Shown: one piece after another, positions 1-45,379 of the stretch
How positions within the stretch are numbered: position 1 is the first letter of the stretch
How the letters are laid out: each line of letters opens with the position of its first letter
Assembly (NCBI GenBank): GCA_903825645.1
Contig: CAIKBL010000055.1
Location: 1 to 45,379 of the forward strand
Direction: 5' to 3'
Source of the DNA: an uncultured Pseudomonadota bacterium
GTDB lineage: Bacteria > Pseudomonadota > Gammaproteobacteria > Ga0077536
Length of the DNA stretch: 45,379 nucleotides
Notes under the pieces: model-generated
Told to the model about the DNA's origin: nothing
The model's input: the letters and a program-made list of their open reading frames with translations, nothing else
The model's database searches: none
Position numbers and translations under genes: made by a program

Positions 1-1
1 A

Positions 2-88
2 TCGGTACGCTCGACATTCGACTGGAAACGCGCGATGAATCAGTTTGCAATACTGTTCGACGAGCGCTTCATGCTCGCCCGAGGCTGA
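2..88 (+). CDS. Possible C-terminal end of a glycosyltransferase (partial)
   Basis: An open frame enters from the left edge and stops at TGA 86-88, giving 28 residues that include DWKRAMNQF and LFDERF. The pattern of an aromatic residue, Trp and an amphipathic helix ending in a basic/Gly tail resembles the last helix of GT4-type glycosyltransferases. Exopolysaccharide glycosyltransferases often lie near PEP-CTERM genes, which fits the neighbours. The fragment is too short to be decisive. Another frame is also open from base 1 to 192 but shows nothing recognisable. Confidence 0.3.
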   Translation, partial: SVRSTFDWKRAMNQFAILFDERFMLARG

Positions 89-126
89 CAGAGCGGTTCA
101 AATGTTTAACCGCCTCGCCCACAAAA

Positions 127-145
127 ATACGGACAGGCTCCGTAT
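127..145 (-). terminator. Small hairpin, terminator-like on the minus strand
   Basis: A perfect 7-bp inverted repeat (ATACGGA / TCCGTAT) encloses 5 nt. Read on the minus strand it is followed by a run of T. It lies 39 nt after the partial gene ending at 88 and may mark the end of a transcript. No minus-strand gene is seen for it. Confidence 0.3.
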
Positions 146-192
146 CCGAGAGACCGGCGCTCCCTCCTAAGCCGCCTCGGCCCAAACCATAG

Positions 193-261
193 AAAGCCCT
201 TGGCCTTGCCGGTCTCGGCTTCAGCCGGCGTAAGCAACTCCAACCGAAAGGAACTGTATGA
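193..261 (+). pseudogene. Remnant of a PEP-CTERM sorting tail
   Basis: Bases 199-234 match the sorting-tail codons of the PEP-CTERM gene ending at 1957 (bases 1912-1947) with only four mismatches in 36. In frame they encode LGLAGLGFSRRK, the hydrophobic stretch plus basic tail of a PEP-CTERM domain. A TAG at 190-192 cuts the frame from anything upstream and no PEP motif or signal peptide remains. The frame runs to TGA 259-261, overlapping the next start. I read it as the leftover 3' end of an older PEP-CTERM gene. Confidence 0.45.
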
Positions 262-416
262 ACTCAAGAATTATCGCCGGTGCTGCCCTGTGCCTGCTCA
301 TGGGGAACGCATGGGCAGGGCCACCAATAACCGTCCCCGAACCCGAGTCTATATCGCTGCTGATAGCCGGTGCTGGTGCATTCGGCCTGCTGCGATGGCT
401 GCGTAAGCGCCAGTAA
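258..416 (+). CDS. 52-residue PEP-CTERM mini-protein
   Basis: This tiny protein consists almost only of two targeting signals. Residues 1-21 form a signal peptide (MNSRIIAGAALCLLMGNAWA) ending at an AWA cleavage site. Residues 26-52 form a PEP-CTERM domain: VPEPESIS, a hydrophobic segment LLIAGAGAFGLL and a basic tail RWLRKRQ. Only about five residues (GPPIT) lie between them. A ribosome site AAAGGA at 247-252 sits 5 nt before the ATG. PEP-CTERM domains are recognised by exosortase, which cleaves near the PEP motif during surface sorting, so the mature product would be only a few residues long. It could be a decoy substrate, a leader, or a gene that lost its middle. The secreted-protein gene at 493 follows in the same direction. 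Confidence 0.75.
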   Translation: MNSRIIAGAALCLLMGNAWAGPPITVPEPESISLLIAGAGAFGLLRWLRKRQ

Positions 417-436
417 CGCTTCTTTTCCCCACTCCT

Positions 437-492
437 CACGAATGGTCATGAGGCATTTGTCCATTAACGTCCTCAGCACAAGGTCAATTCTC
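437..492 (+). promoter_or_regulatory. Conserved leader upstream of secreted protein A
   Basis: These 56 bases align without gaps to 1979-2034 in front of the paralogous gene, with 49 identical. An in-frame ATG (448) might suggest coding, but all seven differences fall at first or second codon positions. Synonymous third-position changes begin only after ATG 493. The stretch therefore looks like a conserved noncoding leader ending in the ribosome site AAGG (480-483). Confidence 0.5.
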
Positions 493-966
493 ATGCAGAA
501 AATTAAAACTATCCTCGTCCTCGGCGCGCTGCTAGGCAGCGCTGCGGCTTTTGCTACTCAGTGCACCAAGGAAACGATAGAGGGGACTTACACGGAGACA
601 CAGACCGGTTGGTACACGAACCCCGTACCACCTGTTACTCGTGTGCCGTACGTTGCGGTCGGGGTATACAAGTTTAAAGCCAGTGATGGCATTGTGACGG
701 TGCCAAGCTCCCTTGAGGTAGTAGATGGTGGGATTGCTTTCGAAGACGATTCACCTGGCACCTATACGGTAAGCCCCGTTTCCGGCACCAATGGCACCTG
801 CAAGGTTCTCATGGTGCTGTGGTCAAAAATGCTGCCAGTAGGCTACTATCATTTGACCGGCGTGACTTCAGATAACGGCAACCATATTTCTTTTACGCAA
901 ACTGACGTTGAGGGACCAGAAGCCGGTTGGACATACCTTGTCGAGGCTGCCCGTGTCTCACACTAA
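493..966 (+). CDS. Small secreted beta-rich protein A (unknown family)
   Basis: The 157-residue product begins with a signal peptide (MQKIKTILVLGALLGSAAAFA) cleaved before TQC. The mature part is rich in Thr, Val and Gly, as in a small beta-sandwich or lipocalin-like fold, and has two Cys (TQC and CKVLM) that could form a disulfide. It is a paralogue of the gene at 2035: both share TIEGTY, TGW, GTYTVS and SDNGNHIS. I do not recognise a named family. The ATG is chosen because AAGG lies 9 nt upstream and because synonymous divergence between the copies starts there. It follows the mini PEP-CTERM gene by 76 nt and ends before a strong terminator, so the two are probably co-transcribed. Confidence 0.85.
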   Translation: MQKIKTILVLGALLGSAAAFATQCTKETIEGTYTETQTGWYTNPVPPVTRVPYVAVGVYKFKASDGIVTVPSSLEVVDGGIAFEDDSPGTYTVSPVSGTNGTCKVLMVLWSKMLPVGYYHLTGVTSDNGNHISFTQTDVEGPEAGWTYLVEAARVSH

Positions 967-1029
967 GCCGCAATCCACTGCCGGAACCCCGACGTAAGCG
1001 GCAATAACGCGACGCAACCTCACGTGCAC

Positions 1030-1057
1030 ACCCCGCTTCGGCGGGGTTTTGCTTTTT
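1030..1057 (+). terminator. Rho-independent terminator of the first cassette
   Basis: Stem ACCCCGC/GCGGGGT with a TTCG tetraloop, followed by a T-rich tail (TTTTGCTTTTT). It lies 64 nt after the stop of secreted protein A. A closely related hairpin ends the second cassette. Confidence 0.9.
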
Positions 1058-1100
1058 AGAATAACTTCCGCTGCTTCGTCAGGAAGCCCCACAGAAATTG

Positions 1101-1118
1101 TGTAAAGCCTACTTTACA
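1101..1118 (+). promoter_or_regulatory. Palindromic upstream activator site, PEP-CTERM promoter
   Basis: Perfect inverted repeat TGTAAAGCCTACTTTACA (7-bp arms, 4-nt centre). It lies about 120-137 nt upstream of the -24/-12 element, the usual distance for an enhancer-binding protein. A PrsR-type activator is the likely ligand by analogy with other PEP-CTERM regulons. A similar site at 45151-45167 has the same arrangement. Confidence 0.6.
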
Positions 1119-1141
1119 AACGCGGGGCGGTTTATAGGGGG

Positions 1142-1162
1142 TTTTTCTGATGAATTTTACAC
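1142..1162 (+). promoter_or_regulatory. Second conserved element of the PEP-CTERM promoter
   Basis: TTTTTCTGATGAATTTTAC begins 41 nt after the start of the palindrome at 1101. A nearly identical string begins 40 nt after the matching palindrome near the right edge of the window. Its TTTTACAC end resembles one half of the palindrome, so it may be a second, weaker activator site about four helical turns away. Confidence 0.5.
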
Positions 1163-1237
1163 GGCTGTTTTTGGACCAAGCTGAGTCTCACCGCTAAGTC
1201 TAACGTTATGAGTGGGTTGGCATGAAGGACAGGAACT

Positions 1238-1253
1238 TGGCCCGGTTAGTGCA
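1238..1253 (+). promoter_or_regulatory. Sigma-54 (-24/-12) promoter candidate
   Basis: TGGCCCGGTTAGTGCA matches the RpoN pattern TGGCACG-N4-TTGCW: GG and GC have the exact spacing, and the mismatches are one base in the -24 box and one in the -12 box. It lies 60 nt before the PEP-CTERM start at 1313 and downstream of two candidate activator sites. Confidence 0.65.
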
Positions 1254-1312
1254 GGTAACTCCGTAATATCTCGTGAACGGTCATCAGATATCCACGCATT
1301 CACGGAGTACCG

Positions 1313-1957
1313 ATGATGAGAACAAAGCTATTGGGGTTGCTGGCGGCGGGGATGTTGCTGGGGACAGGAACGGCTGCTAACGCTACATTTATTGCGTCCT
1401 ACTATGAAATTGACGTCGTGCAGGTCGGATCGAATGTAGTGGCCACTGGGTCGGGAACCATTGATACGAATGCGATGGACTATTCCAAGACTAGTTCCCA
1501 ACCCGCTTTTATCGTTCCAGCGGCAGCGGTTATTGGTGTCGGAACGACGGCACCGTACGACGTGTACGCCAGCTCCACGGTGTTCCCCTCGTCCACCTTC
1601 TTCGGGACCTACGATAATGCTGAAGTATCTGATAGCGGGACAGGGCCGTTCGTTGGATTTTGCGGCGTAGTCGTTGAGTGCGTCGACAACGTGCACGTGC
1701 AATTTGTAGTTCCGAAGGGATACATCTCTGGGGACACCCTCTCGACATCCACCGCGACCTGGGATAGCACAACTCTGAGCGCCCTAGACCTGACGCCGGG
1801 AATTTACACGTGGACGTGGCCCAACGGGGCGGACGAAAGCCTTACCGATCAATTCGTCGTCAAGATAGGGCAGACCGTCCCAGAGCCCACCAGCATCGCC
1901 CTCCTGGGCCTCGGCCTTGCCGGTCTCGGCATCAGCCGTCGCAAGTCGCGACAGTAA
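1313..1957 (+). CDS. PEP-CTERM sorting-domain protein
   Basis: The 214-residue protein has a signal peptide (about residues 1-24, ending ANA), a Thr/Ser/Val-rich extracellular middle of about 165 residues, and a PEP-CTERM tail: VPEPTSIA, hydrophobic LLGLGLAGLGI and basic SRRKSRQ. Such proteins are exported, processed by exosortase and usually end up on the surface or in the exopolysaccharide matrix. Two Cys (GFCGVVVEC) could form a disulfide. The start is an ATG-ATG pair after ACGGAG; either is possible. The gene is preceded by a sigma-54 promoter and followed 77 nt later by secreted protein B, mirroring the first cassette. The middle region has no family I can name. Confidence 0.9.
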   Translation: MMRTKLLGLLAAGMLLGTGTAANATFIASYYEIDVVQVGSNVVATGSGTIDTNAMDYSKTSSQPAFIVPAAAVIGVGTTAPYDVYASSTVFPSSTFFGTYDNAEVSDSGTGPFVGFCGVVVECVDNVHVQFVVPKGYISGDTLSTSTATWDSTTLSALDLTPGIYTWTWPNGADESLTDQFVVKIGQTVPEPTSIALLGLGLAGLGISRRKSRQ

Positions 1958-1978
1958 GGTTTCTCTTTATCCCACCCG

Positions 1979-2034
1979 CACGAATGGACGTGAGGCATTT
2001 GCCCATTAACACCCTCATCACAAGGACAATTCTC
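1979..2034 (+). promoter_or_regulatory. Conserved leader upstream of secreted protein B
   Basis: Second copy of the 56-nt block seen at 437-492 (49 of 56 identical, no gaps). It ends with ribosome site AAGGA at 2022-2026, 8 nt before the ATG at 2035. The substitution pattern argues against translation of this stretch. Confidence 0.5.
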
Positions 2035-2469
2035 ATGCAGAGAATTAAAACCCTCCTCGCCCTCGGCGCTCTGCTGGGCAGTGCTGCGGCTTATGCCACA
2101 CAGTGTAACTTGGGTACCATCGAAGGCACATATGCGGGGACGTCGACCGGTTGGATCGGCGCCGGTGGCGATCGGAAACCTACGTCCGGCGTTAGGTTTC
2201 GGAAGTTCGAAATAGTCGGGGGCGTGGGCACAGTAACGACGCCATATTCTGCCGATGTGACGGACGGTGTCCTAGCTACCAACCCCTCGGTCGGAACTTA
2301 TACCGTCAGCGCTGTAAGCAAAGGCGCCTGCAGCGTGGTCATGAATATAACATTGCCAAGTGCCTACGGTCTGACAGGCGTGATTTCAGATAACGGGAAC
2401 CACATTTCTGGTGTTTGTACTAATGATGGGAACACGGGATCTCAAGAGTTCGTCCGCGTCTCCAACTAA
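2035..2469 (+). CDS. Small secreted beta-rich protein B (paralogue of A)
   Basis: 144 residues with a signal peptide (MQRIKTLLALGALLGSAAAYA) cleaved before TQC. It shares with protein A the TIEGTY opening, TGW, GTYTVS, the second Cys in a CSVVM context and LTGVISDNGNHIS. The mature parts have diverged by substitutions and short indels, so the duplication is not recent. A role beside the PEP-CTERM protein encoded just upstream is an inference from the conserved gene order. A terminator follows at 2532. Confidence 0.85.
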   Translation: MQRIKTLLALGALLGSAAAYATQCNLGTIEGTYAGTSTGWIGAGGDRKPTSGVRFRKFEIVGGVGTVTTPYSADVTDGVLATNPSVGTYTVSAVSKGACSVVMNITLPSAYGLTGVISDNGNHISGVCTNDGNTGSQEFVRVSN

Positions 2470-2531
2470 GGGACAACCCGCCTTCGTTATTCGCGCATAG
2501 GCGGCAGTAACGCCACGCAACATGACGTGCA

Positions 2532-2554
2532 AACCCCGCTTCGACGGGGTTTTG
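2532..2554 (+). terminator. Rho-independent terminator of the second cassette
   Basis: Stem AACCCCG/CGGGGTT with a 6-nt loop and a short T-run, 62 nt after secreted protein B. It is clearly related to the hairpin at 1030, so the terminator was duplicated with the cassette. The following 2555-2781 is AT-rich around 2610-2665 and holds no gene I can support. Confidence 0.85.
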
Positions 2555-2781
2555 CCTTATGGAACATCGCCATCAAGCGGGTGCTGGCGGCTGCTGAGAC
2601 ATGGGTAAGAACATGGATTTTAAAATAATAAAAACCTTAAAAATAAATGTAAACATTAAGTTAACAGGTCCGGTTGGCGGAGCATAAGGAGGCTAAACCT
2701 CGGCCAAAGAAACTGGCGTACAGGGCCTTAATGCGACACAACGCACTCGGTCTGCTTCGACTGCATTGTGTGTGTGCGTGA

Positions 2782-3639
2782 TCAGCTGTTGAATTTTGCG
2801 AACGCGTCTTTGTACTCGGGGTGCCAGCGCGAAAGTGGCGGACGGTCATGGGCGAGATCACCGGCGGCCCACAGGATGCGTCGCGCGTCGTCGTCATGCG
2901 TGACCTCATTATCCGGGCAAAGAATGTAGAAACTGCCCCGCGTGATGGCGTCCAGCATGTAGTTGATAACCTGTGCGGGCAGCCAAGCGCCGGGCGGCTG
3001 TGTAGCAGTCCCCCCCGTTGGCTGACCGAGGAATGTCAGACCGGTAAAGGTATATCCAGGGATCAGCAAGTGCGCGCGTACCTGGCAGTCGGGTGTATTG
3101 CGCAGGGCGTGTTCCAACGCTTCGGTGGCACTTTTGACACCGGCCTTACTGACATTGTAGGCAGGATTCCCGGGTGGGTTCGTAATTCCCTGCTTGGAGC
3201 CGGTATTGATAATCACCGCTGGCGTTCCCTGATCGATCATGGCTTGTGTGAACGCCTGTATGCCATGGATGATCCCCATCAGATTCACGTCCAGGGTCTG
3301 TCGCCACTGCGCCAGTGCTGACCACGCGGTGGTGGGGAGACTGGTGCCGGCATTGTTCATCAGCACATCCACACGCCCGAATTCGGCATAGACGTGGTCC
3401 TTGAGTACGGTCAGCGTTGTGAACTGGGCAACGTCGATGACCTGAGTGTCGAGCCGTTGACCGGGGCTGCGTTTTTGAATGGTGCCGGCAGCGGCGTCGA
3501 GCTTTTCCGCATGGATGTCTGCCATCACGACGTGCATGCCCAATTCGGCGTAGCGCCGCGCGGCGGCGAGGCCAATGCCGTCCGCCGCACCGGTGATGAC
3601 CGCGACCTTATCCGGTGAAAAAAAATCGGGGTAGGACAT
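2782..3639 (-). CDS. SDR-family NAD(P)-dependent oxidoreductase
   Basis: 285-residue classical short-chain dehydrogenase/reductase. The cofactor motif is TGAADGIG (about residues 17-24), the structural motif NNAG follows in the middle, and the catalytic pair is YNVSK with the Ser in INTGSKQG. After the core comes an extended C-terminus (about 60 residues, rich in Trp, Pro and Asp) that may shape the substrate pocket. The start MSYPDFF is chosen because AAGGAA lies about 10 nt upstream; a longer open frame upstream overlaps the neighbouring gene and looks spurious. It is the last gene of a minus-strand operon with a Rap1a/Tai-like gene (19-nt gap) and an alpha/beta hydrolase. The substrate is unknown; an alcohol or carbonyl intermediate of a catabolic route is likely. 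Confidence 0.9.
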   Translation of the reverse strand: MSYPDFFSPDKVAVITGAADGIGLAAARRYAELGMHVVMADIHAEKLDAAAGTIQKRSPGQRLDTQVIDVAQFTTLTVLKDHVYAEFGRVDVLMNNAGTSLPTTAWSALAQWRQTLDVNLMGIIHGIQAFTQAMIDQGTPAVIINTGSKQGITNPPGNPAYNVSKAGVKSATEALEHALRNTPDCQVRAHLLIPGYTFTGLTFLGQPTGGTATQPPGAWLPAQVINYMLDAITRGSFYILCPDNEVTHDDDARRILWAAGDLAHDRPPLSRWHPEYKDAFAKFNS

Positions 3640-3658
3640 TTTTGTAGGTTCCTTTTTT

Positions 3659-4132
3659 TCAGTGTGCCGGGACGTCCGCCGGTGGCTCTGCGCCCTTGCG
3701 GGTAGCGTAATGGAACACCCGTTCCGGTGCGGGATCAGCCGGCGGCTCGGCACCTTTACGTGTGGCATAACGGAAGACCCGTTCCGGCACAATATTAGTC
3801 GCTCCCCGTTGGCAGGGGTAACTGGTGCGCAGCATACCGGCGACCAAGCTGCCAGCCCCGGCGGATAGCGCGCGGGGGTTCTCTTCAAAGGCACGCACCA
3901 GCTTCACGCGCAGATCAGCCGCAGTTATGCCTGCGGGGACGCAGAACCGGGGTGATAAAATTTTCTCGTCCACCCACGCATTGTGTATATCGACACTCGC
4001 CTTGAGGTAGGCTAGACAGGCGTCAGGTTGCGTGGCCTCGCAGGCGGACAGTAAATCACTGCCGGTGACAAAATCCGCGCTTGCCTGCCAGCTCGCCGAC
4101 GCGAGCAATCCTGCCATGACCATCCGTCTCAT
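3659..4132 (-). CDS. Rap1a/Tai-like exported protein with a C-terminal tandem repeat
   Basis: 157 residues. A signal peptide (MRRMVMAGLLASASWQASA) is followed by a domain of about 90 residues with the Rap1a/Tai pattern: GSDLLSACEA, CLAYLKASVDIHNAW, FCVPAGIT, a helix ending ENPRALSAGAGSLV, and TSYPC. The four Cys are those typical of the family. Rap1a and Tai4 proteins are known as immunity proteins against type VI amidase effectors, but many family members lie in unrelated operons. Here the neighbours are metabolic enzymes and there is no effector, so immunity is doubtful. The C-terminus carries two 18-residue repeats (PERVF-x-YATRKGAEPPAD). The ribosome site AGGAGA is 6 nt from the ATG. Confidence 0.75.
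   Translation of the reverse strand: MRRMVMAGLLASASWQASADFVTGSDLLSACEATQPDACLAYLKASVDIHNAWVDEKILSPRFCVPAGITAADLRVKLVRAFEENPRALSAGAGSLVAGMLRTSYPCQRGATNIVPERVFRYATRKGAEPPADPAPERVFHYATRKGAEPPADVPAH
3674..3787 (-). repeat. Two-unit tandem repeat inside the Rap1a/Tai-like gene
   Basis: Two 54-nt units encode PERVF(R/H)YATRKGAEPPAD with a Pro-Ala spacer. The proteins differ at one residue while the DNA differs at many third positions, so the protein repeat appears to be kept by selection. The basic, Pro-rich tail has no known role. Confidence 0.85.
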
Positions 4133-4170
4133 TGCGTTCTCCTGAAAGATCCGAAGGGGTGCCGCGCGAT

Positions 4171-5034
4171 TCAGCGCGCTAGCGGTGCGAAGAAACGCCG
4201 TGCCGTATCGATCACGAACAACGGTTTTTCTTCCGGGATGAAATGACCGCACTGTCCGACTGTGCCGCCTTCGACATGATAAGCGACTGACTCCCAATAA
4301 TGGCGGACATCGCCGAGGAAGGAATCGCCACCGTACGCAAGTACCGGGATGGTAAGTTTCTCCGTCGCCTGCGCGAGATTAACGGTGTCTTCTCGTAGTC
4401 CGGCCGCGTACCACTGGAAACCGGCGCGAATGGAGCCCGGAATCGAATTGACGCGCACATATTCAGCGATATCGGCCTCGGAGAAAACAGCGGGGCTGTA
4501 GTTGAAATCGAGACTGGTCAGGAAACGCCGCAGGTAGCCGTTGATGTCCTGACTGACCAGCATCGTGGCCCAGTCTGGGTTGCCGCCATGGAAGAAAACG
4601 TGGTTGATTTTGAGGGCGAGTTCAAGGGGGAAGGCTTCGCCTGCCCGGATGAGGCCCGGGATCATGTCGAGAATGAACACACGCTCGACGAGCGTGGGGT
4701 AATCGTAGGCGAGATAAAACGCAACCGAGCCACCCCAGTCATGGCCTATAACGCCGACGCGCTCGAAGCCCAGGGCTGCGACGAGCGCGCGTACGTCGCT
4801 CGCGAGCGTTCGCTTGTCATAACCGCCCATCGGCTTCTCCGAGTCACCGAGTCCGCGCAGATCAGGTGCGATAACAGTGTACTCACGTGCCAGCTCGGGA
4901 ATGATCTTGCGCCACTCGTACCAGCTTTGCGGCCAGCCGTGCAGGAGCACCAGGGGATAGCCAGACCCGGCGGTGACGTAGTGCATCCGGAAACCATTGA
5001 CGGTGCACTGGTGGTGGGCCCACATCTCGTTCAC
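4171..5034 (-). CDS. Alpha/beta hydrolase, epoxide hydrolase / dehalogenase-like
   Basis: 287 residues of the alpha/beta-hydrolase fold. The oxyanion motif is HGWPQSWYEWR, the strand-4 region reads DLRGLGDSEKP, the nucleophile elbow is GHDWGG (Asp nucleophile, as in epoxide hydrolases and haloalkane dehalogenases), and the catalytic His is in GQCGHFIPEE. These motifs favour an epoxide hydrolase or related C-X hydrolase. I start at GTG 5034 because AGGAG lies 6 nt upstream; TTG 5040 and ATG 5025 are alternatives. It is the first gene of the three-gene minus operon and ends 38 nt before the Rap1a/Tai-like start. Confidence 0.85.
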   Translation of the reverse strand: MNEMWAHHQCTVNGFRMHYVTAGSGYPLVLLHGWPQSWYEWRKIIPELAREYTVIAPDLRGLGDSEKPMGGYDKRTLASDVRALVAALGFERVGVIGHDWGGSVAFYLAYDYPTLVERVFILDMIPGLIRAGEAFPLELALKINHVFFHGGNPDWATMLVSQDINGYLRRFLTSLDFNYSPAVFSEADIAEYVRVNSIPGSIRAGFQWYAAGLREDTVNLAQATEKLTIPVLAYGGDSFLGDVRHYWESVAYHVEGGTVGQCGHFIPEEKPLFVIDTARRFFAPLAR

Positions 5035-5053
5035 GAGCAACTCCTAAGGTCTT

Positions 5054-5108
5054 TTATCGTAGATTGCACCAGCCTATGGGGATGGCGCGTTAATCTGGCC
5101 TACGATAA
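5054..5108. repeat. Spaced inverted repeat upstream of the hydrolase operon
   Basis: TTATCGTAG (5054-5062) and its exact complement CTACGATAA (5100-5108) flank 37 bp, starting 20 bp upstream of the hydrolase start. The position suits a regulator binding two half-sites or a looped operator. No other copy was noticed. Confidence 0.35.
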
Positions 5109-5271
5109 CGGATTAGCGGGTGGGCTGCCTATGCCCGACCTATAAGGGACATGTCTCAAGTCGCTCGGTTGAGCAGCGGCGACAATCGATCTCAACGGGA
5201 TCTTTATTTAAATCAAGCGCTAGCTGGGCGAGAAGCCGCGCTTAGTGTTTAGGTGGCGTCGTTGCCCAGGG

Positions 5272-5877
5272 CTAGCCGAAAGCGGGCAGGATGCGCTCCA
5301 TGATTTCGGCAAAACTGGCGAGGATCCGCAGTGTCAGCCCCCAGATGACATGTTCACCGAACTGGATCCCCGGAAAGGTTGAATGCGTCACGCCGACCGG
5401 ATATTCAATTTCGGTGACAGCCTGTGAGTCGAAGAGGTGACCCATCGGGACCCAGAAGACGCTGGCGACTTCCTTCGGCAGACGTGCCGTAGCCGAGGCC
5501 TTTTCGGCCGCACCGACGTGATACACAAAAGGCCACAAGGTCAATTGCTCCCGCGGATTCCGCTCTATCGGTCGCATGGGCAGCACGCCCACGCGGTGGC
5601 GGGGCAATAGGTGCATGCCGATCTCTTCCCAGGTCTCTCGCTCAGCGACAGCGTGCGGATCTACATCTGCGGCGCTTGCGCGACCGCCTGGAAAGGCCAC
5701 CTGCCCGGACCAGGGATCGCCTGCCCGTTCCGCCCGTCGGATGAAACAGATCTCCAGCGTATCAGCTCCGTCCGCCAGGATCATGGCGACGGCCGCATGG
5801 GTGGGGCGGGGTACAAAAATCCCCGGGTCGTGTGGGACGCGGATGAGTCCCTCGCGGATTTGCGTAAGCGTCAGCAT
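5272..5877 (-). CDS. Nudix hydrolase, CoA pyrophosphatase type
   Basis: 201 residues. The Nudix box reads GGRASAADVDPHAV then ERETWEEIG, with the REXXEE core carrying the metal-binding Glu residues. GQVAFPGGR just before it is the signature that separates CoA pyrophosphatases (NudL/YeaB type) from other Nudix enzymes. These cleave CoA and acyl-CoA to acyl-phosphopantetheine and 3',5'-ADP. The start at ATG 5877 gives MLTLTQIREG; a TTG at 5904 would add nine residues, and neither has a clear ribosome site. It stands alone on the minus strand. Confidence 0.85.
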   Translation of the reverse strand: MLTLTQIREGLIRVPHDPGIFVPRPTHAAVAMILADGADTLEICFIRRAERAGDPWSGQVAFPGGRASAADVDPHAVAERETWEEIGMHLLPRHRVGVLPMRPIERNPREQLTLWPFVYHVGAAEKASATARLPKEVASVFWVPMGHLFDSQAVTEIEYPVGVTHSTFPGIQFGEHVIWGLTLRILASFAEIMERILPAFG

Positions 5878-6434
5878 CCGGTGTTCTGATGAGGATGTTG
5901 GCAATGCAGGTCGAGCGCGGCAGAAGCGATGAGGCGTGTCATGTGCCGGCCATTATATCCCTACTCTAGCGACGACGGGGACGTTACGCCATGAGGCACC
6001 GGGGGGAAGCGAGGGCCCGTTTTCGGCAGGACGCTCGGGTCGAGACGTACCCGACCCTCGGTGCGGGATGCGAGACCATCGCGCTAACGGCCAATGTTCG
6101 GGATGTGGAGAGGCGCGGAGACCGGCGGTCAGTCAGGGGGAATAGCAGCGGGATGGCTTCAGTGGACCGTTGACGGTTCAGATTGAGATTGCGTCGGCGT
6201 CGACGCGTGGTGGGCTCCGCGCCCGAATGAACCCTCCCGCATAGCCGCGCGAGCGGCTTAAGTCGGATAGCGATGGTGTTCAAATGATGCGTCGCGACAA
6301 TTTTTCCGGATTCTCTTGATGTAAATCAATCCGAATGACGAGGTGAGGCTAGATGATGCGCGAACAAGGCGTAAACTCTTTGTCGAGGTGTTGGATTCAA
6401 TTTGTTGTTTTTAAAATAAAAATAAATTTTCTTT
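5878..6434. other. Intergenic region with an FNR box and AT-rich promoter zone
   Basis: No gene is supported between the divergent Nudix and Cyc2-like genes. The first 400 bases are GC-rich without recognisable coding. The last 150 hold an FNR-type box (6316-6329) and an AT-rich tract (about 6395-6435) directly before the Cyc2-like start, which lacks a clear Shine-Dalgarno. Confidence 0.6.
6316..6329 (+). promoter_or_regulatory. FNR/Anr-type binding site
   Basis: TTGATGTAAATCAA is a perfect match to the FNR-family consensus TTGAT-N4-ATCAA. It lies 106 nt before the Cyc2-like start, compatible with oxygen- or nitric-oxide-responsive control of the cytochrome genes. It could also act on the divergent Nudix gene, though that start is about 440 nt away. 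Confidence 0.7.
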
Positions 6435-7817
6435 ATGAGCCGATTGGCCCCTTTACATTCGACCGCGCGGCGCGCTGCGCATGGCGGCTGGATAGCTTTT
6501 TTCCTGGCTTTTAGCGCGCATGTGCAGGCCTTGCCGGCATTTGCCCGACAGACGGGACAGAGCTGCGTCGCCTGTCACGCGGGGGGACAGTTTCCGGAGC
6601 TCACGCCCTATGGGCGCATGTTCAAGTTGACCGGCTATACCACAGGCACCCGAGGGATCCCGTTGTCAGTGATGGGGATCGTCAGCGAGACGAAGGCGAA
6701 GCAGAATCACGATGCCATGGGTGCTCCGATTGCCCCCAACGATTCCAACGTAATCGCCGACGGCGCGAGTCTCTTCATTGCTGGTAAAGTCACTGAGCGG
6801 GTGGGACTGTTCTCGCAATTTACCTATCTGGCGTCGGATCCGGGCACGGGCAAGGGACACTTCGGATCGGACAATTTTGATTTGCGGTATGCCGACCGCT
6901 TTGTCACGCCCGCGCGCGACATCGTCTGGGGTGTCACGTTGCATAACAATCCCGGCATGCAGGATGTCTGGAACAGCTCTACGGTTTGGGGCTATCCGTA
7001 CATCGGCTCATCACAGGGCGCTTTTGGCGGCGCGCCCTATGCGCCGGTGCTCGAGGGAGCCCTCGCGCAGCAGGCCGCCGGCGTCACCGCCTACGCCTAT
7101 TTCAATCAACATTTTTATGTCGAGGCCGGTGCGTACAAGACGGCCGATGGGATGTTCTCTTTCCTCAGCATTGGTAATAAATCGGGCAGCCAGAACTATC
7201 CGCAGACCTTCCTCGATGGTTATGCCCCGTATTTTCGATTGGCCTACACGCAGGAATGGGGCGCACACAATGTCATGGTCGGGGTAACGGGTCTTGATGT
7301 CCTGCTCGTCCCGCTTGACTCGCTATCGCACCGACCGCTCTATGGGGTCGGCACAACTGATAACCGGGATATTGGATTCGATGTCCAATACCAATACCTG
7401 CTTGCACCGCACACGCTCACGGCGGCGTTTCGGATCATCAATGAAGCCATCAACGACAAGAGCGGCCAGGCCGGGTATGCCGGCCCTCTTGTGTTGAATT
7501 CGTTGATGGCGAAGGTCAGCTATGTCTATCGCGCGCGTTACGGCGTCAGTGCTGCCGTGCGCCATGTGAGCGGCTCGCGCGATCCCGCTTACGCCGTGGG
7601 GGACGGCACCAATGCGTACACCATGAGTGCGTTAGGCTCGCCCGATACGACCGTGTGGACGCCGGAGTTATTCTGGCTGCCGATGGAAAATATCCGGGTG
7701 GGATTTCAGTACAACTTCTTCACGAAATATCTCGGCGCTTCTTCGAATTATGATGGAAATGGACGAAATGCCTCGGATAACAATGCTGCCTTTTTGTATT
7801 TCTGGGTAGCATTTTGA
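6435..7817 (+). CDS. Cyc2-like outer-membrane cytochrome-porin fusion
   Basis: 460 residues. A signal peptide ends near VQA, followed by ALPAFARQTGQSCVACH, FPELTPYGRMFKLTGYT and then about 400 residues of alternating, Tyr/Phe/Gly-rich beta-barrel sequence ending in Phe, the usual outer-membrane protein terminus. One CXXCH binds one heme c. The ARQTG-x2-C-x2-CH ... LTP-(F/Y)-GR-x-FK-x2-GYT arrangement is that of Cyc2, the fused monoheme cytochrome-porin known as the outer-membrane Fe(II) oxidase of iron oxidisers; relatives occur in organisms not known to oxidise iron. The role here is inferred as electron transfer across the outer membrane, direction unknown. A diheme cytochrome follows 27 nt downstream. 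The ATG has no clear ribosome site, and an FNR box lies upstream. Confidence 0.75.
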   Translation: MSRLAPLHSTARRAAHGGWIAFFLAFSAHVQALPAFARQTGQSCVACHAGGQFPELTPYGRMFKLTGYTTGTRGIPLSVMGIVSETKAKQNHDAMGAPIAPNDSNVIADGASLFIAGKVTERVGLFSQFTYLASDPGTGKGHFGSDNFDLRYADRFVTPARDIVWGVTLHNNPGMQDVWNSSTVWGYPYIGSSQGAFGGAPYAPVLEGALAQQAAGVTAYAYFNQHFYVEAGAYKTADGMFSFLSIGNKSGSQNYPQTFLDGYAPYFRLAYTQEWGAHNVMVGVTGLDVLLVPLDSLSHRPLYGVGTTDNRDIGFDVQYQYLLAPHTLTAAFRIINEAINDKSGQAGYAGPLVLNSLMAKVSYVYRARYGVSAAVRHVSGSRDPAYAVGDGTNAYTMSALGSPDTTVWTPELFWLPMENIRVGFQYNFFTKYLGASSNYDGNGRNASDNNAAFLYFWVAF

Positions 7818-7844
7818 AAACGCTCTGATAGAGGTCAAGATGTT

Positions 7845-8489
7845 ATGAGACTGCAGCACTGCATGATCGCCGCTAGCCTGTCGCTGGCCACCGTTCTGTT
7901 TGGGTGCGCGGCGCCGGAGCGAAGCCGTAATGTGGCCGATGCTCAGGTGAGCGGACAGACATTAGCTGTTCAAGTTTGTTCGATCTGCCATGGTGTGACC
8001 GGCAATTCCGTTTCGCCGCTTTACCCCAATCTTGCTGGACAACAAGAAGATTATCTGGTCGCTCAGCTGACTGATTTTCGGGGGCATGTGCGCAAGGATG
8101 GGGTGGCCACTCAGTACATGTGGGGCTTCACCCACCTGACGGAATCGCAAGTGAAGGAGCTTGCGAAGTATTTCGCGAGCCAGCCACCGATGCGATGCGA
8201 TGTGAACCCGAGTTCGGGGGCTAGAGAAAAAGGCGCGACAATTTTTGCGAAGGGTGCGTCTGATGCAAAGGTGACGCCGTGCGAATCCTGTCATGGTGTT
8301 GCCGGGCAGGGCGTCGGCACCATTCCACGGATTGCCGGCCAACATGCTGACTATCTCGCGAAGCAGATTGACGTTTTCCGAAATACCGATACCCGTCCCC
8401 GCGGTGCGGCGATGAAGATGGAATGCCATGCGCTGACTAAACCGGACGTGGATGCAGTCACCACGTATCTTGAAACGCTGGGGCGTTAG
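7845..8489 (+). CDS. Cytochrome c4-like diheme lipoprotein
   Basis: 214 residues with a lipoprotein signal (lipobox LFGC, Cys about 21). Two homologous cytochrome c domains follow: CSICHGVTGNS with PNLAGQQEDYLVAQL, and CESCHGVAGQG with PRIAGQHADYLAKQID. Each has one CXXCH and the GQ-x2-DYL helix typical of cytochrome c4, with Met residues downstream as likely distal ligands. c4 proteins shuttle electrons in the periplasm, usually to terminal oxidases. Lipidation would tether it to a membrane. The 27-nt gap after the Cyc2-like gene suggests co-transcription, which makes it the natural periplasmic partner of that protein. Confidence 0.85.
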   Translation: MRLQHCMIAASLSLATVLFGCAAPERSRNVADAQVSGQTLAVQVCSICHGVTGNSVSPLYPNLAGQQEDYLVAQLTDFRGHVRKDGVATQYMWGFTHLTESQVKELAKYFASQPPMRCDVNPSSGAREKGATIFAKGASDAKVTPCESCHGVAGQGVGTIPRIAGQHADYLAKQIDVFRNTDTRPRGAAMKMECHALTKPDVDAVTTYLETLGR

Positions 8490-8815
8490 GCTGCCGACCC
8501 CGTTTTTTGGGCGGTTTCCATCCCTGCGTCTATTTGGAGGCCGGGGTGGGTGGCGCGGTTGCCTGTGCCGAGGTGCGATCGACGCATTGTCCGTTGGATC
8601 GCCATCTCTATATATCGCAACGCGGGCGCAGAATGTTGGGTTGAGTGGGGTCGTTTTATCCCTCGCCAGCACTCGGTAGGGCGTTCACGGTGCGACGCCT
8701 AGGGAGCGGTCGCACCGGCCGGAGCACACTTTTTGACGGGTCGAAAAATTCAAGCATCGCATCCACCAACACGACGATATCGAAGTTAAATCATTTATCT
8801 CGAATACATATCTGA
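8490..8815. other. Gap before the giant cytochrome; no gene seen
   Basis: Nothing coding is supported. No CXXCH codons, signal-peptide frame or ribosome site for the downstream gene is visible in any frame. The stretch ends at the in-frame TGA 8813-8815, after which coding for the heme repeats is already under way. Confidence 0.55.
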
Positions 8816-8872
8816 TGTTTTCCGGTTACTTGGTCACCTGTTACTAAGGTCGACCACTCGCAGGTCTCCGGC

Positions 8873-11800
8873 GTGTGTTCAAGTTGTCACGACGGGGCTG
8901 TCCACGATGGCGTGACGGTGACGGGCCGGCCCGCGAAATTGTTGAATGGCCAGCCGCATCCCCCGACCGGGGAATGTTCCAATTGCCATGTGCCGGGCGA
9001 TCCGTCCTGGCACGCGAATCCGCACACGCCGGGCAACTTGGCGAACGGTTGTTTTGCCTGTCATAACGGGACGGCGGCGACCGGCAAGGGACCCACACAT
9101 CTGGCGACCTCGACGCTTTGCGCGAACTGTCATACCACGGCTGGTTGGTCACCGCAAAATTCGATGGACCACAGTCAAATCAACGTGCTGACCCCGTGCA
9201 TTGCCTGCCACGACGGTGGTAGCCATGACAGCGTGACCGTCGAGGGTAAAGATGCGAAGCACCTTCCCACTTTTGCCGACTGTACCAGCTGCCATACCGT
9301 GGCGGCCTGGGTACCGAGCACGACCTTCAACCATGCCGGCATCACCGGCAGCTGCGTGAGCTGTCACGCTGGACCGCCCGGCAACCCGACTTTCCCGCGG
9401 GCACAGACCAAGGGGGTTAACCATCTTGGGAGTTCGACAATCTGTCAGGCCTGTCACACCAGCACCTCCGCCTGGACCCCGCTGCTCGCAGCGCAGGTCG
9501 ACCACGCTCAGGTCACCGGGAACTGCACCAGCTGTCATGGGACGGCGCGCGCGTTGGATACTCTGACGACTGAGATCAAGCCCGTGGGACATCTCGCGAC
9601 GAGCTCAGATTGCGGAACATGCCACGCCACAACGGCCTGGAAGCCGGCGAGCGGCTTCGATCACGCCGGTATCACCAGTGGGTGTTCCGCCTCCGGGTGC
9701 CATGTTGACGGGAACACGACGCCCCCGCTGGGGCGTGGCGCGAGTCACATCGCAACCAACGCCAACTGTCAGGACTGTCACGCCGTCGGCATCGCGTTCA
9801 CGCCGCAGACGACGGTGAAGCATGCGGATATTACCGTCGAAACCCCTTGTGCGACTTGTCACGACGGTAAGGCGCACGACGGCCTGAACGTGACCGGTCT
9901 GAGCAGCGGTCATATTCCCACCAACATTCCCACCGCCAATGATTGTTCAACCTGTCATGTGGGGGCAGACACTAGTCTTTCTTGGACGGCAGGGACCTAC
10001 CACCCCCATGTGACCGTCAACGGCGCTTGTGCCAGCTGCCACGACGGGGTGCGACAACAAGGCAAGGGGGTGACACATATCCCGACCACGAAGGGGGTGG
10101 ATTGTGTCGCCTGTCACGCCGGCTCCCAGACAACGTTATCCTGGAGCGGCGGCACGTACTCCCACGCGGGGGTGACGAGTGGGTGCGCCGCCTGTCACGA
10201 CGGAAACCATTTGCCTGCGCAGGGCGTAGGTCCGAGCCATGTCGGCAGTACGACGGTATGCGAAGCCTGCCATACGGACTCGGCGGCTACGCTCTCCTGG
10301 ACCACGACGCCAGCGACCGGGCACATGAATCACGCGCAGCTGATCGCTGTTACGCCTTGCACGAAATGCCACGCGACGACTGCCGGAAGTAGCCTCACTG
10401 TGGACGGCATGACGGTGACGGGTCGACCGGTCACGACCACCAGCGGAGATCCGCATCCCACCACGGGGGATTGCGCCGGTTGTCATTCCACTACGGCCTG
10501 GAACAGCGTGACTTTCACACATAGCGGCGTGACCAGCGGGTGTTCAGGTTCCGGCTGCCATGTTGATGGCAACAAAGTCGCACCGTTGGGCCGGAGCACG
10601 AGCCATATGGCGACCAACACCAACTGTCAGGATTGTCATTCGATTGGTGGCACGTTCACCCCGCAGACGACGGTGAAGCACGCGGACATTACGACCTTGA
10701 AACCCTGCACGACCTGTCATACGGGGACGGTGCAGGACGGCATCACGGTGAGCGGCAAGAATGCTGCCCACATTCCGACAGTCGTTGACTGTGCCACCTG
10801 TCACGTAGGCGCCGAGACGACGCTATCGTGGCTGGGCGCGACCTATAGTCACGCGGGGGTCACCGGGGGTTGCGCGAGCTGTCACGACGGCACCCACGAG
10901 CAGGGAGCCGGCCCTGCCCACATCGGCACGAGCACGCTCTGTGAGGCCTGTCATACCAACGCAGCCGCGACGCTGTCATGGACGAGCACACCGACGACCG
11001 GGCATGTCGATCACACTCAAATTTCGGTTTTGGTGCCGTGTATCGCCTGCCACGCCACGGCGGGAGGTACCAATCTTACGCTGGATGGTTTCACCATCAC
11101 GGGACGGCCGTTGACAACTCCGGGAGGCGGCTCTCATCCGACCACCGGCGACTGTGGTAATTGTCATGGCACCACCAGTTGGGCGGGTTCTACCTTTAAT
11201 CACGCGGGGATCACGAGTGGGTGTACCGCGTCGGGTTGTCACGTTGATGGCAATACGGTCTCTCCGCTGGGGCGTGGCAAGAGTCATATCAAGACGAATA
11301 CGAACTGTCAGGACTGTCACGACATCGGGGTGACCTTTACGCCGCAGACGACGGTGAAGCACGCAGATCTGACGGCGCTGAAGCCCTGCGCGAGCTGTCA
11401 CACGGGGGCCGTGCAGGATGGGATCACCATCACGGGGGTGAACGCCGGCCACATCCCGACCAACGTTCCGAGTGCGACGGACTGCACGGTCTGCCACGTG
11501 GGATCGGAAAACAGTTTGTCCTGGACGGGTGGGGCGTACCACGCACACGTGGCGGCGACGTCGGCTTGTACGAGTTGCCATGTTGATGGCAATAGCAGTG
11601 CGCCGATAGGGCGGGGTGCGAGCCATATCAAGACCAACACGAATTGTCAGGATTGTCACAACGTCAGCACCTTCACGCCACCGCTGTTGCCGATGAATCA
11701 CGCGGATTTAACGACTCTGAAGCCTTGTGTCAGCTGTCATACAGGGACAGTGCAGGATGGGATCGCCATCGACGGCAAGGGCGGTTCGCATATTGCGAGC

Positions 11801-14182
11801 AGCACGACTTGCGATGCGTGTCACGGGACGGCGGCGTGGAATCCGGTGACGAAGGTGGACCACACCCAGGTTGCGGGGACCTGTGCGAGTTGTCATGACG
11901 GTGCGGCGCATGACGGGGTTACGGTCACGGGCAAGGGACCGACGCATATCGGCAGCAGCAGCGCCTGCGACGCCTGCCACACGAATTCTGCCGCGACCCT
12001 CTCTTGGACGAGCACACCCATTACCGGTGGTGTCGATCACACTCAGATTACCGCCACAACGCCTTGTACCCTGTGCCACGCCGATACGGCAGGTGGAAGC
12101 TTGACCCTCGATGGCATGACCATCACCGGTCGACCTCTTGCCACAGTGTTGCTGCCCAATGGGACCAAACATCCCGGGGCCGGCACTGGCGATTGCGGCG
12201 CATGTCACGGCATGACGGCCTGGATCCCAGCCGCAGGGTTCAGCCACAACGGCATCGTGAACGGATGCAGTGCGGCCGGCTGTCACGTTGACGGCAATAC
12301 GAGCCCCCCCCTGGGCAGGGGTGCGAGCCACATCAAGACCAATACGAACTGCCAAGATTGTCACGCCATTGGGGTGACGTTCACGCCGCAGACGACGGTG
12401 AAGCACGCGGATATCACGGCGCTGACGCCGTGCGCAGCCTGCCACACTGGCGCGGTACAGGATGGCATCAAGATTACCGGATTGGTCAGTAATCATATCC
12501 CGACCAATCTGCCCAGCCAGAACGACTGTGGCGCCTGTCACGTCGGGGCCGACACCAGTCTGTCCTGGGCAACGGCGCAGTTCCACAGTCACGTGCCCGT
12601 TACGTCGGGTTGCGCGAGTTGTCATTCGGGGACGTACACGACCTGGAATGCTCAGGCAAAATCCGCGACGCACATTGCGTCCACCAGCAACTGCCAGAAC
12701 TGCCACAGTACGAGCATCTGGAATCCGGTGACGAGTGTCGACCACAGCCAGGTCACGGGCGCCTGCTCAACCTGTCACAACGGCACGACGGCCACCGGCA
12801 AGGGACCGCTCCACATCCTGTCCAGTGCAGCCTGCGATGCCTGCCACAAGACCTCGGCGTCCTCGTTGCTCTGGGTTCCCGTCTTGGCCTCGAATGTTGA
12901 TCACACCCAGATCACGGCGCTCACGCCTTGTGCAAGTTGTCATGATGGTGGTGCGCACGATGGGGCGACGATAGAAGGCAAGGATCTGAATCACCTGGCG
13001 ACGACGACCGTCTGCGAGGATTGTCACAACGGCAACAGCACCGCGCCCAGCTGGTCCATCCCCGTTGCTGCGAACGTCAATCACCTTGACGTCACTGGGG
13101 CGTGTGTTACCTGTCACCAAGATAATGGGACCAAGAAGACCGGCCTCGGTACCGCCATTCAGGGCCGTAATACGGCAACTCACATGAAAACGACTACCAT
13201 GTGCGCCGATTGCCATGCGACGAGCACCTGGAATCCTTACACGCAGGTCAACCATGCCGACGTTATTGGTGTTTGCACGACCTGTCATGCCAACGCGGCC
13301 GGTACGAGCCTGACGCTGGACGGTGTGACGGTGCAGGGACGGCCCTCTAATGCGGTCCATACCAATACGAGCACACTGGCGATGGCGTGCGACGCCTGTC
13401 ACTCGACCACGACGTGGACGACCAGTACCTTCAACCATACGGGGATCACCACGGGCTGCGCCAGTTGCCACAATGGCACGCTTGCGACAGGGCGGCCCGC
13501 CGATACTTTCCACGTCAAGGTGAAAACGACCGCGGCTTGCGAAACGTGTCATGTCAGCACACTGGCCTGGACACCGGTCAACACTATCGACCATACACAG
13601 CTCACGACGACCACCCCGTGTTCGAGCTGCCATAACGGCACGATCGCGAATGCCAAGCCTGCGGATACGATCCACAATCAGACCACTACCGATTGCGTGA
13701 ATTGCCACACCACGACGTCCTGGATCGTGACGACTTTCGATCACACCGGATTTACCGGGGCCTGTAACAGCTGTCACAACGGCACGACGGCAGTGGGCAA
13801 GTCGACCGGACATTTTCTCACCACGCGGGACTGCGGTTATTGCCACAACACGACGGCCTGGACGACGCTCACCTTCAAGCACCAGTCCGCCAACTTCACC
13901 ATGAACAAGCTGGACACTCATGCGCAATGGCCCACCATGGCCGCGAACTGCGGCGCGTACTGCCATCCCGGCAATGCGGAGGCGACGCCTTATCTCAGCA
14001 CTGGGGTCGCCTATGCGCCGTATTGTGCGGCTTGCCACGTGGCGCAGTGGTCGGCGAGCGCCCACAAGAGCCACGTGCCGAATACGCTGATTTCCCACGA
14101 AAACTGCTCGAGCGTTTGCCACAGTGCGACCTCGACCATTCCGGTACAACACAAAGTCTCAGCCTCCAGCTTCAGCAACTAG
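8873..14182 (+). CDS. Giant multiheme c-type cytochrome, 5' end apparently missing
   Basis: 1,769 residues with, by hand count, 57 CXXCH motifs, plus four CX4CH (near 9683, 10541, 11222 and 12266) and two CX3CH near the C-terminus: about one heme per 31 residues. The protein is built from degenerate modules such as VDHTQVxGxCxSCHDG, GxGxSHIxTNxNCQDCH and FTPQTTVKHAD, low in bulky hydrophobics, as expected of a heme wire. GTG 8873 is the only available start after TGA 8813, yet repeat-like coding (WSPVTKVDHSQV) is already in frame from about 8828. There is therefore no signal peptide, which c-type heme attachment in the periplasm requires. Either the gene lost its 5' end or an upstream part is missing from the sequence. 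It lies 383 nt after the c4-like gene. Partners and electron-flow direction are inferred. Confidence 0.8.
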   Translation: MCSSCHDGAVHDGVTVTGRPAKLLNGQPHPPTGECSNCHVPGDPSWHANPHTPGNLANGCFACHNGTAATGKGPTHLATSTLCANCHTTAGWSPQNSMDHSQINVLTPCIACHDGGSHDSVTVEGKDAKHLPTFADCTSCHTVAAWVPSTTFNHAGITGSCVSCHAGPPGNPTFPRAQTKGVNHLGSSTICQACHTSTSAWTPLLAAQVDHAQVTGNCTSCHGTARALDTLTTEIKPVGHLATSSDCGTCHATTAWKPASGFDHAGITSGCSASGCHVDGNTTPPLGRGASHIATNANCQDCHAVGIAFTPQTTVKHADITVETPCATCHDGKAHDGLNVTGLSSGHIPTNIPTANDCSTCHVGADTSLSWTAGTYHPHVTVNGACASCHDGVRQQGKGVTHIPTTKGVDCVACHAGSQTTLSWSGGTYSHAGVTSGCAACHDGNHLPAQGVGPSHVGSTTVCEACHTDSAATLSWTTTPATGHMNHAQLIAVTPCTKCHATTAGSSLTVDGMTVTGRPVTTTSGDPHPTTGDCAGCHSTTAWNSVTFTHSGVTSGCSGSGCHVDGNKVAPLGRSTSHMATNTNCQDCHSIGGTFTPQTTVKHADITTLKPCTTCHTGTVQDGITVSGKNAAHIPTVVDCATCHVGAETTLSWLGATYSHAGVTGGCASCHDGTHEQGAGPAHIGTSTLCEACHTNAAATLSWTSTPTTGHVDHTQISVLVPCIACHATAGGTNLTLDGFTITGRPLTTPGGGSHPTTGDCGNCHGTTSWAGSTFNHAGITSGCTASGCHVDGNTVSPLGRGKSHIKTNTNCQDCHDIGVTFTPQTTVKHADLTALKPCASCHTGAVQDGITITGVNAGHIPTNVPSATDCTVCHVGSENSLSWTGGAYHAHVAATSACTSCHVDGNSSAPIGRGASHIKTNTNCQDCHNVSTFTPPLLPMNHADLTTLKPCVSCHTGTVQDGIAIDGKGGSHIASSTTCDACHGTAAWNPVTKVDHTQVAGTCASCHDGAAHDGVTVTGKGPTHIGSSSACDACHTNSAATLSWTSTPITGGVDHTQITATTPCTLCHADTAGGSLTLDGMTITGRPLATVLLPNGTKHPGAGTGDCGACHGMTAWIPAAGFSHNGIVNGCSAAGCHVDGNTSPPLGRGASHIKTNTNCQDCHAIGVTFTPQTTVKHADITALTPCAACHTGAVQDGIKITGLVSNHIPTNLPSQNDCGACHVGADTSLSWATAQFHSHVPVTSGCASCHSGTYTTWNAQAKSATHIASTSNCQNCHSTSIWNPVTSVDHSQVTGACSTCHNGTTATGKGPLHILSSAACDACHKTSASSLLWVPVLASNVDHTQITALTPCASCHDGGAHDGATIEGKDLNHLATTTVCEDCHNGNSTAPSWSIPVAANVNHLDVTGACVTCHQDNGTKKTGLGTAIQGRNTATHMKTTTMCADCHATSTWNPYTQVNHADVIGVCTTCHANAAGTSLTLDGVTVQGRPSNAVHTNTSTLAMACDACHSTTTWTTSTFNHTGITTGCASCHNGTLATGRPADTFHVKVKTTAACETCHVSTLAWTPVNTIDHTQLTTTTPCSSCHNGTIANAKPADTIHNQTTTDCVNCHTTTSWIVTTFDHTGFTGACNSCHNGTTAVGKSTGHFLTTRDCGYCHNTTAWTTLTFKHQSANFTMNKLDTHAQWPTMAANCGAYCHPGNAEATPYLSTGVAYAPYCAACHVAQWSASAHKSHVPNTLISHENCSSVCHSATSTIPVQHKVSASSFSN
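9601..12620 (+). repeat. Long internal repeats in the giant cytochrome gene
   Basis: A module of roughly 300 bases recurs four times. Each copy has the CX4CH motif (9683, 10541, 11222, 12266), then VDGN, a GRG-x-SHI segment, NCQDCH and FTPQTTVKHAD. A fifth, partial copy near 11573 has CTSCH instead of CX4CH. Spacings are about 858, 681 and 1,044 bases. The DNA similarity would favour recombination between modules and complicate short-read assembly. Confidence 0.75.
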
Positions 14183-14197
14183 CCCGCCGCGGCGGGC
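14182..14197 (+). terminator. GC-rich hairpin after the giant cytochrome
   Basis: GCCCGCC-GC-GGCGGGC starts at the last base of the stop codon. It has a strong stem but a 2-nt centre and no T-run, so intrinsic termination is uncertain. Confidence 0.35.
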
Positions 14198-14345
14198 GAG
14201 TTACTGAAGCCGAACGGGAGGGTCCGATTGGGCGGTCGATCGAGCATAAGGCGGACGGGCACGACATGATGAGCCGCAAGCCCTTTCACTGGATTACACT
14301 GGGGACCTCTGACGCCGATCATCGCGGGGAGGCCGAGAGGTTGCC

Positions 14346-15500
14346 ATGTCTGTAGACGCGCTTGCCGAAACCCTTATTCCACGCTTGCGGGCCACCGTGG
14401 CACCCAGCGAAGCGGCGCGCCGGGTGACCGACGACGCCGTCGCGCTGCTAAAGGCAGCGGGCCTCATCCGTCTGCTCGCGCCGGCGCGCTACGGCGGACA
14501 GGAAGACTCACCGCGTGCACAGATCCTGGCCAATGCGATGGTCGCGCACGGGAGTGCGGCCGCCTCATGGGTTCAAATGGTCTGTACGGCGCACACCTTC
14601 ATTCTCGGCCGTTTCCCGTTGGCCTGTCAGGACGAGGTATTTGGCGGGGATCCCGATGTCCTCATCCCGGGTACCCCGGCAAGCCAGGGCACGTGTGAAC
14701 GCGCGGATGGGGGTCTCCTCGTGAATGGTCGCTGGCAATTCTGCAGTGGGGTGGATCATGGCCGGTGGATCCTAGCCGGCGCCCGCGGGAAGACGGATGC
14801 GGCCGGTAAAAAAACGCCGAGTATGCTGGTCATCATGCCGATTACCGATCTGACCGTGGAGGACACCTGGCACGTCCTTGGCATGCGCGGAACCGGCTCC
14901 AAGGACATCGTGGCCGATAATATTTTTGTGCCGGTGTATCGCAGCGTCTCGGTCGCCGCGGCCTTCCTTGGCATCGTGCCGGGGATCGAGAGCCCACTCT
15001 ACCGGCTACCGGTTGCGGCAACACTTTCCGCTATGGGGCTCGGAACGATTGTCGGTATGGCGGAAGCCGGACTGGCTGAATTTCTTGATCAGACTCGCAT
15101 CAGACAGGAAATTTATCTGCCGGGCGCGAAAGCGAACCGAGCGGGCCTGCAGATGCGGGTTGCCGAAGCGGATACCGAGATCGCCTTGGCGCGTACCTTG
15201 TTGCTGCGCAATTGCGACTTGCTGGAAGCGGCGATGCGCGACACCGCCCCGATGGACACCGTAGCTCGTGCGCAGGTGCGCTGGCATTCGGCGTACGGTG
15301 CCGAGCTGTGCCGGCGCGCGGCCGATAGGCTCTACGCGGCTGCCGGGGCGCACGCCACATTTGATGCGAACCCGTTACAGACTTTTTTTCGCAACATCAA
15401 TACGGTCAGTCATCATGCGGTGGTTGATTTTGATTCCGTCGCCGAGATGCACGGTAAGGCGCTCCTGGGCGTCGAACAGTCGGAGCCCGGGCTCGTCTGA
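14346..15500 (+). CDS. Flavin-dependent monooxygenase of the acyl-CoA dehydrogenase fold
   Basis: 384 residues with acyl-CoA-dehydrogenase-type domains: an N-terminal helical part (LLKAAGLIRLLAPARYGG), a central beta domain (NGRWQFCSGVDH, GMRGTGSKDIV) and a C-terminal four-helix domain ending FFRNINTVSHHAVVDFD. RNINTVSHH is characteristic of the class D flavin hydroxylases (HsaA, HpaB-like, DszC, NcnH), which use reduced flavin from a separate reductase. True acyl-CoA dehydrogenases carry a catalytic Glu that is not evident here. Likely role: hydroxylation of an aromatic or polyketide-like substrate. No flavin reductase is seen nearby. The ATG follows GAGAGG. Confidence 0.75.
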   Translation: MSVDALAETLIPRLRATVAPSEAARRVTDDAVALLKAAGLIRLLAPARYGGQEDSPRAQILANAMVAHGSAAASWVQMVCTAHTFILGRFPLACQDEVFGGDPDVLIPGTPASQGTCERADGGLLVNGRWQFCSGVDHGRWILAGARGKTDAAGKKTPSMLVIMPITDLTVEDTWHVLGMRGTGSKDIVADNIFVPVYRSVSVAAAFLGIVPGIESPLYRLPVAATLSAMGLGTIVGMAEAGLAEFLDQTRIRQEIYLPGAKANRAGLQMRVAEADTEIALARTLLLRNCDLLEAAMRDTAPMDTVARAQVRWHSAYGAELCRRAADRLYAAAGAHATFDANPLQTFFRNINTVSHHAVVDFDSVAEMHGKALLGVEQSEPGLV

Positions 15501-15535
15501 TCCGGGCTGACATCACGGGATCACGGCAGACGTTT

Positions 15536-16147
15536 TTAAGCGTCGGTGGGCCGGCGTCGCGTTTTGAACTCCGCGGTGCTGTTGACGTGCGGAAACGGTG
15601 CCGCCGGAATGGGCAGGTCGAGCGCGGCGCATATCGGCGCCCAGCCTTCATGTGCCTGCCATGCGAGGAATCGGTCGCGGGGCGCCTTGGCGCGCACGTA
15701 GGCATTGTGTGCGCGATAGGCGGCGATCGCGGCTTGCTTGTCCCCGACTTTTTCGGTGAAACGGTATTTCAACATGTCCCACACCATGTCTCGCCAAGGG
15801 CTGTCCTCAGCGTTAGCCGCGGCCGGGAAGATGGTGTTCGAGGCGCTCGTCCACCACGCCTCTTCGTCCCGATAGGACAGGAGGATAAGGGCGTCCGGGA
15901 ACGCTTGCGCGATGGATTCCCAGTAGGCGGAGGCGGGCCAGTCGATCGCGGCCGTCCAATCCTTCAGGAAAAGACGCCAGTCGGGCATGTCGCCCAGAGC
16001 CGCCGCGTGCCACACAGGAATATCTGACGGGCGCGGAAAGACTTCGAGCATGTGGTAACACCGCCCGCCCAACAATATTTCGAGCGCGTGCTGGAGCGAG
16101 TTCGTCCCGGTGCGGCCAACACCGGCGCCGATCACGCGCAGCGTCAT
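15536..16147 (-). CDS. Sulfotransferase-family P-loop protein
   Basis: 203 residues. The 5'-phosphosulfate-binding loop is GAGVGRTGTNSLQHAL near the N-terminus (about residues 7-22), a SYRDEEAWW segment resembles the 3'-phosphate-binding region, and FPHVNSTAEFKTR closes the domain. This matches the compact sulfotransferase family common in bacteria and eukaryotes (Sulfotransfer_4 type). The acceptor is unknown. The start at ATG 16147 is supported by AGGA 7 nt upstream; the open frame extends 20 codons further without a ribosome site. It is convergent with the flavin monooxygenase. Confidence 0.75.
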   Translation of the reverse strand: MTLRVIGAGVGRTGTNSLQHALEILLGGRCYHMLEVFPRPSDIPVWHAAALGDMPDWRLFLKDWTAAIDWPASAYWESIAQAFPDALILLSYRDEEAWWTSASNTIFPAAANAEDSPWRDMVWDMLKYRFTEKVGDKQAAIAAYRAHNAYVRAKAPRDRFLAWQAHEGWAPICAALDLPIPAAPFPHVNSTAEFKTRRRPTDA

Positions 16148-16353
16148 GGAAAAATCCTCAGAAGAGTGTCGGACATGGCGCGCGTTTGTCGCACAGGTGT
16201 CGCGCACTCGACGGTGACAGGCGCCCGATAGCCCTGAGTGTTCAACGCCTCGCGAAAAACAATTTCATGCATGTGGCCTGCCCTCAGGATTTGACGAGCG
16301 CACTATAAAAGATTGAGCCCAGCAAGTCAGCGTCGCTGGGTAGCCACACGACT

Positions 16354-18243
16354 TTAGAGCAGGACCTGGGTGCCAATTTCCACCACGCGATTTGGGGGGA
16401 GCTGGAAGTAATTGGCGGCCGCTTCTGCCTGACGGGTCATCCATGAATAAAGACCGGTGCGCCACCGGGGCATCCGGCCGTCTCCCTCCACGATGGTGGA
16501 GCGGGCGACAAAATAGGTGGTGAGCATGGGCTCTAGTGTCAGTCCGGCAGGCCCCGTGAGCGTCAACGCAAGCGGGATGTTGGGCTCTTCACGGAAGCCA
16601 AAACGCGCCGTAATAGCGTAGATGTCCTGCGCAAGAAGGGTGACCTGGAGGCGCTGCTCAGCCGGCACCATGGGGATCTCCTCGGTGATCACGTGAAGGA
16701 ACACGATCCGCTCGTGCATGATCTGATAGAACTTGATGTTATGGAAAAGGGCGCTCGGGACCACGCTCGGATCGGATGTCAGGTAGACCGCCGTACCCGG
16801 TACCCGCGGTACGTCGTGCATGGGACTAATGAGAAAGTCCTTGAGTGAAATATCAATCTGCCGTCGTTGGAGCGCGACCAGGCGAGAGCCTTCCTTCCAC
16901 GTGGTCAACATCAGGAAAATCGTAGCGCCGAGACACAACGGCAGCCAACCGCCGTGCATCACTTTAGCCATATTGGAACTTAGAAAAAAGATTTCGAGAA
17001 TGCCGCAGCCGAGCAAGGCTATCAGCCGAAGATGGCGCCAGCCTGGTGCCGCACGCATCGCCACGTACGCCACGTACGCGGTCAGCATGGTGGTGATGAG
17101 CATAGTGCCTGAAACGGCAATGCCGTAGGCGGAAGCGAGGGCATCGGAAGATCTGAATTGCGCCACGAGCAACACGACGCCCACGAGCATGAACCAGTTT
17201 ACGCCGGGGAGATAGACTTGCCCTCGCTCGGTGTCCGAGGTGTGCATCACGTACATGCGCGGCAGGTAGCCCAAGCGTGCGGCCTGTACCGTGAGTGAGT
17301 AGGCGCCGGTAATGGTCGCCTGTGAGGCGATGACCGTGGCGGCCGCGGCGAGTGCGACCATCGGCAAGAGGAGCCATTCCGGCGTGAGGAGATAGAATGG
17401 ATTGGCAGCAGCGGCTGGCTCGCGGAGCACGAGCGCGCCCTGCCCGAAGTAGTTCAGCATGAGCGAGGGACAGACCAATCCGTACCAGGCGATGCGCACG
17501 GGTTGGGCGCCAAAATGTCCCATGTCCGCGTACAGTGCTTCACCACCCGTCAGGGCGAGGAAAACTGCGGCCAAGAGTAAGAAAGCCGCGTGGGGATTTT
17601 GCCAGGCGAAGTGGAGGGCCTCGGCCGGATTGAGCGCGGCGAGCACGGCTGGGGTCGTGATGATGCTGCGCAGGCCGAGTAGGCCGATGGCGGTGAACCA
17701 GACGATTGTGATCGGACCAAATAAGCGGCCGACCTGACCGGTTCCCCGGCGCTGGATACAGAATAACGCGATGAGGATCGCAATAGTTAGCGGTACGACT
17801 GCCTGCTGAAACCGGGGAACCGCGACACTGAGTCCTTCAATTGCGGACAGAACGGAAATAGCTGGCGTAATGATAGCGTCGCCGTAGAACAGGGCGCCGG
17901 CAAAAATGCCTAGGCTGATCACCACCATGGCGGCTGCCGGATTATGGCGGGTGAGGCGGCTGGCGAGGGCGGTCAGAGCGAGCACGCCGCCCTCGCCATC
18001 ATTGTTGAACCGCAGCACGATCCAGACGTATTTGAACGAAATGATAACCATCACCGACCAGAACAAGGCAGAGAGTGTCGCCATGACGGTGCTCGTGGAC
18101 GCCACTAGACCGTCGGGGCCTGCAAAAGCTTGGCGGAAGGCATAGAGCGGGCTCGTCCCGATATCCCCATAGACGATGCCAAGCGCCGCGACCGCGAGGG
18201 ATGCCGTCCGCCCTGATCCGTGACCTGCGTGCGCTTTACTCAA
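16354..18243 (-). CDS. kup: KUP-type potassium uptake protein
   Basis: 629 residues, the usual length for Kup/TrkD. The N-terminal signature GIVYGDIGTSPLYAF is present, followed by about 12 hydrophobic segments and a cytoplasmic C-terminal domain of some 180 residues. These proteins import K+ with H+ at the inner membrane. Translation starts at TTG (18241-18243): GGAGG lies about 5 nt upstream and no ATG is suitably placed. The gene is monocistronic; a weak stem (CCCAGC/GCTGGG, near 16318-16341) follows on the minus strand. Confidence 0.95.
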   Translation of the reverse strand: MSKAHAGHGSGRTASLAVAALGIVYGDIGTSPLYAFRQAFAGPDGLVASTSTVMATLSALFWSVMVIISFKYVWIVLRFNNDGEGGVLALTALASRLTRHNPAAAMVVISLGIFAGALFYGDAIITPAISVLSAIEGLSVAVPRFQQAVVPLTIAILIALFCIQRRGTGQVGRLFGPITIVWFTAIGLLGLRSIITTPAVLAALNPAEALHFAWQNPHAAFLLLAAVFLALTGGEALYADMGHFGAQPVRIAWYGLVCPSLMLNYFGQGALVLREPAAAANPFYLLTPEWLLLPMVALAAAATVIASQATITGAYSLTVQAARLGYLPRMYVMHTSDTERGQVYLPGVNWFMLVGVVLLVAQFRSSDALASAYGIAVSGTMLITTMLTAYVAYVAMRAAPGWRHLRLIALLGCGILEIFFLSSNMAKVMHGGWLPLCLGATIFLMLTTWKEGSRLVALQRRQIDISLKDFLISPMHDVPRVPGTAVYLTSDPSVVPSALFHNIKFYQIMHERIVFLHVITEEIPMVPAEQRLQVTLLAQDIYAITARFGFREEPNIPLALTLTGPAGLTLEPMLTTYFVARSTIVEGDGRMPRWRTGLYSWMTRQAEAAANYFQLPPNRVVEIGTQVLL

Positions 18244-18461
18244 AATTCACCTCCGGGCGGTCCGATGCGACTGCCGGCGGCATTGTGGCTGAGTTCGGCG
18301 CAGGATGCTATCGCACTGCATCACGAAAAAAAGCCCTGTCAGGAAGGGGTTGGCCGGTGGAATTTAAAGCGTCCTGGGTGGCGCGTGCTGTCCACGATCG
18401 ACAACGACTACGCGATTCTCCTCACCCGGCGGCCACAAAAAAAATTATATAAATTAAGCGA

Positions 18462-19253
18462 CTAATGAGCGAATAGCCGCGCCGCAACCAGAATCAACAT
18501 CACGGCGATTGCCCGCGTAGTCCAACGCGGATTGAGCCGGTGACTCAGCAGGGAGCCGGCGATGACCCCAGGGATGGAGCCCACGAGGAGCTCCCCCAAC
18601 AATTTGAGGTCGACGTTTCCGAGCGCAAGGTGTCCGAGTCCCGCCACCAATGTGAGGGGGACGGCATGTGCGATATCGGTCCCCACCAGCTTGGCCGCCT
18701 TCATCCGATAGGGGTAAAGATAGACCAGCAGGACGGTGCCAATGGCCCCTGCGCCTACCGAGGTCAGTGTGACCAAGAAGCCCAGCAGCGCACCGGCCAG
18801 TACCGTTAAACCGGGTTGCATGAACTTGAAATCGGTCGCGAAATTGGTCCGCAGGCGCATGCCAAGATTGTGTAATCGGCGCTGAAAAAATAAGCCGGCG
18901 CTGGTGATGGTGAGTGCCACGCCCAGCATGGGTAGGATGACGGCGCCGATCGGCAGGTGGCTCTTGGCATAGTTGATGAAGTACAGGGTCATCAACGCGC
19001 TGGGGATGCTGCCGAGCCATAGTCGGCGTACGATCAACCAATCGATGGCACCGTGCGCACCATGCACCCAGCCGCCGACGGTTTTGGTCAGCATGGCGAA
19101 TAGGAGATCGGTGCCGACCGCAGTCTGCGGCGCGATGCCAAACAGAAACACTAAAATCGGCGTCATCAGCGCGCCACCGCCCACCCCGGTAAAACCTACC
19201 AGGGTGCCGACCAACAGGCCGGCACAGGAATTGATGGAATTGATCACGAGCAC
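18462..19253 (-). CDS. TauE/SafE-family membrane transporter
   Basis: 263 residues with about eight hydrophobic segments. The N-terminal half has VGTLVGFTGVGGGALMTPILVF and the second half repeats it as FLVTLTSVGAGAIGTVLLVY, the internal duplication typical of TauE/SafE (DUF81) exporters. Family members move sulfite, sulfoacetate or other organic anions across the inner membrane. The start is GTG 19253 (GTG 19247 is possible). It lies upstream of kup in the same direction with 218 nt between them. Confidence 0.85.
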   Translation of the reverse strand: MLVINSINSCAGLLVGTLVGFTGVGGGALMTPILVFLFGIAPQTAVGTDLLFAMLTKTVGGWVHGAHGAIDWLIVRRLWLGSIPSALMTLYFINYAKSHLPIGAVILPMLGVALTITSAGLFFQRRLHNLGMRLRTNFATDFKFMQPGLTVLAGALLGFLVTLTSVGAGAIGTVLLVYLYPYRMKAAKLVGTDIAHAVPLTLVAGLGHLALGNVDLKLLGELLVGSIPGVIAGSLLSHRLNPRWTTRAIAVMLILVAARLFAH

Positions 19254-19605
19254 GACACTATGCCTGGCGACACATCACGATGAAACACGATTTGCCTTCC
19301 CTTCTCGCAGCCCCGATGAGGATTCAACATACTGGCACGCCCCGGGAAGTTAAAATAGCAAGGTCACCTATGGTTATGCGATTACGGGTGCAACCGAATG
19401 GAGGGGTATCGGCAGTCGCCTGCTGAGATTGAGGGGACATCGCGGTGCGCGGTCGGATGCTGGGCGGCGTCTTTATTGCAAATAAAGTGCATAAAATGCG
19501 CATAGAGAGTATTAGCCTATCCGACCCTCACGCACAGAAGCGCTGTGCAGTGCGCAAATCGGCCGATAGAGTAGTCTGCTTAATAATCGGCTCGGGAATT
19601 TGATC
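19254..19605. other. Divergent intergenic region
   Basis: About 350 bases between the TauE/SafE gene and the DUF3833 lipoprotein gene. It is AT-rich near 19478-19510 (AATAAAGTGCATAAAATG), a plausible promoter zone. I see no gene, terminator or clear operator. Confidence 0.4.
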
Positions 19606-20124
19606 ATGAAGACGATTTTTTTCAGCCTGGCGGTCCTGCTTCTCTCGGCATGTGCCGGTGTCGATGTATCGGAATATCAGGCCGGGCGGCCGACGCTCGA
19701 TCTGGCGACCTATTTCAACGGCACGGTCGACGGTTGGGGCATGGTGCGCGATAGGGCCGGGCGGGTGACGCGCCGTTTTGTCGTGGTGATCGATGCGCAC
19801 TGGCATGACGGCGAGGGTGTACTCGATGAGCACTTCGTCTGGTCCGACGGTAAGCACGAGTCACGGATTTGGAAAATTCACAAAGACGGTGATCGATATA
19901 CGGGGACGGCCGGCGACGTGGTCGGGTTGGCGAGCGGGGCGGCAAGCGGCAATGCGCTGCACTGGCGCTATGTCCTAGACTTGCCGGTCGACGCGCGGAC
20001 CTACCATGTCGATATGGATGACTGGATGTATCTCATTGACGCACAAACCCTTGGAAACCAAACACGGATCTCCAAGTTCGGCTTTCATTTGGCGGACACG
20101 CTCATCTTTTTCCGGAAACGCTGA
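19606..20124 (+). CDS. DUF3833-type lipoprotein
   Basis: 172 residues. A lipoprotein signal with lipobox LLSAC precedes a compact beta-rich domain: LDLATYFNGTVDGWGMVRDRAGRVTRRF, then WHDGEGVLDEHFVWSDG, and a C-terminus with DDWMYL and SKFGFHLADTLIFFRK. These are the conserved positions of DUF3833, a proteobacterial lipoprotein family without established function. The start ATG 19606 precedes MKTIFF; a TTG two codons upstream is possible. Confidence 0.85.
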   Translation: MKTIFFSLAVLLLSACAGVDVSEYQAGRPTLDLATYFNGTVDGWGMVRDRAGRVTRRFVVVIDAHWHDGEGVLDEHFVWSDGKHESRIWKIHKDGDRYTGTAGDVVGLASGAASGNALHWRYVLDLPVDARTYHVDMDDWMYLIDAQTLGNQTRISKFGFHLADTLIFFRKR

Positions 20125-21064
20125 TCGCTGCTAAGTTGGGCGGGTGCCTTTCCGTTTCTGTTATACCGAACCGCTGAGTTCTTGATGTTGTTTTGCGTCG
20201 CCGCGAGGCGATCCGTCATTCCGTGTCAAGTTGGTGGAATTTGCGGCCATGGATTTTTGACGCGAGTCATCGGTCTGGTCGAATGTTCTTTCAAAACCTG
20301 CAGTGCCGCTGCCCACGCGTTCTGAGGCTAACTACCGTGGATAGCCGCGCGCCGTCTTTGACAAATTTCTGCCAAGCCACACCAATACCGCACCGCCTTG
20401 GAGACGCATCTGCGTGAAGCCTTAACGCCTCGTTTATCGCACCTGAAATGCCGCTTCCCAAAACCAAGGACGCGGTAGGGCCTTATCCGGCTGAACCACC
20501 ACCTCTACGGAAATTGAATGCAGCACGAGGGACCCATTGCGCGCATAAAACACATACGGGCAGTAGATTTCCACAGCCAGTTAGGACAACAAAATAATGC
20601 GCTGGGATCTGCACGCACGACGCCCTCTTGTCCAAGCCAGACATCACCATCCCTTCACCTTTTGTGTGTGCAGTCGAGATGGTCGTGCGCTTTGGAGCGC
20701 AAGCACCAATCGGCACAAAGCACTTTCTTCGCAATCGCGGTGAACAAACCCCACGCTTTCGGCGGGCACCACAACGCGGATCAAAGGGGTGTTTAACTCC
20801 TCGAGTAATAGCCCGCTGTCGTCTCTAGGACAGGCCTTGGCCACGGGCAATCCTCAGGGCAGCGCTGCCAGGGGCGAGACGCTTGCTTCTTTTTTTGTGT
20901 CCAGAAACGCCACGAACAATACCGGCGGCATCTCGACTGCGGTAAATACCTCGGTAAAAAGCCGGTCACTCGGGGATCACCGCAACGGGCGACAAGAGAA
21001 ATTCAACGGCGCTTGGCTGCCCTGCCGCGTCGCATTAGTCCGTTGTCGTGTCGGACACGTCATC
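20125..21064. other. Long gene-poor stretch, possibly decayed
   Basis: 940 bases without a supported intact gene. The only coding-like signal is an interrupted minus-strand frame at 20644-20975. The rest (20125-20640 and 20976-21064) shows short open frames on both strands without recognisable motifs. Confidence 0.5.
20644..20975 (-). pseudogene. Interrupted minus-strand reading frame, unidentified
   Basis: One frame runs from 20975 to 20644 with a single TGA at 20854-20856. The segments read like protein: FTEVFTAVEMPPVLFVAFLD before the stop and LLEELNTPLIRVVVPAESVG after it. Another frame just upstream (EFLLSPVAVIPE) may be the frameshifted continuation. I cannot name a family. The TGA could be a CGA-to-TGA change. 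Confidence 0.25.
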
Positions 21065-21733
21065 TCAGGAGCGTCGGGTTTTAGGCGGTGACGCCGCTTC
21101 CCGCGCGATTTTGTCCTTGAGTGCACTGAGCAGTAGGAACAGTTGGCGGACGGTCATTTCGATGTCGAGCGGCTCCCCGGATTGTTGGGCGATGAATGCG
21201 CCGTTAATCGCTGCACGGCAGAAGGGTGCGAACTCATTGGCCAGCAGCGTCGCCATGGTTTCACCCAGTGCGCTGAACTGATTATGAAGGAGCGATCTCC
21301 ACCAACGCAGAGCGCGCGCTCGGATGTCTATAATCTGCGGGCGGATCATGGCCGGCAGATCAGATTCCTCCAGCATGATGATCAGCAGTAGACGCAGGAA
21401 TCGGGCGTTGTTGCGGAGCTCTTGAGCAAGGATCCGGCCTATCTCCGCTTGTCGGTCGAGCGGTGAGAGTAGCGGGGTTGCCAACGGCAATTGCGCGGCG
21501 GCCAGGAAGTCCTCCGCAGCATCCCGGATCGCAGATCCCAGCAAATCCTCTTTATTCTTAAAGAACCAATACAGCGAGCTCGCATTGAGGCCTGCCTCGC
21601 GGCAAATCATTTTGATGCTCGTGCCCGCGTAACCGCGGGTCGCGACCAGCTTAAGGCACGCCGCCAAGATCCGCTCCCGCGTGCGATGACTGGCTCGTCG
21701 CGGTGTGGTCGAGGCGCTGCGCGAAGTCGTCAC
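21065..21733 (-). CDS. TetR-family transcriptional regulator
   Basis: 222 residues from GTG 21733; a GTG at 21781 would give 238 and overlap the upstream gene by 41 nt. The N-terminal helix-turn-helix is clear: RTRERILAACLKLVATRGYAG, SIKMICREAGLNASSLYWFF, NKEDLL. The C-terminal ligand-binding domain is all-helical. It is the last gene of the minus operon after the FAD monooxygenase and SMP-30 genes, 7 nt downstream of the latter. By position it probably represses its own operon, perhaps through the palindrome at 24297-24314, with an aromatic intermediate as inducer. Confidence 0.9.
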   Translation of the reverse strand: MTTSRSASTTPRRASHRTRERILAACLKLVATRGYAGTSIKMICREAGLNASSLYWFFKNKEDLLGSAIRDAAEDFLAAAQLPLATPLLSPLDRQAEIGRILAQELRNNARFLRLLLIIMLEESDLPAMIRPQIIDIRARALRWWRSLLHNQFSALGETMATLLANEFAPFCRAAINGAFIAQQSGEPLDIEMTVRQLFLLLSALKDKIAREAASPPKTRRS

Positions 21734-21740
21734 AGGCGAC

Positions 21741-22616
21741 TCAAGGTCGTGCGGCGCCTTTGGGATAGGACACTTCAGCACGCCAGAGATGGGCGCGAAC
21801 GCGTTTCGCCATCATCTCCTCGAAGATATTACGACCCTCGAGGGCCTCAATGGCGGTGATGAATATTTCGCGACCCGTCGTGCCGCCTATCGTGCACGCG
21901 ATGGGCTCCCCGCCCGGCACAATGACGGCGTGTGTCCGTGCGCCATCGACGCCGACGCGGACCACACGATCGGTATCAAGCAGGCAGGCCCAGCAGCCTT
22001 CCTGCGCATCCATCGTCATTCCATCAATCCGACTCTGTCCCGTAAAATCCGCAAACAGCCGTCCTTGCCCGAGATCGCCGTTGGGTTTGATGTCATAGAC
22101 TTTAATGGCAGAAATCATGGTCTCGGCCAGATACAGCCGTGCGCCGTCCGGCGAAATCACCACGCCGTTGGCGAACGCGAGCTGATCGCACACCACCCGC
22201 GCGGTGCGATCGGGGGCGACGTAGATAAGTCGCCCCGGCGCGGGTTTCTCGCCGTGCAAAACCCGCGCGCCGACGTCGTCTACGTAATAACCGCCTTGCC
22301 CGTCATCGACGATGTCGCCGAGGTAACCGGTGGCGATGGCCGACAAGTCGCAGTATTCGCTCAAAATCCCACCCGAGAGTCGCAAGAGTTTGCGATCGAA
22401 CATGGAATTGATGATCAGATCCCCATTGGCGAGTGCAATGAGGCCATTCGGCTGATTATCGACTTCGGCCAACGTGGTGAGCGTACCGCTTGCCGGATCG
22501 ATTTCAACCACGCGACGGCCGAGCATGTCGGACAGCACGACAGCATTCCTGCGCCAGCGGATCCCTTCCCCGAAGAGAATACCACTGGCAATTTTCTGGG
22601 CGATGATTTCCTGCAT
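21741..22616 (-). CDS. SMP-30/gluconolactonase-family protein
   Basis: 291 residues of a six-bladed beta-propeller. The likely metal ligands are in conserved places: Glu in FGEGIRW, Asn in FANGVVISPDG, Asp in RIDGMTMDAQEGCW. The family hydrolyses lactones (gluconolactone and others); in catabolic clusters members may open ring lactones. The start at ATG 22616 is supported by AGGA 8 nt upstream; a TTG at 22637 would overlap the upstream gene. It lies 17 nt downstream of the FAD monooxygenase, so translation is probably coupled. Confidence 0.9.
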   Translation of the reverse strand: MQEIIAQKIASGILFGEGIRWRRNAVVLSDMLGRRVVEIDPASGTLTTLAEVDNQPNGLIALANGDLIINSMFDRKLLRLSGGILSEYCDLSAIATGYLGDIVDDGQGGYYVDDVGARVLHGEKPAPGRLIYVAPDRTARVVCDQLAFANGVVISPDGARLYLAETMISAIKVYDIKPNGDLGQGRLFADFTGQSRIDGMTMDAQEGCWACLLDTDRVVRVGVDGARTHAVIVPGGEPIACTIGGTTGREIFITAIEALEGRNIFEEMMAKRVRAHLWRAEVSYPKGAARP

Positions 22617-22633
22617 GTGATTTATCCTGTGGC

Positions 22634-24277
22634 TCAATGCGGGGCGTGCCCGGTCACTGTACGGACCACGGCGGCCGACTCGGCGGGGGTCTCGTGCCCG
22701 CGCCAGGCGATATGTTGGTCAGGTCGGATCAGCACGAGCGGGTAACCCTCGTATTTGGTGTGCGCTACGGGCTCCGTGACAGCGAGGATATGTAACGGTA
22801 CTCCGGCGGCGGCGAAGGCGGTGATTAGATCGTGCGCAGGCGGGGGCGCGGTGCCGATCTGCAGCAGTGTGAAACCGGATCCGAAGTCGTCGAACAGAGC
22901 ATGACCATCATTTCGCCAGAAATGCGGTGCGCGGACACCAGGACAAGAGGACTCGACATAGCTATTGATGGCGAATGGGATCGCCGCGGCGCCATCGTCG
23001 CACACGATGGGGGAGCCCGCATAGGTGATGCCGAGCTGCATGCCGATGCTGTCGAATTCGGCCAGATTGTGGGCTGTGATCAACTGACCGATTTCAGCTC
23101 GACGTCGATCGGCGTCGGCGCCTTCTGCCTCAAAAGCCGGCTCCTGTACGGGAATGCGGTAGAGATCTTCAAAAATGCGGGCAGCCGATCCGGCGACCAG
23201 TTGGCCGATCGATCGGCGTTCGGATTCGTAGCTGTCGAGAATTTCCGGGGCCCCCCATCCCGCGAGCACGGCCCACAATTTCCACGAGAGGTTGACGGCG
23301 TCCTCGACTCCGGCATTCATGCCAAAGCCGCCCATCGGGATCCATATGTGGGCCGCGTCGCCACATAGGAACACCCGGTCCTGACGGTAGTGATCCGCCA
23401 CCATGGCGCGCGCTGTCCAGCGCTCTTGTCCCAAGATCTCGTATTCCAGATCAGCCCCGAGCGCTTGGCGAATGGCCTGCTCATGGTCATGCGCATCCAG
23501 ATCTCCCTCTGGACTCAGAATGGAATGATGCAACCACAGATCCCGACCATCGATGGCCACAATGTGACTCTCTCCCTGTGCATTATAGAGACGATGCATC
23601 CACGCCGCCTTGTGTGGCCAGGCGGCGGTCAACGCAGGCGATTTCAGGTACGTCGTGCAGAATTTGGCGACACATTCGCGACCCTCGAGCCGCGCGCCGA
23701 TATCGCGCCGGATTCGGCTATGGCCACCTTCACACGAGACAAGGTAGCGGGCCCGGATCGTGTGTTGAGCACCGGTCGCACATTCTTCGACCAGACAATC
23801 GACGTGGGTGTCGGTTTGGGTAAAGGACAGGAACCGCCACCCTTCACGGTAATCGCACGCCGTGAACGTGCGGGTATGCGCCCGCAGGACTGGCTCCATC
23901 GCCAGTTGCGAGATCCGATGTTGCGGTTCCGCGGTCGGCCAGTACTCGTCGATCGCCCCGGTACCGCTCACGCGTGCGGACACTTCGGCCGACGAGCGGA
24001 GTGTGTATCGGGTGAGCTCCTTGCCAAGCCACCGGGTGGCGTAAACGACGTCGGTGGCATAGTCTTCGGGGAGTCCGGCTCGGCGGATAGCCTGCGCGCA
24101 ACCCAGACGCCGAAAGTGCTCCATCGAGCGCGCGTTGGTGGTGTTGCATTTCGGGTTCGGCGGCATGGCGAGCCGCTCTTCGACCACGATTGAGCGTATG
24201 CCGTGGGAGGCGAGATCCAGCGCAAGCGTGGTGCCGACGGGACCACCGCCTGCAATCAAGACGGGAATTTCTATCAT
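22634..24277 (-). CDS. FAD-dependent aromatic monooxygenase (PHBH/MhpA-like)
   Basis: 547 residues. The dinucleotide-binding GGGPVG (about residues 10-15), the NTTNARSMEHFRRLG segment, and GDAAHIWIPMGGFGMNAG (about 306-323) with the GD-x-AH-x3-P FAD/NAD(P)H motif identify a class A flavoprotein hydroxylase. A C-terminal thioredoxin-like domain of about 150 residues follows, as in phenol 2-monooxygenase, MhpA and polyketide hydroxylases. Reaction: NAD(P)H- and O2-dependent hydroxylation of an aromatic ring, likely producing the catechol that the divergent extradiol dioxygenase cleaves. It is the first gene of the operon with SMP-30 and TetR. Confidence 0.9.
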   Translation of the reverse strand: MIEIPVLIAGGGPVGTTLALDLASHGIRSIVVEERLAMPPNPKCNTTNARSMEHFRRLGCAQAIRRAGLPEDYATDVVYATRWLGKELTRYTLRSSAEVSARVSGTGAIDEYWPTAEPQHRISQLAMEPVLRAHTRTFTACDYREGWRFLSFTQTDTHVDCLVEECATGAQHTIRARYLVSCEGGHSRIRRDIGARLEGRECVAKFCTTYLKSPALTAAWPHKAAWMHRLYNAQGESHIVAIDGRDLWLHHSILSPEGDLDAHDHEQAIRQALGADLEYEILGQERWTARAMVADHYRQDRVFLCGDAAHIWIPMGGFGMNAGVEDAVNLSWKLWAVLAGWGAPEILDSYESERRSIGQLVAGSAARIFEDLYRIPVQEPAFEAEGADADRRRAEIGQLITAHNLAEFDSIGMQLGITYAGSPIVCDDGAAAIPFAINSYVESSCPGVRAPHFWRNDGHALFDDFGSGFTLLQIGTAPPPAHDLITAFAAAGVPLHILAVTEPVAHTKYEGYPLVLIRPDQHIAWRGHETPAESAAVVRTVTGHAPH

Positions 24278-24296
24278 GGGAAAGATCCGTTAAGGT

Positions 24297-24314
24297 CTGT
24301 AACGGATGTTACAG
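24297..24314. promoter_or_regulatory. Palindromic operator candidate between divergent catabolic genes
   Basis: CTGTAACGGATGTTACAG is a perfect inverted repeat (7-bp arms, 4-nt centre) 20 nt upstream of the FAD monooxygenase start and 156 nt upstream of the dioxygenase. Its length and symmetry suit a TetR dimer, and the TetR gene ends the same operon. Confidence 0.55.
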
Positions 24315-24469
24315 TTAAAAACTTACAAAGATCGCCTTCGACGTGAGGTAGCCGATTTTCGCTTTAAAAAATCCCGTATTGCACACGGGAGCGGATCCGA
24401 AATACTAATGTAGTGATTGATACGCCAAGGCCTGTGACTGCAGCGGCGTAGGTAAAGGGAGTACACACG

Positions 24470-25348
24470 ATGAATACGGTTATGCGACTAGGCTATCTAG
24501 GATTTGAGGTGAGCGACGTGGACGCTTGGGAGGCGTTCGGGGTGGATTTGGTCGGTTGGCAGGGTGAGCGGCAGACGCCTTCGTTGTTGACGGCGCGTAC
24601 CGATACGCAGGCACGGCGCTTGTTTTTCCACCAGGGTAGTCGGGACGATTTGATCTTCGCCGGCTGGGAAGTGGCGGATGAAGCCGTATTGCGAGATATC
24701 GGACGTCAACTCACGGAAGCCGGTTTTGCGGTGACTGAGGGCAGCTTGGCGGAGGTACAGGAACGCGGGGTGGAAGCGCTCGTTCGTTTCACCGATCGGG
24801 CCGGCAATCCGCTCGAGCTGTTTTGCGCGCCGATGATCGCGTCAGCGCCCTGTTCAACACCGTTGCAGTCACAAGGGTTCGTAGCAGGCAGCAAGGGGCT
24901 AGGCCACTATGTGGCAGGCCATCCCGATCTGGCGGCAGCCCGCGCGCTCTATTGCGACATTCTGGGCATGCGGATCAGTGATTACATTCTCATCCCGACG
25001 CCGGACGGCGGTTCGGTTCGAGCCATGTTCCTGCATTGCAACACTCGACACCATTCCGTTGCGTTAGTCGATGCATCGTTGCCCCACAAGATTGATCACT
25101 TTTGTCTCCAAATGCAGGCTTTTCAGGATTTGGGGTTGGCTCACGACCGTTTCGTGGCCTCCCGTTACGCGATTCGTAACTCCCTTGGCCAACATCCGAA
25201 CGACCTGGGCGTCTCGTTCTATGCGGCCACGCCGTCACGGATCTCGGTCGAAATCAGCTGGTCGGACTTCGAACTTGAGGAAGCAGGATGGACGACCCGA
25301 ACCTTTGATCGCACTAGTCTCTGGGGACATCACCCGCCGGCAAAATGA
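24470..25348 (+). CDS. Type I extradiol ring-cleavage dioxygenase (BphC-like)
   Basis: 292 residues made of two vicinal-oxygen-chelate modules. The Fe(II) ligands fall almost exactly where BphC of Burkholderia xenovorans has them: His146 (GLGHYV), His210 (KIDHF) and Glu261 (ISVEISW); His195 (TRHHSVAL) matches the catalytic His. The enzyme opens catechol-type rings next to the hydroxyl groups; bicyclic or steroid-type catechols are common substrates of this branch. GGGAG lies 8 nt before the ATG. It is divergent from the FAD monooxygenase operon, consistent with successive steps under common control. Confidence 0.9.
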   Translation: MNTVMRLGYLGFEVSDVDAWEAFGVDLVGWQGERQTPSLLTARTDTQARRLFFHQGSRDDLIFAGWEVADEAVLRDIGRQLTEAGFAVTEGSLAEVQERGVEALVRFTDRAGNPLELFCAPMIASAPCSTPLQSQGFVAGSKGLGHYVAGHPDLAAARALYCDILGMRISDYILIPTPDGGSVRAMFLHCNTRHHSVALVDASLPHKIDHFCLQMQAFQDLGLAHDRFVASRYAIRNSLGQHPNDLGVSFYAATPSRISVEISWSDFELEEAGWTTRTFDRTSLWGHHPPAK

Positions 25349-26439
25349 TTCGTGCGGCCGCGATCTGGGGCCTATCGGACAGCCTTTGAAGGTAGATGTC
25401 GTGTCTTGAGCATGTCAATTCGTAGTGGGCTTTAATACTTTTAATATCAGATATCCTCATTAACTTATTAAAAATTATAAATAAAACAAAAATATTAATG
25501 TGACATCTTAGGATTGGGCGGGGCATGCTGTCGCCGCAGGATTTATCGTCCGTCGTGCATCATGGGACGGCATTGTCGGCCCATGATGCACGCGTTCACG
25601 TGGCAAGGCGGTCGCGCTTGGGACGAACGCGCGAAACAGGCGATGCGCCCGGCGGGGCGCTAAAGATCGGATCGCATCAGCGGGCGCGCGCACGTTATCG
25701 CCGAGCGTTCGTCGAGCCGAGTCTGTGGGTTTCGATGTTCAGCAACCAGCCGCACCTACCGAGCGACGTTTCACCGCGCGCGTCGGTGATTAGACCCTGA
25801 CGAGTCGAGCAACCGTCGGGATCTGCGGGATTGGGCTTGACGGTCCTTGTCAGGTGCCCAGCGGGCGGCGCCTACCCGTCGCGACGCTTGCCACGCCGGG
25901 ACCTTTTATTACGTGGCGCAGGATGACGCCGTACCGGTGTGGGGTCGGGCGCCCCCATGTAGTCTTAATGCTGCGCCGCCGTCGTTGACGTCCCGCTGAG
26001 CCCGAACACACACGCTTTTGCGGTCGGCATTAGCCCCGTCATTCATGGGCCATTCTATGGCAGGCCCGTCGTGAGTCTGGCCGGGATAGTGCAAGGCAAT
26101 GCCGGAGCCATCGAAGGACAAGCTTGCTGCCCCTATCATCGGCTGCACTGCTCAGGGCAAGCCCGGATCTGAGCAGACGACGCTCACACGAGTCCTTCAT
26201 TCCTTATGATATCGTGGTTGTCTGTAGAATAGGGCGCGGCCCGCACGACCGGGTATGTCACCGGCGCAGCGGCGTTATGAGCCTGTTCAGTCGAGATGTG
26301 GCTAACTTCCCAGCTTGCCTCAGGCGTCGCGCCTGCTTTGTCTACCGCCAGCATGACTTATGGTGTCCTGTACTCGCCTGTCGATGGTGCGCTGCGGCGG
26401 ACCGACATTTGCGAGTCAGGAGCGCTTCGGAGCCCTGAA
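25349..26439. other. Long gene-poor stretch with a 13-bp inverted repeat
   Basis: About 1.1 kb without a supported gene. It starts with a strongly AT-rich block (about 25425-25505) that stands out from the GC-rich surroundings, then contains a 13-bp inverted repeat (25554-25592). The rest is GC-rich with short open frames lacking motifs. The efflux operon promoter should lie near 26200-26430, but I cannot place a confident -35/-10 pair. Confidence 0.5.
25554..25592. repeat. Perfect 13-bp inverted repeat
   Basis: Arms CGTGCATCATGGG (25554-25566) and CCCATGATGCACG (25580-25592) enclose 13 nt. No T-run follows on either strand, so a simple terminator is unlikely. It could be a regulator site, a stable RNA hairpin or the end of a decayed element. 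Confidence 0.6.
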
Positions 26440-27729
26440 TTGCAGTCTATAAAAAGTATTAGCGTCATCGTGGTGTGTGTGATTCTCGCCGGTTGGGGCG
26501 CGACTATCCTACGGCCCCGATTGTTTGGCGAGGGAGCATCGTCTCCGCCGCGTGGCGAGTCTCGTGTACCGGGCGCCTCGATAGTTCCGGTCTCCGCAGT
26601 GCCGGTGCGTCGAGGCGAAATGAAAGTCACTATCGACGCTCTGGGAACGGTAATCCCCGTATCGACAGTGCTGGTTCGTTCGCGGGTCGACGGCGAGCTC
26701 ATACGTCTCCATTTCCGCGAAGGACAGCTCGTCAAAGCGGGCGAACTGCTCGCGGAATTGGATCCGCGTCCTTACCAGGCAGCCTACGATCAGGCGTCCG
26801 GCCAACTCAAAAGGGATGAAGCCCTGCTCAATGTGGCACGGTTGGATGCCCGGCGTTATCGAGAGCTTCTGGCCGAAGACGCGATCGCCGCGCAACAGGT
26901 TGAAGATCAGGATTGGCTAGTCAGGCAGGATGAAGGGATCGTGGCGATGGACAGGGGGGCGGTGGCCACCGCCCATGTACAGTTGGACTACACACGGATC
27001 ACCTCTCCGATCACGGGGCGCGTGGGTCTGCGTCAGGTGGATGTTGGGAACATTGTCCATGCGGCCGATGCCGGCGGCCTGGTGGTGGTGACGACGCTCG
27101 AGCCCATCACGATCGTCTTTTCCATTCCGTCCGAAACATTACCGGGTGTCCTCGAGCAGTTGCGGGTCGGACACACGCTGCGCGTGCTCGCGTTTGATCG
27201 TGCAGGCAAGACGTTGCTGGCGACGGGACACTTGCTCGCGCTCGACAATCAAATCGATATTGCGACCGCCATGCTCAAGCTAAAGGCCGAATTCGAGAAC
27301 CACGATCGGCGCCTGTTCCCCAACCAGTTCGTCAATATCAAGCTTGAAGTAGATACCCGCCGTGACGTGTTGCTGATCCCGCAAGGCGCGGTCCAGAACG
27401 GACAGAACGGCACCTTTGTTTATACCCTCAACCAAGCCGACATCGTCTCCTTACGTCCGGTCGTACTCGGCCCGAGTGACGAGCAGGCCAGCGTCGTGGA
27501 ATCGGGCCTCCAGAGTGATGAATGGGTGATCACCGAAGGCGTTGACCGCCTCCACGAGGGTAGCAAAGTTCAGCGGGCAGCGCCCCAGGACACCGCCAAT
27601 TCGCCCTCTAGCGCGCCTCCCAAAGAGGGCAGGGAAGATACGAACGGGCATGATAAAGCGCACCGTGGTGGGAACGAGCATGGTAAAGCGCGGCATGGGC
27701 GAGACAAAGCACAAGACGCTGCTGCCTGA
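26440..27729 (+). CDS. mdtA: RND efflux periplasmic adaptor (MdtA-like)
   Basis: 429 residues from TTG 26440, which has GGAG 7 nt upstream; the frame stays open further upstream (an ATG gives MTYGVLYSP), but the chosen start puts the membrane anchor [17 protein letters not shown] at the N-terminus, as in MdtA. The lipoyl/hairpin region ([38 protein letters not shown]), coiled coil, beta-barrel ([21 protein letters not shown]) and membrane-proximal domains follow in order. The C-terminus has an unusual His/Lys/Asp-rich tail of about 45 residues. It links the two downstream RND pumps to the outer-membrane channel. Confidence 0.9.
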
Positions 27730-27746
27730 GTGCGGGCGATTACCCT

Positions 27747-30700
27747 GTGAATCCGTCTCGAATCTTTATCCTGAGACCTATCGCGACGTCGCTCGTCATG
27801 GTCGCGATCCTGCTTTCCGGGCTGCTCGCCTATCGACTTTTGCCAGTGGCCGCGCTTCCGCAGGTCGATTTTCCGACCATCGAGATCATGACGCTGTACC
27901 CGGGCGCCAGCCCGCAGGTCACGGCGTCGGCCATTACCGCACCGCTTGAACACCAGCTCGGCCAGATGCCGGGACTGAAACAAATGTTGTCCACCAGCTC
28001 CGGGGGCGCATCCGTCATCACGCTCCAGTTCGGGCTGGATCTCCGTCTGGGCGTTGCCGAGCAAGAGGTACAAGCGGCGATCAACGCCGCGACCAGTTTG
28101 CTGCCACAAGACCTGCCGATGCCACCGGTCTATCACAAGATCAATCCGGCTGACGCACCGATTCTGACGCTCGGGATCACGTCTAGCACGTTGGCGCTGC
28201 CGAAGGTACATGAACTGATTGACACCCGTGTTCTACAAAAACTTTCCGAGGTCTCGGGCGTCGGATTTGTAAGTGTGGATGGCGGACAGCGACCTGCGGT
28301 CCGCGTGCAGCTGAATCCCGCAGCGCTCGCGGCTAGCGGGCTTAATCTGGAGGATGTGCGGACCGCGATTAGCGCCGCCAATGTCAATTTGCCGAAGGGC
28401 AGTTTTGACGGCCCGTCGCGCGCCTCCACGCTCAATGCGAATGATCAAATGTATAACGCAGAGCAGTATCGGCGACTTGTGATCGCTTATTCAAACGGCG
28501 CGCCGCTGCGGTTGAGCGATGTCGCGAGCGTCGTGGATGGGGCGGAGAATACGCAGCTAGCGGCATGGTCAGGACTGACCCCGGCGCTCGTACTGAACAT
28601 CCGACGTCAACCAGATGCCAATGCCATCGCGACGGTCGATCGCATTCGGGCGATCTTGCCAAAACTGATCGCGACGCTACCCGGCGCAATCGACGTCCAG
28701 ATCTTGACCGACCGGACCACCACCATCCGGGCGTCGGTCCACGATGCGGGCCGAGATCTGTTGTGCTCGGTCGGATTGGTAGTGCTCGTTATCTTTCTTT
28801 TCTTACGCAATGCCCCGGCGACGCTTATTCCGAGTGTTGCCATTCCACTGTCGTTGGTCGGTACTTTCGGGGGAATGTACCTGTTCGGGTTTGGTCTGAA
28901 CAACATGACGCTGATGGCGCTGACCATCGCGACCGGGTTCGTCGTCGATGACGCGATCGTCATGATCGAGAATATCGCGCGCCATGTTGAAGGCGGCGCC
29001 TCGCCCCTAGAGGCGTCCCTGAACGGCTCCGCGCAGATAGGATTTACGATCATCTCTCTCACGATTTCGCTCGTCGCGGTGCTCATCCCCCTGCTGTTCA
29101 TGCGGGATGTGGTCGGGCGATTGTTCTTCGAATTCGCCTGTACCCTCGCCATGGCGATTTTTGTCTCAGCGTTCCTTTCGCTGACACTGGTGCCTGCCTT
29201 GTGCGCAAAATTCTTGCCCGTCGGTGGCCACCGGACGCGCGCCGAGCGGCTGGCGCAAAAAGGACTATTCGGTCGCGTGACAACGATGTACGGGCGGCAG
29301 CTTGACTGGGTGCTCGATCGTCAAGGGGCGACTATCCTCGTGGCGGTGGGGCTGCTGCTACTCACGATCGGGCTCTATTTTATCGTCCCAAAGGGTTTCT
29401 TCCCGGTCCAGGATACAGGCGTTATCCAAGGCATTACGGAGGCGCCACAGGCGATTTCCTTTCCGGCGATGACCGAGCGCACCCTCGCCCTAACCCGTAT
29501 TGTCCTGGCCGATCCAGCGGTCGAGAGTCTGTCATCCTTTATTGGCGTCGATGGGGAGAATCCCACGCTGAATAGTGGCCGCTTTCTCATCAATCTGAAG
29601 TCACGCGAATCTCGCGTGGACTCGATGCTCGAGATCATCCATCGCTTGCAGCGGGCCCTCGCGCAGGTCGAGGGTATCGCGACATTCCTGCAGCCTGTGC
29701 AAGATCTGACGGTCGAGAACCGGGTGGGGCGTAGCCAATACCAACTCACGCTGCAATGTCCCGATCAGGCAACCCTTTCGCATTGGATTCCGCTGATTCT
29801 CGCGCGACTCCGGCAGCTACCCCAGCTGACTGGGGTAGCTTCTGATCTGCAAGATGAGGGAAAAATTGCCTATCTCGAGGTCGATCGCGATATGGCAAGT
29901 CGTCTGGGTATCACGATGGCGGCGATTGACAACGTCCTCTACAACGCTTTCAGCCAGCGCTTCGTGTCGACGATTTTTACGCAAAGCAGCATCTATCGAG
30001 TCGTCCTTGAAGTGAAACCCGAGTCGCAGCAAGGACTCGGCGCACTGGACGGAGTGCGTCTGGTGAGCAGCACCGGTAACTCGGTGCCGCTCAGCGCACT
30101 CGCGCATGTCGTTGAGAAACGCGGGCTGCTCGCGATCAATCACAGCGCCCAATTTCCCGCGACGACAATTTTTTTCAACCTTTCGCCAGGTGCATCGCTG
30201 GGAGATGCGGTGGCGCAGATTAAAAGCGTGATTGCCGATCTTGATTTGCCCCCTGACGTTGAGCCCGCGTTTCAGGGCGCAGCATCTGCTTTCCAGGCGT
30301 CACTCTCCAGCACGGTCTGGCTCATCCTCGCGGCAATCGTCGTGATGTACATCGTGCTCGGTGTGCTTTACGAGAGTTACATCCACCCGGTGACTATACT
30401 CTCGACGCTGCCGTCGGCAGGCGTGGGTGCGCTTCTGGCCTTACTTATCTCGCGGACGGAACTCGGGATTGTCGGCATCATTGGCATCGTGTTGTTGATC
30501 GGGATCGTGAAAAAGAACGCGATCATGATGATCGATTTCGCGCTGCTCGCTGAGCGCCAATTCGGGAAATCACCCCGAGAGGCCATCCACTCGGCCTGTC
30601 TGCTGCGGTTGCGCCCAATCTTGATGACGACTTTTGCGGCGCTGTTTGCGGCATTACCCCTGATGTTGGGGAGTGGTACGGGATCCGAGCTCCGGCAGCC

Positions 30701-30845
30701 CCTCGGACTGACCATGGTGGGCGGACTGTTATTCAGTCAACTCTTTACGCTTTTTACGACGCCGGTGATCTATCTGGCTTTCGATCGGCTGGTCCGACAT
30801 CGGCATAAGCGATCCGCAGTCTTGCCGATGGGCCACGGCGAATGA
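27747..30845 (+). CDS. mdtB: RND efflux inner-membrane pump (MdtB-like)
   Basis: 1,032 residues, standard for hydrophobe/amphiphile RND pumps, with 12 membrane segments and two large periplasmic loops. Family features include [20 protein letters not shown] at the N-terminus, [13 protein letters not shown] in TM4 (the Asp-Asp proton relay) and [18 protein letters not shown] in TM10 (the relay Lys). It probably forms a heteromer with the next gene product, as MdtB does with MdtC. It starts with GTG 17 nt after the adaptor and overlaps the next gene by 4 nt (ATGA). No substrate can be deduced; bile-salt, novobiocin and solvent-like compounds are typical. Confidence 0.92.
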
Positions 30846-33800
30846 ATTTCGTCGACGTTTTTATTGCCCGACCGGTAGGCACGGCGCTGTTGACGCTTGG
30901 CGTGGCGATTGCGGGGATCCTCTGTTTTTGCCTACTGCCTGTGACACCCCTGCCACAGGTCGATTTTCCGACGATTATGGTGTCGGCAAGTTTGCCTGGT
31001 GCCAGTCCGGAAAACATGGCGGCAACGGTCGCAGCGCCACTTGAACGTACGCTGGGCGAAATCGCCGGTGTCAATGAGATGACCTCGACCAGCGCCCTTG
31101 GCAGCACCACCATCGTGCTGCAGTTTGACCTCAGCCGAAAAATCGACGGTGCGGCCAACGATGTTCAGGCGGGGATTAACGCGGCATTGGCGCTTCTGCC
31201 TGCCGGCCTGCCGATCAATCCCAGTTATCGGAAGGTCAATCCGGCGGATGCGCCCATCATGCTGCTCTCGCTCACCTCGAACGTCCTGACGCAGGGCGAG
31301 CTCTACGATCTCGCTTCGAGTCGCCTGGGGCAGCGCCTATCCCAAGTCGCCGGGGTAGGGCAGGTGACGGTGGGCGGCAGTGCACTACCGGCGGTACGGG
31401 TGCGGGTGAACCCGCGGGCATTGAGCAATCTCGGCCTCGGCATTGAAGATGTGCGCACGGCCATCGCCACGGCCAACGTCAATACGCCTAAGGGTGCGCT
31501 GGCGGATTCGGCGCACCGCTGGCAAATCGAAGCCAACGACCAGTTGAACACTGCCCGTGATTATCGACCCGTCATCATCCGGTACCTTCACGGCAGTCCG
31601 GTTCGCTTAGGCGATGTGGCGGATGTGACTGATTCGGTACAGGACGTGCGTAATGCCGGTTTCGTAAAGGGCGAGACAGCCGTACTGCTAGTGCTGAATC
31701 GGCAGCCCGGCGCTAATATCATTGAAGTAGTCGAACGGATCCGCGCACTCGTGCCGGTGTTACGCGGCATGATACCGGCGACCGCGGAGCTGTCTATCGT
31801 GATGGACCGGACGCCGACAATCCGAGCCTCGCTCCGCGAGGTGGAGATCTCCCTCGTCATCGCAACCTTACTGGTGGTTGCGGTCATCTACGTGTTTTTG
31901 CGGAACGGCCATGCGGCGCTTATCCCAACCGTCGGGGTCACGGTGTCGCTGCTGGCAAGCTTTATTGTGATGTATCTCGCGAAGTTCAGTCTGAACACGA
32001 TTTCGTTAATGGCGCTGACCGTCTCGACCGGTTTCGTGGTAGATGACATGGTCGTCGTGATGGAAAACTGTGCACGTCATGTGGAAGCCGGTATGGATGC
32101 CGTGGAGGCTGCACGTCGTGGCGCACGGGATGTCAGTTTCACGGTGATCTCGATGAGTGTCTCGCTCGTGGCCGTATTTCTGCCAATTCTCCTCATGGGG
32201 GGGCTCATCGGACGAATGTTGCGGGAGTTCTCCGTAACGCTTGCCGCAGCGGTCTTGGCCTCGCTGGTGGTCTCGCTGACCACGACGCCCATGATGTGTG
32301 CGCGTTTGTTGCGTCCCGAGTACGCGCGTACAAACCATGGCTGGTTTCTCCGGCTTACCGAGCAGATTTATGACCGCAGTCTTGCGTTTTACGAGGAGAG
32401 TCTCGATTGGGCGCTGCGGCATCGTCGAAGCGTGGTCGTTATTTTCTTCGCGACCCTCGCATTCAATATCTATCTCTACATTCATGTGCCGAAAAGCTTC
32501 ATGCCGGAACAAGATACCGGGCGACTATCCGGCTATTTTCAGGCTGATCAGGGCATTTCTTTCACAGCGACCCGCGACAAGCTTCTCGAGATGCTGGCGA
32601 TCGTGAATCGCGATCCTGCGGTGGAGACCGCGATGGGGGTGGTGGGCGGACAACGCGCGGGCGGACAGGTGTTCGTGGTCTTGAAACCTCTCGCGCAACG
32701 CCACATGACCGCGAACGCCGTCATTGCTCGCCTGCGTCCACAGCTGGCGCATATCCCGGGCGTTATTCTTTATCTGCAACCAGTGCAGGATATTCGCTTC
32801 GGCGGACGTTCGGCCAATGCGCTTTATCAGTACACGCTGCAGGCCCCGAGCGTGGAGGAGCTCCGCACTTGGGCACCTAAAGTTCTGGCCATGATGCAGA
32901 AGCTGCCGTCACTGGTCGATGCCAATTCAGATCAGCAGGAACATGCGGTTGAAGTGTACCTCTCAGTGAATCGGGATATGCTGGCCCGCCTCGGCGTCGT
33001 CGAACGGGATATTGATAACGCGCTCAACGATTTTTTTGGGCAGCGCCTTGTGTCAACTATCTACGCGGCCCAAAACCAATACCGGGTCGTACTCGAGGCG
33101 GGAACGGATTTCACGCAGAGCCCGGAATCGCTGCAAGATCTCTACGTGAAGACGCCAACGGGTCTGCAGGTACCGCTGCTCCAATTAAGCAGCAGCAAGA
33201 TGGGGGCGACGCCGTTATCCGTCAATCATCAGGGCCTGCTGGCCGCGACAACGCTGTCCTTTAATCTGCCCCCCGGGGTGCCCATGTCACAGGCAACGTT
33301 GGCACTCGAAGCTGGGATGGCGAAACTGCACATGCCGACCACTGTGCAGGGATCGTTCCAGGGTACCGCGAAGGTTTTTCAAGAGTCCCTCGACAGTCAG
33401 GTACTACTCATCATCGCGGCTTTGATCACCGTCTACGTTGTCCTGGGCATGCTCTATGAGAGCTACATTCATCCCTTGACGATTCTCTCGACGTTGCCGT
33501 CCGCAGGGGTCGGCGCCATTCTGGCACTCGAATTCTGCCGGATGGATTTCAGCATCATCGCCATGATTGGGGTTGTTCTGCTGATTGGGATCGTGAAAAA
33601 AAATGCCATCATGATGATTGACTTTGCGCAGCAGAGTCGGCGGGAGCGCTCGGTCACACCGGAGCAGGCGATCCGTGAGGCGTGCGTGCATCGGTATCGG
33701 CCGATCCTGATGACCACCGTGGCGGCCTTGCTGGGCGCATTACCATTGGCCATTGGTTTCGGCGATGGGGCCGAGCTGCGCCAGCCACTCGGCGTGTCGA

Positions 33801-33934
33801 TCGTTGGTGGTCTCGCCCTCAGTCAGTTACTGACGCTATATACCACCCCGGTGATTTATCTCTATCTGGACGCTTTCGGACGTTGGCTGCGCGAAAGGCT
33901 GACCGTTGTCCGCTTGCGGAGTGCGCCTAAATGA
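30842..33934 (+). CDS. mdtC: RND efflux inner-membrane pump (MdtC-like)
   Basis: 1,030 residues, paralogous to the preceding gene. It opens with [20 protein letters not shown] and has [13 protein letters not shown] (TM4 Asp residues), the large porter loops and [20 protein letters not shown] (TM10 Lys). Overlap with mdtB-like upstream and the outer-membrane factor gene downstream is 4 nt in each case, so the proteins are probably made in fixed proportion. The pair of adjacent, non-identical RND genes is the hallmark of the MdtBC type. Confidence 0.92.
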
Positions 33935-35352
33935 AACACCGCCCCTCTCTGCTCTTGCTGACCGTCGCGCTCGCCGGATGCACACTCGGCCCCGACTACC
34001 AGCGACCCGCGGTGTCGATTCCACCCGCTTTCCAGGAGGCTCAGGAATGGAAACCGGCAGCGCCCGGGATGCCGGCCATCGATCCGGAGATCTGGTCGGG
34101 TTTCCATGACACTGTGCTGACAGCTTTGCTGGCGCAGGCCAGAGTAGCCAACCCCGGTGTGCAGTCAGCTGAGGCCGCGGTGCGTGCGGCGCAGGCCGTG
34201 CTCGCCGAGGCCCGCGCTGCTTATTTTCCCGTGCTGGGTGCAGGCTTTTCGGGCCTGCGGAGCGGCTCGGGTAGTACGTTTCCGGACATGACGGCCACCC
34301 ATCTTGGCGCGAACGCCAGCTGGGAGCTCGATCTTTGGGGAAGTGTTCGGCGCAGCGTTGAGGCTGGTACGGCGAATGCGGCGGCGAGCGCGACAGACTA
34401 CGCTGCGGCGATTCTGAGTACCGAGGGCACGGTGGCGCAGACCTATATGCAGTTGCGCGTGGATGAGGCCAATAAGCGGTTGCTGGAGAGCACCGTCCTG
34501 GCGTATGCCCACGCACTGGAAATCACCCGCAGCCGATATAAGGCGGGCGTAGCTTCTCGGCTGGATGTGGCCCAAGCGGAGACTTTACTGAAATCCATCC
34601 AGACTTCCGCGGTGACCATCGAAGTACAGATCCACCAGCTTCAGCATGCGCTCGCGGTCCTCGTCGGCCAGTCACCTGCCATGTTTCGGTTGGCCGCTCG
34701 CAGCACGCTGCCCGAACTGCCCATCATTCCAGCGGTACTGCCTACGCAACTCCTCGAACGCCGTCCCGATGTGTCGTCAGCAGAGCGTCGCGTGGTCGCG
34801 GCCAATGCTCAAATCGGGATCGCGGAGACCGCCTATTTTCCCGGTTTGAACCTAGCTGCCTCGGCGGGTTTTCAGGGCTCGACGTTAGCTAACCTCGGCG
34901 CGTTACCGTTTGGGATCTGGTCGGTAGGTCCTGCCCTTGCTGAAACACTCTTCGACGGGGGGCTGCGCGCCGCTCAAGTAGCGGCGGCGCGGGCGGTGTG
35001 GGAACAAAGTACCGCAGCGTATCGCCAGACGGTGCTGGCCGCTTTTCAGAACGTGGAGGACAACCTGGCGGCCTTGCGAATCGAGTCACAGGCGCTCGTG
35101 CTCGCCGATAATGCGGCATCGGCGGCGCTGCAGGCGCAGACGCTCGCGCTTAAGCAATATAAGGCCGGGACGGTCAGCTATCTGAACGTCACGACCGCTC
35201 AGACCAGCGTGCTGACTACCGCGCAGGCCGCGCTCAATATTCGCGGGCAGCGTTTAGTGGCGAGCGTGCTGCTTATTGAAGCGCTGGGTGGGGGATGGCA
35301 GGCGGCGCCAAGTCAGAGCGCGCCACCACCGGCGGCCATCCCTCGCGCGTAA
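33931..35352 (+). CDS. Outer-membrane efflux lipoprotein (NodT/OprM family)
   Basis: 473 residues. A lipobox (VALAGC) is followed by TLGPDYQRP, the typical start of NodT-type factors, then two copies of the outer-membrane efflux domain with long helices and beta-strands (TLFDGGLRAAQVAAARA in the second). It forms the trimeric TolC-like channel of the pump. The 4-nt ATGA overlap with the MdtC-like gene shows that it belongs to the same operon. The C-terminus is Ala/Pro-rich. Confidence 0.92.
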   Translation: MKHRPSLLLLTVALAGCTLGPDYQRPAVSIPPAFQEAQEWKPAAPGMPAIDPEIWSGFHDTVLTALLAQARVANPGVQSAEAAVRAAQAVLAEARAAYFPVLGAGFSGLRSGSGSTFPDMTATHLGANASWELDLWGSVRRSVEAGTANAAASATDYAAAILSTEGTVAQTYMQLRVDEANKRLLESTVLAYAHALEITRSRYKAGVASRLDVAQAETLLKSIQTSAVTIEVQIHQLQHALAVLVGQSPAMFRLAARSTLPELPIIPAVLPTQLLERRPDVSSAERRVVAANAQIGIAETAYFPGLNLAASAGFQGSTLANLGALPFGIWSVGPALAETLFDGGLRAAQVAAARAVWEQSTAAYRQTVLAAFQNVEDNLAALRIESQALVLADNAASAALQAQTLALKQYKAGTVSYLNVTTAQTSVLTTAQAALNIRGQRLVASVLLIEALGGGWQAAPSQSAPPPAAIPRA

Positions 35353-35377
35353 GCGCGCGGGATACGGCGCACGGCGT

Positions 35378-35398
35378 TAGCGAAAGGACCGTTCGCTA
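35378..35398. terminator. Hairpin between convergent genes
   Basis: TAGCGAA/TTCGCTA arms (7 bp) around 7 nt, overlapping the stop of the Rieske gene. There is no T-run. It could help separate the efflux operon from the convergent Rieske gene, but evidence is weak. Confidence 0.25.
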
Positions 35399-36595
35399 GG
35401 CGGCGGCGACCTGTGGCGAGCGCATTGCCTCCGGCATGGGCTCCGGTACACCCATCGCCTCGCGCAGCATCTGATGGAAGTAGGCGATGGCGGGCTCGTT
35501 GCGGCCATAGACCACGTGCGCCTGGGCATCGGTGTGAAAATTCGACTGAATCGTGGTGCCGACCGGGAAGTCTTCTTTCAGCACGGTTTGCAGGAGCAGA
35601 TCCATATTCTTTCCCCAGTGGCGCTTGGCGCTGTCCGTTTCTGCCGGTTTGGGAATGAACATCGAGATCACCATGCGGGAGGTGTCCGGCGTGGGACCCG
35701 GGTAGACCCGCCATGTCTCGACCTGCTCACCCTGGCGGACGAGGACGCCGTTGGGAAACAGAATATAGACGTGAGCCATGTGAGCCAGCAGATCGGGGGT
35801 TTCCGTTTCCCTGCCGCGCACCGTCTCTAACGAGCGACGGGCAATAGACATCCGCAAGTGTTGCCCAAAAGGATCGAACGCCATCAGATTGTCGAAAAAA
35901 ATGGGCGCGATGGTGGTTCGATGCAATTTACCGACGTGGTAGATCTCGAGAAAGGTATCGATGACCCCCTTCCAGTTCATCGTGTATTCAAGCCGACGTG
36001 TTTCGTAGTGATGCCAATTCTTGAGCTGATAGGTCGCGAGTTCGGCGCTGAGTTCTGAGCCGAGCAGCGCGTCAACGTCGAAAGGCGCGCCGCGGGTATC
36101 GTGCAAGACAAAAATCATGCCGTGCCGCTCCTGGACGGGCACCGGAACCAGATTGAAAGCCCCGCGATCAATTTCTCCAAAGGTTGCTGCATCCGGTAAG
36201 CCGACCAGTTTGCCGTCCAGGTTGTAACTCCAAGCATGGTACGGGCAGGTAAAACGTTGGCGTCCGCAGCCGCTTTCGGCCATTTCCACTTGGGCGCCCC
36301 GGTGCCGACAGACGTTCATGAACGCCCTGACCTGGCCATCGTTGCCGCGCGTAAGCAGGATGGGCATCCCCGCATACTCTTCGGTGATGAAATCGCCGGG
36401 GGACGGAATCTGGCAGGATAGACCCGACAACAGTGGATACTTGCGGAAAAGCAGCGCTTTTTCCTGGTCGAAATGGTTCGTGCAGGTGTACGCCGTGCGG
36501 GTGTTGTAGGACACCCGGGGCAACATGTCGGTGGTTTTATGTTCGATGTGATGCAGGAATCGACGGGCCAAAGCGACCTGTGTTTCGTACTTCAT
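35396..36595 (-). CDS. Rieske aromatic ring-hydroxylating oxygenase, alpha subunit
   Basis: 399 residues. The Rieske cluster ligands are C96-R-H98 (NVCRHRG) and C117-P-Y-H120 (TCPYHAW). The C-terminal catalytic domain has the mononuclear iron motif with His220 and His225 (NWKGVIDTFLEIYHVGKLH). These enzymes insert oxygen into aromatic or other substrates using electrons from a reductase and often a ferredoxin. No small subunit, ferredoxin or reductase gene is visible here, so it may be an alpha-only oxygenase or borrow partners. ATG 36595 has GAGG 7 nt upstream. It is divergent from an SDR gene and convergent with the efflux operon. Confidence 0.9.
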   Translation of the reverse strand: MKYETQVALARRFLHHIEHKTTDMLPRVSYNTRTAYTCTNHFDQEKALLFRKYPLLSGLSCQIPSPGDFITEEYAGMPILLTRGNDGQVRAFMNVCRHRGAQVEMAESGCGRQRFTCPYHAWSYNLDGKLVGLPDAATFGEIDRGAFNLVPVPVQERHGMIFVLHDTRGAPFDVDALLGSELSAELATYQLKNWHHYETRRLEYTMNWKGVIDTFLEIYHVGKLHRTTIAPIFFDNLMAFDPFGQHLRMSIARRSLETVRGRETETPDLLAHMAHVYILFPNGVLVRQGEQVETWRVYPGPTPDTSRMVISMFIPKPAETDSAKRHWGKNMDLLLQTVLKEDFPVGTTIQSNFHTDAQAHVVYGRNEPAIAYFHQMLREAMGVPEPMPEAMRSPQVAAA

Positions 36596-36849
36596 GGCGT
36601 TGCCTCGCGAGAGTTCACCGGTTTCAGTTCGACCGGCGAGACGCACTGAGCGGACCGGTTGTCTCGATTGTCGCTAATCCGGTGCAACCTTTCCAGCCTC
36701 GCGGCGGGGTGGGTGCCGGTCGCCTAGGCTTTGTGCCCGCCAGCAAGGCGCGTGAGATAGTCGGGCCCGTCGGCGCCGCCGGGACACTGGCGCCGCGAAC
36801 GACCCTGCGCGACTATGTCTTAACTACATATAAATGCAGAGGATCTCAC

Positions 36850-37638
36850 ATGGAACTTGGACTAACGGGCAAGGTTGCCTTGATCACGGGCGCGAGCAAG
36901 GGGATTGGGCGCGCGATTGCTGAAGAGTTTGCCCGCGAGGGGGCCAAGGTCGCTATTTGTGCCCGTGGCGTAGCTGAACTGGAGGCGACGGCGGTGATGC
37001 TGCGGGGGTACGGTGTGGCGGTGCACACGATGCAGGCCGACGTGTCCAAAGCGAAAGAGGTCGAAGCGGTACTGGACTCGACCTTGGCGGCGTTTGGCCG
37101 CATTAACGTCCTCATCAACAACGCCGGCACGGCGTGGCCCGGGCATACGCTGACGACCACCGATGAGGAGTGGCGGGAATGCATGGAGGTCAATCTCTAC
37201 AGCGCCGTGCGTTTCACGCGCGGCATCGCGCCACACATGCGCGCACACGGCGGCGGCCGAATCATCAATATTTCCTCGGTCGGCGCGCATACCCCGCCGC
37301 AATTTCTACCCGATTACGACAGCGCGAAGGCGGCGATGCTGACTTTTTCGAAGGCCACCTCGTTCGAGCTTGCGCCGGATAATATTCTCGTCAATTGTGT
37401 CTGTCCCGCGCTGATCCATACCCCGCTATGGGACAGCATCGCCGATGGCATGATGAGCGATTCGGGACATTCTCGCTCGGAAATCCTCCACGACCTCGCG
37501 CAACAATTCGTTGCGCTAAAACGCTTTGGGCGAACCGACGAAGTGTCTGGTCTCGTCGCCTTTTTAGCGTCTGATCGGGCTTCCTTTATCACCGGGAGCA
37601 TCTACGATATCGATGGCGGTTTTCGTAAATCGATTTGA
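36850..37638 (+). CDS. SDR-family oxidoreductase
   Basis: 262 residues with a complete classical SDR set: TGASKGIG (about residues 13-20), NNAG, Ser in NISSVG, YDSAK and a C-terminal GSIYDIDGG. The pattern resembles FabG-type reductases and catabolic dihydrodiol or 3-hydroxyacyl dehydrogenases. ATG 36850 is chosen because GAGGAT lies just upstream; a longer open frame upstream crosses the divergent promoter region and looks spurious. It is divergently placed with the Rieske oxygenase (254-nt gap), suggesting shared regulation; oxidation of the oxygenase product is a plausible job. Confidence 0.9.
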   Translation: MELGLTGKVALITGASKGIGRAIAEEFAREGAKVAICARGVAELEATAVMLRGYGVAVHTMQADVSKAKEVEAVLDSTLAAFGRINVLINNAGTAWPGHTLTTTDEEWRECMEVNLYSAVRFTRGIAPHMRAHGGGRIINISSVGAHTPPQFLPDYDSAKAAMLTFSKATSFELAPDNILVNCVCPALIHTPLWDSIADGMMSDSGHSRSEILHDLAQQFVALKRFGRTDEVSGLVAFLASDRASFITGSIYDIDGGFRKSI

Positions 37639-37786
37639 GTGGGGCCAGGGTTGTCGTAGCTCGAGTGCCGCGTATCGAAGTCTGGCCGATAGCAGACGCC
37701 GGGCTCCGGTTGCCGGCTAGGATGAATTCATTCATGCGGCAGTAATATCGGATCCGTACCATAGCGACTCCGCCACTACTGGAATT

Positions 37787-38080
37787 ATGCGAATGGACCC
37801 CATTGCGAACAAACAAGCGATCGCCTTGCTGATGGCCCGCAGACGGCTGCTCACGCATTACCTATCCGTGGTAAAGCGGCGCACCACTGCCTGGCCTATC
37901 TCCTCGACAGCGACTCAACGGCCACTCAAGGCGCTCGATGAAGCGCGCAGACGCCATCTCGCGGAAAACGAACGCGAGTTGAGCGGTATCGATGTTGAAC
38001 TCTGCTTATTGAGAACGCAGGCGCAAGAACCGTCAGGTGGGCAACGCGGGCATTCGGTCACCAGCAGCCTGAGTGCCTGA
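37787..38080 (+). CDS. Hypothetical small charged protein
   Basis: 97 residues, Arg/Ala/Leu-rich, with a predicted helix (LKALDEARRRHLAENERELSG) that could form a coiled coil. There is no signal peptide or family I recognise. Base composition at third positions is compatible with coding. The start may be ATG 37787 or 37793, with GGAA just upstream. Its independence is uncertain; it lies 148 nt after the SDR and 90 nt before the metal-uptake genes. Confidence 0.4.
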   Translation: MRMDPIANKQAIALLMARRRLLTHYLSVVKRRTTAWPISSTATQRPLKALDEARRRHLAENERELSGIDVELCLLRTQAQEPSGGQRGHSVTSSLSA

Positions 38081-38170
38081 TCCGCAGGAAAGCAACGTGC
38101 CAGGCGGGGGGACCAGGGCCACTGCCGTCTTCTCGGCTGAACAACGCAGGGGGGCACGACGCGGCGTGCT

Positions 38171-38536
38171 ATGCTGCCCCATGTGAAGTTGCTCCGCCCA
38201 AAGACCGCTGCGCGTTTTATGTCTCAGTGCAACTGGGGCGGAGGCGTCGCCACATTTCTCCTCGTTACCGTGTTGCTCCTGCTGCAGTTCGTCAGAATTG
38301 CGCATGAAATTTCCCATGTAAGCCATCCAGTCTCCGGAACCACGTCCGACCACCCGGTTTGCGCGACCTGTCTGGCACTTGGCGGGGTGGCCGATGCGCA
38401 GCCCGCTGGGGAGCTGCTGCTGCCGAGTAGCGGTGTCCCGTCGGTCAGCCCGTTGGGCATGCAATCCGATAGTCCGCATGGGCCCATCAGTCGCCCCTAC
38501 TTGAGCCGAGCCCCTCCCTCTCCGCGCCCTGACTGA
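38171..38536 (+). CDS. Small membrane protein with a His/Cys motif, metal-uptake locus
   Basis: 121 residues (105 from the alternative ATG 38219). A hydrophobic segment FLLVTVLLLLQFVRIA precedes HEISHVSHPVSG, HPVCATCLALGG and a Pro-rich C-terminus. The His-x3-His-x2-His and CATC arrangement could bind a divalent metal. Similar small exported His/Cys proteins accompany zinc uptake genes in proteobacteria. It lies 65 nt upstream of the porin-like gene, so it is probably the first gene of the transporter operon. Confidence 0.6.
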   Translation: MLPHVKLLRPKTAARFMSQCNWGGGVATFLLVTVLLLLQFVRIAHEISHVSHPVSGTTSDHPVCATCLALGGVADAQPAGELLLPSSGVPSVSPLGMQSDSPHGPISRPYLSRAPPSPRPD

Positions 38537-38601
38537 ACGTGATATTCATTCCCTGATCTCGTCCCGTGGGCCGAGATCAGCAGCAGTTCAAGGGACATCA
38601 G

Positions 38602-40005
38602 ATGAAAAGAATTAGCCGGGGCGCCGCGGTGGTGAGCGCTATGCTGGTCACGGTACCTGCATTTGCCGCCGATCCTGACATCGTGGCCTTGCGGGAGGAG
38701 CTCGCAGAAGTCAGACAAATTTACGAAAAGCGCCTGTCAACCCTCGAAGCGCGGCTTGCCCAATACGAGGGTAAGGCTGCACGCAGTGAAGCAAAGGCCG
38801 TGTCCGCGGAGGTCATTGCGCGTAAGGCCGTGGTGGCCGCGAGCCAGAAACCGGCGAGTGAGGCGGCATTCAATCCGGCCATCTCCGCAGTGCTCATGGC
38901 AACCTATGGGTATACGGGGCGTGACCCCAATCACTACGCCATCCAGGGCTTCATTCCGACCGGAGGAGACGTGACACTGCCACGCCGGAATTTTAGTCTG
39001 GGTGAATCGGAGATCGGTATTGCCGCCGACATCGATCATCTCTTCCGGGGCCAACTGACACTTTCCCTGCCGCCAAAGGAAAACACGATCGCGCTTGAGG
39101 AGGCCTTCGCGCAGACGCTGTCGCTCGGGTCCGGGACTACCTTGCGGGTCGGTCGGTTCTTTTCCGGTATTGGTTACCTCAATGGACAACACGCACACGC
39201 CTGGGATTTTGTTGACGCGCCGTTGGTTTACAAGGTGATGCTGGGGGGGCAACTGCACAGCGATGGCCTCCAAGTGAAATGGATCGCGCCAACGGATCTC
39301 TTTCTCGAATTCGGTGGCGAACTCGCCAACGGCGGACCCTTCCCCTCGACCGATCGGTCGGAAAATGGTGCCACGATGTACGCGCTGTTCGCGCACGCGG
39401 GTGGGGATGTCGGGCTGTCGAGCAGCTGGAGGGCTGGGGTGTCGTGGCTCAATACTTCTCCGCGCGACCGCGCTTATCAGGACATGAATAGGCTCGGTAA
39501 TGCGGTGACCGACGCGTTCTCGGGGCGCAGTAATCTGCTCATCGCTGATGGGATCTGGAAATGGGCGCCCGAGGGCAATGCGACCGATCGGAGTCTGGTC
39601 CTGCAGGGCGAGTTCTTCTTGCGTGATGAGCAAGGTCTCCTGCGCTACGACCTGACGGGCGCTGCCCTTAGCGGCGACTACGCAGCGCAGCAGGCCGGGC
39701 TTTATGGGCAGGTGCTCTATCAGTTCATTCCGCATTGGCGGATCGGATACCGCTTCGATTGGTTGGATTCCGGTTCGCATAACATTGGGCTGGTGGACAG
39801 CGGGGCATTGTCATCTTTCGATTTTCCCCTTCTCGGCGGCTTCAGCCCGAAGCGGCATTCGGTGATGCTGGACTGGACGCCGAGCGAATTTTCGCGCATC
39901 CGGTTCCAGTACGCCCGCGACGACGCGAGTCCCGGCAGAACCGACAACCAGCTCTGGGTGCAGCTCATTACCAGTTTCGGTGCACATGGCGCCCATCACT
40001 TCTGA
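38602..40005 (+). CDS. Outer-membrane beta-barrel protein of a metal-uptake locus
   Basis: 467 residues. A signal peptide (to VPAFA) is followed by a short coiled coil (about residues 28-60: EELAEVRQIYEKRLSTLEARL) and then a Gly/aromatic-rich beta-barrel of about 380 residues ending in HF. The layout, coiled coil plus barrel, is like porins that trimerise through a periplasmic helix. The next gene, 15 nt on, is a metal-binding periplasmic protein, so the barrel probably admits the metal or its complex. No TonB box is visible. ATG 38602 follows AAGGGA. Confidence 0.75.
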   Translation: MKRISRGAAVVSAMLVTVPAFAADPDIVALREELAEVRQIYEKRLSTLEARLAQYEGKAARSEAKAVSAEVIARKAVVAASQKPASEAAFNPAISAVLMATYGYTGRDPNHYAIQGFIPTGGDVTLPRRNFSLGESEIGIAADIDHLFRGQLTLSLPPKENTIALEEAFAQTLSLGSGTTLRVGRFFSGIGYLNGQHAHAWDFVDAPLVYKVMLGGQLHSDGLQVKWIAPTDLFLEFGGELANGGPFPSTDRSENGATMYALFAHAGGDVGLSSSWRAGVSWLNTSPRDRAYQDMNRLGNAVTDAFSGRSNLLIADGIWKWAPEGNATDRSLVLQGEFFLRDEQGLLRYDLTGAALSGDYAAQQAGLYGQVLYQFIPHWRIGYRFDWLDSGSHNIGLVDSGALSSFDFPLLGGFSPKRHSVMLDWTPSEFSRIRFQYARDDASPGRTDNQLWVQLITSFGAHGAHHF

Positions 40006-40019
40006 GAGGGACCTTACGT

Positions 40020-40928
40020 ATGAAAAAACTCATCAGGTTATCCGTGTTATTGCTGGCAGCAGGACTCGCGGTGGATGCTCACGCAGTACTCCGAATTTTT
40101 GCGACCGTGCCGGAGTGGGGCGCCCTGGCGAAGGAAATCGGCGGCGAGGGTGTCGACGTCTTCATCGCCACCACCGGGCAGCAGGACCCGCATCATGTGC
40201 AGGCCCGGCCTTCCCTGATTGCTCGAGCGCGTGAGGCAGATCTCGTCGTCGCCACGGGTGCCGAACTGGAAATCGGCTGGCTGCCACTCGTCCAGCGCGA
40301 TTCCGGCAACGATCGGATTCAATTGGGACAGCGAGGTTATTTCGAGGCTGCGACGGAGGTCGCGCTGCTTGAAATTCCGGCTCATCTGGATCGGGCCGAG
40401 GGTGATGTGCATCCGGGCGGTAATCCTCATGTCCAGATGGATCCGCGCAATATTGAGGCAGTCGGCGCAGCGCTCGTCGAGCGTATGGCGGAACTGGTGC
40501 CGCCGGCCGATGCGGCAACTTTCCGTCTGCACTGGCAGACGTTTGATGAACGGTGGAAGTCTGCAATGGCGGGTTGGGAAAAACGCGGCGCGCCCCTACG
40601 CGGCACGCTAATTGTGGTGCAGCACAAGGCGTTCCCTTATCTTGAGGATTGGCTGGGATTAGTCGAGGTCGCCGCGCTCGAACCGAAGCCTGGCGTAGAA
40701 CCCTCGGTAGCCTATCTCAACAAATTGCGGGCACAGGTCACGGGCAGACCGCCGAAGCTCGTCGTGCGCGCGGCCTACCAGTCTCCACAGGCAGCGGAAT
40801 GGTTTAGCCGCGAGGCAAAAATCCCGGTTGCGGTCGTGCCCTTTACTGTCGGCGGCAGTGCACAGGCAACGGATCTTTTCGGACTCTTTGAGGATACGCT
40901 GGACCAGCTTCTGGGTGCTCTGAAGTGA
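40020..40928 (+). CDS. Metal ABC transporter substrate-binding protein (ZnuA-like)
   Basis: 302 residues of cluster A-I (ZnuA/PsaA) type. The signal peptide ends near DAHA. Likely metal ligands are His59 (QDPHHVQARPS), His137 (GNPHVQMDP) and His202 (VQHKAFPYLEDWLG). VPFTVGG is the usual closing motif. The His/Asp-rich loop typical of zinc-specific members is short here (HPGG only), and the acidic residue often seen before the PQ/SP stretch is Ala in AAYQSP. Three His ligands favour zinc over manganese. The stop overlaps the permease start (GTGA). Confidence 0.85.
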   Translation: MKKLIRLSVLLLAAGLAVDAHAVLRIFATVPEWGALAKEIGGEGVDVFIATTGQQDPHHVQARPSLIARAREADLVVATGAELEIGWLPLVQRDSGNDRIQLGQRGYFEAATEVALLEIPAHLDRAEGDVHPGGNPHVQMDPRNIEAVGAALVERMAELVPPADAATFRLHWQTFDERWKSAMAGWEKRGAPLRGTLIVVQHKAFPYLEDWLGLVEVAALEPKPGVEPSVAYLNKLRAQVTGRPPKLVVRAAYQSPQAAEWFSREAKIPVAVVPFTVGGSAQATDLFGLFEDTLDQLLGALK

Positions 40929-41677
40929 ATTTTTATTTTTCTCTCCTGGCCGCGCCGCTGGTGGCGGGTCTATTGGTTATTGCGACCCATGTCCCGCTCG
41001 GCATGGAAGTGCTGAAGCGCGGGATCATTTTCATTGATCTTGCGATCGCGCAGGTTGCCGGGCTTGGCGTGATTTTCGCTCTTCTGCTGGGTTGGCATGC
41101 CGGTTTTGCGATACAGGGGGCGGCGGCCGTGGCGGCAACCGGCGGCGCCATTTTTCTGAACTGGACAGAACGTCGCTGGCCCCATGTTCAGGAAGCATTG
41201 ATTGGTCTGCTCTTCGTCACCGCAGCAGCAGCAGGTATTCTACTGCTCGCCGGAAATCCCCATGGAGGCGAGCATCTGCAAGATCTCTTGGCAGGACAGA
41301 TCCTCTGGGTCGGGTGGGTGCAGCTTCTGCCAGTAGCGCTCGTCTACGCGGGTGTGCTTGCGATCTGGTTTCTGGCACGAGACCGTCTTGGACGGATCGG
41401 GTTCTATCTGATTTTTGCATTGACTGTAACCGCTTCGGTACAACTCGTTGGGGTCTTACTGGTATTTGCCAGCCTAATCGGGCCCGCGGTCGCGGTGAGC
41501 GCCTTGCGACGGCCGGCTTTATGCGTGGCATACAGCCTCGGCACTTTCGCCTATGCCCTCGGATTGACGCTCTCTGCGCTGCTGGATTTGCCGGCGGGTG
41601 CGGCTATCGTGTGCTGCCTCGTGCTGTGTAGTTTTTTGACGCTGGTGTTCATTCCGATCGAAAAACGGCCAAGATAA
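40925..41677 (+). CDS. Metal ABC transporter permease (ZnuB-like)
   Basis: 250 residues with about eight hydrophobic segments of the ABC-3 family, including RGIIFIDLAIAQVAGLG (the coupling region) and LLVFASLIGPAVAVSAL. It forms the inner-membrane channel for the ZnuA-like protein. It begins with GTG overlapping the preceding stop by 4 nt. The expected ATPase (ZnuC) is not in the window; the next gene is an unrelated epoxide hydrolase. Confidence 0.9.
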   Translation: MNFYFSLLAAPLVAGLLVIATHVPLGMEVLKRGIIFIDLAIAQVAGLGVIFALLLGWHAGFAIQGAAAVAATGGAIFLNWTERRWPHVQEALIGLLFVTAAAAGILLLAGNPHGGEHLQDLLAGQILWVGWVQLLPVALVYAGVLAIWFLARDRLGRIGFYLIFALTVTASVQLVGVLLVFASLIGPAVAVSALRRPALCVAYSLGTFAYALGLTLSALLDLPAGAAIVCCLVLCSFLTLVFIPIEKRPR

Positions 41678-41838
41678 GTGCGCGGTCGCAGATCCCTCCG
41701 TACGTAGTGGTGACGGGACGATGGACGGCCGCTCTCCACCGAATTTTTCTCCAGTAAAGTAGAACCGATGGTCCGTAGACGCGTAATATTCCGCACAGTT
41801 CGGTCCCATCCCTGCCAGCTAAGCGAAAGAAGCAACGC

Positions 41839-42996
41839 ATGTCACGACATACCCGTCCCGAACCCTTTTCCGTCCAGGTGACTGAGGCTGAGTTATCCGA
41901 TCTGCGATCGCGCCTCGCGCGTGCACGATGGCCTGGTGAAATACCAGATAGCGGCTGGGATTACGGCGCTAACCTCGCGTATCTGCGCGAATTAGTCGAC
42001 TACTGGCAGACCCGCTTCGACTGGCGGGCACAGGAAGCACGGCTCAACCGGTGGCCACAGTTCCGGGTCACGATCGATGGCCAGAGAATTCATTACATTC
42101 ATGCACGAGGCCAGGGACCGAAGCCTTTCCCGCTCGTGATGACCCATGGCTGGCCGGGCTCGGTCGCAGAATTCATGGAGATCATCGGTCCGCTTTGCGA
42201 TCCGGCCGCAGATGGCGGCGATCCGGCGGATGCCTTCGATGTGATAGCCCCTTCGCTGCCAGGCTATGGATTCTCCGATCCGACTACGGTGCGCGACGTC
42301 AACATTGCGCGCATCGCCGATTGGTTTTCCGTGCTGATGAGCGACGTGCTCGGTTATCAGCGCTATGGCGCGCAAGGCGGTGATTGGGGCTCTATGGTGA
42401 CTTCTCGTCTTGGCTTTGCCGAGTCTTCGCGTGTCGCGGGGATCCACCTCAACATGGTTGGGGTCGCGCCGCATCCCGCCAATCGGCAGGGACTTTCCCG
42501 CGCTGAAGAAGATTACCTTAAGTCGGCGATCCAATGGCGCAACGAGGAAGCGGGCTATCAGGCCATTCAGGGTACCCGTCCGCAGACGCTAGGCTATGGT
42601 CTGAATGATTCTCCGCTGGGGCTATGTGCCTGGATTACCGAAAAATTCCGGGCCTGGAGTGATTGCGCGGGGACAATCGAGAACGCCTTCACTAAAGATC
42701 AGCTGCTGACGAACGTCATGATCTATTGGATCACCCAGACTATTAATTCGTCGATTCGACTCTATTACGAAGAGCGGCATCGACCCTGGCGGCTTGGCAA
42801 AGAAGAAAAGATCACGGTGCCGACGGCGATCGCGATATTCCCCGGTGAAATAGGGACGCCGCCGCGGGAGTGGGCGGAACGGGCGTATAACGTCCAGCGT
42901 TGGACCCGGATGCCGGCCGGTGGTCACTTCGCGGCGCTCGAAAAACCAGGGCTATTGGTAGACGACATTCGGGCGTTCTTCCGCCCCCTCCGATGA
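41839..42996 (+). CDS. Epoxide hydrolase with an EHN domain
   Basis: 385 residues. The N-terminal EHN segment (FSVQVTEAELSDLRSRLARARWP, then WDYG, LRELVDYW) is diagnostic of microsomal-type epoxide hydrolases and lies on an alpha/beta-hydrolase core: HGWPGSVAEF (oxyanion), GGDWGS (Asp nucleophile) and GGHFAALE (catalytic His). Such enzymes add water to epoxides and are common in pathways that detoxify arene or alkene oxides. It follows the permease gene by 161 nt and is probably separately transcribed. Confidence 0.9.
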   Translation: MSRHTRPEPFSVQVTEAELSDLRSRLARARWPGEIPDSGWDYGANLAYLRELVDYWQTRFDWRAQEARLNRWPQFRVTIDGQRIHYIHARGQGPKPFPLVMTHGWPGSVAEFMEIIGPLCDPAADGGDPADAFDVIAPSLPGYGFSDPTTVRDVNIARIADWFSVLMSDVLGYQRYGAQGGDWGSMVTSRLGFAESSRVAGIHLNMVGVAPHPANRQGLSRAEEDYLKSAIQWRNEEAGYQAIQGTRPQTLGYGLNDSPLGLCAWITEKFRAWSDCAGTIENAFTKDQLLTNVMIYWITQTINSSIRLYYEERHRPWRLGKEEKITVPTAIAIFPGEIGTPPREWAERAYNVQRWTRMPAGGHFAALEKPGLLVDDIRAFFRPLR

Positions 42997-43035
42997 GTCG
43001 TCGCACGCGGTCCGCTTGTTCTCTCAGCAAAGGTC

Positions 43036-43057
43036 CCGGGCAGCGGCAGCTGCCCGG
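43036..43057. terminator. Strong hairpin between convergent genes
   Basis: CCGGGCAGC and GCTGCCCGG form a perfect 9-bp stem with a GGCA loop in the 79-nt gap between the convergent epoxide hydrolase and diheme peroxidase genes. There is no clear T-run on either side, so it may act as a bidirectional stalling hairpin rather than a textbook terminator. Confidence 0.45.
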
Positions 43058-43075
43058 AGACGATGGACTTCGAGA

Positions 43076-44587
43076 TCAGAGCGTTCCGAGGAAGGCGACC
43101 AGATCGGCTTTCTGCTGGGCGGTCAGACCAATGCCGAAACGGGTGTCATAGAAGTTTACGACATCGAGCAGGCTTGCGGCACGACCATCGTGGAAGTAGG
43201 GCGCACGTGCCGCGAGCCCACGCAGAGTCGGGACCTTGAGTTTGCCGATGTCTGCACAGGCGCCAGTAATCAGGGCTCGGCCTGGATCCGTCACGGTGAA
43301 CGTCTGTCTGGCGAGCGTGCCGCTGGTGCAGACCAGCGTGAAGACCGGTAAATCGCTCGGCACTTTCCCATTCGGCGCGACATCCGCGATGCCGATATTG
43401 AGCATGGTGTCGACTGAGTGATTACCGACATTCGGATTGTCGTGGCAGGTACTGCAAGATCCAGTGATACGGCTGGCGTTTTGCACGTCGTTTAGCCCCC
43501 CGACATGGGTGATCGGGAACTTTGTGCTGTTGAACATGGCCTGCCCACGCGCCACCGAAGCCTGTGCTGCGGCGTCTGTTCCGGTGGGGGTCGTCCAGGC
43601 ATTGAAGAGATTGAACAGACCCGCCACACCGGAATGTTGCAAAAAGGTCTTGAACTGCGCCTGGAGATTGACCGGTCCACCGGTCGCCCCATTACTGCTC
43701 AGGATCCCGGCGTTGTTGTCCGCATACTGCGCGGTGAAGACGCTGCTTTCGAAGCCGACGGTTTGGGCGATGGTATTCGTGCTCGGCGCCCTGTTTGCCT
43801 GCTCGTGACCGAGGAAGGCATCAGTTGCTTGACTGGAGAGGTCAGGCTCCCGTCCATCCCACATGAGGGCATTCAGAAAACCGAGATTGCCGGTGGGAAG
43901 CGGTCGGCGATAAATCGACACGATGCCGCTGCCGAAGCCAGGGGCGAGGCCCGTGACAGGGTTGGTGTTGCAGTTGTACGGATCGCGGATGGCGGTAATG
44001 CTGAACTGCGCGTTAGCGGGCAGTGGCAAGCCGATTCGGATGAGTCCCTTACGGGTCAATAACCCATAAGCCTTGGTCTGCGCGGCCAGCGTGGACACGT
44101 CGGCCGTCGGACAGGTAGCGCCGTCAACAAGCCTAAACAGCGGGTCGGACCCGTTGGTCGCGCTGAATCGGGCTTGCGCACTGGCGGCGCTGAAACTCCA
44201 TGCGTTTTGTGGCTGGTGACAGGTCAGGCAAGTTCGGTTGTTAGTGCCGAGCGGCTGAAAGAACCCGTTGTAGGTCGGGACCACGGCTGCCGCCTGAGTC
44301 CCGATGTCGCCGGAGGGATCGGGGGCGGTGGTGAACGCAGGCAGTATGGTGGGCGTCGCCTGGAGCCCTTGTTGCGGATTTGCAAAGGCCTGCATTTTTT
44401 GGAGGTGCGCGATACTTGCCGCGTTGATTTGGGCGAGGGACGGCCCCGTGAGCGCTGGGGGCGCGGCATGGGCCACGTCGAAGAGCAGGCTGGACGCGAT
44501 CGTTAATGTGCGCAGGCGGCGAATGGCCGCGCCACCGGCTTGGCGAAATAAGGGGGGCCGGGATGGTGCGTGGCGGGCGCGCTGCAT
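43076..44587 (-). CDS. MauG/CcpA-type diheme cytochrome c peroxidase-like protein
   Basis: 503 residues. An N-terminal export signal precedes two heme sites, C120-LTC-H124 and C378-STC-H382. MWDGREPDLSSQATDAFLGH sits between them, and VPTLRGLAARAPYFHDGRAASLLDVVNFYD near the C-terminus is the conserved region of bacterial diheme peroxidases. It is longer than classical CcpA (about 330 residues) and has an extended region before the first heme. Roles of this branch range from H2O2 reduction to oxidative modification of other proteins or substrates. The signal peptide is long (about 41 residues); a later start may apply. A CRP-type box lies upstream. Confidence 0.85.
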   Translation of the reverse strand: MQRARHAPSRPPLFRQAGGAAIRRLRTLTIASSLLFDVAHAAPPALTGPSLAQINAASIAHLQKMQAFANPQQGLQATPTILPAFTTAPDPSGDIGTQAAAVVPTYNGFFQPLGTNNRTCLTCHQPQNAWSFSAASAQARFSATNGSDPLFRLVDGATCPTADVSTLAAQTKAYGLLTRKGLIRIGLPLPANAQFSITAIRDPYNCNTNPVTGLAPGFGSGIVSIYRRPLPTGNLGFLNALMWDGREPDLSSQATDAFLGHEQANRAPSTNTIAQTVGFESSVFTAQYADNNAGILSSNGATGGPVNLQAQFKTFLQHSGVAGLFNLFNAWTTPTGTDAAAQASVARGQAMFNSTKFPITHVGGLNDVQNASRITGSCSTCHDNPNVGNHSVDTMLNIGIADVAPNGKVPSDLPVFTLVCTSGTLARQTFTVTDPGRALITGACADIGKLKVPTLRGLAARAPYFHDGRAASLLDVVNFYDTRFGIGLTAQQKADLVAFLGTL

Positions 44588-44690
44588 AGGGACTCTCCTC
44601 GTTTTTTATTGCACCGCTCCGCGCCCATCGAGATGCCGACGGAGAACGTTGAGGGTGCGCGAGAGTGTCCCGGATAGGTTGTGATGTTGA

Positions 44691-44706
44691 TGTGATCGGC
44701 ATCACA
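44691..44706. promoter_or_regulatory. CRP/FNR-superfamily binding site
   Basis: TGTGATCGGCATCACA matches the CRP consensus TGTGA-N6-TCACA perfectly. It lies about 104-119 nt upstream of the diheme peroxidase start, a typical class I distance. Confidence 0.6.
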
Positions 44707-44991
44707 AAATAGGATTAAAAATAATTAAAAACAAATAGTTAAAATTATTTAACCAACATCCTTTCACGGCTGTCCAACTTTGTCGGCAGCGTGCGGACGG
44801 ACTTGAGGCGCGGCGCCAAAATAATTTGCTTACATCAAAAAAATAAATCACGGGTCTGTGGCGCAAGAAAGCCGAACAGGCAACCCTGTCGACCCGTCCC
44901 GGGAGCACTTGAGGTGCGCGGTTGGCTTCAGAAGGACGAACGCTCGCCTGGGCAGTATTGTTCGGATGGCTCGCGGAGCTGCAGTTGTCAT

Positions 44992-45015
44992 GCCAACCCT
45001 CGTGCGAGGGTTGGC
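44992..45015. repeat. Near-perfect 24-bp palindrome
   Basis: GCCAACCCTCG and CGAGGGTTGGC are separated by 2 nt (11-bp arms). It lies in noncoding sequence between the diheme peroxidase gene and the right-edge promoter module. Function unknown; no second copy was noticed. Confidence 0.5.
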
Positions 45016-45150
45016 TGCGCTCAGTCAACGGCGCGGCGGCTTCACCGGTTTGCGGGCGCCGTACATTCCGCGCGCGCGGGATGTCTCTCTCCACTCTTGG
45101 CGGCGATCGGCGGAAAACGAGCCCTCCGCGACGTGAGAAATCACTTTAAC

Positions 45151-45167
45151 TGTCAAAAAATTTTACA
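45151..45167 (+). promoter_or_regulatory. Upstream activator site, right-edge promoter
   Basis: TGTCAAAAAATTTTACA is an inverted repeat with one mismatch, resembling the perfect palindrome at 1101-1118 in sequence and in position relative to the next two elements. Confidence 0.5.
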
Positions 45168-45190
45168 ATTCAACACGTAGATAGCTTCAT

Positions 45191-45209
45191 TTTTTCTGAT
45201 GATTTTTAC
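45191..45209 (+). promoter_or_regulatory. Second conserved element, right-edge promoter
   Basis: TTTTTCTGATGATTTTTAC nearly repeats the element at 1142-1160. It begins 40 nt after the activator site, against 41 nt in the first copy. Confidence 0.5.
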
Positions 45210-45273
45210 GCTAGGCGGATGCGATTAAAAGTCGTGCGCTGTCCGATCAAGGGGTTGCCGTTGTTGCGTCGTT

Positions 45274-45289
45274 GGGCACGATTATTGCT
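45274..45289 (+). promoter_or_regulatory. Sigma-54 promoter, right edge
   Basis: GGGCACGATTATTGCT differs from the RpoN consensus TGGCACG-N4-TTGCT only at the first base. Transcription would start about 12 nt downstream and run off the window. By analogy with 1238-1253 it probably drives another PEP-CTERM gene. Confidence 0.75.
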
Positions 45290-45379
45290 GCCGAAGTTAC
45301 GATCCAAAAAAAATAATGCGGCTTTCCCGCGTCCATCAAGATGCACCGATGTGGAGCAGGATGGATATCCCCCCTAACA

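Follow-up and report, generated by a model that had tools for sequence, protein, structure and literature searches.

A probable remnant of a PCC3-type extracellular multiheme cytochrome gene in an uncultured gammaproteobacterium

A forward-strand reading frame of 1,769 residues (8873-14182), lying in a 45,379-nucleotide stretch of DNA from an uncultured gammaproteobacterium that was analysed at its full length (the window), raises the question of whether it encodes a complete and working heme wire. From an automated count, the frame would be entered as a wire of 57 hemes and its host credited with extracellular electron transfer; the start of the gene and the lack of partner genes speak against this, and the electron-transfer route seems lost. 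We consider it likely that what remains here is about 1,780 codons from the 3' side of a gene for a PCC3-type extracellular cytochrome, a recently orphaned remnant and not a working wire. The features on which the argument turns are collected in Table 1.

Table 1. Positions of the cytochrome frame, its edges and its upstream neighbours in the window
Feature	Position	Strand	Details
Single-CXXCH porin-like cytochrome, Cyc2-like architecture	6435..7817	+	Neighbour; motif at residue 44 of 460, C-terminal Phe
Cytochrome c with two CXXCH	7845..8489	+	Neighbour; Pfam Cytochrom_C, 2 stretches
Stretch expected to hold leader and first 11 heme motifs	8490..8830		Six-frame motif scan, genome copy search
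Open frame of PCC3-type extracellular multiheme cytochrome, probably 5'-truncated	8816..14182	+	1,788 codons; homology to L016:2181-14438
Breakpoint, first codon (Trp) homologous to L016	8831..8833	+	Corresponds to L016:3132, residue 318 of the 4,086-codon stop-to-stop frame
Inverted repeat over stop codon	14169..14210	+	21-nt arms, 90% complementary, no spacer

Heme motifs and repeat structure of the frame

The automated count for the 1,769 residues gave 57 CXXCH, two CX3CH (residues 1693 and 1745) and four CX4CH motifs (residues 271, 557, 784 and 1132), 63 CH motifs altogether, and agrees exactly with the hand count of the earlier note; when the residues were shuffled 1,000 times, CXXCH motifs averaged 0.68 with a maximum of 5. 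The frame is real and uninterrupted from stop to stop. It consists of repeats rich in small residues that carry one heme site apiece, with 28.4 residues per motif. At least one further histidine stands in the linker preceding 62 of the 63 motifs, and the 79 spare histidines of the 1,788-codon frame should allow almost all hemes to be bis-His ligated. All four CX4CH sites have the signature GC-x4-CHVDGN in common, which is the mark of a larger repeat unit spanning several hemes.

Cytochrome_C7 (12 stretches) and MtrC/MtrF-like domains were found in the frame above the Pfam cut-offs; with NCBIfam, four of five hits fell under the cut-off and only the three-heme domain TIGR04257 passed. At E<=0.001 no PDB chain matched the protein by sequence, a result that leaves room for a shared fold, and a structure prediction for frame residues 1-330, made with 24 aligned stretches, reached a mean pLDDT of 58.1 and a pTM of 0.34. 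The inverted repeat over the stop codon folds with -38.3 kcal/mol (z -4.3; 14150-14230) and is possibly a transcript-end hairpin.

The missing start and an intact relative

The frame opens at 8816, directly after a stop codon and mid-way in a repeat module. No start-like codon is in frame before GTG 8873, which precedes the first CXXCH by one residue and is not convincing as a gene start. Leaders were judged by hydrophobic runs and by eye, and no signal peptide or leader was seen at the start of the frame or in the upstream frames read by eye. We considered whether a frameshift conceals the true start and rejected this, since these upstream frames hold neither a leader by eye nor a heme motif.

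The closest relative found is a giant frame (L016:2181-14438) in a groundwater Gammaproteobacteria MAG of the same family (G013), where it occupies an identical position in contig 17 and in JACQWY010000013.1. This frame has 4,086 codons from stop to stop and carries 133 CXXCH, 1 CX3CH and 10 CX4CH, a total of 144 motifs, and it is 68% identical to the window frame over 908 aligned codons and 62.5% identical over another block of 1,021. GC-x4-CHxDG super-modules are common to both frames, the ten CX4CH sites of the relative show a signature similar to that of the window, and the C-termini are of the same kind. The relative, itself uninterrupted, differs from the window frame by some 2,000 extra codons of repeats in its middle and by the PCC3-like cluster around it. 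Although its source is a metagenome assembly, its length is probably no assembly artefact, because the longest exact repeat within it is 74 bp.

The first 317 codons of the relative's stop-to-stop frame, which encode a hydrophobic leader, an N-terminal module and 11 CXXCH, are absent from the window copy. By DNA comparison, no similarity to the relative was found upstream of 8831, and the edge is sharp and falls mid-module. The stretch in which the lost part would be expected (8490-8830) contains no heme motif in any of the six frames, and no second copy of it was found in the window genome; likewise, the N-terminal 740 residues of the relative matched the window genome only inside the window frame (E<=1). 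The N-terminal module, FDHxxTxFxL ahead of the first CXXCH, was present in 14 of 14 related extracellular-type frames (13 by the strict pattern and L018 by eye), a set without frames, L019 for example, that run off a contig end, and a hydrophobic leader run was picked up by a crude scan in 13 of them, the exception being L026. The module was derived from these same relatives and is likewise seen close to the beginning of some periplasmic cytochromes; the window frame has neither the module nor the leader. Thus, with a GTG almost adjoining the first CXXCH, no leader seen and no N-terminal module, a complete gene starting at 8873 is very unlikely.

Homologues are scattered. At E<=0.001, 8 of the 58 genomes searched as relatives matched, the window's own included and G034 and G049 only weakly; with a C-terminal query at E<=1e-8, matches were obtained in 2 of 36 family genomes and 1 of 6 genus genomes, the window's own counted each time, and a wider draw from the class gave at least 41 of 369 genomes at E<=1e-10. 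Among the matches listed, the longest stop-free frames have 4,086 (G013), 1,833 (G071), 1,788 (window), 1,721 (G069) and 1,703 (G382) codons. Since G071 (73 CXXCH), G069 (69 CXXCH and 1 CX3CH) and G382 (67 CXXCH and 1 CX4CH) have comparable counts, the window frame does not stand out among the large members by its heme number. The description of the protein as very heme-rich therefore holds for the number itself and not for its standing in its own family, where large relatives carry 67-73 CXXCH and the giant one 133. In G071, four extracellular-type multiheme cytochrome frames stand in tandem (L095:1787-17833, reverse strand; 37, 73, 33 and 23 CXXCH), which suggests that heme numbers may also rise through gene duplication.

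Partner genes, neighbours and the state of the locus

The cluster around the giant relative runs in the order inner-membrane protein, 24-heme cytochrome, giant cytochrome and porin-like protein, the 24-heme gene lying directly upstream of the giant one and the porin-like gene directly downstream; it also includes a ferredoxin-pyridine-nucleotide oxidoreductase-like protein and a TPR-like protein. The inner-membrane protein displays, as read by eye, two WX3HX13H motifs and SGXXG, with no Pfam hit, while the porin-like protein is so named by its position and by its homology to proteins that follow the cytochrome elsewhere, its Pfam hits being SPOR/TPR only. This predicted layout matches, by gene content and order and not by published sequences, the PCC3 cluster as He et al. 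(2017) outline it in the available part of PMC5566968, where the inner-membrane protein has two WX3HX13H motifs and SGXXG. In the loci compared, homologues of the window cytochrome adjoin a gene for a 21-24-heme cytochrome. The window frame itself has the traits of a PCC3 extracellular cytochrome, namely numerous heme sites, a low residue-to-heme ratio and homologues in clusters of PCC3 layout, which supports the view that the predicted protein belongs by descent with this group.

As a working member of the group, however, the window copy appears to fail. With queries from G013, the porin-like protein, the inner-membrane protein (two WX3HX13H, SGXXG) and the 24-heme periplasmic-type cytochrome each gave 0 matches in the window genome (G000), while each matched in all four control genomes (G013, G052, G057 and G036), three of which are independent, since G013 supplied the queries. 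Within the window, no porin-like gene of this kind was found, including the 31 kb of contig that lie 3' of the cytochrome.

Selection has nevertheless left its mark. Between the window and G013, dN/dS was 0.146 over 908 codons and 0.208 over 1,021 codons, with dS of 1.67 and 1.49 in the same two blocks, so that synonymous sites are near saturation, and within these blocks the window frame has retained all heme CH of the relative. The low dN/dS and the kept heme CH indicate that purifying selection acted on a functional gene here through most of its past. The frame is free of internal stops and has all its motifs, which limits any neutral divergence since the truncation to about 0.5% substitutions per site, a figure that assumes neutrality and ignores indels. 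The intact motifs therefore imply that the truncation is recent, or that the gene is still used, or that the contig was misjoined near 8830; a remnant is our preferred reading, although the intact frame is also compatible with continued use of the gene or with a misjoin, the genome is a 90-contig draft, and a truncation event would be deduced from the present sequence and not directly observed.

An assembly error is an unlikely competitor: the contig would be misjoined at about 8830, or neighbouring sequence dropped, and the living organism would have an intact PCC3-type locus. Neither a sharp, mid-module junction with all motifs intact nor a genome in 90 contigs is at odds with such an error, and no synteny in the regions of five relatives vouches for the flanks; compared with 21 window genes, these regions share too little to show an empty or an intact site, and no close relative with an undamaged locus was found among 6 genus and 36 family genomes. 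The listed completeness of the draft is 99.51%, yet three partner genes give no match in it, and no porin-like gene turns up on the 3' side although the contig runs on there. Moreover, the sequence upstream of the junction has no second copy in the genome, and exact direct repeats inside the window frame reach no more than 28 bp, which makes repeat-driven misjoining unlikely.

That the frame is a complete working wire from GTG 8873, with a Cyc2-like porin-cytochrome next to it and an exchange of electrons to or from solids, humics or partner cells, appears very improbable to us. Its 63 intact motifs, their spacing and the past purifying selection would suit a wire, and a porin-like cytochrome and a two-heme cytochrome c stand upstream on the same strand; but with no signal peptide seen there is no route to the heme-attachment machinery, the N-terminal module is missing and the PCC3-type partners are unmatched in the genome. 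The upstream neighbour does not mend this. A terminal Phe, with which the porin-like cytochrome ends, is typical of Cyc2-like proteins; no Pfam or NCBIfam hit was obtained for this neighbour, and of 36 genomes searched, 4 have a match to it, one of these being the window genome itself (row L055, seemingly read on the wrong strand or frame, was left out of alignment A2). In two genomes of the same family that have it, G004 and G018, its homologue stands without a giant cytochrome, and because the adjacency is not conserved there it gives no evidence of a shared pathway. The electron exchange that the earlier note suggested from this neighbour is not supported.

We also hold out very little prospect for a fragment that moved in as a piece, by transposition or recombination, and that now acts as a silent donor of sequence or is mere junk. 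Neither flank resembles the PCC3-like loci compared, as a moved piece would have it, but the flanks share no repeat longer than 9 bp and none was reported in the left flank, there is no second genome copy to receive donated sequence, and the third-position GC of the frame (0.718) is within the 0.60-0.73 spanned by eight other genes of the window. The frame is followed by an acyl-CoA-dehydrogenase-type gene that is HsaA-like, under the cut-off of that model. Elsewhere, the window encodes aromatic or steroid degradation-like proteins (22637-37635; FAD monooxygenase, extradiol dioxygenase and Rieske oxygenase) with an RND efflux set of two pump genes amid them, a match to the di-heme cytochrome c peroxidase / MauG family (43079-44587, reverse strand) and a protein with a PEP-CTERM sorting motif (1313-1957).

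Returning to the orphaned remnant, its intact relatives suggest what may have been lost. In these, going by the literature, the protein would probably be exported, heme would be attached in the periplasm, and a bis-His heme chain with sites about 28 residues apart may carry electrons, the path leading between the periplasmic 21-24-heme cytochrome, the porin-like protein and the outside. The motifs, the spare histidines and the gene order of the partners can be read from the sequences, and export, heme loading and the wire function come from published work. The window copy has no export signal, so it should be neither exported nor loaded with heme. Thus, the modular long heme wire that the earlier note described stands as ancestry, through homology to giant cytochromes in PCC3-like clusters, and falls for this copy, which lacks a signal peptide, the N-terminal module and the partners. 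On balance, we lean slightly towards a broader picture in which PCC3-type cytochromes gain and lose multi-heme super-modules, reaching at least 144 motifs in a relative, and in which the window holds a wire just cut from its membrane anchor genes.

Comparison with known multiheme systems

The idea of a long heme chain is embodied by the Geobacter cytochrome nanowires of the OmcS/OmcE/OmcZ type. The window protein shares this idea with them, with no PDB match by sequence. Nearer by gene content and order, and not through published PCC3 sequences, are the PCC3 extracellular cytochromes, for which the available text of PMC5566968 gives a median of 34 sites, examples of 63 and 85, and 22-39 residues per motif; the 28.4 of the window frame fall within this range. 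The window copy differs in that it lacks the leader and the N-terminal module and that its genome has no match to the other three genes. PCC3-like giant cytochromes have been proposed in the literature, untested, as molecular wires; PCC3 cytochromes of Gallionellaceae are modelled as long and mostly linear in the part of PMC10734462 at hand, and an excerpt of PMC12442390 has the function of PCC3 still untested in 2025.

Very many motifs per chain are also known from different organisms, set beside the window by description only: 86 in a single Desulfuromonas acetexigens protein (PMC12133095) and 112 in a single protein of a Paludibaculum MAG (PMC11495043), according to the portions of these papers available, and gene neighbourhoods with over a hundred motifs are mentioned in a portion of PMC11475568. 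With 63 motifs the window frame is below the single-protein counts of 85, 86 and 112 given in these sources. The 144 motifs of its intact relative are above all three, as these counts stand in the available parts of open-licence PubMed Central papers, and that protein is the more interesting object and a promising subject for finding out what length a heme wire made of one chain can attain.
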